Source of the DNA: Ignavibacteria bacterium
Lineage (GTDB): Bacteria > Bacteroidota > Ignavibacteria > Ignavibacteriales > Melioribacteraceae
Length of the DNA: 51,115 nucleotides
Assembly (NCBI GenBank): GCA_009773205.1
Contig: WPAE01000012.1
Coordinates: 1-51,115 of the forward strand
Direction: 5' to 3'
Shown: one piece after another, positions 1-51,115 of the stretch
Layout of the letters: the number at the start of each line of letters is the position of its first letter
How positions within the stretch are numbered: the first letter of the stretch is position 1
Notes under the pieces: model-generated
Seen by the model: only the letters and a program-made list of their open reading frames with translations
Database searches by the model: none
Told to the model about the DNA's origin: nothing
Position numbers and translations under genes: made by a program

Positions 1-98
1 CTTGTCGGGGTTAACCCCGAAAGTAAAATGTTTAGAAATAACATTTTACTTTCGGCCTTCGGCAAAAAATTCAGTTTCTAATGAATTTTTTGGGTTAA
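1..98. repeat. Tandem palindromic repeat elements at the left window edge
   Basis: Bases 1-14 (CTTGTCGGGGTTAA) match the right end of the repeat at 11645-11777. A second element follows, sharing the TTAA at 11-14 and running to GGGTTAA at 92-98. It contains three inverted repeats: CGGGGTTAACCCCG (6-19, perfect), 16-bp perfect arms at 17-32 and 40-55 around a 7-nt loop, and 10-bp arms at 64-73 and 82-91. Its right end (GGCAAA...CTAATG...TTTGGGTTAA) resembles the reverse complement of the left end of the 11645 copy. These are direct sequence observations. That they form one non-autonomous, TTAA-bounded element family is inference. Confidence 0.7.
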
Positions 99-1042
99 TA
101 ATATATGGCGTTGATTTCTTCAGCTACGAAAGGGAATTGTACTTCTACAGCTTTATTGCAGTTATTGGAACACTCTTAACCCCATTATGGTTTTTTCAAG
201 GTACGGAGAGAATGATTGTAATTACAGGCGTAACTTTTTTAGTTAGGCTAATATTGGCTGCTTCAATATTTGTTTTAGTTACAGAAAGCAGTGATTACAA
301 ATTTTATGCGCTACTAAACAGTATAAGTACTTTTTCTATTGGAATAATATCATTTCTCTTTTTAAGCAAAAAAATTACACTTCCTAATAAAGCCAATGCA
401 GCCGTACTTTTGCATGAATTGAAAGAAGGAAGCATTTTATTTGTTTCTAACTTGGCAATTAATTTGTACACTGTATCGAATACATTCATTTTAGGATTAT
501 TCGCACCGCCGATTATTGTTGGGTATTGGTCAGCCGCAGATAAAATGAGAATGGCAGTGCAAAATATGTTAATGCCGTTTACACAAGGAATGTATCCTCA
601 TTTATCAAAACTATTTAACGAATCTATTGAAATTGCAATGAGGTTTATCAAGAAGTTGTTTTCTGTAATCTTACTGCTAAGTTTAACTCTTTCTATTATG
701 TTGTTCTTTTTTGCCGAACCAATAGTAAGCATTATTCTTGGCGATGATTATTTAAGCTCGGGTTACATTCTGAAAATAATTTCTTTCTTGCCATTTATAA
801 TTACTCTGAGCAACATTGCTGGAATACAAATATTACTGAATATTAGAGGCAGCAAAGAGTTTACATTCACTGTGTTAATTGCAGCGGGATTCAACATAGT
901 GTTTTCGCTAACAGTTGTTCCTAAAATGCTGGCAATTGGCACTGCGGTATCAGTGCTAATTACCGAAGTGATTGTAACTATGCTTATGTTTTACTTTGCT
1001 CATAGAAAACTGAAAAAGATTGGCGGTACAAGTGAAATATGA
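2..1042 (+). CDS. Polysaccharide flippase (Wzx-like), N-terminus missing
   Basis: This is a very hydrophobic membrane protein of the MATE/Wzx (polysaccharide biosynthesis protein) type, expected to flip undecaprenyl-linked sugar repeat units across the inner membrane. Recognisable family features are the stretch around LTPLWFFQGTERM and the following series of transmembrane segments to the C-terminus. The open frame is 346 aa, whereas family members usually have about 420-480. Its first roughly 30 codons are repeat DNA (1-98), and family-like sequence starts only around LIIYGVDFF, near the end of what would be transmembrane segment 3. The gene is therefore either interrupted by the repeat or joined to it at a contig edge, and the true start is not in the window. 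It overlaps the next gene, suggesting one operon with the glycosyltransferases downstream. Confidence 0.75.
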   Translation: MSGLTPKVKCLEITFYFRPSAKNSVSNEFFGLIIYGVDFFSYERELYFYSFIAVIGTLLTPLWFFQGTERMIVITGVTFLVRLILAASIFVLVTESSDYKFYALLNSISTFSIGIISFLFLSKKITLPNKANAAVLLHELKEGSILFVSNLAINLYTVSNTFILGLFAPPIIVGYWSAADKMRMAVQNMLMPFTQGMYPHLSKLFNESIEIAMRFIKKLFSVILLLSLTLSIMLFFFAEPIVSIILGDDYLSSGYILKIISFLPFIITLSNIAGIQILLNIRGSKEFTFTVLIAAGFNIVFSLTVVPKMLAIGTAVSVLITEVIVTMLMFYFAHRKLKKIGGTSEI

Positions 1043-3071
1043 TTACCTAATAGTAGGCGCCGGTTTTGCCGGTGCAGTTATGGCAGAGAGAATTGCAAGT
1101 CAATTAAACAAAAAAGTTTTAATTGTTGAAAAAAGAAATCACATTGGCGGCAATGCTTATGATGAATATGACGAGCATGGGATCTTGTTGCATAAATATG
1201 GACCGCATATATTTCATACAAACAGTAAAGAAGTGTTCGATTATTTATCTCAATTTACTGAGTGGCGTTTTTATGAACATAAAGTATTAGCAAAACTTGA
1301 GAATGAATTATACCCAATTCCAATAAACCGAACTACAGTAAACAAACTATACGGATTAAACCTCAAAACGGATGAAGAAACACAAAAGTATTTTGATTCT
1401 GTGAAGGAGAAAAGATTTCCAATAAGTAATTCAGAAGACATTATTGTAAATCAGATTGGCTATGATTTGTTTGAAAAGTTCTTTAAACATTATACAATCA
1501 AGCAGTGGAATTTGGAACCAAAAGAACTATCGCCGGCGGTTTGTGGAAGAATTCCAGTGAGAACAAATGATGACTGCCGATACTTTTCAGATAAGTATCA
1601 GCTTATGCCGAAAGACGGCTATACTAAAATGTTTGAAAAGATGTTAAGTAACTCTAATATTGAAGTATTACTAAATACAGATTATAAGAGTATAGGCAAT
1701 AATATCAAATTTGATAAAATGATTTATACCGGTCCGATTGATTATTTTTTTGATTACAAGTATGGAAAACTTCCGTACCGTTCGATACGGTTTGAGTGGG
1801 AAACGCATGAAACTGAGATATATCAAGAGGTGGCTCAAATTAACCACCTGAATTTTGAAGTTTCGTTTACAAGAGTAGTAGAACATAAAACTCTCAGTGG
1901 CATAGAAAATAAGTTCACAACAATTTCCAAAGAGTATTCTCTTACAGAAGGTGAGCATTATTATCCTATTCTCACAGAAGATAACCGCAAATTGTTTCTC
2001 AAATATCAGATTGAAAGTGAGAAAAATAGCAAAGTAGTTTTTTGCGGGAGATTAGCCGAATACCAGTATTATAATATGGATCAAGTGGTTGTTAACACAT
2101 TGAATAAGTTCAGAGATGAAATTGCGAACATACAAGTAGATAGTTTTAAAGTAGCTGCTGTTGTTGTAACTTATAATAGGCAAGCCTTATTAAGTGAATG
2201 TATAAACGCTTTAAGAAATCAAACCAGAAGACTTGATGAGATTTTCGTAATAAACAACTCAAGTAGCGATGGAACTGAAGAATGGCTAAATGCTCAGGCA
2301 GACTTAACTGTAATTACACAGCCAAACACGGGAAGTGCTGGCGGACAGCACACGGGTATAAAGAGTGCGTATGAAAAGGGATATGATTGGGTATGGTGTA
2401 TGGATGATGATGTGGTAGTATATGACATTTGTTTAGAAGTTCTACTCAATTTTATTAGAACTAAAAGAGAAACAAAAATTGCGGCTATACAATCTTTGAA
2501 AATTGTGAACGAAATAGAAACTTGGCATGGAGCAGAGTTTGTAAATGTTGATAAAATGAGAATTATACGGGTTGCAGATAGAGCTGTTAAAGAAGGATTT
2601 GTTGAAACAAACTCTTTTTGCTTTGAAGGAATTTTGATTGCTCGAGAAATTGTTCAAAAAATTGGATTGCCTAACATTAGTTTTTTTATAAACAACGATG
2701 ATTTAGAATATGCATTAAGAATCAAATCTCAACTTAAAGACCATAGTATAATACTTCTAGGTAATGTTTTGATGAGAAGGAAACGTAAGACCAAAAGCGA
2801 GCTAAAGAAATATGATTGTCTTTCAAAATGTAAACAGGTAAGTGATTGGGATATTTTTATGATGGAGAAATACTTTAAAAATTTTTTTATTGCTGTTAAA
2901 CTCAATTATCCCTCAAAATTCTCTTACCTAAATGCCTTTCGCTTCCTTTTTTCTCATTATCGCTGGATTTTCAAAGTAGTGTTAGCAATCTTGTTTTTTA
3001 GAACAAATAGATATCAACGATTAACAAATTTATTTAGGCAGATAGTTTCTCAGGGTGTTTTTGCAGGTTGA
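1020..3071 (+). CDS. glf: UDP-galactopyranose mutase fused to a GT2 galactofuranosyltransferase-like domain
   Basis: Residues 1 to about 375 are a UDP-galactopyranose mutase, which converts UDP-galactopyranose to UDP-galactofuranose using reduced FAD. The FAD-binding GAGFAGAVMAERIA is near the N-terminus, with KYGPHIFHT and the KQWNLEPKEL region typical of Glf. From about residue 378 (KVAAVVVTYNRQ) a family-2 glycosyltransferase begins, with NTGSAGGQHTG, the metal-binding MDDDV (Asp462-464) and NNDDLEYALR (Asp560-561), resembling galactofuranosyltransferases. One unbroken frame covers both, so donor synthesis and transfer are probably coupled in one cytoplasmic or membrane-associated polypeptide. 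The start is uncertain: TTG at 1020, or GTG at 1032, which has GGCGG just upstream. Residue numbers are from the TTG. It overlaps the flippase gene. Confidence 0.9.
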   Translation: MAVQVKYDYLIVGAGFAGAVMAERIASQLNKKVLIVEKRNHIGGNAYDEYDEHGILLHKYGPHIFHTNSKEVFDYLSQFTEWRFYEHKVLAKLENELYPIPINRTTVNKLYGLNLKTDEETQKYFDSVKEKRFPISNSEDIIVNQIGYDLFEKFFKHYTIKQWNLEPKELSPAVCGRIPVRTNDDCRYFSDKYQLMPKDGYTKMFEKMLSNSNIEVLLNTDYKSIGNNIKFDKMIYTGPIDYFFDYKYGKLPYRSIRFEWETHETEIYQEVAQINHLNFEVSFTRVVEHKTLSGIENKFTTISKEYSLTEGEHYYPILTEDNRKLFLKYQIESEKNSKVVFCGRLAEYQYYNMDQVVVNTLNKFRDEIANIQVDSFKVAAVVVTYNRQALLSECINALRNQTRRLDEIFVINNSSSDGTEEWLNAQADLTVITQPNTGSAGGQHTGIKSAYEKGYDWVWCMDDDVVVYDICLEVLLNFIRTKRETKIAAIQSLKIVNEIETWHGAEFVNVDKMRIIRVADRAVKEGFVETNSFCFEGILIAREIVQKIGLPNISFFINNDDLEYALRIKSQLKDHSIILLGNVLMRRKRKTKSELKKYDCLSKCKQVSDWDIFMMEKYFKNFFIAVKLNYPSKFSYLNAFRFLFSHYRWIFKVVLAILFFRTNRYQRLTNLFRQIVSQGVFAG

Positions 3072-3078
3072 TTAAAAT

Positions 3079-4164
3079 ATGCAGATACTAAGAACAGTCA
3101 TTTTTCACATAATGAATTTCATTTACTGCTTCGCAAGTTTCCGAGAGAATAAAAATCAAATTAGTAATGTTCACTCTCTTGTGATTTACTTAAAAGGTGG
3201 AATTGGAGATTTTTTTATGCTTCTTCCTACAGTTGAAGCTATCAAACAAAACTCTAAAATTAAGGTACACCTTTTTATACCAAGTGAAATTAAAATAATT
3301 GCAGAAAAGTATTCATATTTTGAAAGCATTGTAGGAACTAAAACTAGTAAAAACAAATTGAGCGAAAGGATTAAATCGGTTTTTATAGAACACAAAGCTT
3401 TTAGTGAAATAAAATACCAATTACTATTTGTGCCTCCAGTCGGATCGAATCTGGTGCTCTGTTTTTTAGGATTATTTATTAGGAAGAAAATCTTTGTTGG
3501 GTTTTCGAATTCAGACTGCTCCAACTTTTTTAACTACTTGATGAAATTTTCCGATCAACCAATTATTGTTCAAAATTCCCAATTGTTAATATTGCTTGGT
3601 ATTCAATCATTAATTAAAATACCAGATTTGCCATTTCTTAGCTCCGACTGCAAAACTTATCCTGAAGCAAGTCGCAAAAAATTAAAAGAACAAGAAAAAG
3701 TGATTATCGCACTTTATTTGTTTACCTATCAAAATGGAAATAGCAAGGCAGCATTTAACATAAAAGGATATTCTGATTTAATAAAAGAGCTTAATAGTTA
3801 CAGCAATAATTATCTATTTATACTTCTTGGCGGCGAAAAGGATGCGGCTGCTTGCGAAGATGTGATAAAAGAATTAAATGAAAAAGTTAGCATAAATAAA
3901 TTAGCAGAACATTCATCTATTTTCCAAAACGCATCATTAGTAAGTAAATCTAAGGCAATTATTGGTATTGATGGTGGCTTTATGCATGTAATTCAATGGA
4001 TTGATGTAAAAAAAATCACTCTTTGGAATGGAACGAATTTCTTACATTATGGATATGAGTCAGAGAATAATTTAAACATTCATGTTGAAAAATATAGATT
4101 CCACAATTATGATTATAATATCGGTGCTATTGGTAAAGAAATCTATGAGTTTATTTGTAAATGA
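3079..4164 (+). CDS. Glycosyltransferase family 9 (heptosyltransferase-like)
   Basis: The 361-aa protein begins its catalytic fold with LKGGIGDFFMLLPTVEAIKQ, the usual N-terminal motif of heptosyltransferase-like GT9 enzymes. It ends with the GT9 nucleotide-sugar half, where IIGIDGGFMHVIQWIDVKKI matches the family pattern for the donor-binding loop. GT9 enzymes add heptose or related sugars in lipopolysaccharide core or glycan synthesis at the cytoplasmic face of the inner membrane. The gene starts 7 nt after the Glf fusion and belongs to the same + strand glycan cluster. The exact sugar cannot be read from the sequence. The first 30 residues are less typical, so the true start could be slightly internal. 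Confidence 0.82.
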   Translation: MQILRTVIFHIMNFIYCFASFRENKNQISNVHSLVIYLKGGIGDFFMLLPTVEAIKQNSKIKVHLFIPSEIKIIAEKYSYFESIVGTKTSKNKLSERIKSVFIEHKAFSEIKYQLLFVPPVGSNLVLCFLGLFIRKKIFVGFSNSDCSNFFNYLMKFSDQPIIVQNSQLLILLGIQSLIKIPDLPFLSSDCKTYPEASRKKLKEQEKVIIALYLFTYQNGNSKAAFNIKGYSDLIKELNSYSNNYLFILLGGEKDAAACEDVIKELNEKVSINKLAEHSSIFQNASLVSKSKAIIGIDGGFMHVIQWIDVKKITLWNGTNFLHYGYESENNLNIHVEKYRFHNYDYNIGAIGKEIYEFICK

Positions 4165-4281
4165 AAATAACATTCCCTTTAATGGACTGTTATTGTGTTT
4201 TTATTGGAACATAGCCTATTACTTATCAAACACGTATTGGGATTGAGTGATACTACAATTAAAACTATAGAGCTTGTTAGA

Positions 4282-5352
4282 ATGAAGAACTTGCTGTTTA
4301 TTACTACCGATTTTAATTATTCTTCTGGCGTTACAAGGCATGTAATAAACCTGCTAAACGATACCGGCAGATGGAACGGTTATAATTTATTTTTTATGAG
4401 CAATGGCGGCGATGCCATAAATGAAATAAAAAAGACAAATGTCAAAACAGTTTTTGAAATTCATTATGGAAAAGGCAACATAAAGTACACTTATTTCATA
4501 CATAACTACATAAAAATTTTAAGTGTGATATTGGATTACAAGATAGATATAGTTCATACACACCATAGATATCCAGAACTACTCGCATCCTTAATCCCTT
4601 TTAGAAAGTTTAAGTTAATTTCAACTGTGCATAGCAAAGTACAGAAGTGGAATTATCTCAGCTTCCGCTCGGATTTATTAATTTCTGTTAGTCATGCAGT
4701 TAAAAATCACATTATTCAAAAATATTCAACAACTCCATCGAAAGTTGTAGTTGTGTACAACTATTTATCTTGCTATAAAAATGAAGCAGAAAAAATTAAG
4801 AAAAATGATCTGCTGAAACCTGAATCAAAAAGTGAAATGAAGAAAGTACTATTTGTCGGCAGATTGTGTTATACAAAAGGTGTAGATATTCTTATAAAAG
4901 CTGTAAATGAATTAAAAAATAGGATGCTGCTTGATTTAGTTTTAGTTGGTAAAATAGAGGAGGAATTCGAGAGTGAGCTTGATAATTTAGATGTAAGCAT
5001 AACCAAAATATTTGAACCGGTTGCAGACATTTCTAAATATTATTTAACTACTGATATTGTAGTATTACCGGCCAGAGAAGATCCGTTTCCTTATGTAATG
5101 TTGGAAGCCGGTTTGTTTATGAAACCATTTATTGGAAGCAATGTTGATGGTATAGCAGAGTTTATTGATGACGGAGTAAACGGATTATTATTTAATAAGG
5201 ATGATCATCTTGATCTGGCTGATAAGATAGAATTCTTATTCGCTAATAGACCATTAGCCCAAAAAATGAGCTTAGAGTTGTTTAATAAAGTTGAAAATGT
5301 ATGCTGCAAAAAAACTTATCTTGAAATACTGAAACAATTTTATGAAAAGTAA
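4282..5352 (+). CDS. Glycosyltransferase family 4
   Basis: A GT-B fold glycosyltransferase. The N-terminal half starts MKNLLFITTDFNYSSGVTRHV, and the C-terminal donor domain has KKVLFVGRLCYTKGVDILIKAV, VVLPAREDPFPYVMLEAGLFMKPFIGSNVDGIAEFI and GLLF, the normal GT4 signature with the conserved E-x7-E-like motif. It should transfer a sugar from a nucleotide donor onto a lipid-linked glycan. I chose the ATG at 4282 because family homology begins there; the frame is open to a GTG at 4195, adding 29 residues without family character. The last 11 bases overlap the GT26 gene, supporting translational coupling in the glycan operon. Confidence 0.87.
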   Translation: MKNLLFITTDFNYSSGVTRHVINLLNDTGRWNGYNLFFMSNGGDAINEIKKTNVKTVFEIHYGKGNIKYTYFIHNYIKILSVILDYKIDIVHTHHRYPELLASLIPFRKFKLISTVHSKVQKWNYLSFRSDLLISVSHAVKNHIIQKYSTTPSKVVVVYNYLSCYKNEAEKIKKNDLLKPESKSEMKKVLFVGRLCYTKGVDILIKAVNELKNRMLLDLVLVGKIEEEFESELDNLDVSITKIFEPVADISKYYLTTDIVVLPAREDPFPYVMLEAGLFMKPFIGSNVDGIAEFIDDGVNGLLFNKDDHLDLADKIEFLFANRPLAQKMSLELFNKVENVCCKKTYLEILKQFYEK

Positions 5353-6103
5353 GAATAACAATTATATCAAACTGCTATACGAGCTTGTAGAAAAGTTAAT
5401 CAAAAACCAAGATGAAGTATTCTTAAGAATAGTTGAAGCTGTAGAATCCCAAAACAATTTACTCCTTACTTATTTTAACCAGAACTCGTTCATTGTTGCA
5501 AAAAGTAGCAATGCTTTTAGAAGACTTCTTACAGAGAAATTTCATCTATTTTCAGATGGTATCGGGATTTATATCCTTCAAAAGATTATGAATAAAAAAT
5601 GTGAACTATTTAACGCTACTGATTTGTATGATAGCGTCTTCAACTGGTTAATTAAATCAAATAGAAAAATTGTAATTATCGGAGGCGATTTCTCAGAAGC
5701 TGCAGTTACTAAATATTGTGCACATAAAAAGGTCAATCTTTATAAATATTTTAATGGTTATAAAGATTTAGAGAATTTCTATCAGATAAAAAAAACGATC
5801 AACTCTCTTGATTACGCGATTGTAATAATTGGAATCGGGACACCAAAGCAAGAAATTTTAGCTGAGCAAATTAGTATAGAGACAGAAAAGAGTTGCGTTC
5901 TTTGTACAGGTAAGTATTTTGAATATTTTACTGGCAGTATAAGACGATCTCCTAAAATATTTAGAAAATTTGGTCTTGAATGGTTTTTCAGACTTATATC
6001 AAATCCCCAGAAGTATTTCGGAAGGTATGTTGTAGGAATACCAAAATTCTTATTCTATTTAACAATAATGAAGGTTTATCTTGGCAGAGAGAAGAGTCCT
6101 TAG
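5342..6103 (+). CDS. WecG/TagA/CpsF family glycosyltransferase (GT26)
   Basis: The 253-aa protein has the family landmarks in order: FSDGIGIYIL (normally a D-G-x-G motif), IVIIGG, IVIIGIGTPKQEILAEQ with the conserved G-x-P-K-Q-E, and the C-terminal RRSPKIFRKFGLEWFFRL followed by a basic RY segment. WecG and TagA members add a ManNAc-type sugar to an undecaprenyl-diphosphate-linked GlcNAc during enterobacterial common antigen or teichoic acid synthesis. Here the likely role is an early step of the local glycan. It overlaps the GT4 gene upstream and, by 23 nt in another frame, the C25 peptidase gene downstream. The extra N-terminal 50 residues are variable in this family. Confidence 0.88.
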   Translation: MKSKNNNYIKLLYELVEKLIKNQDEVFLRIVEAVESQNNLLLTYFNQNSFIVAKSSNAFRRLLTEKFHLFSDGIGIYILQKIMNKKCELFNATDLYDSVFNWLIKSNRKIVIIGGDFSEAAVTKYCAHKKVNLYKYFNGYKDLENFYQIKKTINSLDYAIVIIGIGTPKQEILAEQISIETEKSCVLCTGKYFEYFTGSIRRSPKIFRKFGLEWFFRLISNPQKYFGRYVVGIPKFLFYLTIMKVYLGREKSP

Positions 6104-9100
6104 AATAGGTCTACTTTTATTTATTAAAATTGTTTTAGTATCTTATTTGTTGGCAGGCACTCATTCTACTGTGAAACAAAAAAATGAATCTGGTTTTCAA
6201 ATCAAATTATCATTTGAAAATGTGAAGTATGAAATAGAGAAGGGCGAACAATCCAGAATTATTTTCCCGGATGCTATGGACGAGAGCCAACCCGGCTCAT
6301 TAATTTTGCCTCATAAAATCATTTACATTGCGCTTCCACCAAACGATGAAAGTGAAATCACTTTTATTAATAAAACATCTCAACTAATCAATTCTGTAAT
6401 ACCAGAGATTAACCCACAGTGGGAAATTATAAACGATTCAACAATACATTACAAAGAAGCTCAGCTATCTATTCCAACTCTTCAAGCGTCAAGTTCGCTT
6501 CCCGATTTTACAGTAATGGGTTATACGTGGATAAGAAATTTCTATGTTGCAGTTGTTAAAATTAATATAGCAAAGTTTTCCCTTGAGGAAAACACTGTAG
6601 AACTTTTTAACTCTATTGAACTAAAGGTAACATATAAGAACAAACATACTACACAACACAATACTGTAGTTAACGGAGATTTTGATAATTCGTTAAATGA
6701 TTTGATATGTAATTATGATAATGCGAAGGAATTCTTCGGCTCAAACAAAATCCATAATTCTGATGAGAGCCAATGGATTGATTTCGGCAAGGACTATGTT
6801 AAGCTATCAATCCACAAAGATGGAATTTATAGAATTTTGTATAACGATTTAGTTTCGTATGGTATAGATCCAAGCATTATTCATCCAACTACTTTTAAGT
6901 TATTTGTTAGAGGGAAGCAATTACCACTTTACATTTCTGGTGAAGAAGATGGAGTTTTTAATAAAGAGGATTTCATAGAATTTTATTGTCGTAAGAATTA
7001 TGAATTAGATGATTATAAAAGAATTGTAAATACTGGACAACAGTATGTAAACTATCTCAATAAGTATGTAGATTCAACTTATGCCTGGCTTACATGGAAC
7101 GGGGAACAAGGACAAAGAACTAAAAATAGAAATTCATCAGAAAAAGCCGGGCTTAACTCCCTTAGTACACACAGAGCTAAGATTCATCTGGAAAGCGATG
7201 AAAGACTATGGTATTACTCTGGAAGCGAACCAAGATATCAGCTCCCGATTTGGTCGGAAAATAAAGTCTATACATGGTTGTTTTTTGGTTCGCCTGGAAG
7301 TATTTCTGCAAAATTTAATGCAGAAAATATTGTCCAAAATTCAAGTGTTAATTTTACTAGCCGATTGCTGAGTAATGCATCTAATGTTAGCAAAGACGCT
7401 CACAAAGTGGGCTTTGCATTGAACTCTTCAACTGCATCGGATACAATCAAATTTGATTTTAAGTCCATAATAAATTTTAATGTAGTTTCAAGTTCTAATT
7501 TACTGAAAGAAGGCTCCAACCAAATAAATATTTATGGTTATCAAACTTTCGCTAGTATTAATCAAGTATTGTTAGATTGGATTGATGTAACTTATTCCCA
7601 ACACAATGTAATTAAAAACGACACTCTCCATCTTCGTTTTGATGATTTATCCAAAGCAGATGTTTATAATATTATTATTAAAAATGTTGAGGATGTAGAA
7701 AATATCCAAATCTACCGCTTGACCCCCACTTACGAAAAAATAATTGGCTTTAGCAAAGATGCAAAACAAAAACATGTTGTTTTTAGCGATACTGTTAAAA
7801 TAAATTCTTCATATTATATCAGCGGAATAAAAAAGATTCGAAAGGCGAAGTTTATCTATAAAAAGCGATTTTCTGATCTGTTGAATAACGCTAATGGCGC
7901 AGACTATATTTTGATATCGAATCTAGCCTTTTCAAATTCTACTCAAGACTATGAAAAATTTATAAAGTCGAATTATTCTATTAGAACTTACACAGCATAC
8001 ATTAATGAGGTTTACGATCAATTTACTTTTGGATATCCTGAGCCAGAAGCAATAAAGAAATTTTTGATAGGCTGCTTCTCAAAGTGGAAAGCACCATTAC
8101 CATCTTACTTAATTTTGCTTGGCGATGCAAATTACGATTACAAAACTTTATGGAAACCACTTCCGGCAAAAGTAAAGACAAACTTTGTTCCTACTTATGG
8201 GCAGCCGGCTAGCGATAATTGGTTTTGTACATTTGACTCTGTATCTGTTTCGTTGCCGCAAATGTTTGTTGGAAGATTACCTGTACAAAATGATGATCAA
8301 CTGAATGCCTATTTAAACAGGCATAAAAATTATTTGAATAGAAAACCTAATATTCTAAATAAAAAGTTTATTCTTTTTAGTGGAGGCGACCCTAAAAACC
8401 CAAACGAGCTAAGTACATTAAAAACAGCAAATGATCTTCTTCAGACCAAAATTACAGATGATTCAATTAGTGGTATTGCGAAGCATTTTTTTAAAACTAC
8501 TAATCCACTTACTAACTTTGGCCCAATCAGCCATACAGATTATCAAGCCACAATTGATTCTGGTGCTTTGGCTATCTCTTACTCTGGGCACAGCGGAACA
8601 AGAACTTGGGATAATGGCATTAATGAAGTGAAAAATCTAAAAAACTTGGGAAGTATCTATCCATTAATATCTGATTTTGGATGTTCTACAGGAAGATTTG
8701 CTGAACCTGATGTTGATTCCTTTGGTGAGCTTTTTGTTTCACAATCTGTTGATGGACAAGCAATTGGATACTTGGGTAACTCTAACTTAGGATTTCTTTC
8801 GACTGCCGCAAAATTTCCTTCCTACTTTTTTAGTGAATTGTTTAATCGCGAACATAGTTCTTTGGGGTCGGTTCATTTTAGAGCAAAAGTAAAACAAATG
8901 GTTGAAGGAGGATATTCTGAGGTTACAAGAGCATTCAACTATTGCAATCTTTTATTTGCCGACCCAATAATAAAAATAGCAATTCCAACAAAACCAAACT
9001 TAACTATAACCCAAAATGATATTAGATTATTGTCCAATACAACAATTACCGATATTATGGATTCTGTGAAAGTTCGATTTAAAGTAACAAATCTGGGGCG

Positions 9101-11480
9101 AGGAACTCCAAACAAATTCAATATCCTTGTAACTCAAGAATTAAACGGAAAGAAAATATTCTTCAAAGAAATTATGGCGAGAAACGCATTCCTGTTTTCT
9201 TATTATGAGTGTAATATCCCTATAAAAAATAATTCGGGAAATAATTTAATTAAAATCGAATTAGATAAAGATAATTCGATTGATGAGTTGTTTGAAGATG
9301 ATAATAATGTTGAGTATAGTTTTTATGTTGCAAGCGACAAAACGAAAACTCTTTTAACGGATAAATACTTTTTGAGAGGAAATTTTTCTACAATAAAATT
9401 GTTAAATCCTCATTCTAAAACTAATTATGAAACGCCGGAAATAACTTTATCATTTGCAGGCAAAGAGAGTTTTCAAGACCATTCTATATTTACAAAAAAA
9501 AGTGAAATTGTAACTACTTCATTTATATTGCCAGAATTGCTCTTGGGTAAGCGATATTGGTTTAGGACTATGTTGAGAGGGACAGTTAATGAATGGTCAG
9601 AAACTTACTCTTTCATTTATGATAACAACTCCCCAAGGTGGAGCCTCCATCCATCCGCAAAATCGAGTAATGCAGGATTGACAAATGTCATTTGCGACAG
9701 TATTGCTAATGGCTGGATTCTTAGCAATGCTCTCAGCAAACTTGTTATTACATCAGCGGGATCAAGCGACGGGAAATATGCTTCCATTACATTGAATAAT
9801 ACAGAAAAGCTGACTAATACTTTTTTCTGGGGAATTGCTGCGGCTATTCTTGATACAGTTACTTTAATCCCAGCCGATATCAGATATTTTACCTTTCCGG
9901 CTTCACAGTCATCAATAACACTTACAAAATATATTAATGAATTGCCTAAAGGAACTACTATAATTATGGTTGTTTGCGATGATGCCGCTCAATCAGTTCT
10001 GGGTTTCGATTTCAATTCCGATATCCGTAAACTAATTGAAACTTCATTCGGTAGTATTTATTCAAGAAAAGTTGGCTACCGCGAATCTTGGTGTATGATT
10101 AGTAAAAAAGGAGCCACTTATGGTACAGCATTAGAAACTTATAAAAAACAGTTTGAAGGATTAGCAATAATTGATAAAACAAAAAGTGTGCAATTAAAAG
10201 AGGGTTATATTTTAACACCTTTATTAACCAACGTAAGTAAATGGAAAGAAATTGGAATTGAAGCCACAATACCTGTAGGTGCGCTAATAGAAGTAAATCC
10301 AATTAGTATTAATAAAGATGGAAAGATGGACACGTTGAAAACGAAGCCTCTGTTAAACAAGAAAGCAAAACTTGATGATATTGATGAGAAGTTACATCCA
10401 AATATGCAATTCTTAATAAGAATGAAAGCAAACGAAACTTTAGTATCTCCGCTTCTAAAAACAATTGATATAGACTTTACAGGCGTCCCAGAACTTGCCA
10501 CAAACTATCAAGTCGTATCTATTTCTAAAGACTCTCTCGATCAAGGCGAAAAAGTAAATCTTAACTTTGCTGTGTATAATGTTGGTGAATCAACTGCCGC
10601 TAACTTCAAAGTTAGAGTTGATTTGGTAAAGAAAGATAATTCTAAAGAAAAACTCTTTGAGCAAGTTGTTGATTCGATTCAAACGGAAAATAAAAAAGAC
10701 TTTAGACTTGCATACACAACGGATAAAATTACCGGTAGTAATCAATTTCAAATAAGTATTGATCCCGAGAACAAGGTTACAGAATTATATAAGGACAATA
10801 ATTTTTATTCTGTTCCATTTTATGTAAAACCAAATAACAAGCCGGCTTCAATTAAATTAACTATTGATGGAACTGATATTCTTAACGGTGATTTTATTTC
10901 ATCAAAACCAAATTTTAAGATTGAACTTAATGACGAATCTCTTATACCAATAACTGATACTTCCAAAGTTTTGCTTTACCTGAACAACAAGAGAATTTTC
11001 TTTGCGGACAATTTAAGTACTCTCAGTTACAGCTTTTCGTCTAACAACCCAAAGATGGCAGTAAATTACAACCCAACACTTGCAGATGGAAATTACACTT
11101 TCAAAGTAGTTGGCAAAAATGCAACTGACCAAATAATAGATTCTACAGGAATTGTAAGAAAGTTTACTGTTAAAAATCAGCTTCACTTGTTGAATGCTTA
11201 TAATTATCCAAATCCATTTAAGGGAGAGACCTATTTCACTTTCAAAATCACTCAGCTTCCGGATGAATTAAAGATTTTAATTTACACAATTGCCGGAAGG
11301 AAGATTAAAGAAATAAAGCTGAGTTCATCTGATTTAAGATATGACTTTAACAGAATTTATTGGGATGGTAGAGATAATGATGGAGATATTCTTGGTAACG
11401 GAGTTTACATTTACAAAATAATTTCTAAAAAAGGGAATGAAAAAACAGAACTAACTCAAAAGCTCTCTATTTTAAGATAG
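6081..11480 (+). CDS. C25 (gingipain/PorU-like) peptidase with CARDB-like and T9SS-like C-terminal domains
   Basis: This 1799-aa exported protein has an N-terminal hydrophobic signal (VLRIGLLLFIKIVLVSYLLAG), a beta-rich prodomain-like region, and a C25 caspase-fold peptidase from about residue 600 to 960. His837 in SYSGHSG and Cys868 in SDFGCSTGRF form the likely catalytic pair, with spacing close to that of gingipains. Two CARDB-like domains follow (starting PNLTITQNDIRL and ELATNYQVVSIS). The end, starting NAYNYPNPFKGETYF and containing WDGRDNDGD, resembles a T9SS sorting/FlgD-like domain. PorU sortases cleave T9SS cargo signals and attach lipopolysaccharide; at 1799 aa this is longer than P. 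gingivalis PorU, and a secreted gingipain-like protease is the alternative. Start is TTG 6081, overlapping the GT26 gene. Confidence 0.82.
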   Translation: MAERRVLRIGLLLFIKIVLVSYLLAGTHSTVKQKNESGFQIKLSFENVKYEIEKGEQSRIIFPDAMDESQPGSLILPHKIIYIALPPNDESEITFINKTSQLINSVIPEINPQWEIINDSTIHYKEAQLSIPTLQASSSLPDFTVMGYTWIRNFYVAVVKINIAKFSLEENTVELFNSIELKVTYKNKHTTQHNTVVNGDFDNSLNDLICNYDNAKEFFGSNKIHNSDESQWIDFGKDYVKLSIHKDGIYRILYNDLVSYGIDPSIIHPTTFKLFVRGKQLPLYISGEEDGVFNKEDFIEFYCRKNYELDDYKRIVNTGQQYVNYLNKYVDSTYAWLTWNGEQGQRTKNRNSSEKAGLNSLSTHRAKIHLESDERLWYYSGSEPRYQLPIWSENKVYTWLFFGSPGSISAKFNAENIVQNSSVNFTSRLLSNASNVSKDAHKVGFALNSSTASDTIKFDFKSIINFNVVSSSNLLKEGSNQINIYGYQTFASINQVLLDWIDVTYSQHNVIKNDTLHLRFDDLSKADVYNIIIKNVEDVENIQIYRLTPTYEKIIGFSKDAKQKHVVFSDTVKINSSYYISGIKKIRKAKFIYKKRFSDLLNNANGADYILISNLAFSNSTQDYEKFIKSNYSIRTYTAYINEVYDQFTFGYPEPEAIKKFLIGCFSKWKAPLPSYLILLGDANYDYKTLWKPLPAKVKTNFVPTYGQPASDNWFCTFDSVSVSLPQMFVGRLPVQNDDQLNAYLNRHKNYLNRKPNILNKKFILFSGGDPKNPNELSTLKTANDLLQTKITDDSISGIAKHFFKTTNPLTNFGPISHTDYQATIDSGALAISYSGHSGTRTWDNGINEVKNLKNLGSIYPLISDFGCSTGRFAEPDVDSFGELFVSQSVDGQAIGYLGNSNLGFLSTAAKFPSYFFSELFNREHSSLGSVHFRAKVKQMVEGGYSEVTRAFNYCNLLFADPIIKIAIPTKPNLTITQNDIRLLSNTTITDIMDSVKVRFKVTNLGRGTPNKFNILVTQELNGKKIFFKEIMARNAFLFSYYECNIPIKNNSGNNLIKIELDKDNSIDELFEDDNNVEYSFYVASDKTKTLLTDKYFLRGNFSTIKLLNPHSKTNYETPEITLSFAGKESFQDHSIFTKKSEIVTTSFILPELLLGKRYWFRTMLRGTVNEWSETYSFIYDNNSPRWSLHPSAKSSNAGLTNVICDSIANGWILSNALSKLVITSAGSSDGKYASITLNNTEKLTNTFFWGIAAAILDTVTLIPADIRYFTFPASQSSITLTKYINELPKGTTIIMVVCDDAAQSVLGFDFNSDIRKLIETSFGSIYSRKVGYRESWCMISKKGATYGTALETYKKQFEGLAIIDKTKSVQLKEGYILTPLLTNVSKWKEIGIEATIPVGALIEVNPISINKDGKMDTLKTKPLLNKKAKLDDIDEKLHPNMQFLIRMKANETLVSPLLKTIDIDFTGVPELATNYQVVSISKDSLDQGEKVNLNFAVYNVGESTAANFKVRVDLVKKDNSKEKLFEQVVDSIQTENKKDFRLAYTTDKITGSNQFQISIDPENKVTELYKDNNFYSVPFYVKPNNKPASIKLTIDGTDILNGDFISSKPNFKIELNDESLIPITDTSKVLLYLNNKRIFFADNLSTLSYSFSSNNPKMAVNYNPTLADGNYTFKVVGKNATDQIIDSTGIVRKFTVKNQLHLLNAYNYPNPFKGETYFTFKITQLPDELKILIYTIAGRKIKEIKLSSSDLRYDFNRIYWDGRDNDGDILGNGVYIYKIISKKGNEKTELTQKLSILR

Positions 11481-11894
11481 ATGGTTACACTATTTAATGC
11501 ATCATTTCACCAAACACTAAATCTATAAATTAATAAACGATAGTAATTGAAATTTTTAACAGGCGGTAAAATATTTGCAACAAAATTGAGTACCTTAATA
11601 TTATTTTCCATAACAACCCTTTAATGGGCTAATTGGAATATGTATTAAACCCAAATTTTCCATTAGGAAAATTTGCCATACGGGCCGACAAGCATTAAGT
11701 CATTTATAGTAAATAACTTATGTAAGATTTTTAATTTATAAAGCCAATTAAAATCTTACCATGCTTGTCGGGGTTAATATAATCGAAGTGATTGAGATAT
11801 TTTAGCAACCCATGGTGATAAAATAAAATTTAGCAGTTGAAAGAAAAGGAGTTCTCTCATAGATTTGTTTTTACGATAATTACTTTGCAAATCA
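11481..11894. other. 414-nt intergenic region with a palindromic repeat
   Basis: There is no supportable gene here. It separates the C25 peptidase from the next large surface protein and carries the palindromic repeat at 11645-11777. An AGGAG lies at 11846-11850, but the likely TTG start of the next gene is about 45 nt further on, so it is not an obvious ribosome binding site for that start. Confidence 0.7.
11645..11777. repeat. Modular palindromic repeat, complete copy (133 bp)
   Basis: The element starts TTAAACCC and ends GGGGTTAA. Inside are nested inverted repeats: AAATTTTCC atta GGAAAATTT at the left end; CCGACAAGCAT paired with ATGCTTGTCGG (11 bp, perfect) closing the right two thirds; and within that AAGTCATTTA/TAAATAACTT (9 of 10 pairs) and TAAGATTTTTAATT/AATTAAAATCTTA. 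The left half recurs almost exactly at 51017-51115, and its right end recurs at 1-14. It encodes no protein, so it is a non-autonomous repeat of MITE or REP type. The family name is unknown to me. Confidence 0.8.
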
Positions 11895-14800
11895 TTGAAT
11901 AAGAACTCTTTAGCAACAATAATACTTTTTCATTTTCTGTTTAATGCTTTTCTTTTTTCGCAGACAAGAGAAGTAAGTGATACATTAAGAATCAATCTCA
12001 AGAATTACTACAAAATTTCCGAGTTAAACATCATTCCATTTTCTGAAAAAGTTTTATTACGTAATAGAACTCTTAACAGAAGCGAATACGAGGCAGATTA
12101 CTCATCCGGAACGTTTAAGATTTTACAACACGTAACTTATTCTTTGCTCGATACGTTAATTATTACATACAAATCTGTTAAAATCAATCTTAAGCAGGAG
12201 TATAAACACCGAAATCTGGAAATCCATTTGGATGAAAAAACGCTTGATACTCTTCGCATTGCAAAACCAAGCAGAAATATCTTAAACACGGAATCTATTT
12301 TTGGGAAAGATTTGCAGAGGAGCGGCGCGCTTGTAAGAGGATTTACAATAGGCACGAACAGAGATTTTACATTAAACAGCGGGTTAAGATTACAATTGAC
12401 CGGGAGGCTTTCCGATGATATTGATATTGTAGCTGCGCTTTCCGATGAGAACACGCCAATTCAACCTGAAGGGAACACTGAGACTTTGGAAGAGTTGGAC
12501 AAAGTATTTATAGAACTTAAGCATAGAAATGCTGTAGGTACTTTTGGCGATTATGAATTTAATGTACGCAATTCGGAGTTTGCACAGATAACAAGAAAAC
12601 TGCAAGGATTACAAGGAGAAATATTATTTGAGAATACAAAGGGAAAAATCGCGGTAGCTGGCTCACGAGGGAAATACAATTCAAACTTGCTTCAAGGGCA
12701 AGACGGAAATCAAGGTCCGTACAGATTAACCGGCGCAAATAACGAAAGAGCAATCTTTGTTATTGCCGGAAGTGAAAAGGTTTTTGTTGATGGTGCTGCA
12801 ATGAAACGCGGTGAAAACAATGATTATGTAATTGATTACTCAAACGCAGAAGTTACTTTTACTGCAAAAAAGTTAATCACATCTGCAAGTAGAATTACGA
12901 TAGAGTTTGAATACACAGATCAAAAATTTAAGAGAAACTTTTTTGGTGCAGACTTTAAGACAATGCTTATGAGTAACAAATTGAAAGTGGGCGTCAGTTA
13001 TTTTCAAGAAGGAGATGATGAAAACAGCCCTATAGATTTTTCTTACACAGATGAGCAGCTGGAAATTCTGAAGCACGCCGGAAACGATAGAAATAAAGCA
13101 ATTGTAAGCGGTGTTACAGTTGCTGGTTTGGATTCACTTGGAAAAACTCAAGGCATTTACTTAAAAGCTGATACAACTATTTACGGCAAAAATTTTTCGT
13201 ACTATAGATATTTCCCAAAGAACACGCAAGCAATTTACAATGTAACTTTTAGCTTTGTAGGAGAGGGAAACGGAGACTATTCAAAAGAAAGTTTAGGTAG
13301 ATATAAATTTGCTGGAATTAAATCCGGTTCGTATCTACCTATTATTTACATACCAATGCCAGAACAAAAACGTCTCGGAAATCTTTCACTTGATTACAAC
13401 TTGAGTAAAGGAGTTTCGCTCAATGCAGAACTTTCTGCAAGCTCGTGGGATCAAAACAAAATTTCGGATTTTCATGATGCTAAGAATTTTGGATATGCAA
13501 GAAAACTTAATTTCAATTTTGAAACTCAGGAAGTTTCATTGGCGGGTGTTTCGCTTGGCAAAATTGGTTTAAGCTACAAGGACAGATTTATCGAATCAAG
13601 ATATTCTTCACTTGATAGAATTGATGATGTTGAGTTCAACAGAAATTACAACATTAGCTCAAGCGGCGGAGATCAAACTCTAAGAGAAATTCGATTGCAA
13701 CTTGAGCCAACACAAAATCTTAATCTTACTTCTAAATACGGATATTTGAAACAAGGCGAATCATTTCAATCAGATCGTTTACTAAATCATCTTAAATTTT
13801 CAATCCCAAAAACTTTAACAGCCAATTACACTTTCGATTATGTTGCTGCGAACAATAAGTTGACTGAATCGAAGTGGGTTAGGCAAAACAGTAATGTAAA
13901 TATTTTGTTTGGGGAATTCAGCGCCGGATTAGATTTCCTAAATGAAGACAAAAAAGAAAAACTAGCCGGATTGGATTCGCTCTCGGCAACAAGTTTGCGT
14001 TATTTAGAATTTTCTCCGTTCGTTCAATATACCAGCTCTGCAAGTTTTGATGTAAAAGCTAATGTTGGCTACAGAGAAGAATCCTTTCCGTTAAAAGGAA
14101 AGTTAGAAAAACAATCCAGCGCATTTACTCAGCAATACCAAGTTAACTACCGCGGAACTAAAGAGTTTACTACAAGTATTAATCTTACATTAAGAAATAA
14201 AACTTACACAGAAGTATTTAAAAATCTTGGCTACGGCAACAACGAAACAATTCTATTACTTTCTCAAAGCAGAATTAATTTGTTCAACAATTTCTTAAAT
14301 GGAGAGTTGTACTACCAAGCTGCAACTGAACAATCAGCTCGAATGGAAAAAGTTTTTGTTAAAGTTCCGGTTGGCACCGGCAATTACATCTATCTTGGCG
14401 ATAGAAACAATAATGGAATTCCAGAAGAAAGTGAGTTTCAACTTTCTCTATATGAAGCAGATTTTGTTTTGGTAACAATTCCTACAGATAAACTGTTTCC
14501 AGTTATTGACCTCAAAACAAATATTAGATGGAAGCTGGATTTTAGCCGCTTAGTTGAAGGCGATGGAATGTTTCATAAAATTGTTAAGGCATTTTCAACA
14601 GAAACTTTTTGGAGAGTTGAAGAAAACTCTAAAGACAAGGAAACAAAAAATATTTATCTGCTCAACTTTTCTAAGTTCTTGAATGAAACAAACACGCTAC
14701 GCGGAACAAACTATTTTCAGAAAGATGTAAACATACTTCAAAACAATAAAGAGCTATCTTTTCGGCTTAGATATAATCAGCGCAAGTCACTTAATCAATA

Positions 14801-15347
14801 TTCCGGTGGAGTTGAAAGAGGCTATTTGCGCGAGCGTTCTTTAAGAATTCGTTTTAAGATGGTTGAAGAAATTAATAATCAGACCGATTTTATTAACCAA
14901 ACTGATAACATGATTTCTCCGGTTTCTACAAGCAGAGCAAGAGAAATTAATAAAAACAGTTTTGTCTCAGATTTTAGTTACAGACCAATAAGAGAAATGG
15001 AAGTTGGATTTAAGTTTGAAGCTGCGCGGAGTTTGGATCAATACCCGGCAAAGCCATCAACTGTTGATATGAATTCATTTGTGCTTCGTTCAACTTATTC
15101 TTTCGAAAATAGTGGAAGGCTTAGAGTTGAAGTTGAGCGAACAGAATTGACTTCATCTTCTGTGGAATACAACATTCCTTTTGAAGTTCTGCGTGGAAAT
15201 GTGATAGGTAAAAATTATTTTTGGAGAGCGTTTTTTGATTTTCGTGTATCAAGCTTGCTACAAACTTCTGTTAGTTACGATGCAAGAAAGCTCGGAGGCA
15301 GCCGAATTATTCACACAATGCGCGCTGAAGCTAAAGCGTATTTTTAA
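11895..15347 (+). CDS. Large predicted outer-membrane/surface protein, function unknown
   Basis: A 1150-aa protein with an N-terminal signal peptide (LATIILFHFLFNAFLFSQ) and then almost entirely beta-strand-like sequence with alternating hydrophobic residues, ending in an aromatic residue (KAYF), as outer-membrane barrels do. A notable module is the SEKVFVDGAAMKRG...NDYVIDYSNAEVTFT region followed by ITIEFEYTDQKFKRNFFGADF, which resembles segments of the T9SS translocon protein SprA, though this protein is half SprA's length. I would not call it SprA. It follows the PorU-like gene after a 414-nt gap, so a surface or secretion-related role is plausible but unproven. The start is uncertain: TTG at 11895 gives a good signal peptide but no good ribosome binding site. 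Confidence 0.75.
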   Translation: MNKNSLATIILFHFLFNAFLFSQTREVSDTLRINLKNYYKISELNIIPFSEKVLLRNRTLNRSEYEADYSSGTFKILQHVTYSLLDTLIITYKSVKINLKQEYKHRNLEIHLDEKTLDTLRIAKPSRNILNTESIFGKDLQRSGALVRGFTIGTNRDFTLNSGLRLQLTGRLSDDIDIVAALSDENTPIQPEGNTETLEELDKVFIELKHRNAVGTFGDYEFNVRNSEFAQITRKLQGLQGEILFENTKGKIAVAGSRGKYNSNLLQGQDGNQGPYRLTGANNERAIFVIAGSEKVFVDGAAMKRGENNDYVIDYSNAEVTFTAKKLITSASRITIEFEYTDQKFKRNFFGADFKTMLMSNKLKVGVSYFQEGDDENSPIDFSYTDEQLEILKHAGNDRNKAIVSGVTVAGLDSLGKTQGIYLKADTTIYGKNFSYYRYFPKNTQAIYNVTFSFVGEGNGDYSKESLGRYKFAGIKSGSYLPIIYIPMPEQKRLGNLSLDYNLSKGVSLNAELSASSWDQNKISDFHDAKNFGYARKLNFNFETQEVSLAGVSLGKIGLSYKDRFIESRYSSLDRIDDVEFNRNYNISSSGGDQTLREIRLQLEPTQNLNLTSKYGYLKQGESFQSDRLLNHLKFSIPKTLTANYTFDYVAANNKLTESKWVRQNSNVNILFGEFSAGLDFLNEDKKEKLAGLDSLSATSLRYLEFSPFVQYTSSASFDVKANVGYREESFPLKGKLEKQSSAFTQQYQVNYRGTKEFTTSINLTLRNKTYTEVFKNLGYGNNETILLLSQSRINLFNNFLNGELYYQAATEQSARMEKVFVKVPVGTGNYIYLGDRNNNGIPEESEFQLSLYEADFVLVTIPTDKLFPVIDLKTNIRWKLDFSRLVEGDGMFHKIVKAFSTETFWRVEENSKDKETKNIYLLNFSKFLNETNTLRGTNYFQKDVNILQNNKELSFRLRYNQRKSLNQYSGGVERGYLRERSLRIRFKMVEEINNQTDFINQTDNMISPVSTSRAREINKNSFVSDFSYRPIREMEVGFKFEAARSLDQYPAKPSTVDMNSFVLRSTYSFENSGRLRVEVERTELTSSSVEYNIPFEVLRGNVIGKNYFWRAFFDFRVSSLLQTSVSYDARKLGGSRIIHTMRAEAKAYF

Positions 15348-15432
15348 ATCTTAATCTTAAACTGATCTTCTTTTCGCGTTAAGGCGGGCAAGTGCAAGAG
15401 AAATCATTTGCAGTTTTTTAATTGGAGTGTAA

Positions 15433-15903
15433 ATGCAAGTAGTATCAAACTTAATAGAAGCCCATGTTTTTAGATTTAATGACGGCAAATTGGAATTTCT
15501 TCTTATGAAAAGATCAGAAAACGAAAAGTATCCAAATATTTGGCAGATGGTTACTGGTACTATCTCCGAAAATGAAAAAGCTTATCAAACAGCACTTAGA
15601 GAAATACAAGAAGAAACCGGTTTAACACCAGAAAGATTTTGGATTGTTCCTCAAGTGAATTCTTTTTATTCACACGAAAACGATGAGGTATGTTTTGTCC
15701 CAATATTTGCTGCTTTGGTTAAAGTTAATAGTGAAGTACAGATTTCCCCAGAGCATTCAGAGTTTTTGTGGCTAGATAATAAGAACGCTAAAAAACGATT
15801 GGCGTGGAAAGGGCAGAGAAATGCTGTTGATACTATTTATGAATATTTTTCAAGCAAAGACATAAATCTAAAATTTATTGAAATTGATTTAACTTCGATC
15901 TGA
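15433..15903 (+). CDS. NUDIX hydrolase
   Basis: The 156-aa protein carries a full Nudix box, GTISENEKAYQTALREIQEETGL, matching G-x5-E-x7-R-E-x2-E-E-x-G. Such enzymes hydrolyse a nucleoside diphosphate linked to another group with Mg2+ bound by the box glutamates. The size and the N-terminal VSNLIEAHVFRFNDGKLEFLLMKRS resemble dihydroneopterin triphosphate pyrophosphatases (NudB, folate pathway), but substrate cannot be fixed by sequence alone. GGAG lies just before the ATG. It is the first gene of a run of small housekeeping genes on the + strand. Confidence 0.88.
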   Translation: MQVVSNLIEAHVFRFNDGKLEFLLMKRSENEKYPNIWQMVTGTISENEKAYQTALREIQEETGLTPERFWIVPQVNSFYSHENDEVCFVPIFAALVKVNSEVQISPEHSEFLWLDNKNAKKRLAWKGQRNAVDTIYEYFSSKDINLKFIEIDLTSI

Positions 15904-15953
15904 AAAGAGTAGTAGTTTACTTATATTTAGCACATAAAAATTACGAGAGAAAC

Positions 15954-16862
15954 TTGGGACTTTTAATAGTTGGCTCAATCGGTTTAGACGATATCGAAAC
16001 ACCATTTGATAAAATTGAAGGTGCACTCGGTGGTTCAACAACATACATTTCACTTGCTGCTAGTTACTTTACTGGGCCAATTAGCATAGTTGGCGTTGTA
16101 GGAGATGATTTTTCAAAAGAGCATATCAAGATGATTGAAGATCATAATATAGATCACGAAGGATTGCAGATTGTGGAAGGCGGAAAAACCTTCCGCTATG
16201 GCTGCCGGTATCATTACGATTTAAACACGCGCGATTCTCTTTTTACTCATCTAAACGTTTTTGATAGCTTTAATCCGATTATACCTGAGAAGAAAAGAAA
16301 ATATAGATTTGTAATTCTCGGCAACATTGCTCCATCATTACAAATGAATGTTCTAGATCAGCTTGAGAATCCAAAGTTTATTGTTTGTGATACGATGAAT
16401 TTTTGGATTGATCGTGCACAAGAAGATTTGATGAAAGTTCTGAAAAGAGTGAACGTGCTTATCATTAACGATTCTGAAGCGCGGTTGCTTTCTAAAGAAC
16501 CAAATCTTATTAAAGCGGCAAAGATTATTTCGGATATGGGACCAAAATATTTGATTATTAAAAAAGGCGAGCATGGCGCGCTTTTGTTTGGAGAGAATCA
16601 AATCTTTGCAGCACCGGCTTATCCAATGGAAAACATTTTTGATCCTACAGGCGCGGGCGATGCTTTTGCAGGCGGGTTTACTGGTTATCTGCATAAGAAT
16701 ATGGAATTTTCATTCGAGAATCTTAAACGCGCTGTAATCTATGGAAGTATTATGGCTTCTTTCTGTGTAGAAAAATTCAGCACAAAAGGATTGGAAAACT
16801 TAAGCTATCTAGAAATTAAAAATAGATTCATCGAGTTCAGAGAATTATCCAGTTTTAATTAA
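15954..16862 (+). CDS. PfkB-family sugar/nucleoside kinase
   Basis: A 302-aa ribokinase-like kinase with the N-terminal GSIGLDDIETPF...GALGGSTTYIS (the GG substrate-binding motif) and the C-terminal FDPTGAGDAFAGGFTGYL, where Asp of GAGD is the catalytic base and the glycines form the anion hole. It should phosphorylate a sugar or nucleoside with ATP in the cytoplasm; the substrate is not evident. The start is TTG 15954, preceded by GAGAG at suitable spacing. It sits 82 nt before mtnA, which acts on methylthioribose-1-phosphate, so a role in methylthioadenosine or 5-deoxyribose salvage is conceivable but is inference from position only. Confidence 0.88.
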   Translation: MGLLIVGSIGLDDIETPFDKIEGALGGSTTYISLAASYFTGPISIVGVVGDDFSKEHIKMIEDHNIDHEGLQIVEGGKTFRYGCRYHYDLNTRDSLFTHLNVFDSFNPIIPEKKRKYRFVILGNIAPSLQMNVLDQLENPKFIVCDTMNFWIDRAQEDLMKVLKRVNVLIINDSEARLLSKEPNLIKAAKIISDMGPKYLIIKKGEHGALLFGENQIFAAPAYPMENIFDPTGAGDAFAGGFTGYLHKNMEFSFENLKRAVIYGSIMASFCVEKFSTKGLENLSYLEIKNRFIEFRELSSFN

Positions 16863-16944
16863 TACGTTTGTTACACTGTGCTAATTAGATGTGTATAATT
16901 CTGGTTTTAGCCATCATAGTGCACTCCTCAAGAAATTTTAAAGG

Positions 16945-17955
16945 ATGAAAACGTTGCAAGCCGTTGAATATATCTCAGGTAAACTTCACATAATTGATCA
17001 GACAAAACTTCCACTCGAAGAAGTAGAGATTATTACAAATGATCTCGAACGAATTTCTCTTTCTATTGAAAGATTAGAAGTTAGAGGCGCTCCTGCAATT
17101 GGGGTTACTGCCGCGTATGCACTTGCAATTGCTATGCAAAATTCAAGCATAGAAAACCGTCAGAGTATTTTTCTAGAAGCATGCAGCCGGCTTGCAAAAA
17201 CCCGTCCAACTGCCGTAAATCTTTTTTATGCTCTCGATGAGATGAAGAAAATATTTAATGAAAATGTCTCAAAAGAAAATCTGCCGGAAATATTACTAAG
17301 CAAGGCAATCTCGATACATGATGAAGATAAAAACCTTTGCACTTTGATTGCCAGAAACGGACTGGAAATTTTTACGAAGAAAAGCCGAGTCTTAACTCAT
17401 TGCCATACCGGCGCACTTGCAACCGGCGGAAATGGAACAGCGCTCAATATCATCAGAAATGCATTTGAAAACGGATTGATAGAACATGTTTACGCAGATG
17501 AAACACGTCCGCTGTTTCAAGGCTCGCGTTTAACTGCTTGGGAATTGGATAAACTCAAAATCCCATTTTCGTTTAATACGGATTCTACCGCCGCTGTGTT
17601 GATGCAGCAAAGCAAAGTTGATTTAGTAATTACCGGCGCAGATAGAATTGCTGCAAACGGAGACACGGCAAATAAAATTGGCACTTACAACTTAGCTGTG
17701 TTGTGCAATTACCACAAAATTCCATTTTACATTGCAGCGCCATCAACCACAATTGATAAATCTTGTAAAAGCGGAGACGAAATTAAAATTGAATTGCGGA
17801 GTAATAAAGAATTAACACAAGTGCGGGGAATTGAAATTACAAAAGATGAATACCAGGCTTACTCTCCGGCATTTGATGTAACTCCAAACTCTCTAATTAC
17901 AGCTATCATAACGGAAAAACAAGTTTACAAACCAGCGTTCAATTTTAATGTCTGA
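16945..17955 (+). CDS. mtnA: S-methyl-5-thioribose-1-phosphate isomerase
   Basis: The 336-aa protein has the MtnA/eIF2B-like fold and its diagnostic motifs: IERLEVRGAPAIGVTAAYALA, THCHTGALATGGNGTALN with the catalytic cysteine of the T-H-C-x-T-G motif, YADETRPLFQGSRLTAWEL, and ITGADRIAANGDTANKIGTYNLAV with the catalytic aspartate. It isomerises 5-methylthioribose-1-phosphate to methylthioribulose-1-phosphate in methionine salvage. Length is normal for the family. It overlaps recO by 8 nt, so the two are probably co-transcribed. No other methionine-salvage gene is recognisable nearby, so the rest of the pathway must lie elsewhere or be absent. Confidence 0.94.
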   Translation: MKTLQAVEYISGKLHIIDQTKLPLEEVEIITNDLERISLSIERLEVRGAPAIGVTAAYALAIAMQNSSIENRQSIFLEACSRLAKTRPTAVNLFYALDEMKKIFNENVSKENLPEILLSKAISIHDEDKNLCTLIARNGLEIFTKKSRVLTHCHTGALATGGNGTALNIIRNAFENGLIEHVYADETRPLFQGSRLTAWELDKLKIPFSFNTDSTAAVLMQQSKVDLVITGADRIAANGDTANKIGTYNLAVLCNYHKIPFYIAAPSTTIDKSCKSGDEIKIELRSNKELTQVRGIEITKDEYQAYSPAFDVTPNSLITAIITEKQVYKPAFNFNV

Positions 17956-18682
17956 AATTGTTAAAACAAGAGCAATAGTTTTGCGCAGGTTAGATTTTGG
18001 CGATACAAGCCGCATAGCTCATTTCTTTACAGAAGAATTTGGCAAACTCTCTGCGATGGTTAAAGGAGCTAAGTCCCCAAAATCTAAAACAGGTTTAGTG
18101 ATTGATCTATTAAATGTTGTAGAACTTGTTCTTTACAAAAAAGAAACCCGGGAAGTTCAGCTTGTTAGCCAAGTAGATTTATTAAAACACTTTCCAAATA
18201 TCCGAGATGATTTTGAGAAGTTCCGTTTTGCTTCAGCTGTAATTGAGTTGCTTGCAACAATGATTACTGAAAGCGAACCTCATCCAAAACTTTTTGAAGG
18301 CAGCGTAAAAATCCTTTCGCTGATTGATTCATCTAACGAGAGCCCGAAAATATTATTTGCCAAGTACTTTTTCTTTTTTCTAAAAGAGCTTGGTTATGAG
18401 TTTCAATTTGAGCGGTGCAGTGTTTGCGGCAGAGTTCTTTCTAAAGGCGAGCAGGCTTCCTATAATTTTGAAGCTGGAATGATTTGCACTGATTGCCGGG
18501 CAGATAGACTGACAAATTTTAATTTCTCAGAGGAACTTTTTGAATTAGTTTTTTGTCTAAACCAAAAAAAATGCTCTTATACTTACAAAGAGGAAAATAT
18601 AAACTCCATCATAGTTTTGTTGGAAAAATTTTTAGCTTACAATGTAGGTGAGTTCAAGGGCTTGAAATCATTAAAAATATAG
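17948..18682 (+). CDS. recO: DNA repair protein RecO
   Basis: A 244-aa RecO: an N-terminal OB fold beginning KTRAIVLRRLDFGDTSRIAHFFTEEFGKLSAMVKGAK, followed by a helical domain and a four-cysteine zinc-binding motif (CSVCG ... CTDC). RecO works with RecR and RecF to load RecA on gaps coated with single-strand binding protein. The start ATG overlaps the end of mtnA. The gene ends 17 nt before the Do-family protease, whose ATG is preceded by AAAGGAG, so readthrough into the protease gene is possible. Confidence 0.92.
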   Translation: MSEIVKTRAIVLRRLDFGDTSRIAHFFTEEFGKLSAMVKGAKSPKSKTGLVIDLLNVVELVLYKKETREVQLVSQVDLLKHFPNIRDDFEKFRFASAVIELLATMITESEPHPKLFEGSVKILSLIDSSNESPKILFAKYFFFFLKELGYEFQFERCSVCGRVLSKGEQASYNFEAGMICTDCRADRLTNFNFSEELFELVFCLNQKKCSYTYKEENINSIIVLLEKFLAYNVGEFKGLKSLKI

Positions 18683-18699
18683 AAGTAAAGGAGATAAAA

Positions 18700-20199
18700 A
18701 TGCGTAAAAAAAATTTTCTAGGTACACTAACATTGGTGTTTATCGGAATTGTTTTTGGAGCCATACTTGTTTCTGGGTTTGGATGGGTTAGACCAAGCTA
18801 TGGTGATGTTAAAATTGGGGCAGATAATCCACCTGTTCCACAACTCGATGCAGATGCAGCAGCCTTTAATAATGCTTTCGTTCATGTGGCAGAAAAAGTA
18901 ACTCCTTCAATCGTTCAAATTGAAGTAGTCTCTTCTGCAAAAAATCCTATTCCGCGAGATAGATTTCATTTTTTCTTCCCTTTTAGAGATGACGCTCCTC
19001 AAGAGCAGCAAGGCGGCGGCAGCGGAATTATTATTTCTGGAGATGGATATATAATGACTAACAATCACGTTGTAGAAAATGCGAAAAGTGTAACTGTTAC
19101 TTTGCATGATAACCGTGAGTTTGAAGCGACAGTTGTTGGTACAGATAAATCAACTGACTTAGCCGTTATTAAAATAGATGAAAAAAATTTGCCGGTTGCT
19201 TTTTTAGGCGATTCGGATAAACTAAAAGTCGGTCAATGGGTAATGGCTATTGGCAATCCGCTTTCTCTTGCTTCAACAGTTACTGCAGGAATTGTCAGTG
19301 CTATTAGCCGCGATATTAATATCAATCAAGGCGAGTTCAAGATTAACAATTTTATTCAAACCGATGCTGCTATTAATCCAGGTAACAGCGGAGGCGCTTT
19401 AGTTGATCTTAACGGCGGTGTAATTGGTGTTAATTCTGCAATTGCAACAAATGGATTCACTCAGAATTATATTGGTTATGGATTTGCTATACCAATTAAT
19501 TTGGCAAAATCTGTTGCAGCAGATTTAATTGCTAATGGCAAAGTGAATAGAGGTTACATCGGTGTTCAAATTTCTCCTTTAGATGCTCAAACTGCAAAAT
19601 CAATAGGACTTGATGAACCAAAAGGAATAATGATTCAAAGTATTGTAGAAGGAGGCGCTGCTTCTAAAGAAGATATTAAAGAAGGTGATGTTATTCTTAA
19701 AGTGGATGATAAAGAAGTAAGCCAGCCTAATGAATTACAATCTTATGTTGCTACAAAGAGAGCAGGTACAAAAGTCCGCTTAACAATTTTTAGAGACGAA
19801 AAGAAAATTGAACGTTATGTTACATTGAAATCTAATGAAGAAGATGGCAGCTCAAAAACAGTTGCAACAGCTTTGAAGAATCAAAAAGGCAAAGATGTTG
19901 ATGTACGTGAAATTAATTTTGAAAGTATAGGAATGAAGGTCAAAACACTCTCTGCCGATGAAAAGGAAGCCTACAAAGTTGATTCAGGGGTTATGATTAC
20001 AGATGTAAAACAATTTGGAAGAGCATTTAATCAAGGTTTGGGTCAAGGTTTAGTTATTGTTGCAGCTGATAGAAAAGAAGTAAGTTCAGCTTCAGATTTG
20101 CAATCAGTTATCGAAAGCAAAAAAGGGAAAGCTGTATTACTAAAAATTATAGATAAACAAGAGAACAGCCGTTTAGTTGGTCTTGATATTCCGAAATAA
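18700..20199 (+). CDS. Do/DegP-family periplasmic serine protease
   Basis: The 499-aa protein has one N-terminal membrane or signal segment (FLGTLTLVFIGIVFGAILVSGF), a trypsin-like protease domain and two PDZ domains. The catalytic triad is visible: His123 in TNNHVVENA, Asp153 in STDLAVIKI and Ser230 in NPGNSGGALVD. PDZ1 begins around RGYIGVQISPLD, and PDZ2 occupies the last 100 residues. HtrA/DegP proteases degrade or refold misfolded envelope proteins. Length matches DegP/DegQ. AAAGGAG precedes the ATG. A strong intrinsic terminator directly follows the gene, so it ends the unit that starts upstream. Confidence 0.94.
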   Translation: MRKKNFLGTLTLVFIGIVFGAILVSGFGWVRPSYGDVKIGADNPPVPQLDADAAAFNNAFVHVAEKVTPSIVQIEVVSSAKNPIPRDRFHFFFPFRDDAPQEQQGGGSGIIISGDGYIMTNNHVVENAKSVTVTLHDNREFEATVVGTDKSTDLAVIKIDEKNLPVAFLGDSDKLKVGQWVMAIGNPLSLASTVTAGIVSAISRDININQGEFKINNFIQTDAAINPGNSGGALVDLNGGVIGVNSAIATNGFTQNYIGYGFAIPINLAKSVAADLIANGKVNRGYIGVQISPLDAQTAKSIGLDEPKGIMIQSIVEGGAASKEDIKEGDVILKVDDKEVSQPNELQSYVATKRAGTKVRLTIFRDEKKIERYVTLKSNEEDGSSKTVATALKNQKGKDVDVREINFESIGMKVKTLSADEKEAYKVDSGVMITDVKQFGRAFNQGLGQGLVIVAADRKEVSSASDLQSVIESKKGKAVLLKIIDKQENSRLVGLDIPK

Positions 20200-20217
20200 A
20201 TAACTCTTAAATTCTCT

Positions 20218-20249
20218 AAAAAAGCGCTCAAAGTTTGAGCGCTTTTTTT
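20218..20249 (+). terminator. Rho-independent terminator after the Do-family protease gene
   Basis: An A-tract, then GCGCTCAAA paired with TTTGAGCGC (20224-20232 with 20234-20242), followed by seven Ts. The A-tract on the left makes it usable on the opposite strand too. It lies 18 nt after the protease stop and before aroC. Confidence 0.92.
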
Positions 20250-20280
20250 ATATTTGCACAAAACACATCAAGAAAATTAA

Positions 20281-21495
20281 ATGATAAAATTTGTTACGGC
20301 TGGTGAATCTCACGGCAAAGGATTAATTACTGTTGTTTCCGGCTTCCCATCTAATCTGCCAATTTCTGAAAGTTATATTAACAACGAATTGAGAAGAAGA
20401 CAATCCGGCTATGGACGCGGTTTACGAATGAAAATTGAAACTGATACGGCAGAACTTTTTAGCGGCGTTCGTTTTGGAAAAACAATAGGCTCCCCAATTT
20501 CTATGTTGATTAGAAACAAAGACTGGGAAAACTGGGCAGAGAAAATGTCTGTGTCCCCAATTGATAGAGAAATTGAAAAGATTACAATACCTCGCCCAGG
20601 CCATGCAGATTTGGTAGGTTCTCAAAAATATAATTATGATGACATAAGAAATTCTATAGATAGATCCAGCGCAAGAGAAACAGCCGCGCGCGTTTCTGCT
20701 GCTTCGGTTGCAAAAATGTTTTTAGAAGAACTCGGTATAAGCATTGGCAGCTTTGTAGAAAGTATTGGCGGAGTTTATCCAAAACAAAATTTTGTTGATA
20801 AACTATTCGCGTGCAAATTACCTGATAAGTTTAATGCTAAGAAAATAAATGAAGAAGTAGATAAAAGCAGTGTAAGAGTTTTTGATGAAGCGCACGAGAA
20901 GAAAATTATAAGCAAAATTAAAACGGCTAAGAAAAATGGAGATACACTCGGCGGAACTTTCTTTGTAATTGTTACTGGGGTGCCGGTTGGGCTTGGAAGT
21001 TTTATCCAGTACGATACTAGAATTGAAGCTTCGATTGCACATGCCATTATGTCAATCCAAGCTGTTAAAGGCGTTGAAGTTGGGATTGGTTTTGAAGGTG
21101 CAGAGTTGTTTGGCTCGCAAGTGCATGATGAAATAATTTTGAAGAAAGAAAAATTCTGGCGCGCTACAAACCGTGCAGGTGGAATTGAAGGAGGCATAAC
21201 CACTGGATTGCCGATTATTATTCGAGCTGCTATGAAGCCGATTTCGACGCTGATGACGCCGCTTAATTCTATTGATCTTGCCACAATGAAAAAAGTTGAA
21301 GCAAGAAGAGAGCGCAGTGATTTTGTTGCGGTACCTTCTTGCGCTGTAATAGCAGAAGGAATGGCAGCTTGGGTTGTTGCAGATTTCGTGCTGCAGAAAT
21401 TCGGCGGCGATTCCATTGAAGAAACAAAAAATAATATAAATGCTTACGTTAGAAACAATTTTCAAAACATTAAGAAGAATTTCAGAAGGAAGTAA
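20281..21495 (+). CDS. aroC: Chorismate synthase
   Basis: The 404-aa enzyme carries the family signatures near the N-terminus (TAGESHGKGLITVVSGFP, RRRQSGYGRGLRMKIETD), RPGHADLVGSQKY and RSSARETAARVSAASVAK in the middle, and NRAGGIEGGITTGLPI and RSDFVAVPSCAVIAEGMAA further on. It makes chorismate from 5-enolpyruvylshikimate-3-phosphate with reduced FMN, the last common step to aromatic amino acids, folate and quinones. It starts a new unit just after the terminator. The following MBL-hydrolase ATG directly abuts its stop codon, so the two are likely co-transcribed. No other aro gene is in the window. Confidence 0.95.
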   Translation: MIKFVTAGESHGKGLITVVSGFPSNLPISESYINNELRRRQSGYGRGLRMKIETDTAELFSGVRFGKTIGSPISMLIRNKDWENWAEKMSVSPIDREIEKITIPRPGHADLVGSQKYNYDDIRNSIDRSSARETAARVSAASVAKMFLEELGISIGSFVESIGGVYPKQNFVDKLFACKLPDKFNAKKINEEVDKSSVRVFDEAHEKKIISKIKTAKKNGDTLGGTFFVIVTGVPVGLGSFIQYDTRIEASIAHAIMSIQAVKGVEVGIGFEGAELFGSQVHDEIILKKEKFWRATNRAGGIEGGITTGLPIIIRAAMKPISTLMTPLNSIDLATMKKVEARRERSDFVAVPSCAVIAEGMAAWVVADFVLQKFGGDSIEETKNNINAYVRNNFQNIKKNFRRK

Positions 21496-22140
21496 ATGTT
21501 AAAAATTCAGCGTTTTGTTTTTAATCTTTTTCATGTAAACACGTTTCTAATTTGTGATGACGAAACAAAAGTTGCTGCAGTAATTGACCCCGGCATGTAT
21601 GAAGAAGCGGAAAAAAGTGCTTTCAAATCTTTTGTCTTGAATAATGTATTAAAACTGAACTATTGCATAAACACACATTGCCATATTGATCATGTTTTAG
21701 GCAACTCATTTGTTAAAAGAGAGTTTGGTGCGCAGCTTATGATTCCTAAAGATGATGAATTTTTGCTGGAGATGATGATTGAACAAGCCAATAAATTTGG
21801 TCTTGAAGCGGAAATATCTCCTAAACCGAATTTATTTATTAATGAAACAAGTACTCTTCAGCTTGGCAAAATAGAAGGAAAATTTATCTTTACGCCTGGA
21901 CATACGCCGGGCGAAGTTTGTCTTTATTTTGAAAAAGAAAAAGTTTTATTTGCCGGAGATGTTTTGTTTAAGGAGAGTATTGGCAGAACAGATTTGTGGG
22001 GCGGAGATTATGAAACTTTGATTAGATCTATCAAAGAGAAATTGTTAGCATTGCCAGATGATGTTAAAGTTTATCCCGGGCATGAATCTGCAACTACAAT
22101 TGGTTACGAAAAACTGCATAATCCATTTTTGGTTAATTGA
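21496..22140 (+). CDS. MBL-fold metallo-hydrolase (glyoxalase II-like)
   Basis: A 214-aa metallo-beta-lactamase-fold protein with NTHCHIDHVLGN (the H-x-H-x-D-H metal motif), FTPGHTPGEV (third His region), FAGDVLF (bridging Asp) and VYPGHES (last His). These bind two metal ions. The GRTDLWGGDYETLIRSI segment is typical of the small hydroxyacylglutathione hydrolase-like subgroup widespread in bacteria. The substrate may be a thioester, but it cannot be assigned. The gene abuts aroC upstream and precedes the ABC permease by about 50 nt. Confidence 0.9.
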   Translation: MLKIQRFVFNLFHVNTFLICDDETKVAAVIDPGMYEEAEKSAFKSFVLNNVLKLNYCINTHCHIDHVLGNSFVKREFGAQLMIPKDDEFLLEMMIEQANKFGLEAEISPKPNLFINETSTLQLGKIEGKFIFTPGHTPGEVCLYFEKEKVLFAGDVLFKESIGRTDLWGGDYETLIRSIKEKLLALPDDVKVYPGHESATTIGYEKLHNPFLVN

Positions 22141-22190
22141 TTTAGCTTTGCTCAAATAATATATTGATAGCGAATATTTTGGTTTAGAGA

Positions 22191-22928
22191 ATGAATAACT
22201 ACAAACACAAGTTGAAATTACTTTCCGCACTGCTTTTCGTTTACATCATTCTTTTCGAGTTTATTTTAGAGCATAACAAGTTTTTACCTAAGCCTTCAAT
22301 TCTTTTCGAATCGTTGTTCCAAATTTGGAAAGATTACAATTTGCTTAGCGGAATTTTGATAACCGCTGGAATAGTATATTTTTCAATTGTGGGCAGTTTT
22401 ATTTTATTGTGGCTGCTCAAAAACCCAATTATTAAGTTCTTTGCAAAGTACTCGTGCGGGATAGAGGCTTTGCAGTTGTTTAAGTCTGTTCCTGTGTTTA
22501 TGCTTATTCTTATTGTTTCTTTGTGGTTTGATGCAAGCGAATCTGCAAAATCAGTTTTTATATTTTTGATTACTTTTATTAGTCTATCAAGAGTGCTCGC
22601 TAAAGAACTTTCCAGAACCAAGAAAGAATATCTTGAAGTTGCTCAGAATCTCAACCCCGAAAAATTATACGCAGAAGTTTACTGGAAGTCGTCACTTCCA
22701 AGTCTGCTCGAACTCGCTGTTCGTTTCCAAAGAGTTCTTTGGCTAATAGTGTTAGTTTACGAATTCGTTTCTATGTCTTTTGGAATGGGGGCGATAATGA
22801 GGCTTGCTTTGCTTTATCAAGACCTTAGCGGAATAATAATTATTGGAATTATTCAAGTCTTACTAATTTGGTTAGGAACAGTTACATTACAATTTCTAAA
22901 AAAGAAAATTGCATTCTGGGAAACGTAA
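22191..22928 (+). CDS. ABC transporter permease, NitT/TauT (SsuC/ThiX-like) type
   Basis: A 245-aa membrane protein with about six hydrophobic segments. An EAA-like cytoplasmic loop lies in the second half (KEYLEVAQNLNPEKLYAEV, then SLPSLLELAVRFQRV), where the usual glycine is replaced by Asn. The PKPSILFESLFQIWKDYNLL start is typical of permeases importing nitrate, sulfonates or thiamine precursors. Its ATPase partner follows 1 nt later. No substrate-binding protein gene is present next to the pair, which is unusual for an importer, and the substrate cannot be inferred. Confidence 0.8.
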   Translation: MNNYKHKLKLLSALLFVYIILFEFILEHNKFLPKPSILFESLFQIWKDYNLLSGILITAGIVYFSIVGSFILLWLLKNPIIKFFAKYSCGIEALQLFKSVPVFMLILIVSLWFDASESAKSVFIFLITFISLSRVLAKELSRTKKEYLEVAQNLNPEKLYAEVYWKSSLPSLLELAVRFQRVLWLIVLVYEFVSMSFGMGAIMRLALLYQDLSGIIIIGIIQVLLIWLGTVTLQFLKKKIAFWET

Positions 22929-22929
22929 T

Positions 22930-23664
22930 ATGAAATTTGAAAACATTAATAAGACTTTTTCATATAAGAACGGTTTGAATGTAAAACTGCTAAACAATAT
23001 TTCGTTTGAAATTAATAGTGGGGAAATAACTTCGATACTTGCTTCTGCTGGTTCAGGTAAAACTACGCTGCTCAAAATAATATGCGGACTTGAAACTGCC
23101 GATTCACCCATAAAACAAGAGAGCAAATTTTGTTTTATTCCAAGTAAGCCATCAAGTTTTCCTTGGCTCAATGTAAAAGAAAACATTTTGTTTGCAAATG
23201 AAAATCTCGATTCTGTTTCTATAAACAGTTTGATAAAAGCTGTTGGATTGGATGGCTATGAAAATCATTATCCAAACAACAAAAGCTTGGGTTTTCGTTT
23301 TAGGATATCGCTTGCCCGCGCTCTTGCATCCAACCCAAAAGTGTTGGCACTGGATGAACCTTTCGCTTCTATGGATCAGCGTACAAAATTTGAAATTCTA
23401 CAGTTAATTGTTGATCTAAATAAGCTGCAGAAAACTACATTTTTATTTGCAACTTCTAATTTATGCGAAGCCTTGCTCGTTTCTCATACTACTTTTTTGA
23501 TGAAAAAAGAAAGCACTGGAGTTTTACTATCGCGAAAAACTGAATATCAAAGTGATAATGTTTTTGAAAGAGTTAGATCAGATAACTACTCAAAATATTT
23601 GGCAGACGAAGAGAACCTTGCAAAAGGTTTCGCAACACAACAATCATTCACAATCTCACTATAG
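22930..23664 (+). CDS. ABC transporter ATP-binding protein with degenerate motifs
   Basis: The 244-aa protein has a Walker A (ASAGSGKTT) and Walker B ([12 protein letters not shown]) of the NitT/TauT ATPase type, but other motifs are eroded. The Q-loop position reads [11 protein letters not shown], the signature LSGGQ-like region reads [14 protein letters not shown], and the H-loop reads [10 protein letters not shown], where a Thr-His-Asp would be expected. ATP binding looks intact while hydrolysis may be weak. I chose ATG 22930, preceded by GGGAA; a TTG at 22909 would add seven residues. It follows the permease and lies directly before the carboxylase gene, whose ATG is 1 nt after its stop. 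Confidence 0.8.
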
Positions 23665-23665
23665 A

Positions 23666-25210
23666 ATGAAAACCAAGATCGAAAAACTTGAAAAGCTTCG
23701 TGAAGCATCAAAAAGAGGCGGCGGCGAAGATAAAATTCGTATTCAGCATGAAAAAGGGAAACTTACTGCCCGCGAAAGAATTCAGCTTTTAGTAGATGAA
23801 GGCAGCTTTTCTGAAATTGATATGTTTGTGAAACATAGATGTAGTGATTTTGGTTTGGAAAGGCAAAAATTTTCTGGCGATGGAGTTGTTACAGGCTTTG
23901 CCAAAATTAACGGAAGACAAATAGCATTATTTAGCCAAGACTTTACTGTATTTGGCGGTTCTCTTTCCGAAACCAATGCCGAAAAAATTTGCAAGATTAT
24001 GGATATGGCGCTTAAACTTGGCATTCCAATTATTGGATTAAATGATTCTGGCGGTGCAAGAATTCAAGAAGGTGTAAACAGTTTAGGAGGCTATGCTGAA
24101 ATTTTTCTTCGTAACACTCTTGCCTCCGGTGTAGTGCCGCAAATTTCTGCAATACTTGGACCTTGTGCTGGCGGTGCTGTTTATTCACCGGCTATTACCG
24201 ATTTTGTTTTTATGGCTAATCATACGAGCCACATGTTTGTTACTGGGCCAAATGTTGTAAAAACAGTAACTCACGAAGATGTTAGTTTTGAAGATTTAGG
24301 CGGCGCCGAAACTCACGCAACAAAAAGCGGTGTAGCTCATTTTGCCTTTGATAGTGAAATCGAAATACTTGAAAACATTAGAAAACTTATTGGCTTTTTG
24401 CCGCTAAATTGGAAAGATACTTGTCCAGAAGCAAAGTTCGATTTTTCATCTCCATTGATAAATGAAAAACTTGACTGCATTATACCGGATAATCCTAACA
24501 AACCATATAACATGCACGATATAATCCAACTTCTTATAGATGATGGAAACTTTTTAGAAGTTCAGCCTAATTATGCTCAGAACATTATTGTTGGCTTTGG
24601 AAGAGTAGGCGGAGTTTCAGTAGGCATTGTAGCTAATCAACCATCGGTCTTGGCCGGAGTTTTAGATATTAATGCTTCGGTAAAAGGTGCAAGATTTGTC
24701 CGTTTCTGTGATGCGTTCAATATTCCTTTGTTAGTTCTCGAAGATGTTCCTGGTTTCTTGCCCGGAACTGAGCAAGAATGGAATGGAATTATTAGGCACG
24801 GTGCTAAATTGCTTTTTGCTTTCTGTGAAGCAACGGTTCCAAAAGTAACTGTAATTGTTCGTAAAGCATACGGCGGCGCTTACGATGTAATGAACTCTAA
24901 ACACATACGCGGAGATTTTAATTATGCATGGCCAAGCGCAGAAATTGCTGTTATGGGACCTAAAGGAGCAGTAGAGATAATCTTTAAGAAAGAGATTGCA
25001 GGCGCTGCCGATAAAGAAGCAAAAGCTGCAGATGTTCTAAGTGATTACATCGAAAAATTTACTAATCCTTACATTGCCGCCGAACGTGGTTTTATTGATG
25101 AGGTGATAATTCCAAGAGAAACACGCTTAAAAATTGTTCAAGCATTTCAGCTGTTAAAAACTAAAGTAGATTCCAATCCTAAAAAGAAACATTGCAACAT
25201 TCCTTTATAG
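23666..25210 (+). CDS. Acyl-CoA carboxylase, carboxyltransferase subunit (PccB/MmdA-like)
   Basis: The 514-aa protein has the crotonase-like carboxyltransferase fold in two halves. [24 protein letters not shown] and [19 protein letters not shown] mark the acyl-CoA half, and [27 protein letters not shown] with [14 protein letters not shown] the carboxybiotin half. It transfers CO2 between biotin and propionyl- or a similar acyl-CoA; as a decarboxylase subunit the reverse is possible. The first family residues are [21 protein letters not shown], so the ATG at 23666 is the start; the upstream open frame overlapping the ATPase gene is not part of it. No biotin carboxylase or biotin carrier gene is in the window. 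Confidence 0.93.
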
Positions 25211-25320
25211 TCTAAGTTATTGTTTTTTCTAACTAAATTATGTGAGTAGTAATAAGTAACTTGACATTATTTTCTCACTGGTTTAAATTGCAACACAAAA
25301 TCAAACTCTCGGAGTCGTGT

Positions 25321-28209
25321 GTGAAGAAACTACTCATCTTCCCGATGATTGTGGTTAGTGTGTTTATTTTTACTGCCTGCTCATCGTTTAAATCGTCAAA
25401 TAACAAATCCCAAAATTATTCTCAAGTATATATCCCAGATTCAGTAAGATCGGTTGAAAGCAAATCGATTGTAAACCAGATGATGGAAAGCGCGCGCCGC
25501 GATTACGTGAACGCTCTTTACCAGGATAAACTTGGCTTTAAGACAGAAGCAATAAACTATTATGAATCTGCTTTATCTACAATTAATAAACTTAGTTACT
25601 ATCCAGAAATTGAAGAGAATGAAGCCTTTGATGAGTTGGAAGGTTCGATTGTAGAGGATTATCAAAAATTAGTTGACAGCTTTGAAGAGATTCCTGAAGA
25701 TGTTTCTTTTAGCGCATTAAAAGAATGGATGGACAATAGAATTAACCTTTCTGAGGCAGTTACTGATGTAGATGATTCAACTGCGCTTGCCGAACCTACA
25801 ATCGAGGAAAAAGGAACTATTGTTAGAGTAGGAGATTTTCCCTTAGAAGTTAACAGTCATGTTGAGCAATGGATTGAATACTTTACTGGCAGAGGGAGAA
25901 AACATATGGAAGTTTGGCTTTCTAGATCAGGTAAATATTTCCCTATGATGGCTCAAATTTTTCAAGAGGAAAAAGTACCACAGCAGTTAATTTTCTTAAG
26001 CATGGTTGAAAGCGGATTGAACCCATTTGCACGTTCTTGGGCAAGGGCAGTAGGTTTGTGGCAGTTTATTAAAGGAACTGGGCTGCTTTACGATCTAAAA
26101 GTCAATTTTCATATAGACGAAAGAAGGGATCCGGAAAAAGCTACAAGGGCAGCGGCACGCCACTTAAAAGACTTATACATGTCTCTTGGCGATTGGAATT
26201 TAGCCTTAGCTGCTTATAACAGTGGCGAAGGAAGAGTTAGAAAAGCAGCAAGAAGAGCTGGTGTTAGTGTTTCAACACCAAAGGAAATGAGAAATTATTT
26301 TGATGACGAATCTATGAAAAGTTTTTGGGCACTAAGAAAATTTTTACCCAAAGAAACCAGAAATTATGTACCGCAATATATTGCTGTTACGCTAATTGCT
26401 AGCCAGCCGGATAAATTTGGATTTACAGATATTCAATATCAAAGACCTTATGATTTTGCAACTTATTCAATTAAAGAGGCTTATGATTTAAACTTATTGG
26501 CAAAGTGTGCAGGCATTAGTTTAGAACTACTAAAAGAGTTGAATCCAGAATTAACACAAAATGCAACTCCGCCAGATTTTGATGGAGGCTATCCATTAAA
26601 GATACCTGCTAAAACATTAGAGGCATTTGCAGAAAATGTTAAGAATATTCCTAATGATGCTAAAGTTCAGTTTCTATCACACACAGTTAAGGCAGGGGAA
26701 AAATTATCTCAGATAGCCAAAAAATATGATGTAAGTATATCTCAGTTAGCAGAAGTGAATAATGTTTCTACACGCAAAAAATTACCAACTGGCAAAGAAT
26801 TAAAAATTCCAACAACTAAGGTTAATGATTTTGATTTTGTAGTTAATACAGATGAACTGCCTGCTGTAGAAGAAGATTTTAGATCATTAGGGAGTAAACC
26901 ATCTTATACTTTGCATCTAACAGATGCTTCCACTGCCGAACAGTTTGCTAACCTTTACCAAGATAATTTCAACTCTACAGGCGATACAATTGTTTACATT
27001 GTGCCTGATGGGAAGACAGCTATAAAATATGCAGTTAAGAGCAAAGATAACTTAGTTAATATTTCGGATTTGTTTGGTGTAAGAATTGCGGATATAAGAA
27101 ACTGGAATAATTTACCTTATACTTCCCGTGCAAGAGTTGGGCAGGAGCTAACTATATATGTTCCAAGTGATAAAATTGAATATTATTCATCTATCAATAC
27201 GATGACAGAAAGCGAAAAGGGAAGTTTGTTGTTTGGCAGTTCGGGCGATTCTTCAGTTGAACACAGAGTAAAATCGGGCGAATCGCTTTCAAGTATTGCA
27301 TCAAAGTATGGTGTTACCGTTTCGCAGTTAAAAGAATGGAACAGTTTAAGAAGCAACAGCATTCAACGCGGGAAAAAATTAGTTGTCTATAACAGCAGCA
27401 GCACGAAATCAAAACAAATTGCTTCTAATACTAATGGTAAAACAACTAACTACAAAGTTAAAGGCGGTGATTCGCTTGGCAAAATTGCAGAAAAATTTGG
27501 AATAACAGTCAGTCAGTTGAGAAAGTGGAATAATTTAGAATCTACTAAAATTAACAAAGGGCAGGTTTTAGCTATTCACGGTAAAGGTAATGTTAGTTCT
27601 ATTGGAGATAACAGTCCGCGCAGAGATAATACTACAACACGATATACAATTAAACCTGGCGATACTATTGGAGAAATTGCAGAAAATTTCGATGTATCAA
27701 TAAGCGATATAAAATCTTGGAACGGTTTGACCTCCAATAAATTAATTGCTGGCAAATCGTTAATGATATATTCTGAAAACACTTCTTCAAAAGAAACTAC
27801 AGAAAAACCAAATTCTGACAAAAAGAAATCTGAAAACACTAATGGTGAACAAGGTGCATCTTTAGAACCAGAGACAAATAGTAAAGCTACTCTTTATAAA
27901 GTTAAGCAAGGTGAAAGTCTTGACGCTATAGCAAAGAAGTACAAAGTTTCTGTTGATGAATTAAAAACTTGGAACAATCTGAATAGTAACAAAATTTTAG
28001 AAGGGCAGGCATTGCTAGTTTACACATCATCAAAAGCAGGTACAAAATCTAATAATAACAGCGGCTTTACAATTCACGCGGTTAGAGAAGGTGAAAACCT
28101 TTGGACAATTGCTAAAAATAACAAAGTAACAGTTGCTGATATTATGGCTTGGAATAACTTAAACGATGAAAAAGTAAAAGCCGGTCAGAAAATAAAAATT
28201 CAAAACTAA
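25321..28209 (+). CDS. MltD-like lytic transglycosylase lipoprotein with seven LysM repeats
   Basis: A 962-aa lipoprotein: [19 protein letters not shown] is a signal with a lipobox ending at Cys. An SLT domain follows, with the catalytic Glu230 in [13 protein letters not shown], then [12 protein letters not shown] and [14 protein letters not shown]. It cleaves peptidoglycan glycan strands to 1,6-anhydro products. Seven LysM modules then bind peptidoglycan, at about residues 453-498, 568-617, 646-690, 709-755, 773-817, 856-901 and 916-962. E. coli MltD has far fewer. The start is GTG 25321 with GGAG six bases upstream; the open frame back to 25261 would spoil the signal peptide. It lies upstream of the TPP riboswitch but is not controlled by it. 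Confidence 0.93.
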
Positions 28210-28232
28210 CTGTTCATTACATAATTTCGAAA

Positions 28233-28323
28233 GCTGTTAGGGGTGCCCTCAATTATTCCTGAGGCGCTGAGAACACACCCTTGAACCTGAACTGGGTAAT
28301 ACCAGCGTAGGAAAACGTGCAGA
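28233..28323 (+). promoter_or_regulatory. TPP riboswitch (THI element)
   Basis: The conserved aptamer core is plain: GGGGTGCCC (28240-28248), GCTGAGA, ACCCTTGAACCTGAACTGGG and TAATACCAGCGTAGGAAAA. These match the thi-box consensus in order and spacing, including CTGAGA and the CTGGGTAATACCAGCGTAGG segment. TPP binding should reduce expression of the genes downstream: TonB-dependent receptor, thiamine pyrophosphokinase and symporter. The helix P1 partners are not fully clear to me by eye. Confidence 0.96.
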
Positions 28324-28335
28324 ATAATTAAGTAT

Positions 28336-28383
28336 GCCGTTTTCACTGCCGTTGTTTGGCAAGTTCGAACGGCTTTCTCATTT
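28336..28383 (+). terminator. Likely expression platform of the TPP riboswitch
   Basis: Two alternative stems are possible. GCCGTT at 28336-28341 or the second GCCGTT at 28348-28353 can pair with AACGGC at 28368-28373, which is followed by TTTCTCATTTT. A small TGCC...GGCA hairpin (28347-28350 with 28358-28361) competes. This looks like a TPP-switched weak terminator, though sequestration of the AAAGGAG at 28385-28391 cannot be excluded. Confidence 0.5.
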
Positions 28384-28397
28384 TAAAGGAGAAAAAC

Positions 28398-30881
28398 ATG
28401 AAATACTTGGTTGTTCTTTTGTTATTTAGTCAAGCAGTATTTGCGCAGCAAAAAATAACTGCTAAAGTTGCTAATCAAGCAGATAAACACACCTTACAAT
28501 TTGTCTCGGTAGTTGTAGAAGGAAAAAATATTGGCGATGCAACCGATGAAGAGGGGATATTTAAACTCAGTGGCGATATAACTGTTTCTGATCGAATCAC
28601 TTTTACACATGTTGGATTTGAGAGCAAAACAATTTCTGCTTCTGACATTCTCAATCAAAAAAACCGCATCGTTTATCTTATTCCTAAGTTGATTTCGAGC
28701 CAGACTATTCTTGTAAAAGGAAGCATTGGAATTGAAGGGCAGTCTCCTGTAAGTTTTTCTAAACTAAACAGAGATGAGTTTATTTCGAACTATACTAATC
28801 AAGATGTTCCCGAACTGTTAAGCTATTTGCCTTCTGTTACTTTCTATTCCGAAAATGGAAATGGAATAGGATACAACTACTTAAGTATTCGCGGTTTTGA
28901 TCAGCGAAGAATTTCTGTTTCTATCAATGGTATTCCGCAAAACGATCCTGAAGACCACAATGTATATTGGTTAAATTTTCCGGACTTAATAGAAAACACA
29001 GATTTAATTCAAGTTCAGCGTGGAGCCGGTTCGGGAATGATTGGCTATCCGGCAATTGGCGGTTCTGTAAATATTATAACTTCATCATTTTCAGATAGAC
29101 CTCGCTTTGAGCTCAACTCATCAATAGGAAGTTATAACACTACAAAAAATTCCATCTTGCTTTCCAGCGGTTTGATCTCTAAGAAGTATTCATTCTCTGC
29201 TAGGCTTTCTCAGATTAGAAGCAGCGGCTACAGAGAATACAGTTGGGCAGACTTTAAGTCATATCATTTTAGCGCTGTAAGGTTTGATGACAAACTTACA
29301 TCGCAAATAAATCTTTACGGCGGACCGATAGCCGATGGATTAGCTTACACGGGCTTGCCAAAATTTGCTATAAAAGATAATGTCTTACGAAGAGCAAACT
29401 ATTCATATTGGGAAGCCGATGGAAATAAAATAACCTACGCCACACAACGAAGAGCAGATGAAATAGAAAATTTCTCTCAACCTCATTTTGAATTGCTAAA
29501 CGAGTATAAACTTAATTCTAACATTTCAATTAACTCAGCTTTGTTTTTGGTTTTAGGCGATGGCTTTTTTGATTACGATGCTTCTTGGGCAGATACAAGT
29601 TACTTTCGTCTTAATAAAGAGTTTGGTTACAATGCAACTCAAAATCCGGGCAATGCAATTATACGGGCGATGGTTAACAATAAACAATGGGGATGGATAC
29701 CAAAAATAAGTGTTAAACATACTAACGGTGAATTAATAATTGGCGGCGAAGTTAGGTTCCATAATTCAATTCACTGGGGAAGCATTAAGTTTGCCGATAA
29801 TCTCCCAGCAAACACATCAAGTTTTTACAGATACTACCAATATGCCGGAGGCAAAGATATTTTAGCATTTTATATAAACGAAAATTATTCTCTCAATGAG
29901 AAGATTAATATTCTTGCTGAAGCGCAGTTATCTTATCATAAATACAAATTGTACGATGAAAAATATTTGAATAATAACTTTGAAGTGAGCAATCTATTTT
30001 TGAACCCGAGATTTGGGATTAATTACAAACTTGATGAAAAAACAAATTTCTATTTTTCTTTTGCTAGAGTTTCGAGAGAACCAAGACTAAAGAATTATTA
30101 TGATGCTGCTGAATCGAGCGGAGGTGAAGTCCCTCAGTTCAAGAAAAATTCCGATGGGTCTTATGATTTTACTAATCCGCTCGTAAAACCAGAAACTATG
30201 AATAACTTTGAACTTGGCTCTTACTATAATGATGGCAAATACTCAGTGCAGTTTAACGGCTATTACATGCTTTTCAACAACGAAATTGTTAAGAAAGGAC
30301 AGTTAGATAGATTTGGACAACCAATTACTGGCAATATGGAAAGAACCATTCACTATGGTTTAGAATTATCCTTAAACACCAAACTTACTAATCAACTCGA
30401 ATTTGTATTGAATGGGTCTGTGAGTAAAAACTATATAAGCAAGGGTTTTACATTTGTTAAAACAACTGTAAATGGTGTTAAGACACAACTACCAATAGAC
30501 CTTTCACAAAACTCTATAAGCGGATTTCCAGAATCTACTCTAAGCGGTATTCTACAATACAAAAGTGAGAATCTGTTTTTCAGCGCTTCCGCACGTTTCG
30601 TAGGTGAGTTTTACACAGACAACTTTTCAGAATCTTTACCAGCATTGCTGAAAAAATATCCAGCAATTACTAACTATACAGATAATGTTGTGGATTCCTA
30701 TCTTGTAGTAAATGCATTTGGTTCTTACGAATTTGATGCTGCGCCTTATTTTGAAAATGTAAAATTATTTTTTCAGATTAATAATGTTTTTGACAGCCTT
30801 TATGCTTCCTATGGAATTGGAAGCGAATTTTTTCCGGCTGCCGAAAGAAACTTCTTATGCGGTATAAAACTTAGTTTATGA
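28398..30881 (+). CDS. TonB-dependent outer-membrane receptor, probable thiamine transporter
   Basis: An 827-aa outer-membrane protein with a signal peptide (YLVVLLLFSQAVFAQ), a carboxypeptidase-regulatory-like beta domain (about residues 22-100), a plug domain (PELLSYLPSVTFYSENGNG, YNYLSIRGFDQRRISVSINGIPQNDPEDH, VQRGAGSGMIGYPAIGGSVNI) and a 22-strand-type barrel ending in a hydrophobic strand (CGIKLSL). It should import a ligand across the outer membrane using TonB energy. Thiamine or a thiamine phosphate is the likely ligand, because a TPP riboswitch lies in its leader and a thiamine pyrophosphokinase overlaps its 3' end. The start is ATG 28398 with AAAGGAG upstream. Confidence 0.9.
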   Translation: MKYLVVLLLFSQAVFAQQKITAKVANQADKHTLQFVSVVVEGKNIGDATDEEGIFKLSGDITVSDRITFTHVGFESKTISASDILNQKNRIVYLIPKLISSQTILVKGSIGIEGQSPVSFSKLNRDEFISNYTNQDVPELLSYLPSVTFYSENGNGIGYNYLSIRGFDQRRISVSINGIPQNDPEDHNVYWLNFPDLIENTDLIQVQRGAGSGMIGYPAIGGSVNIITSSFSDRPRFELNSSIGSYNTTKNSILLSSGLISKKYSFSARLSQIRSSGYREYSWADFKSYHFSAVRFDDKLTSQINLYGGPIADGLAYTGLPKFAIKDNVLRRANYSYWEADGNKITYATQRRADEIENFSQPHFELLNEYKLNSNISINSALFLVLGDGFFDYDASWADTSYFRLNKEFGYNATQNPGNAIIRAMVNNKQWGWIPKISVKHTNGELIIGGEVRFHNSIHWGSIKFADNLPANTSSFYRYYQYAGGKDILAFYINENYSLNEKINILAEAQLSYHKYKLYDEKYLNNNFEVSNLFLNPRFGINYKLDEKTNFYFSFARVSREPRLKNYYDAAESSGGEVPQFKKNSDGSYDFTNPLVKPETMNNFELGSYYNDGKYSVQFNGYYMLFNNEIVKKGQLDRFGQPITGNMERTIHYGLELSLNTKLTNQLEFVLNGSVSKNYISKGFTFVKTTVNGVKTQLPIDLSQNSISGFPESTLSGILQYKSENLFFSASARFVGEFYTDNFSESLPALLKKYPAITNYTDNVVDSYLVVNAFGSYEFDAAPYFENVKLFFQINNVFDSLYASYGIGSEFFPAAERNFLCGIKLSL

Positions 30882-31531
30882 AAAAGTGTATCATATTAGC
30901 AAACGGTGATAAACCGAAAAAATCTGTTGTAGCCTTTCTAAAAAAGAAAGGCTACGCTACTTTAATTTGTGCGGATGGCGGCGCCAACAGCGCTCAAAAA
31001 TTAAATTTAGTTCCGGACTACATTATTGGCGATTTTGATTCTATTGATAAAAGCGTAAGAGAATTTTTTTCTGATAAATGCAGCATAATTCAAATTAAGC
31101 GGCAGAATGATACTGATGTTGAAAAGTGCTTAAAGTTTGCAATCAAAAAAGGTTTTACGGATGTAATGCTGCTTGGCGCTACCGGCAGCAGGCTTGATCA
31201 TTCATTTTGCAATTTGGGATTAGTTCTTAAATTTTTTGAGCAAATAAAGATCAAGATTCTTCACGAGAATTCTTTATTGGAAGCAGTAGATGGCAGTGTA
31301 ACACTCAAGGCATCAGCTAACGAAATAATTTCCATATACGGAATTGATCAAAAGACTACAATTACTTCAAATGGGTTAAAATATATATTGGATAACACCG
31401 CTCTTCCTTTTGGAGAAAAGGAAAGCACGAGCAATGTTGCTTTAGCTAATTCTGTTTCTCTTGATATAAAAAGGGGAAGAATCTTTCTTATAAGAGATTT
31501 TGAAGCGATGAAGAAAAATGATCTCATTTAG
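30878..31531 (+). CDS. Thiamine pyrophosphokinase
   Basis: The 217-aa enzyme has all TPK motifs: ICADGGANSAQKL, IIGDFDSID, KRQNDTDVEKCL and LLGATGSRLDHSFCNLGLV. It transfers pyrophosphate from ATP to thiamine, giving thiamine diphosphate directly. That is the step needed to trap imported thiamine and is also the product sensed by the riboswitch. Its ATG overlaps the receptor stop codon (ATGA), and its last 14 nt overlap the symporter gene, so the three are translationally coupled. The C-terminal beta domain that binds thiamine (residues about 135-210) is present, so it is full length. Confidence 0.94.
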   Translation: MKKCIILANGDKPKKSVVAFLKKKGYATLICADGGANSAQKLNLVPDYIIGDFDSIDKSVREFFSDKCSIIQIKRQNDTDVEKCLKFAIKKGFTDVMLLGATGSRLDHSFCNLGLVLKFFEQIKIKILHENSLLEAVDGSVTLKASANEIISIYGIDQKTTITSNGLKYILDNTALPFGEKESTSNVALANSVSLDIKRGRIFLIRDFEAMKKNDLI

Positions 31532-32915
31532 CTCGTTAGATTATTTAGTTATTGGGTCTTTTTTTCTAATCTTAATTTCTATTGGATTTCTTGTTAGAAA
31601 TAAAAATAAAAATGACAGCAGCGAATTTTTGCTTTCCGGCAGAAAGATGGGACTGCTTCTTTTCGTTTTCACAAATGTTTCTACTTGGTATGGTGGAATA
31701 CTCGGTATTGGCGAGTTTACTTATCGTTACGGAATTTTAAGCTGGGTTACACAAGGACTTCCTTATTATATCTTCGCATTATTGTTTGCTTTCTTTTTAG
31801 CAAAAAAAGTTAACGCTTCTTCACTGTTTACTATTCCGGATAAATTGGAAGAAACTTACGGTAGAGAAGTAGGTTTACTTTCTTCCATTCTTGTGTTCAT
31901 TTTGGTTTCTCCTGCTCCTTACCTGTTAATGGTTGGTAATCTTATTAGCATTATGTTCAATATTAATTTGTTTTACGGATTATTGATTGGCTTCCTCTTT
32001 TCTGGGTTATACTTAATTAAAGGCGGGTATAAATCCGATCTATTTACAGATGTATTCCAATTTTTTGTAATGTTCATCGGATTTATACTTGCTGTTGTTA
32101 TTTCAGTAAATAATTACGGTGGATTTGAATTTCTGCAAATGCAGCTTCCGGCTTCACATCTTCAGTTTGATGGAAATGTCTCAATAGTTTATTTGGTTGT
32201 TTGGTTTTTGATTGCACTCTGGACATTTGCCGATCCGGGATTTCATCAAAGGTGCTATGCAGCCAAAAGCGGCAACGTAGCAAAATGGGGGATCATTATT
32301 TCTATTGCGTTATGGGCACTGTTCGATTTCTTAACAACAACAACAGGATTATATGCAAGAGCAGTTAATCCAAATCTAGAAAACCCTGTATTGTCTTTCC
32401 CAGTTTACGCAGAGAGTTCGCTGGGCAGCGGAATAAAAGGTTTATTCTATGCTGCAATGTTTGCTACAATTCTTTCTACACTAAATAGCTTTTTATTTTT
32501 AAGCGCTACTACATTTGGCAGAGATTTAGTTTTCAAACTTTCTAAAAGCAGAGATGAAAGAAGAATTGTTCTTTACACACGAATTGGAATTATTGTATCA
32601 GCAGTTATTTCTATTGGGCTGGCCTACTATGTTCAATCTGTTGTAACAATTTGGTATTTAATTGGCAGCATTTGCATTCCGCCAATAATTATTTTGATAT
32701 TTGGCAGCTATTATCAAAAAATGAGTGTGAACAAATCTGTTGCAATTTCCGAAATTATAACATCTGTCTTAGCAAGTTTATCGTGGATTCACTTTAGAGA
32801 ATTTTTGGGAACAAGCTGGTTGTATGAAGTAGAACCAATGATAATTGGTTTAATTACTGCATTAATTATTCACTTATACGGAATAAGAATGCGGCTTATA
32901 AATAAGCCGCATTAA
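31518..32915 (+). CDS. SSF-family sodium:solute symporter, candidate thiamine transporter
   Basis: The 465-aa inner-membrane protein has about 13 hydrophobic segments and sodium/solute symporter features: SSEFLLSGRKMGLLLFVFTNVSTWYGG near the start (the discontinuous first core helix), ADPGFHQRCYAAKS in the middle, and AAMFATILSTLNSFLFLSATTF later. By position it would carry thiamine or a precursor across the inner membrane after the TonB receptor, with TPK trapping it. Known Bacteroidota partners for this step are usually of the PnuT type; an SSF member here is the notable part. A hairpin overlaps its stop codon. Confidence 0.86.
   Translation: MISFSSLDYLVIGSFFLILISIGFLVRNKNKNDSSEFLLSGRKMGLLLFVFTNVSTWYGGILGIGEFTYRYGILSWVTQGLPYYIFALLFAFFLAKKVNASSLFTIPDKLEETYGREVGLLSSILVFILVSPAPYLLMVGNLISIMFNINLFYGLLIGFLFSGLYLIKGGYKSDLFTDVFQFFVMFIGFILAVVISVNNYGGFEFLQMQLPASHLQFDGNVSIVYLVVWFLIALWTFADPGFHQRCYAAKSGNVAKWGIIISIALWALFDFLTTTTGLYARAVNPNLENPVLSFPVYAESSLGSGIKGLFYAAMFATILSTLNSFLFLSATTFGRDLVFKLSKSRDERRIVLYTRIGIIVSAVISIGLAYYVQSVVTIWYLIGSICIPPIIILIFGSYYQKMSVNKSVAISEIITSVLASLSWIHFREFLGTSWLYEVEPMIIGLITALIIHLYGIRMRLINKPH
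32888..32913. terminator. Hairpin at the convergent gene ends
   Basis: AATGCGGCTTAT and ATAAGCCGCATT form a perfect 12-bp inverted repeat, with a loop drawn from the central AT bases. It covers the last codons of the symporter gene and lies just before the end of the convergent arginine decarboxylase gene. It may act as a bidirectional terminator, although no long T-run follows. Confidence 0.5.
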
Positions 32916-32928
32916 AATATCAACTATA

Positions 32929-33474
32929 TTATGGAAGCAGTACTGCACAAGAAAGTACTGTTGTCCATAATCCGTTTTTATCACCTTGAGCCGATTGTGT
33001 TACGTTGAAAGAGCGAACAATCTTTCCGCTCATCTTAAATACTTGCTCTTTTTCGTTCCAAGCATTATCAGCATCAAACTCAACACCAAGAGTGGTTGCT
33101 AACATTGTAGCAGCTAAATCCTCTGCATAATCGCCTGCAACTTTTTCTGTTTCTCCGTAAGGATGATGCTCGGATAAATATCCGTACATATGCTTATCTG
33201 CCGGAATTGCTACCCCGATTGAAGAAGCGATTAATCTATTTGGTTCGTTTGTTGAGTTTCTTGCTATTACGCAGTGTGTTATCTGGCCTGGGCGTAAAAT
33301 CTTAGTGCCTTGCGAGCGTGTAATTATTTTACAGCCAACCGGATAGATTGAGCTTACAGAAACAAGATTACATATTTCTATACCAGCGCTGCGAAGCGCA
33401 AGCTCGAACGATGCAAGGTATTCTTTGTGTTTTCCTACACCTTTGGTGAAGAATATTCTTGTTGGTACGTACAT
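32929..33474 (-). CDS. Pyruvoyl-dependent arginine decarboxylase
   Basis: The 181-aa proenzyme matches the PvlArgDC family: [30 protein letters not shown] at the start, [14 protein letters not shown] with the self-cleavage site between Ser41 and Ser42 (serinolysis would create the pyruvoyl group), then the HPYGETE and [13 protein letters not shown] segments. It decarboxylates arginine to agmatine, a precursor of putrescine and spermidine. It is full length. It is the last gene of a minus-strand unit with tyrS and smpB and converges on the thiamine operon. Confidence 0.92.
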
Positions 33475-33483
33475 TGTATTATC

Positions 33484-34719
33484 CTATTTATTGCAAATTA
33501 TTTTTATAAAATTTCTCTTGCCAACCTTTAGAATCATCTCGTGGTTTAATTTTACTACTTCTTTGTAGTCGGAGATTTTTTCTCCATCTATTGTAACACC
33601 GCCCTGCTGAACAAGACGGCGAGCTTCACCTTTTGATGGCGCAAAATTTACTTTTACAATTAACTCAAGTATGTCTATCTCAACTAATTCCTTTTCAATT
33701 ACAAGTTCCGGAATTTCATCTGGCAAGCCTTTTTTAACAAAAATATTATCGAACTCTGTCTCGGCATCAATACAGGCTTGTGTTGAATGGTACATTTCTA
33801 CAAGTTTACGAGCAAGCGCTCTCTTTACATTTCTCGGGTTTGTATTTGGATCGGCTAATTCATTCTTAATTGAATTGAGATCCACACTTGTAACATTAGT
33901 AGCTAATTCAAAGTAAGTGTAAATCAAATCATCTGGAATAGAAAGCGTTTTTCCATAAATTTCTTTAGGAGATTCATTGATGCCAATGTAATTGTCGTAT
34001 GATTTACTCATCTTTTCAACGCCATCTGTTCCTGCTAACAGCGGCATTGTAAGAATAACTTGCGGCGAAACCCCGAACTCTCTTTGAATATCGCGTCCAA
34101 CAAGCAAATTAAATTTTTGATCTGTTCCACCTAATTCTACATCACTTTTTATTGCTACAGAATCCATAGCTTGAGCAAGTGGATAAAGAATTTCGTGCAT
34201 GCTTATTGGGATCCCGCCTTTATAGCGTTTTGTAAAATCATCTCGTTCTAACATTCTTGCCACAGTATATTTTGAAGAAAGTTTAATCACATCTTCAAAT
34301 GTCATTTTGCCAAGCCACTCAGAATTGTGAACGATATTAGTCTTCTCTGGATGTAAAATTTTTGAAGATTGCTCAAAGTAACTTTGTCCATTTGCTCTTG
34401 CTTCTTCAAAAGAGAGAGGCGGACGTGAGCTGTTTCTGCCTGATGGATCGCCGATCATTCCTGTAAAATCGCCAATTATTAATATCGCATTATGTCCAAG
34501 CTCCTGAAATTGTGCAAGCTTTCTTAAAACTACCGAATGGCCAAGATGTAAATCGGGACGTGTAGGATCGCAGCCAAGTTTAATGTTAAGAGGTATATTT
34601 TCTTTGTAAGCTTTTTCTAATTTCTGAACTAATTCTTCTTCGGGAATTATTTCTACCGAACCCCTTTTTATCAAATCCATTTGTTCGTTGATTGGTGGGA
34701 AGAGAATTTTTTTATCCAA
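33484..34719 (-). CDS. tyrS: Tyrosyl-tRNA synthetase
   Basis: A 411-aa class I aminoacyl-tRNA synthetase. LGCDPTRPDLHLGHS holds the HIGH-like motif (His58 to His61), VEKMSKSYDNYIG the KMSKS motif, and ELGGTDQKFNLLVGRDIQ the tyrosine pocket. The C-terminal 60 residues, starting around FAPSKGEARRLVQQGG, are an S4 RNA-binding domain. The LGCDPTRPDLHLGH form is that of the second TyrRS subtype found in many bacteria. It charges tRNA-Tyr. It lies 11 nt after smpB on the minus strand, so the two are likely co-transcribed. Confidence 0.95.
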   Translation of the reverse strand: MDKKILFPPINEQMDLIKRGSVEIIPEEELVQKLEKAYKENIPLNIKLGCDPTRPDLHLGHSVVLRKLAQFQELGHNAILIIGDFTGMIGDPSGRNSSRPPLSFEEARANGQSYFEQSSKILHPEKTNIVHNSEWLGKMTFEDVIKLSSKYTVARMLERDDFTKRYKGGIPISMHEILYPLAQAMDSVAIKSDVELGGTDQKFNLLVGRDIQREFGVSPQVILTMPLLAGTDGVEKMSKSYDNYIGINESPKEIYGKTLSIPDDLIYTYFELATNVTSVDLNSIKNELADPNTNPRNVKRALARKLVEMYHSTQACIDAETEFDNIFVKKGLPDEIPELVIEKELVEIDILELIVKVNFAPSKGEARRLVQQGGVTIDGEKISDYKEVVKLNHEMILKVGKRNFIKIICNK

Positions 34720-34730
34720 TAATATCTCCG

Positions 34731-35186
34731 CTACTTAAATTTTCTTAATGTTTCTCTCTGAAGATCACGCTTTGCTATATCTTCACGTTTATCATATTTC
34801 TTTTTACCGGATACAACTCCAAGCTCAACTTTTGCTTTTCCATCTTTAAAGTATAATCTCAACGGAATCAATGTATAACCCTTTTCTAAAGTTGCACGAG
34901 CTAATTTTTTTATTTCACTTTTGTTAAGAAGTAATTTTCGTTTTCTAAGCGGATCGTGATTGTTGTAACTGCCTTGATCGTAAACATTGATGTTTGCGTT
35001 TAATAGCCAAACCTCACCTTGTTGAATTACTGCATAACTATCAACAAGAGCCGCTTTACCTTGTCTAAGGGATTTTACTTCAGTTCCCACTAAAACAATA
35101 CCGGCTTCGTATGAATAATGAATGAAATATTCATGACGGGCTTTACGGTTAGTTATTATGTTTTTTTCGGTCGAAGTTTCTGACAT
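34731..35186 (-). CDS. smpB: SsrA-binding protein SmpB
   Basis: The 151-aa protein carries the SmpB core: NRKARHEYFIHYSYEAGIVLVGTEVKSLRQGKA at the N-terminus, HDPLRKRKLLLNKSEI in the middle, and a basic C-terminal tail (GKKKYDKREDIAKRD) that enters the mRNA channel. It binds tmRNA for rescue of stalled ribosomes. No tmRNA gene (ssrA) was recognised in the window. It is the first gene of the minus-strand unit and is divergent from the methyltransferase gene. Confidence 0.96.
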   Translation of the reverse strand: MSETSTEKNIITNRKARHEYFIHYSYEAGIVLVGTEVKSLRQGKAALVDSYAVIQQGEVWLLNANINVYDQGSYNNHDPLRKRKLLLNKSEIKKLARATLEKGYTLIPLRLYFKDGKAKVELGVVSGKKKYDKREDIAKRDLQRETLRKFK

Positions 35187-35372
35187 AATTTCAAAAATGA
35201 TGGCAAAATTTATTCTTTTCGTTAAAGTTATGCAAGAAATTCTCTAATTTTTACACTAGGCAAGCAAAATTTCTTAAATCAGCTGCTAAAAGGAAATGGC
35301 TGAGAGCTAAAATTTGGTTTTAGAATTGTTATTTAGTTCTTTAATTTTACACTCAAAATAACGAACCAACAA

Positions 35373-36128
35373 ATGGCTGAAAAACATTTTTACGAGCAAG
35401 CTGAGTACACAAAAAAATATCTTATCCCTTATTTTCAAAAACATATTCCAGAGTTTCACAAACTTAGTGTCCTGGAAGTAGGCTGTGCAGAAGGCGGTTT
35501 GTTAGAATCGTTAATGGATTTAGGAATGGAGGTTTGTGGTATAGAATTAAGTGTAGAAAGAGCAGCTATTGCAAAAGAGAAAAACCCAAAACTTAATATT
35601 TTGGTTGGAGATATAATGGATTTACAGCTTCAAGAAAAATTAGGAAGAAAGTTTGATTTTGTAATTTTGAGAGAAGTTATCGAGCACGTTCCTAACAAGT
35701 ATGCAGCATTTAAAAATTTGAATTTACTAACTAACCACGATGGATACTTATTTGTAAGCTTTCCTCCAAAACGTTCTCCATTTGCCGGGCACCAGCAGAT
35801 TGCCAGAAGTTTTCTTAAAATGATACCATACTTGCACATTCTCCCGCAAGCAGTATTGCGCACTATCGCAAAAAAATTAGGTGAAAAAGAAGATTATGTA
35901 GATGAAATTAAACTTCACTTTTCTACTGGATTGGTTATTAAGCAATTCGAAACTCTTTGTGCGCTTAATTTATTCGAACCACTAAAAACAGATTTGTTCT
36001 TGTTTAGACCTATTTACGCATACCGTTTTGGTCTTCCAACAATAAAACTGCCTAATATTCCGTTAATTAGAGAATTCATTTCCTTAGGTTGTGAGGTTTT
36101 ACTTAGGAAACAGTTTTTGCCCAAATAA
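35373..36128 (+). CDS. Class I SAM-dependent methyltransferase
   Basis: A 251-aa protein with a Rossmann-fold methyltransferase core. LSVLEVGCAEGGLLESLMDLG is motif I (the GxGxG-like SAM-binding loop, here G-C-A-E-G-G), VCGIELSVERAAIAKEK carries the acidic ribose-binding residue, and FDFVILREVIEHVPNKYAAFKNL is the post-motif region typical of Methyltransf_11 members. The C-terminal 100 residues are more variable and probably set substrate choice. The substrate is unknown. It stands alone, divergent from smpB, with an 80-nt gap before the transporter gene. Confidence 0.85.
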   Translation: MAEKHFYEQAEYTKKYLIPYFQKHIPEFHKLSVLEVGCAEGGLLESLMDLGMEVCGIELSVERAAIAKEKNPKLNILVGDIMDLQLQEKLGRKFDFVILREVIEHVPNKYAAFKNLNLLTNHDGYLFVSFPPKRSPFAGHQQIARSFLKMIPYLHILPQAVLRTIAKKLGEKEDYVDEIKLHFSTGLVIKQFETLCALNLFEPLKTDLFLFRPIYAYRFGLPTIKLPNIPLIREFISLGCEVLLRKQFLPK

Positions 36129-36208
36129 ATAGATAGGGATGCGATTAGAGAAATAAATAAACAGAATAACAGAGAATTCAAATTAGACTCGTTTCAAATG
36201 GAGGCACT

Positions 36209-37717
36209 GTGTTAGAGATTCAGAAAAAACTTACAAATTCTTTCTATGCTATATTAGCTTTACCTGCAACAGCTGTTGGCTTTGCTTTATCAACTCAAAT
36301 AGCGGCTCTAAGCTGGATACTTAGCAAAAAATTTGGACTTAACATTCACGAAGTTTCTTTTGTTTGGCTTGCTGGGCCACTTGCCGGAATATTTGGACAA
36401 GTTATTGTTGGAATGATAAGCGATAATGTTTGGTTTTTGGGAGGAAGAAGAAGACCCTTCATCCTTATTGGTGGCATTGTTGGTGCTTTGATGTTCTTAG
36501 CTTTACCACAAATTGGAGTTATTTCGGAGGCAACCGGTATTACAAGCATAATTCTTATTGCTTCTGTTATTGCGCTAATGCTGGATTTATCTGTAAATGT
36601 TACTTTCAATCCAGCTAGGAGCATTATAGCAGATTTAACGCCAGAAGGAAAGAAGCGCACAACAGGATACGTTTGGATGCAGGTTATCTCCGGAACCTTC
36701 GGAGTATTTGCATATTTTCTTTCGATGCTTTATGGAAATGAGACGCTGCTTTTAATAGCTGCAATTTTTGTCTTAGTATGCTCCGTTGTCCCTATTCTTT
36801 TTATTGATGAACCCAAAGTGTTGAATGCAGATTCTAATACAACAAAAAGTAAACACACAATTCTTGATATATTTAAATCAATATTCCCCTTGTATGGTTT
36901 TTTAGTTTTCGGAGCATTCAGCCTTGTGTTTCACTTCTACCAAAATGAATTAAGAGTAATACATAACCCTTTATTAATTATAGCTTTAGCTTATACAGTT
37001 ATAATTGGTTTTTGGATTATTGCACAAGGGAAAAGAGAGGAATCCGATCAAAATGAGTTTCAAAAAATTATGCTGGCGCATACTTTTACTTGGGTGGCAT
37101 TCCAGAGTATGTTTGTTATGTCAGGATTTTTCATTGATAAACAGATAATTCCAAATTTAGATTTAGCGAATGTATTTGCAAATAAATTTGCCGAATATTT
37201 AACTGCAAGGCAACAATCAATAGATTCTACAACTGGTAATATCATTTCATTTGGATTCTTGATACTTAACGCTGTTGGAGCATTGTTTCCATTCGTTCTA
37301 TCATTTATTGCAAAAAAGATTGGAAGAGTAAAAACTTATACAGCGGCGTTATCTTTTAGTGCTATTGGTTATTTCTACATTGCATTTTTAGGAAACAATG
37401 AATTTAGTTTTTATTTAGGTATGTTTTTAGCAGGAATAGGCTGGTCGGCAGTTATTTCAATAATATTTTCGATAATGACAGAAAGAATAAACCAAGCCAA
37501 GACAGGCTTATTTATGGGAATTTTTAATTTGGCTGTTGTGCTCCCGCAAATGATGAGTCAAGGCGTTGCAAACATAATCTCTGAAACGCAGAATTATCAG
37601 TTATTGTACATTCTTTGCGGTGTATTTGTCTGCTTTTCTGTCTTTTTCTGGTTCTTTGTTAAAGAGCCAAGAGCAACAGTAATCGAATCTACTTCAAGCA
37701 CTAATGAGAGACATTAA
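36209..37717 (+). CDS. MFS transporter, SLC45-like (sugar) type
   Basis: The 502-aa protein has about 12 transmembrane segments. The motif GMISDNVWFLGGRRRPFILIGGIVGA after the second segment is the loop typical of the sucrose/maltose SLC45-like branch of the major facilitator superfamily. A di- or oligosaccharide substrate is plausible, and a GH13 alpha-amylase is encoded about 8.5 kb downstream, but the link is inference. The start is GTG 36209 with GGAGG a few bases upstream. It is followed after 2 nt by an exported protein gene, suggesting a functional pair. Confidence 0.83.
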   Translation: MLEIQKKLTNSFYAILALPATAVGFALSTQIAALSWILSKKFGLNIHEVSFVWLAGPLAGIFGQVIVGMISDNVWFLGGRRRPFILIGGIVGALMFLALPQIGVISEATGITSIILIASVIALMLDLSVNVTFNPARSIIADLTPEGKKRTTGYVWMQVISGTFGVFAYFLSMLYGNETLLLIAAIFVLVCSVVPILFIDEPKVLNADSNTTKSKHTILDIFKSIFPLYGFLVFGAFSLVFHFYQNELRVIHNPLLIIALAYTVIIGFWIIAQGKREESDQNEFQKIMLAHTFTWVAFQSMFVMSGFFIDKQIIPNLDLANVFANKFAEYLTARQQSIDSTTGNIISFGFLILNAVGALFPFVLSFIAKKIGRVKTYTAALSFSAIGYFYIAFLGNNEFSFYLGMFLAGIGWSAVISIIFSIMTERINQAKTGLFMGIFNLAVVLPQMMSQGVANIISETQNYQLLYILCGVFVCFSVFFWFFVKEPRATVIESTSSTNERH

Positions 37718-37719
37718 TT

Positions 37720-38553
37720 ATGAGTTTAAAGATAGTCTTAGCTGTTGTAGCATTGTTTTTCTCATCAAGTATAGCTTTGGCTCAAAATCCGTATCATGTT
37801 GAATTCAATGAAGTTAATGGTATTCTTAAAAGCACAGATAAGTACAAAAAGGATTTCGGTAGATATCAGGGGTTTGAGTTCCCTTTATATGAAGGAGAGA
37901 AGGCGAATTTCGCTCTCTTCTCTTCTGGATTTGATGCAAGAATGATACTTGTGGATCCGAACGGGAAAGTTTACAGACGCTCGGGCGAAGCACGCGAAGG
38001 CGTAGTATCCATTTTAACCGAAATTCCAATAAGCGGTGATTGGATACTCTATGTTGTTGGTGACAAGGATGATTACGGAGGCTTTGCTCTTAGATATGCT
38101 CTTGCTTCGGTAAATTCATATAACATAAGTCAGAATATGGATTTATGTTCGTCACTTAACTTTCTGATAGCGCATACACCAGCATATTTTATGATGCTGC
38201 CAATAGATCAAATAAATAGTTCTGGTATGGAACTGATTGGGGCTAATGGATTTGCCGAATTTGGAGAAGAAGATGGTTCGCTTGTAATTACAAAATATTC
38301 TGGAGCAAGTGAAAAATCTGCTAAAATGCAGTATGAATATTTAATTGATAGAATTGGTAACTGCGTTGGTGACTGGGAAATTAGTGAGTTTAGAACGGAA
38401 AATAACACTGTAGCGGAGCAAATTAGCGGAACGATGTTTACAAATAAAGCAGAGAAATTTGGTGTTAAAATATTTATAGAATTATTTACCCAATTAAGTG
38501 TAACTAAAATAAATGCAAATAGTTATACAGTTTCTATAACTATAAAAAAATGA
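37720..38553 (+). CDS. Exported protein with PPC-like N-terminal domain, function unknown
   Basis: A 277-aa protein with a clear signal peptide (LKIVLAVVALFFSSSIALAQ). Residues about 30-130 look like a pre-peptidase C-terminal (PPC)-type beta sandwich: FEFPLYEGEKANFALFSSGFDARMILVDPNGK...SGDWILYVVG. The second half is not recognised. It follows the SLC45-like transporter by 2 nt, so they are probably translated from one message, and it may act in the periplasm or outer membrane near that transporter. No enzyme motif is visible. Confidence 0.75.
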   Translation: MSLKIVLAVVALFFSSSIALAQNPYHVEFNEVNGILKSTDKYKKDFGRYQGFEFPLYEGEKANFALFSSGFDARMILVDPNGKVYRRSGEAREGVVSILTEIPISGDWILYVVGDKDDYGGFALRYALASVNSYNISQNMDLCSSLNFLIAHTPAYFMMLPIDQINSSGMELIGANGFAEFGEEDGSLVITKYSGASEKSAKMQYEYLIDRIGNCVGDWEISEFRTENNTVAEQISGTMFTNKAEKFGVKIFIELFTQLSVTKINANSYTVSITIKK

Positions 38554-38627
38554 GTGTTAACTAAATTCCTAAATTCAGAATACAAGTATTGTGGTTTTAA
38601 AAGTTGTTATTTTTTTTAGTTTCTTTA

Positions 38628-38727
38628 GGGCACATCTAAAAATTTTTGTTTTAAAATATTTCCTTCCGCAAAGCGGGACAAAGAAAAAGGAAAGCCCGCA
38701 AAGGAAATTGATATTTTTAGAGGCGCC
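38628..38727. repeat. MITE-like palindromic element (100 bp)
   Basis: The ends are imperfect terminal inverted repeats: GGGCACATCTAAAAAT on the left and ATTTTTAGAGGCGCC on the right (13 of 15 match when inverted). Inside, ATTTCCTT and AAGGAAAT plus GCGGG and CCCGC pair as nested stems. It holds no open frame and lies between the convergent ends of the exported protein and PAP2 genes, where it could also act in transcription termination. It is unlike the repeat at 11645. Confidence 0.7.
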
Positions 38728-38729
38728 AT

Positions 38730-39500
38730 TTAATTAATCGGTATTACGATTGATATTTGCTCCGGTGCGCCAACTTGCAACAATTCTTTTTCATAGTGTG
38801 TTGATGTAACCCAGCTCCCGACAGTGTAACCGATTAATCCGCCAAAGAAAACATCGCTTACCCAATGCTTATCTTGGTAAACACGTGAGAAAGCTGTTAA
38901 AATTGCAGGAACATAGCACAATACTTTTACAAGATTGGATTCAGAATTTTTTGCTAAAACTGTAGAAATTGAAAAGGCAATTGTTGTGTGCCCTGAAGGA
39001 AACGCTCGAAATGAATCATCGAACAAAGACTTATTACCGAATGACTTAGAACCTTTTTCTGTAAACGGGCGTGCGCGTCCAAAGGCAAACTTTAGAGCGG
39101 TTGTAATTGCTCCGGCGTAAATTGTTGTTTGAATTATTTCGTAACCAATTTTTCTTGAGGTTTTATCGTTATTAAATATGCCATTAAGTCCAAATGCTCC
39201 GGCAAAAAGTAGCGGAGAGTAAAGTTCGCCATACATTCTTCCCAATTCAATAGGAAAACTTTTATAATAACTTCTCTCTTTCATAAACTCTGTACGAACG
39301 GATTGATCTGTCTGCATAATTGCAAATGCAGCAACGCTGGCAAGACCTAATTTTAGCCAATCTTTATTTTCCCATTTCGCCGGCTGCTTAAGAAAATCTA
39401 TAGCTTCATCTTTGAATTGAGTTAAGTTGTAATTGTTTTGTGCAAACATTTGATTTGCTAACATAAATACTAACAAAACCACACATAGGAACTTAGGCAC
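38730..39500 (-). CDS. PAP2-family phosphatase
   Basis: A 256-aa protein with a signal peptide (FLCVVLLVFMLANQMFAQ) and the three phosphatase motifs of the PAP2/acid phosphatase superfamily: KFAFGRARP, FPSGHTTIAF and SRVYQDKHWVSDVFFGG, supplying the Arg, the acid/base His and the nucleophile His. Members dephosphorylate phosphatidic acid, undecaprenyl diphosphate or lipid A-linked phosphate. The signal and the few hydrophobic segments suggest periplasmic or outer-membrane placement. It is a lone minus-strand gene, divergent from the DUF4097 gene. Confidence 0.88.
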   Translation of the reverse strand: MPKFLCVVLLVFMLANQMFAQNNYNLTQFKDEAIDFLKQPAKWENKDWLKLGLASVAAFAIMQTDQSVRTEFMKERSYYKSFPIELGRMYGELYSPLLFAGAFGLNGIFNNDKTSRKIGYEIIQTTIYAGAITTALKFAFGRARPFTEKGSKSFGNKSLFDDSFRAFPSGHTTIAFSISTVLAKNSESNLVKVLCYVPAILTAFSRVYQDKHWVSDVFFGGLIGYTVGSWVTSTHYEKELLQVGAPEQISIVIPIN

Positions 39501-39681
39501 TTAGAAACTCCTTTTGATCATAATTTATTAAATGTTTTTAAAAGGGAAATTTGGTAAACATCTTTATCTAAATGTTTGTTACAATATAAAAATAATGGGT
39601 AAAAAATCTTTGAGAAATCGTGTAACAAAAAGTATAGGTGGCAAGTCTAAATTAACAGAAAAAAACAAAATGGAGTGTGTA

Positions 39682-40596
39682 ATGAATAACTACAATTTAG
39701 TTACTAAAAAAGCCTTATTGCTTCTTGGTACTTTGGCATTTCTTTCATCATTTGGTTATGCCCACGATTTAAGAGTGCTAAAAGAAAAAACTTTTCAGAT
39801 GAAAGATTATCAAAATCTTTTTGTTGAAGTTTCTGGAGCTGATGTTAAAGTTGAAAATTGGGGAAAACAAGAAGTGTATGTCAAAATTTCCGGCAACGAA
39901 AAAGCCGCTGCTAAACTGAAGTATGACGTTTTTCAAGATGGCGATGTTGTTCGCGTTATTATAAAGAAGAAAGATTCATTTTGGAATTGGTTCGGCAGCA
40001 ATGTTAAAGTTGAGGTCGAAGCGTTCGTTCCATCAAAATTCAATGCAAACGTAAAAACATCCGGCGGCGATATTACAGCTAAAGGAATTTCTGGAGGCTT
40101 CAGTTTTGGAACATCTGGCGGTGATATTAATCTCAAAAATCTTAACGGAAAAGTAAATGCAGAAACAAGCGGCGGAGATATTCATCTTTTTGAACATAAA
40201 GGAAGTATGTACTTATCTACTTCTGGAGGAGATATTATCTGCAAGATTGTTGCCGGAGATGTTAAAGCAGAAACATCCGGTGGAGATATAAATGTTGATC
40301 AAAAGGAAGGAAGGCTTTTTGCAGAGACAAGCGGCGGAGATATTACTATTGTTTACAGCGGTGTGAATAAGGGAATTGAAGCTTCTACTTCTGGAGGTGA
40401 TATTACAGCAAAATTACCGTCTGATTTCAAGGCTAAAGTACATTTGCATTCAAGTGGCGGAAGTGTGAAAAGCAACTTCAATAATGTAAAAACTACAAAT
40501 GTTAAACGCAGTCAGCTTGATGCAGAATATAATGGCGGCGGTCCCTCGCTCAGATTAGAAACTTCCGGTGGCGATGTTCACGTTCATCAAAAGTAG
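39682..40596 (+). CDS. DUF4097-like exported beta-helix protein with TSGGD repeats
   Basis: The 304-aa protein has a signal peptide (ALLLLGTLAFLSSFGYA), a short first domain, then eight TSGGD(I/V) repeats and one SSGGS variant at roughly 14-20 residue intervals. This fits a right-handed beta-solenoid of the DUF4097/adhesin-like type. The function is unknown; homologues are often envelope or stress-linked. The ATG at 39682 has GGAG six bases upstream. The frame extends back to 39532 without signal-peptide logic, so that part is left out. It ends just before an 85-nt inverted repeat. Confidence 0.82.
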   Translation: MNNYNLVTKKALLLLGTLAFLSSFGYAHDLRVLKEKTFQMKDYQNLFVEVSGADVKVENWGKQEVYVKISGNEKAAAKLKYDVFQDGDVVRVIIKKKDSFWNWFGSNVKVEVEAFVPSKFNANVKTSGGDITAKGISGGFSFGTSGGDINLKNLNGKVNAETSGGDIHLFEHKGSMYLSTSGGDIICKIVAGDVKAETSGGDINVDQKEGRLFAETSGGDITIVYSGVNKGIEASTSGGDITAKLPSDFKAKVHLHSSGGSVKSNFNNVKTTNVKRSQLDAEYNGGGPSLRLETSGGDVHVHQK

Positions 40597-40605
40597 CACA
40601 AAAAA

Positions 40606-40690
40606 AATAGCATGAGCAAAAGCATGAGCAAGAGCAAGTTCTAGCAAAGTTAATATTCTTTCTCTTGCTCTTATTCCTGCTCTTGCTATT
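40606..40690. repeat. Long imperfect inverted repeat rich in GAGCA units
   Basis: AATAGC at 40606-40611 and GCTATT at 40685-40690 are the outer ends. AAGAGCAAG (40630-40638) pairs with CTTGCTCTT (40664-40672). The left arm is itself built of two AGCATGAGCA direct repeats. It lies directly after the DUF4097 gene and may terminate transcription. Confidence 0.6.
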
Positions 40691-40774
40691 GTAACAGTTC
40701 CATTGGATTAACACTTCATTTTTAGATACTTTTCGAGTGTAATTACCAAATAAAACCAACCTGAGAGGTTCAAA

Positions 40775-41017
40775 ATGAAAATGGATTGGAAAAAATATGT
40801 TGGAAGAACGCTAAATATTACGATGATAGAAAATTATGGCGTTGTTTATGGAACACCGGAGAAGAGTGAACATCCTGCATTTTACGAAATTGTTTTTAAG
40901 ACCGGTTTGCTGTCAGATGTTTTTGACGAAGGACTTCTACTAGAATCGAAGCGTGAAGAATTAGTTTACAATATTTTCGTACCATTTGGGGTTATCAAAT
41001 GCGTAGAAATTTATTAA
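40775..41017 (+). CDS. Small protein of unknown function, coupled to the T9SS plug gene
   Basis: An 80-aa soluble protein, MKMDWKKYVGRTLNITMIENYG at the start, with no signal peptide or membrane segment and no family I recognise. AGAGG precedes the ATG. The last 19 nt overlap the start of the DUF5103 gene, so the pair is likely translationally coupled. The residue composition is normal for a real protein. Nothing indicates an enzyme. A regulatory or chaperone-like role for the next gene would be speculation. Confidence 0.65.
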   Translation: MKMDWKKYVGRTLNITMIENYGVVYGTPEKSEHPAFYEIVFKTGLLSDVFDEGLLLESKREELVYNIFVPFGVIKCVEIY

Positions 41018-42237
41018 TTATATTTTTTTTTGCTTATCTGATTCCGACTGTAATTTTACGTGCCGAAATAGAAATTAAAAGTCTTCGTGTTTACATCGGA
41101 AGTAATGAAACATCCTTTCCTGTGATTGACTTTGCTTCAAGCGATGAAAAGACTATAACAATAGATTTTGATGTGCAAACTACATCTTATCCAAATTTGA
41201 TAATCCAGTTCAAGTTTTGCGATTCGAACTGGCAGCCCTACGAAAACCAATTTTTGCAAAATCCACTTTACAATACCGAATACAATTTATGGTTGGATAA
41301 AATTCCCAATGGCATAAAGGGCGCACGCTTTCATTACACTGGTTCTTTTCCAAACAATAATGTTCAATTTCCTTTTTCTGGCAAGTGGATGTTTTTTATT
41401 ACGGATTCGCACAACAAAAATTTAGTTTATGCAGCGCAAAAATTCTTTGTAGTGTTGCCAGGTATTAAGCTGAACGTGCAGGTTACAAGAGAAACTATGC
41501 AAGGAAGTTTTGGCGATAAAGCAAATTTGGGAAGAACTTTAGCAATTAAAACAAGTTTTACTTTGCCGGATTCTCTTTTCCCATCCAATGTTAGAAAAAT
41601 TGAAATTGTTAAAAACAGAATGATTACATCTCCAATTGTTATTGATAGAAATGTTAATAATCAAGAAAGATATTATGAATGGGACGCCGCAAGAAAGTTT
41701 AGTTTTGTTGCCCGGCAACTTAGACCCGGAAACGAATACAGGCAGATTGATACACGCAGCATAACAAACTATCCAACCGAAACAGTTGATGCAAGATTCG
41801 GCGAGCATGATCAATCCGATTTGTTTACAAAGCGTAAACGAGATTTTAATGGCTCATCGCTTTTGCTGAATTATAGAAATCCAAATGCTGATTACCAGAA
41901 TGTTGTTTTCAAATTAAAAGCGCCGGAAAATGTTACTAAGCCAATCTTCTTGGTTGGTTCTTTTAATGATTGGAAACTTTTACCAGAATTTGAAATGTAT
42001 GATGATAAGGGAATGATGAATTTTTCTATTTCCTTAAAACGGGGCGTACATGCTTATCAATATGTAGCGGCTAACATTAATGGAAACAGAATTGCAAATG
42101 CTGATTGGGAAATTCTCGAAGGTAATTTCTTCGAAACGGAAAATGAGTACTTTATTTTTCTTTATTATGAATCTCCAGAAAAAGGGGGTTACAATAAAAT
42201 TATTGGTTATGAAAAAATTAGAACCGGAGCGTTATGA
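40999..42237 (+). CDS. Type IX secretion system plug protein (DUF5103)
   Basis: A 412-aa exported protein with signal peptide RNLLIIFFFAYLIPTVILRA. The N-terminal domain (IEIKSLRVYIGSNETSFPVIDF, FKFCDSNWQPYENQFLQNP) and C-terminal domain (FLVGSFNDWKLLPEFEMYDD, EGNFFETENEYFIFLYYES) follow the DUF5103 pattern. In Flavobacterium the DUF5103 Plug protein blocks the periplasmic side of the SprA translocon pore. The C-terminal part resembles a glycogen-binding fold but is normal for the family. Its ATG overlaps the small upstream gene, and its stop overlaps the oxidoreductase start (ATGA). It supports a functional T9SS together with the cargo proteins nearby. Confidence 0.82.
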   Translation: MRRNLLIIFFFAYLIPTVILRAEIEIKSLRVYIGSNETSFPVIDFASSDEKTITIDFDVQTTSYPNLIIQFKFCDSNWQPYENQFLQNPLYNTEYNLWLDKIPNGIKGARFHYTGSFPNNNVQFPFSGKWMFFITDSHNKNLVYAAQKFFVVLPGIKLNVQVTRETMQGSFGDKANLGRTLAIKTSFTLPDSLFPSNVRKIEIVKNRMITSPIVIDRNVNNQERYYEWDAARKFSFVARQLRPGNEYRQIDTRSITNYPTETVDARFGEHDQSDLFTKRKRDFNGSSLLLNYRNPNADYQNVVFKLKAPENVTKPIFLVGSFNDWKLLPEFEMYDDKGMMNFSISLKRGVHAYQYVAANINGNRIANADWEILEGNFFETENEYFIFLYYESPEKGGYNKIIGYEKIRTGAL

Positions 42238-43223
42238 AAAAAGTTAAAGCCGGAATTATTGGAACCGGACATCTTGGAAAAATTCACACTAAACTATTTA
42301 GAGAAGTTGAACACTGCGAGTTTGTAGGTATCTATGACTTGGATTTTGAAAGAGCTAAAGCAGTTGCAGAAGAGTTTAAAATAAAACCGTTTAAGGAACT
42401 TGATGAATTGCTGAATGAAATTGATGCAGTGGACATTGTAGCTACTACAAGTGCGCATTACAAATTGGCTAAACAAGCATTTGATAAACACAAACATGTG
42501 TTTGTTGAAAAACCAATTACTGCTCAAATTTGGGAAGCGGAAGAACTTGTTAAAGAAGCTGATGAAAAGAAACTTATTTTTCAAGTTGGGCATATTGAAA
42601 GATTTAACCCCGCTCTGCTTGCTTTGGAAAAGTATAAGCTTAATCCTTTATTTGTTCAAACCGATAGATTAGCGCAGTTCAATCCACGCGGTACAGATGT
42701 AGCTGTTGTTTTAGATCTAATGATTCATGATATTGACATAATTCTTAGTTTGATTGACAGCGATGTAAAAAATGTAAGCGCCAGCGGTGTAGCTGTTGTT
42801 TCAGAGCAGATTGATATTGCCAACGCAAGAATTGAATTTGAGAATGGTGCCGTTGCTAACGTTACTGCAAGCAGAATATCTCAAAAGAAAATGAGAAAGA
42901 TGAGAATGTTTCAGCGCGATGCTTATTTATCTTTAGATTTTAATACCGGAACTACAGAAGTTTACCGCTTGATAAATCCAGAAAAGATGCCTCCAAATCC
43001 TTTCATCAATTTTGGCGAAATGGGATTAGGCGAAAAGAAAAAGTTAGTTGTTTATGAGCAGCCTGAAGTAAAAGAAATTAACGCACTCAAACTTGAACTG
43101 GAATATTTTATTGATTCAATTCTGCACAATAAAAAACCGATTGTAAGCGGCAAAGATGGGCTTAAAGCTTTGCGCGTAGCAGAAATGATTATTAAGAAAA
43201 TTGAAGAGACAAGAATCTATTGA
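42234..43223 (+). CDS. Gfo/Idh/MocA-family oxidoreductase
   Basis: The 329-aa enzyme has a Rossmann NAD(P)-binding domain (AGIIGTGHLGKIHTKLF), the family motif VFVEKPITAQ with the catalytic-site EKP, QVGHIERFNPA, and a GFO/IDH C-terminal domain with DLMIHDIDIILSLI (the conserved His). It oxidises or reduces a sugar or nucleotide sugar. GnnA, which makes the 3-keto precursor for amino-linked lipid A, belongs to this family, and lptD follows, so a lipid A role is possible but unproven. It overlaps the plug-protein gene by 4 nt. Confidence 0.87.
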   Translation: MKKVKAGIIGTGHLGKIHTKLFREVEHCEFVGIYDLDFERAKAVAEEFKIKPFKELDELLNEIDAVDIVATTSAHYKLAKQAFDKHKHVFVEKPITAQIWEAEELVKEADEKKLIFQVGHIERFNPALLALEKYKLNPLFVQTDRLAQFNPRGTDVAVVLDLMIHDIDIILSLIDSDVKNVSASGVAVVSEQIDIANARIEFENGAVANVTASRISQKKMRKMRMFQRDAYLSLDFNTGTTEVYRLINPEKMPPNPFINFGEMGLGEKKKLVVYEQPEVKEINALKLELEYFIDSILHNKKPIVSGKDGLKALRVAEMIIKKIEETRIY

Positions 43224-43434
43224 GGAACATAACTTCAGTTAAGCACTTATGTAACGCAGAATGGGATTTAGCCAATTTTGCAAAGGTGAATTAATAATAA
43301 GTGTTAAGGACGATGGTTGCTTAAGAGTTATGAAACAACCTCTTTACAGCAGAGAAGTTAGAAATTCTTAACTAAAACCATTTTCGTTTTCTAATTGCCA
43401 GCGAAAAATATGTTGAGAAGAAAAATTTTAATAG

Positions 43435-46065
43435 ATGAAAAAATTTAATATTAACATAACAGTAATCTTTTTCTTTTTTACATCAGCATTGTTTTCTCAA
43501 CAGAAAGAAAGTGCTGTAAATATTTTTAGTCCAGATTCCTTAAAAGCCGCGCAAAAAGATTCTGTTGCGGTTTCGGATTCATTAAAACAAAAGAAGCAAA
43601 CCGATATTGATGCTGTAATAAATGCGGCGGCTTCAGACTCGCTCATCTTTCAAGTGAAGAAGAAAAAGATGTTTATGTATGGATCTGGTGAATTAAAGTA
43701 TAAATCAACCGATCTTAAGAGCGCGAAAATTTTTATTGATTACGAAAAAAATGAGCTTGAAGCATTTGGAGCCGAAGATACATCCGATACAGCGAAAGTA
43801 AAAATTAAAGGAACTCCAAGTCTAACTGAAGGCAGAGAAACTTTTGAAGGAAGTTACATTCGGCATAATTTCAAAACTCAAAAAGGATTTATTTCTTTAG
43901 CAAAGAATAAAGAGAAAGACCAACGCTACGAAGGCGAAAAAGTTAAGAAGGTGGACAAATCTACTTTCTTTATTGAAGACGGAATGTTTACTTCTTGCGA
44001 AAGTGACACGCCGCATACTCACTTTACCGCAAGTCAAATGAAAGTTTTGCAGAAAGATAAAATTATTGCTAAGTGGATTTTTATGAACATTGGCGGAGTT
44101 CCCTTGCCAATTCCAATTCCTTTTGCTGTTATTCCAAATGAAACTGGAAGACGTTCCGGAATTATTGTCCCAGGTTACGGGCAGGATGGAAGGCGCGGGC
44201 AGTACTTTCATAACTTTGGATACTTTTGGGCAATTAGTGATTATTTTGATGCTGCATTGACTGGAGATTATTATACAAAAGGCGGCTGGGGCGCAAGAAG
44301 CCGTTTTCGCTATGCAAAAAGATATAATTTCAACGGCTCGTTTGATGCTGGGTACTCTAAGATTTCTATCGGCGATGCTAATGATCCGGATAGTAAAAGA
44401 AGTGAGCAAAATGATTGGCGTTTGTCTTGGAATCATTTTCAATCTATTGATCCTACAGCACAGCTAAGCGCTAATCTGCAGTTTGTTTCAAGCAACTATC
44501 TGAGTAACAACAGTATAGATTACAACACTTTGCTTTCTCAACAAATTTATTCCGCCGCTTCTTTTTCTAAAAGCTGGGAAAACTCAAGCATCTCTATGAA
44601 TTACAGCAGAACTCAATATTTGAATAACGGAGATATTGATGAAGCTTTTCCTAATGTGAGTTATTCGCAAAACATTTTCTATCCGTTTAGAAAAGAAAAC
44701 TCAGCTTCTGAAGCTAAACAAAAGTGGTATGAACTTATTGGTATTTCATATTCGGGACAGTTTTCGAACTCAAATACTAAAAAAGGTAATGTAAAAACTT
44801 CTAAGTTGGGAGCTTTGCATAATCTCAGTCTAAATTTTTCTCCTAAAGTTGGTTATGTAAACGTATCGCCAAATTTTAGCTATCAAGAGAAATGGTACAA
44901 TAAAAGAATTAAGATGGAACCGGCTAAGTATGATTATACATATCTCTCCACCGGAAAAAGTGAATCGAGAGATACAGTAATCGAAAGATCAATAAAGGAA
45001 TTAAATTTTGTAAGAACATTTAGCATGGGAGTTTCCGCTTCTACAAAAATTTACGGTTTGATGAACCCAAATCTTATGGGTGTTGAATCATTTCGCCATA
45101 CTTTAATGCCAAGCATTTCTTACAACTATGAGCCCGATTTTTCTGATGATGTTTGGGGCTATTGGGATTCTTTTACTGATGCAAAAGGAAATGTTGTTAG
45201 ATATGATAAGTTCAGAAGCGGAATTTTTGGTGGAGCTGGAAACACAAGAAGTCAGAGTATCAATTTTTCTGCTGGAAATGTTTTTGAGATTAAAATGGCA
45301 AAAACTCCGGGCGATACAACTAAAGAGCAAAAGAAAATTCAATTGCTAAATTTTGATGCAAGCGTTGGTTACAATTTTGCCGCCGATAGTATGAAACTTC
45401 GCGATTTAAGTTTGAGCTACAGAACTCAAATTGGCGATTTGTTGAATTTATCAGGTTCCTCTTCTTATACATTTTACGATCAGATTGTTGAAAAAGGAAT
45501 AAACGGGCAGGAAACTTATCGTTATGTAAACCAATATTTGGCTTCTAACGGAAAAGGTTTGTTGAGATTAACGAACTTGAATTTCTCTATTTCGAGTACA
45601 CTCAGCGGCGAGCGTTTGAAATCCGATGATCAGAAAACAGAGAAAAACCCGGAAGCAAATGACGACTTAGTTGCAATCAAGAAAAAAGATTTTATTGCAC
45701 TGTATGATGATTCTCAAGCGCCGGATTTAGCCATCCCTTGGAATCTGAGTTTAAGCTACAATTTCAATTACTCAAAACCGAATCCAAAGCAATCCGATGT
45801 TTTCTCAAACCTTAGCGCCGATCTTGGATTTAGTCTAACAAAAAATTGGAAGTTTACTTTGCGAGGCAGTTACGATTTTCAAGAGAAAAAAATTTCTGCG
45901 CCGCAAATTACAGTTTACAGAGATTTGCATTGCTGGGAAATGAATTTTACATGGAATCCGTTAGGTACTTACAACGGTTTCCGTTTCGAGATTAGAATGA
46001 AAGCTCCGGAGCTGCAAGATATTAAAGTTACAAAAGCCGGCGGCTTATACTCTGGAAGAAGATAG
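43435..46065 (+). CDS. lptD: LPS-assembly protein LptD
   Basis: An 876-aa outer-membrane protein with a signal peptide (NITVIFFFFTSALFSQ), an OstA/LptA-like periplasmic domain (about residues 60-220, GSGELKYKSTDLKSAKIFIDY) and a large beta barrel ending in aromatic-rich strands. The stretch FMNIGGVPLPIPIPFAVIPNETGRRSGIIVPGYG is the conserved start of the barrel domain in LptD. It inserts lipopolysaccharide into the outer leaflet, normally with the lipoprotein LptE. A 211-nt gap separates it from the upstream gene, so it probably has its own promoter. The presence of LptD means this organism makes LPS. Confidence 0.9.
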   Translation: MKKFNINITVIFFFFTSALFSQQKESAVNIFSPDSLKAAQKDSVAVSDSLKQKKQTDIDAVINAAASDSLIFQVKKKKMFMYGSGELKYKSTDLKSAKIFIDYEKNELEAFGAEDTSDTAKVKIKGTPSLTEGRETFEGSYIRHNFKTQKGFISLAKNKEKDQRYEGEKVKKVDKSTFFIEDGMFTSCESDTPHTHFTASQMKVLQKDKIIAKWIFMNIGGVPLPIPIPFAVIPNETGRRSGIIVPGYGQDGRRGQYFHNFGYFWAISDYFDAALTGDYYTKGGWGARSRFRYAKRYNFNGSFDAGYSKISIGDANDPDSKRSEQNDWRLSWNHFQSIDPTAQLSANLQFVSSNYLSNNSIDYNTLLSQQIYSAASFSKSWENSSISMNYSRTQYLNNGDIDEAFPNVSYSQNIFYPFRKENSASEAKQKWYELIGISYSGQFSNSNTKKGNVKTSKLGALHNLSLNFSPKVGYVNVSPNFSYQEKWYNKRIKMEPAKYDYTYLSTGKSESRDTVIERSIKELNFVRTFSMGVSASTKIYGLMNPNLMGVESFRHTLMPSISYNYEPDFSDDVWGYWDSFTDAKGNVVRYDKFRSGIFGGAGNTRSQSINFSAGNVFEIKMAKTPGDTTKEQKKIQLLNFDASVGYNFAADSMKLRDLSLSYRTQIGDLLNLSGSSSYTFYDQIVEKGINGQETYRYVNQYLASNGKGLLRLTNLNFSISSTLSGERLKSDDQKTEKNPEANDDLVAIKKKDFIALYDDSQAPDLAIPWNLSLSYNFNYSKPNPKQSDVFSNLSADLGFSLTKNWKFTLRGSYDFQEKKISAPQITVYRDLHCWEMNFTWNPLGTYNGFRFEIRMKAPELQDIKVTKAGGLYSGRR

Positions 46066-46197
46066 AATTATGTTTTTTTTGATCCCCAGAAGAAAAGCCG
46101 AAAGAAGTTGTGAAGTTTTATTAAATACCAAAAAAAATCTTTTAACTTTTCTTATAAATAAGTTGAAGAGAACCTAAACGATAAAAAAAGAGAAAGT

Positions 46198-47916
46198 ATG
46201 ATTAACTTATTTGACAATAACAAGTTTAGTAAACTATGGAAATCTATTCTGCGCGTTTCAGCCTTTTTGAATGTTTTTGCAATATTAGTTTCTGCTCAAG
46301 ATCATAAAAGCTGGAGTTACAACTTAAATCTCTACGAAGTTAATACGCGCAATTACACTGCATCCGGCACTTTCAACGAGTTTAGATTAAATCATTTAGA
46401 TAGACTTAAAGAAATGGGAGTTGGAATTATTTGGTTTATGCCTGTAAATCCTATTGGTTCTAAAAATAAACTTGGCTCGCTCGGCAGTCCTTACTCTGTT
46501 AAAGATTATTTTGCTGTTAATCCAGAGCTTGGCACATTGGAAGATTTCAAAACTCTTGTTAAAGCAATTCATTCTAAAGGAATGTTTGTAATAATAGATT
46601 GGGTGGCTAATCATACTTCTTGGGATAATGTACTTACTGCCACTAATCCAGAATGGTATGTTAAAAACACTAGCGGCAATTTTACTTCGCCCGCCGGAAC
46701 AAACTGGTCGGATGTTATTCAGCTCGATTATTCTAAACGCGGACTTCGCGATTACATGATTGGAGCTATGTCCTTTTGGGTAAAAGAAGTTGGAGTTGAT
46801 GGATTTAGATGCGATGCTGTAAGTTTTATGCCTGGTGATTTTTGGAGCGAAGCCAACTCTAAACTAAAAGCTATAAATCCAAAATTATTTATGCTTGCAG
46901 AAGATGATAAATATGCTTATCAGTTCCTTGGTTTCGATATGTCTTACGCTTGGGGAATGTATGGTTTTGGCAGCGGTGTATTAAAACGAATTGCTTCCGG
47001 CTCTAATAACGCAAACGATTTTGCTCATTATATGCACACAGAAAATATTTCTTATGATCAACATTATCGTCTGTATTTTACCTCGAACCATGATGAAAAC
47101 TCTTGGTATGGGACTGATAAAGAATTGTTTGGAAATTTTTCAGAAACTTTTGCTGCTCTTACTGCAACAGTTGGCGGCATGCAGCTTGTTTACGGCGGGC
47201 AAGAAGCGGGGCTTAGCAAGCGTTTAGCTTTTTTTGATAAAGATAGAATTATCTGGCAGACAAGTCCGCTTAACAATGTTTACTCTACTCTCAATAAACT
47301 TAAAAAAGAAAACAGCGCACTGTGGAATGGCTTCAGCGAAAATTTTTATAAGAGAGTAAAAACTAATAACGAAGATCGGCTTTTTTCTTTTGTTAGAAAA
47401 AAGGGAAGTGATAAAATATTTGCGGTGTTCAATTTAAGCGGTAATAATTATGATGCAGTAATTTCAGACACAAATAGTTATGGCACTTATGAAGATGTAT
47501 TTACTAAACAAAGAGTTTCTTATACTCAACCGTTTTCGGTTTCTGTTCAACCTTATGGTTACAAAATTTTTAAGAAATATGATTCTTCAACTAATGTTGA
47601 AAAGCATAGCATTACAAATCGCACATTTCAATTAATGCAGAACTATCCAAATCCATTCAATCCAAGTACAGCTATTAGCTACGTGCTGCAAGCTGCAAGC
47701 CACGTAACTCTTAAAGTTTACGATGTTTTAGGAAGAGAAGTTGTAACACTTGTTAATGAGTTCAAACCGGCTGGAACTCACTCTACACTCTTCCTGCCTC
47801 CTGTAGCGCAAGGCAAGGCGGGCGTTCTTAGTTCTTTGTTCGCTTCCGGCGTTTACTTTTACCGCTTAACTACACCAACAACTTCAATAACAAAGAAGAT
47901 GATTCTTGCAAGATAA
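46198..47916 (+). CDS. GH13 alpha-amylase with T9SS sorting domain
   Basis: The 572-aa protein has a signal peptide, a GH13 catalytic barrel and a C-terminal T9SS sorting domain (LMQNYPNPFNPSTAISY ... GVYFYRLTTPTTSITKKMILAR). The four GH13 regions are visible: VIIDWVANHT, VDGFRCDAV (nucleophile Asp206), FMLAEDD (acid/base Glu235) and TSNHDENSW (Asp299). It hydrolyses alpha-1,4-glucans and is exported through T9SS to the surface or medium. An 11-residue insertion (LPPVAQGKAGV, 47794-47826) interrupts the sorting domain and is encoded by a palindromic repeat-like sequence. Numbering is from the ATG. Confidence 0.93.
   Translation: MINLFDNNKFSKLWKSILRVSAFLNVFAILVSAQDHKSWSYNLNLYEVNTRNYTASGTFNEFRLNHLDRLKEMGVGIIWFMPVNPIGSKNKLGSLGSPYSVKDYFAVNPELGTLEDFKTLVKAIHSKGMFVIIDWVANHTSWDNVLTATNPEWYVKNTSGNFTSPAGTNWSDVIQLDYSKRGLRDYMIGAMSFWVKEVGVDGFRCDAVSFMPGDFWSEANSKLKAINPKLFMLAEDDKYAYQFLGFDMSYAWGMYGFGSGVLKRIASGSNNANDFAHYMHTENISYDQHYRLYFTSNHDENSWYGTDKELFGNFSETFAALTATVGGMQLVYGGQEAGLSKRLAFFDKDRIIWQTSPLNNVYSTLNKLKKENSALWNGFSENFYKRVKTNNEDRLFSFVRKKGSDKIFAVFNLSGNNYDAVISDTNSYGTYEDVFTKQRVSYTQPFSVSVQPYGYKIFKKYDSSTNVEKHSITNRTFQLMQNYPNPFNPSTAISYVLQAASHVTLKVYDVLGREVVTLVNEFKPAGTHSTLFLPPVAQGKAGVLSSLFASGVYFYRLTTPTTSITKKMILAR
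47794..47826 (+). repeat. In-frame palindromic repeat-like insertion inside the amylase sorting domain
   Basis: The DNA reads CCTGCCT at 47793-47799, CCTGTAGCGC, then AGGCAAGGCGGGC, an imperfect GC-rich hairpin unlike the AT-rich coding sequence around it. It resembles the extra module of the repeat at the right window edge (51065-51083, CCGCCTGCTACGGGCAGGC). It adds about 11 residues relative to the usual sorting-domain pattern and keeps the frame open. Confidence 0.5.
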
Positions 47917-47989
47917 TGCAAAATAAATACCTTTTAGATTAATACTGTTTTGCATATTTTCATTTATAAATTATTTCAGAGGGGCTTTC

Positions 47990-50524
47990 ATGCGGGAAAA
48001 TTATTCTTTCAACTTTAGAACTTTTACAAGTTTCTTTCTAATTATTTTTTCTTTTGCTTATCACACCAACGCACAGACTGCAAGTAAAGTATATTCAAAA
48101 TTTAACATCAATAGAATATCCACTTACATTTACAACGATGGAATTGCTGACGTTCAACTTAATTCAAATTCCGGCTTTGAATTTCCTAAAGGCTCAAACC
48201 TTCATACAAATCATTATGGCGGGTTTATTTGGGGTGGTAAAGTTAACGGAAAAATTACAGCGGGAGGTTCATCTTATCGCTCAGGTTTAAGACCAGGTAA
48301 AATTCTTCCCAATGGCAAAGCTGATGATCCAAATTCTGATATGGCAAGAGTTTTTAGAGTTAGAAGAGATTACAGAACAGCAGATCTTTCTATGGAAGCA
48401 AAGGATGAAAACAAAAGTGTGAGTGATATCTACATACAGTATGAAAAAGATTGGAAGCAATGGCCAGCTTCAGATGGTGCACCATTTGTAGACCTTAATA
48501 AAGATGGCGTCTATCAGCCCGGGATTGATATTCCCGGAATTATTGGTGCTGATCAAACTTTGTGGTTTGTGGCTAATGATCTCGATTCAATTCAAACAAA
48601 GTATTTTACCGGCTCGCTGCCTATAGGTATAGAAATGCAAGTTACTGTTTGGGGTTATAAATACGATGGAACTTACCGTGGAGACGCTTTATTCAAGAAA
48701 TATGTACTAATTAACAAAAGCAAAAATGAAATTAAAGAAATGTGTTTTGGAATTTGGGCAGACCCAGATGTTGGCGATGCCTCAGATGATTTAGCTGGAT
48801 GCGATACAACATTGAATATGGTTTATACTTTTGGTGGAAAAGATAATGATCTTCAATATGGGAAATATTCTCCGGCGTTTGGTTATAGCTTACTTCAAGG
48901 TCCAGTGGTAGATGGTTTACCAAATGATAAGGCTATTTTTAAGAATAGAATTATAGGCGGTAAAAAAAACTTAAAAATGTCTGCATTTGGATGGATATTT
49001 AAACATTTAGATTGGGGTGATCCACAATTGGGAACAGATAAAACGGCGGAACAACTTTATAACTTCTTAAATGGTAAATCAAAGTCCGGACTTGATTGGC
49101 AAATTCCACAAAGATTAGGCGGCGGTATTACAAGGTTTCCATTTTCAGGAGATTATGTAAATAAGACCGGTTACTTTGACGGTGTTGAAAATGCACTATC
49201 AGATAAAAGAATGATGCTTTGCATTGGTCCATTTAACGTGGCTGCGGGCGATACTCAAGAAGTTGTGTTTATGGAAAGCGCTGCCGGCGCAGTTAAATCA
49301 AAATCTCATTTAGATGCTATAGTACAACTCAAGAAAGATGCCGCTTCGGCTATAAATAATTATTCTCATGAATTTAAATACTATACAAATCCCGCTAAAA
49401 TTGATTTAGACATAATTAATTTGGATAGTCAAGTTATTCTTGATTGGGGCGAGAACATAGAAAGAATTAAGCAAATAGAAAACGAATATTACGAGTACTC
49501 TTTTCAAGGATACAATGTTTATCAATTTGCTGATAGCGCTTACGATAAAGCATCTGCCAAGTTGTTATTGTCTTGCGATAAAGCTGATAACATCAACAAG
49601 ATTTCTCCTGTTAAATACGATAATCTCTTAGAAAAATTTGAAAACAATACAGTATTCTATACAAATAATTCCGGTGTAAAAAGATTTTTCATAATGTCGT
49701 TCGATTCTATTACGAAAAAACCTCTTATAAATTGGTCTCAGATTTACTTGGGAGTTACTTATTTCTCAACAAGAAAGGAAGGGAATAACTATTATTATAT
49801 AGAATCTGATGTATTTCGTTGTAAAGCTTTACCTAATTCTGCATCGAAAGGTGGTAACCAGAACAGTTTGGCTGGCAGCTTTATAAACGCAGCTCAAGTT
49901 TACGGAAATTCAAATGAGTATGTTTTCTCTGCACAAATTATTAATCCTTTTAAACTTGGCAATTACGATTATCAAGTATCATTTAATAAGATAGGAACTG
50001 ACTTCAATTTTACGCTGGTAAATTTAACAACGGGTAAATTAGTTTTTGAAAATTATCCCTTATTTTTTCAAGGAGATATTCCACACTTTAACGGACTGCG
50101 TTTTGGTTATACAAAGAAGGGCTACATTCCAGTATTTCCATTAAAAGAAACAGACGTGTTCCGGTTCAGCGCTAAATCAATAATTTACGAGACACAATTA
50201 GAAATAAATCAATTTGCAAACATTAATGTCTTCCCAAATCCATTTTACGGGTTGAACAAAATGGATACTCGAAGCTCTGATAAGTTTGTAACATTTACTC
50301 ACTTGCCTCAAGAAGCTGTTATTAGAATATTTAACTTAAGCGGACAGCTTGTTAGAGTTTTGGAAAAGAATTCTGCTGCTAAAACAATAACTTGGAATTT
50401 ATGTAACAACGATGGCTGGCTGATACCTGGCGGTTTTTATATCGCTCAAATTGAACTGCCCGATTATGGAAAAATTAAAACACTTAAAATGATTATTATC
50501 CCGAGCAGTACAATTAATCCTTAG
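47990..50524 (+). CDS. Exported T9SS cargo protein, function unknown
   Basis: An 844-aa protein with signal peptide FTSFFLIIFSFAYHTNAQ and, at the C-terminus, NINVFPNPFYGLNKMDTRSS followed by FTHLPQEAVIRIFNLSGQLVRVLEK, a T9SS sorting domain. Near residue 165 the segment DLNKDGVYQPGIDIPG resembles a calcium-binding loop. The rest is beta-rich with no recognised enzyme motif. It follows the alpha-amylase gene by 73 nt, so both may be secreted together. The role is unknown. Confidence 0.8.
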   Translation: MRENYSFNFRTFTSFFLIIFSFAYHTNAQTASKVYSKFNINRISTYIYNDGIADVQLNSNSGFEFPKGSNLHTNHYGGFIWGGKVNGKITAGGSSYRSGLRPGKILPNGKADDPNSDMARVFRVRRDYRTADLSMEAKDENKSVSDIYIQYEKDWKQWPASDGAPFVDLNKDGVYQPGIDIPGIIGADQTLWFVANDLDSIQTKYFTGSLPIGIEMQVTVWGYKYDGTYRGDALFKKYVLINKSKNEIKEMCFGIWADPDVGDASDDLAGCDTTLNMVYTFGGKDNDLQYGKYSPAFGYSLLQGPVVDGLPNDKAIFKNRIIGGKKNLKMSAFGWIFKHLDWGDPQLGTDKTAEQLYNFLNGKSKSGLDWQIPQRLGGGITRFPFSGDYVNKTGYFDGVENALSDKRMMLCIGPFNVAAGDTQEVVFMESAAGAVKSKSHLDAIVQLKKDAASAINNYSHEFKYYTNPAKIDLDIINLDSQVILDWGENIERIKQIENEYYEYSFQGYNVYQFADSAYDKASAKLLLSCDKADNINKISPVKYDNLLEKFENNTVFYTNNSGVKRFFIMSFDSITKKPLINWSQIYLGVTYFSTRKEGNNYYYIESDVFRCKALPNSASKGGNQNSLAGSFINAAQVYGNSNEYVFSAQIINPFKLGNYDYQVSFNKIGTDFNFTLVNLTTGKLVFENYPLFFQGDIPHFNGLRFGYTKKGYIPVFPLKETDVFRFSAKSIIYETQLEINQFANINVFPNPFYGLNKMDTRSSDKFVTFTHLPQEAVIRIFNLSGQLVRVLEKNSAAKTITWNLCNNDGWLIPGGFYIAQIELPDYGKIKTLKMIIIPSSTINP

Positions 50525-50643
50525 TTTTATTTCAGTAACTCATGTTGCGCAATATAAACTTAAATTCATTCCCGAATGTGCATTCTTTTGTTCCGCTTTT
50601 GTAATCCAACACTTACCGGAATCCAAAAGGCAGAGAAGTTAAT

Positions 50644-50799
50644 ATGTGCGTGAATGATAGCTGGTTTTTGTGTTTTTGTGTAACTTCGTTTCCAAATCTT
50701 ACTCTTCCGCATTATATAGTTCAAACTACTTACCCTAATGCAATACCGGAAGAAGTAGAAAAACAGATAATCAAGACTTCAACTATACTTTTTGTATAG
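50644..50799 (+). pseudogene. Possible remnant of an RND efflux pump gene
   Basis: A 51-codon open frame ends FPNLTLPHYIVQTTYPNA then IPEEVEKQIIK. This follows the conserved start of RND/HAE pumps after the first transmembrane helix, where the pattern is LFP-x-I-x-x-P-x-x-x-V-x-x-x-YPGA-x-PEEVE. The rest of a roughly 1000-residue gene is absent on both sides. I read it as a decayed fragment, but chance similarity is possible. Confidence 0.3.
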
Positions 50800-51016
50800 T
50801 AACTGTCGGCGACCAGATTATTCCCCATAAAAAGGGAAAAAAAAGATCACAAGATTCCCCAGCTGTAGGTTCACATTATTCCTCACCACGCAAGCAAAAA
50901 ATCTAAAAACGAGTGGCATTTTTGCATTTAGCAAGCTTGGATAAACTGCTGCACCACTCCTATCCTTTTTTGATTAACGGTAAGAGCTTCAGATCGAAAA
51001 ATATTCTCAAAAATAA

Positions 51017-51115
51017 TTAACCCAAATTTTCCATTAGGAAAATTTGCCATACGGGCCGACAAGCCCGCCTGCTACGGGCAGGCATTAAGTCATTTATAGT
51101 AAATAACTTATGTAA
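51017..51115. repeat. Modular palindromic repeat, partial copy at the right window edge
   Basis: TTAACCCAAATTTTCC, the GGAAAATTT arm, CCATACGGGCCGACAAGC and AAGTCATTTA...TAAATAACTTATGTAA repeat the left half of the 11645 element. One difference is a 19-bp GC-rich insert at 51065-51083 (CCGCCTGCTACGGGCAGGC, itself a hairpin). The window stops inside the copy. Confidence 0.85.

Follow-up and report, generated by a model that had tools for sequence, protein, structure and literature searches.

To our knowledge, the anchor of T9SS cargo has been worked out in detail for a few oral pathogens only. In the closest described system, that of Porphyromonas gingivalis, the parts of the studies consulted report that the sortase PorU conjugates cargo to A-LPS (PMC7468200; PMC4560394), that PorZ binds A-LPS and then PorU (PMC8545088), and that an arginine following the catalytic cysteine of PorU has been put forward as a sortase-like feature (PMC4560394). 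Besides PorU, NCBIfam contains a 'putative T9SS sortase PorU2' (NF052324), a label of which we found no mention in the literature searched. Here we describe a C25 peptidase gene adjoining glycan genes in a contig of 51,115 nucleotides from an Ignavibacteria bacterium (WPAE01000012.1), the whole of which is referred to as the window. With its genetic link to glycan genes and a domain that is likely to bind glycans, this sortase-like enzyme bears on how the match between sortase and glycan is maintained as surface glycans vary, and makes the questions of anchor and matching testable.

A C25 peptidase gene in a glycan operon

The operon comprises the following genes, with coordinates given from the first possible start codon of each reading frame:

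2..1042, forward strand: Wzx-type flippase (Polysacc_synt; PF01943, 74.5 bits), 5' end cut by the contig start
1020..3071, forward strand: in-frame fusion of UDP-galactopyranose mutase (Glf; TIGR00031, 378.8 bits) and GT2 (PF00535, 79.8 bits)
3079..4164, forward strand: GT9, heptosyltransferase-like (PF01075, 31.9 bits, cut-off 22)
4195..5352, forward strand: GT4 glycosyltransferase (PF00534, 93.5 bits, cut-off 26.4)
5342..6103, forward strand: GT26, WecG/TagA/CpsF family (PF03808, 102.2 bits, cut-off 27.4; TIGR00696, 72.6 bits, cut-off 69)
6081..11480, forward strand: C25 peptidase of 1799 aa, PorU2-like (NF052324, 399.3 bits; NF033707, 268.0 bits)

Reading frames and profile scores confirm the head-to-tail order from flippase to GT26 and the overlap of the latter with the C25 gene, as described in a first-pass annotation of this DNA; the operon span of 1020 to 11,480 proposed there keeps its order but not its left edge, since the flippase already begins upstream of 1020. 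According to the ORF calls, the flippase and Glf-GT2 genes overlap by 23 nt, gaps of 7 and 30 nt separate Glf-GT2 from GT9 and GT9 from GT4, and overlaps of 11 and 23 nt connect GT4 to GT26 and GT26 to the C25 gene, which starts with TTG at 6081, 6 nt downstream of a GAAGG (6070-6074) located inside the GT26 gene. Glf scores above the cut-off for UDP-galactopyranose mutases (303.75) and GT26 above that of TIGR00696, while the fused GT2 is, with 82.5 bits, far under the cut-off of 330 of the GlfT1 equivalog NF050113, so that galactofuranose transfer by this domain can be called plausible. Judged by gene length in the gene maps, Glf and GT2 are separate genes in nearly all relatives shown, with L171 as another long Glf. 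As in a Wzx/Wzy-type locus, flippase and glycosyltransferases share one cluster. The contig start truncates the cassette, and among its genes contained in the window no polymerase, initiating transferase, aminotransferase or aminoacyl-transfer gene was recognised.

Architecture and relationships of the C25 protein

The following features, all on the forward strand, were located in the C25 protein:

7905..8975, forward strand: C25 catalytic domain (PF01364, 178.9 bits, cut-off 23), RgpB-like fold
8589-8591, forward strand: catalytic His837, invariant in the alignment
8682-8684, forward strand: catalytic Cys868, invariant in the alignment
9729..10190, forward strand: FAM3/ILEI domain, aa 1217-1370 (PF15711, 52.6 bits, cut-off 27, residues 1251-1345), fold closest to the POMGnT1 stem domain
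10515..10811, forward strand: CARDB domain, aa 1479-1577 (PF07705, 40.1 bits; Z 16.0 over 110 residues to 3idu)
11205..11444, forward strand: T9SS type A sorting domain, aa 1709-1788 (TIGR04183, 24.7 bits, cut-off 23)

His837 and Cys868, already noted in the first-pass annotation, are invariant across 29 aligned sequences including that of the window, and the dyad is kept in 96/96 catalytic domains of the PorU2-like C25 group containing the window protein, here labelled class C, and in 42/42 PorU. The T9SS-like C-terminal domain also noticed at that stage is substantiated by its profile score and by a fold match; the FAM3/ILEI and CARDB domains are additions to the earlier description. In fold comparisons, the catalytic domain superimposes on RgpB with Z 35.1 (rmsd 2.5 over 323 residues), the protein on PorU (6za2) over 591 residues with Z 24.6 (rmsd 6.2, Foldseek E 2e-37) and the FAM3/ILEI domain on 5ggf with Z 18.2 (rmsd 2.7 over 142 residues). 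The last 215 residues show Z 13.7 to the C-terminus of PorU, but with an rmsd of 13.3 over 195 residues, and Z 10.9 to that of PorZ (rmsd 2.4 over 86 residues). The predicted protein is of PorU build, with N-terminal beta domain, gingipain-type His/Cys catalytic domain and T9SS C-terminal domain, to which a domain resembling the POMGnT1 stem is added. This FAM3-like domain is found in all 92 class C proteins of sufficient length, in 0/17 secreted C25 proteins and in 0/45 PorU; among PorU2 rows from the phylum at large, its occurrence is patchy and the matches are weak (13/32). In a set of 46 PorU rows, neither the FAM3-like nor the CARDB domain was found. At the position of the arginine of PorU, about 32 residues past the catalytic cysteine, R is present in 42/42 PorU and in 0/96 class C domains, which instead hold S (90), A (5) or N (1).

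The protein had initially been described as PorU-like and as the sortase of the operon; taken as the PorU of its organism, this label is wrong, because a separate canonical PorU is encoded on contig C61 (997.2 bits with the PorU model NF033707, cut-off 420) next to a PorV gene (268.4 bits, cut-off 250). With the same PorU model, the window protein stays below the cut-off, and eight PorU controls, including that of its own genome, score between 934 and 1418 bits. In the C25 tree, it is located outside the PorU clade (11 rows, support 100/99) and equally outside the clade of secreted C25 proteins (14 rows, 98/91), contrary to the possibility, considered at the outset, that it would cluster with ordinary secreted or gingipain-like proteases. 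It is instead part of class C, which forms a clade of its own (21 rows, 99/97) on the PorU2 side of the tree (54 rows, 98/95), whose internal branching is weak (88/71). Its best NCBIfam match is the PorU2 model, which aligns to residues 225-1075 (371.4 bits in the genome search) with a score under the cut-off of 450, as is the case for two other class C proteins (421.3 and 393.8 bits). In loci of this model's own clade, PorV2 is found directly upstream in 13/23 cases; we use this arrangement as a hallmark of PorU2 that is our own and derived from these loci, and the window lacks it, with no PorV2 (NF052325)-like match near class C genes in the class C loci examined. That the protein would be the canonical PorU, in line with its PF01364 and TIGR04183 matches and its PorU fold, is virtually ruled out by the porU-porV pair on C61, the low PorU score, the tree and the missing arginine.

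Linkage and probable exchange of the cassette

The conservation of the locus was followed in a class C sample of 100 distinct genes, 76 of which have at least 3 kb of upstream sequence. The synteny with glycan genes expected from the window is found widely, with a GT26 gene at a distance of up to about 3 kb on either side in 67/76 loci and in the same cluster in 71/76. GT26 is located upstream in 66 loci and on the same strand in 54 of them; in 37 of these 54, the two genes are no more than 100 nt apart, and in 16 of the 37 they overlap. It is the best-conserved partner of the class C gene; a flippase is present in 46/60 and any GT4, GT2 or GT9 in 57/60 loci with at least 9 kb upstream, as detected by our own profiles. 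Across 58 genomes, including that of the window, 40 contain both class C and GT26, one class C only, one GT26 only and 16 neither, which corresponds to agreement in 56/58 (Fisher p 3.5e-12, uncorrected for kinship). Both exceptions are at contig ends: in G045, class C is found without GT26, and in G026, which has GT26 without class C, the contig ends inside a C25 gene (fragment E 7e-44). GT26 lies within 7.5 kb of class C in 39/41 GT26 genomes and within 20 kb of PorU in 0/40. The pairing is thus kept across the order as well as in further families within the taxonomic class Ignavibacteria and, together with the placement of the protein outside the secreted C25 clade, strongly supports the coupling of a sortase-like C25 enzyme to a glycan operon. 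Outside class C, a glycan enzyme adjoins the C25 gene in 10/14 further PorU2-side loci, one of these enzymes being under its cut-off and one detected by our own profile only. A further C25 class, of about 1900 aa, is found in another glycan locus.

In 29/56 loci with both flanks, the cassette is bordered by M23 on the left and OMP450 or HAD on the right. This site is empty in five genomes without class C, where OMP450 comes immediately after M23, and in the window's own genome M23 is directly followed by HAD at that site, the cassette being located elsewhere and still containing the C25 gene. Between G000 and G001, which belong to the same genus, distances are 0.27 for PorU, 1.04 for C25 and 2.41 for GT26, and same-genus members fall into different class C branches of the C25 tree, suggesting that the cassette is exchanged within the genus while PorU is not. 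Distances of C25 and GT26 are correlated given PorU (r 0.35, 0/2000 permutations). Those of C25 also track PorU (r 0.28, 1/2000) and flippase and Glf track C25 weakly given PorU (0.21 and 0.07), so the cassette does not strictly behave as a single unit. By linkage, co-occurrence, empty sites and distances pointing to joint exchange, the peptidase gene belongs to the cassette.

Proposed function and comparison with known systems

We tentatively read the window as a glycan-assembly cassette whose last gene could well encode, in addition to PorU, a sortase-like T9SS enzyme of PorU2 type that is dedicated to the glycan. Its place in the cassette and the apparent joint inheritance suggest that the C25 enzyme and the variable surface-glycan genes of Ignavibacteria form a matched 'glue and anchor' pair, with the cassette glycan as putative protein anchor. 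The cassette would make a lipid-linked surface glycan with optional galactofuranose, variable outer sugars and a constant GT26 step. The C25 enzyme would reach the surface via its own T9SS signal, hold the glycan with its FAM3-like domain, which might take over the job that PorZ has for PorU in Porphyromonas, remove the C-terminal signal from some of the T9SS cargo, leaving a thioester on Cys868, and pass the new cargo C-terminus to an amine on the glycan. We propose that C25 and glycan genes travel together because strain-variable glycan genes would demand a matching sortase. We count against this reading that the arginine of PorU is replaced, mostly by serine, that aminotransferase and aminoacyl-transfer genes are not seen among the cassette genes of the window, that no PorV2 partner was found near class C genes, that a full PorU is present, that the cassette does not strictly behave as one, that the FAM3-like domain is patchy on the PorU2 side of the phylum and its fold familiar to us as sugar-binding from animal proteins only, and that relatives without class C have T9SS cargo numbers (72 in G021, 126 in G038, 87 in G014) similar to the 87 sorting-domain matches of the window's genome. 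WecG, the founder of the GT26 family, uses a uronic N-acetylhexosamine donor. In a more speculative version, which we consider rather doubtful, GT26 and the C25 enzyme would form a two-gene attachment core, the linking sugar being added by GT26 and dedicated T9SS cargo being tied to it by the C25 enzyme, whose built-in glycan binder would stand in for PorZ. Varying outer glycan genes would then turn the cassette into a 'serotype plus matching sortase' module that is complete in itself and swapped horizontally, and glycan-locus C25 sortases would be a phylum-wide kind beside PorU.

Among the alternatives, the C25 protein might be a surface protease and itself a T9SS cargo, attached by PorU to the cassette glycan and co-inherited as displayed antigen or effector. 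Its own sorting domain, the absent arginine, the presence of a canonical PorU and the higher Z of its catalytic domain against gingipains than of the whole chain against PorU (35.1 and 24.6) are in line with such a role, yet PorU has the same kind of C-terminal domain (46/46 rows), the architecture is that of whole PorU, the protein is found outside the secreted clade and the close pairing with GT26 has no obvious reason for an ordinary displayed protease. We regard this explanation as unlikely, though deserving serious attention. Less probable still is a role in trimming or maturing surface proteins, for example of glycan export or capsule, for glycan assembly or exposure, without a covalent protein-glycan bond. 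The retained dyad combined with the missing arginine would suit it, as would the fact that in several lineages PorU2-side genes have O-antigen ligase, Wzx or GT genes as neighbours; however, apart from glycan enzymes, no conserved protein that could serve as target was noticed among the cassette genes, and these enzymes should reside in the cytoplasm or inner membrane, whereas the signal of the C25 protein indicates transport across the outer membrane. Finally, the frequent location at one chromosomal position, where genes are exchanged together, and the weak tracking by flippase and Glf could reflect a passenger hitch-hiking at an exchange hot spot for glycan genes. This reading is already disfavoured and appears very improbable, as the gene is included in the displaced cassette of the window's genome, is lacking in genomes without GT26, save one contig-end case, and recurs in other lineages.

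The cassette offers a genetic handle in the search for new protein-glycan linkages, and the NCBI label 'PorU2' could denote a family of glycan-locus sortases. A protein-sorting system going with polysaccharide genes has a likeness in PEP-CTERM/EpsH (exosortase) sorting, which is reportedly associated with exopolysaccharide genes; its enzyme is unrelated to C25 and acts on another signal without T9SS. The stem of POMGnT1 binds GlcNAc, and we know of sugar binding by the FAM3 fold in animal proteins only. Residues 1217-1370 share this fold (5ggf, 5ggj, 5lc2; Z 18.2 and 16.5), for which sugar binding has been shown in animal proteins in the part of the study consulted (PMC9802357), and the bacterial domain is a candidate glycan binder. 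The closest NCBI family, PorU2, is located on the same side of the tree, but the window protein and two other class C proteins score under its cut-off and class C is found in a GT26 glycan cassette, where the PorU2 clade often has PorV2 upstream. With PorU of P. gingivalis (NF033707; 6za2), the window protein has in common the N-terminal beta domain, the C25 His/Cys domain and the T9SS C-terminal domain, and it differs by its own clade, the lack of the conserved arginine, the FAM3-like and CARDB domains and a location within a glycan cassette rather than next to porV, in a genome that encodes PorU too. The logic that it may share with the PorU-PorZ-A-LPS system, as far as described in the parts of the sources consulted, is that of a surface cysteine enzyme, a glycan acceptor and a separate glycan-binding element (PMC8545088; PMC7468200; PMC13086638). 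Whereas PorZ is a separate glycan-binding protein in P. gingivalis, the possible glycan-binding domain is here inside the enzyme, which is encoded together with the glycan genes in one cluster.

The cassette and the identity of its C25 peptidase

The cassette of the window comprises six reading frames, which are organized as described in the first-pass annotation and whose families are confirmed by profile matches above the respective cut-offs:

2-1042, flippase
1020-3071, Glf-GT2 fusion (Glf and GT2 both matched)
3079-4164, GT9
4195-5352, GT4
5342-6103, GT26
6081-11480, C25 peptidase

The Glf-GT2 fusion constitutes a single frame of 683 residues, with both parts mostly found as separate neighbours among the relatives shown. 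The peptidase gene starts within the GT26 gene, with a TTG codon that is preceded by GAAGG at a distance of 6 nucleotides, and 414 bases separate its end from the next open reading frame of at least 120 residues. Since promoter and terminator predictions were no commoner than in shuffled sequences (61 vs 57.0, sd 7.6, and 4 vs 5.3, sd 2.2, respectively), they lend no support to the ends of the operon. Behind the cassette, region 11895-15347 encodes a protein of 1150 residues without match in Pfam or NCBIfam, and the same contig harbors an LptD-family protein (LPS export, 43435-46065), along with an alpha-amylase (46198-47916) that carries a T9SS sorting domain.

C25 genes were found in all 58 genomes searched, the one of the window and 57 relatives, with the window's genome containing two. 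Its other C25 protein, of 1319 residues on contig C61, scores 997.2 bits with the model of the T9SS sortase PorU (NF033707, cut-off 420) and is followed by a gene scoring 268.4 bits with the PorV model (cut-off 250), whereas the window protein reaches 268.0 bits with NF033707 and 399.3 bits with the PorU2 model (NF052324, cut-off 450). A maximum-likelihood tree was computed from 87 catalytic domains, with a midpoint root that serves for drawing only. In this tree, the window protein resides within a clade termed class C (21 rows, support 99/97), on the side holding the NCBI-type PorU2 proteins and distinct from both the PorU clade (11 rows, 100/99) and the clade of secreted C25 proteases (14 rows, 98/91). 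Eight of the 11 PorU rows (all except L003, L004 and L221) were tested with NF033707 and exceeded its cut-off, as did none of the three secreted rows tested with the same model (L205, L211 and L215). The phylogeny suggested by the first-pass annotation thus places the window protein away from gingipain-like secreted C25 proteases and also outside the PorU clade. Its position rules out an ordinary secreted protease and, together with the model scores, the absence of PorU's conserved Arg and the separate PorU-PorV pair on C61, also the earlier assignment as the organism's own PorU.

Linkage of C25 peptidases to glycan genes

The pairing of peptidase and glycan genes, which the first-pass annotation had described as a glycan operon coupled to a PorU-like peptidase, is kept across Ignavibacteria. 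By Pfam, 41 of 58 genomes contain GT26. A class C gene is found no more than 5 kb away in 37 of these and no more than 7.5 kb away in 39 (counting G026 with a gene fragment), and in none of 40 genomes does GT26 come closer than 20 kb to PorU; the 20-kb flanks of canonical PorU were read in three genomes (L044, L185 and L186). Of the 58 genomes, 40 carry class C together with GT26 and 16 carry neither (Fisher p 3.5e-12, kinship ignored); the two discordant cases both involve loci at contig edges. One of them, G026, has a fragment of a class C gene spanning 241 codons (E 7e-44) next to GT26.

Upstream sequence of 3 kb or more is available for 76 of the 100 distinct class C genes. In these 76 loci, where GT26 and other genes were named by profiles made from the window's genes, GT26 is found within about 3 kb in 67 and as part of the cluster in 71. 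A glycan gene of some kind is recognised in 75, the sole exception being L075:9992-15322. Where GT26 lies upstream, it shares the strand of the peptidase in 54 cases and is reversed in 12. The same-strand genes are separated from the peptidase by at most 100 nucleotides in 37 of 54 cases and overlap it in 16 of those 37, which are upper estimates as the first possible start codons were used. Excluded from the linkage count were L040, which lacks a class C gene, the fragments L093 and L108, and L167 and L173, whose catalytic score is below 400. Named records overlap with the other genomes; copies with the same catalytic sequence were counted once in linkage and domain counts, while the 46-row PorU domain counts include such duplicates. 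For the scan of named genomes with alignment A1, the best 80 of 132 loci were used; the same scan with the single C25 protein as query found no relative. Among the carriers of the class C gene is a cultured bacterium, Stygiobacter electus 09-Me (L067), and it is also present in genomes labelled Melioribacter roseus, which are MAGs.

The recurrence in loci of relatives rules out a local chance pairing, and the coupling of C25 to glycan genes obtained by this computation is real and strongly conserved. Exceptions include L028 and L033, from two genomes of the same genus (G044 and G051), where class C is accompanied by a flippase and GT26 resides on another contig; this split or reduced cassette could separate the roles of GT26 and C25. 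In L051 and L102, glycan genes are present and GT26 was not seen in the locus. Other variations concern the peptidase itself. In a pair of related genomes, a single GT26 is followed by two tandem class C-like genes (L165:4769-15653 and L167:4777-15653), class C is enlarged to about 2400 residues in L062:9887-17269, L120:169-7365 and L124:9866-17047, and the gene of G013 (L039:10348 onward) is divided into three frames of 1155, 227 and 324 residues, reflecting either a decayed gene or an assembly error.

NF052324 scores above its cut-off in 27 of 296 genomes of the phylum. At loci of this type, a PorV2-like gene is located directly upstream in 13 of 23 cases (NF052325 itself was tested in two). 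At other PorU2-side loci, from outside the class Ignavibacteria, a glycan enzyme is the direct neighbour in 10 of 14 (L153-L157, L159-L161, L163 and L164, and not in L150, L151, L152 and L158), the enzymes being GT4, GT2, Wzx, Wzy (in L153 under its cut-off), O-antigen ligase and Polysacc_synt_2 epimerase. A second glycan locus (L175-L184, 10 loci) contains C25 peptidases of about 1900 residues, termed class B, which group with PorU and secreted C25 in the tree, with examples at:

L178:10332-16088, class B C25
L180:4098-9833, class B C25

Across these loci we find GT4, a PglC-like transferase, DegT, O-antigen ligase or Wzi. A gene of 610-613 residues directly follows the peptidase in all ten, with a GlmS-like N-terminus in the two that were read (L178 and L180).

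Chromosomal site and apparent exchange of the cassette

In 29 of the 56 loci with both flanks, the cassette is located between an M23 peptidase gene and a pair of OMP450 (our label for a gene without Pfam family) and HAD, a count in which the left marker may be hidden where the cassette is longer. Among 16 sites, five are empty, with OMP450 directly following M23 (G014, G021, G036, G038 and G046, all without class C). In the window's own genome, HAD directly follows M23 on contig C459 (L201, an empty site without OMP450), and the cassette resides on C222. L189 and L197 contain other neighbours instead of the cassette, L199 and L202 are from genomes with class C elsewhere, and the sequences of L192, L193, L194, L196 and L200 do not extend far enough to judge. 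In L198, from a genome scored as having neither gene (G016), a flippase at the contig end may indicate an unseen cassette.

The computation also reveals signs of exchange. Between the window's genome and G001 of the same genus, distances are 0.27 for PorU, 1.04 for class C and 2.41 (near saturation) for GT26, compared to 0.15, 0.17 and 0.46 in the close pair G004-G005. Distances of C25 and GT26 correlate after allowing for PorU (r 0.35, 0 of 2000 permutations), and C25 retains some PorU signal (r 0.28, 1 of 2000), while it is followed less by flippase (0.21) and Glf (0.07). From these distances, the peptidase therefore appears to have been exchanged together with GT26, with other glycan genes apparently shuffled more freely.

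Architecture and putative function

The architecture emerging from computation combines a PorU-like fold with additional domains. In the predicted structure of residues 222-1080 (mean pLDDT 89.3), the fold resembles PorU (6za2; Z 24.6, rmsd 6.2, 591 residues), with the catalytic part being closest to RgpB (Z 35.1 over 323 residues). The prediction of residues 1078-1799 (pLDDT 88.7) contains a domain (1217-1370) that is closest to the stem of POMGnT1 (Z 18.2 over 142 residues), with FAM3C ranking next (16.5). It further includes a CARDB domain (Z 16.0), and its end matches the PorU C-terminus (Z 13.7, though with an rmsd of 13.3 over 195 residues). In a single-sequence search of solved structures, no match was obtained for the N-terminal half and the FAM3-like stretch was detected at E 0.011 to 0.074; clear matches need the alignment or predicted models. 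GlcNAc is bound by the POMGnT1 stem, FAM3C and FAM3A (PMC9802357).

The FAM3-like domain is present in all 92 class C proteins that are long enough (99 distinct), in all 9 proteins from other families within the class Ignavibacteria, in 6 of 6 of the outside group X37, in 2 of 2 of B2 and in 13 of 32 PorU2 proteins of the wider phylum, some with domain E of 0.002 to 0.003. It was found in none of 10 class B, 45 PorU and 17 secreted C25 proteins. Of the 29 rows listed, 26 retain the Arg of its 'FR.SW' motif; any correspondence of this residue to a sugar contact of POMGnT1 is a guess. The His/Cys dyad is intact in all 96 class C domains, which all lack the conserved Arg of PorU. No other result speaks as strongly against a PorU-like transfer step as this absence, which could point to hydrolysis or to an active site of another kind; the role of this Arg in PorU is itself only proposed (PMC4560394).

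WecB (PF02350) is found in 53 of 58 genomes, 48 above cut-off. A ManNAc-type donor is possible, and since WecB does not track the presence of class C, it has no specific support. Glf is an optional component, found in 27 of 58 genomes and 30 of 60 loci. The 16 PorV/PorQ-family matches in the window's genome exceed what we expected for one T9SS and do not permit the assignment of a PorV partner to the window protein. Counts of T9SS cargo do not distinguish carriers of class C from non-carriers (four counts of at least 150).

PorU of P. gingivalis is considered to remove the signal of cargo proteins and to join their C-terminus to A-LPS (PMC7468200, PMC4560394), PorZ binds A-LPS and meets PorU (PMC8545088), and cargo is attached to O-polysaccharide via a pentasaccharide, for which glycosyltransferases were proposed (PMC13086638). 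By analogy, the window protein would be a second, glycan-dedicated PorU-type enzyme with a built-in possible glycan binder. We infer a transpeptidation with its cargo, acceptor and glycan identity, where GT26 would make the acceptor; a sortase function is plausible, with the balance tilting slightly towards doubt. In the open-licence PMC literature searched, we found neither a description of the coupling nor the term 'PorU2', and no PorU paralog is mentioned in the available text of PMC12618676. Compared to the PorU system of P. gingivalis, the anatomy of the window fits a second version that is dedicated to a glycan and carries its own possible glycan-binding domain.
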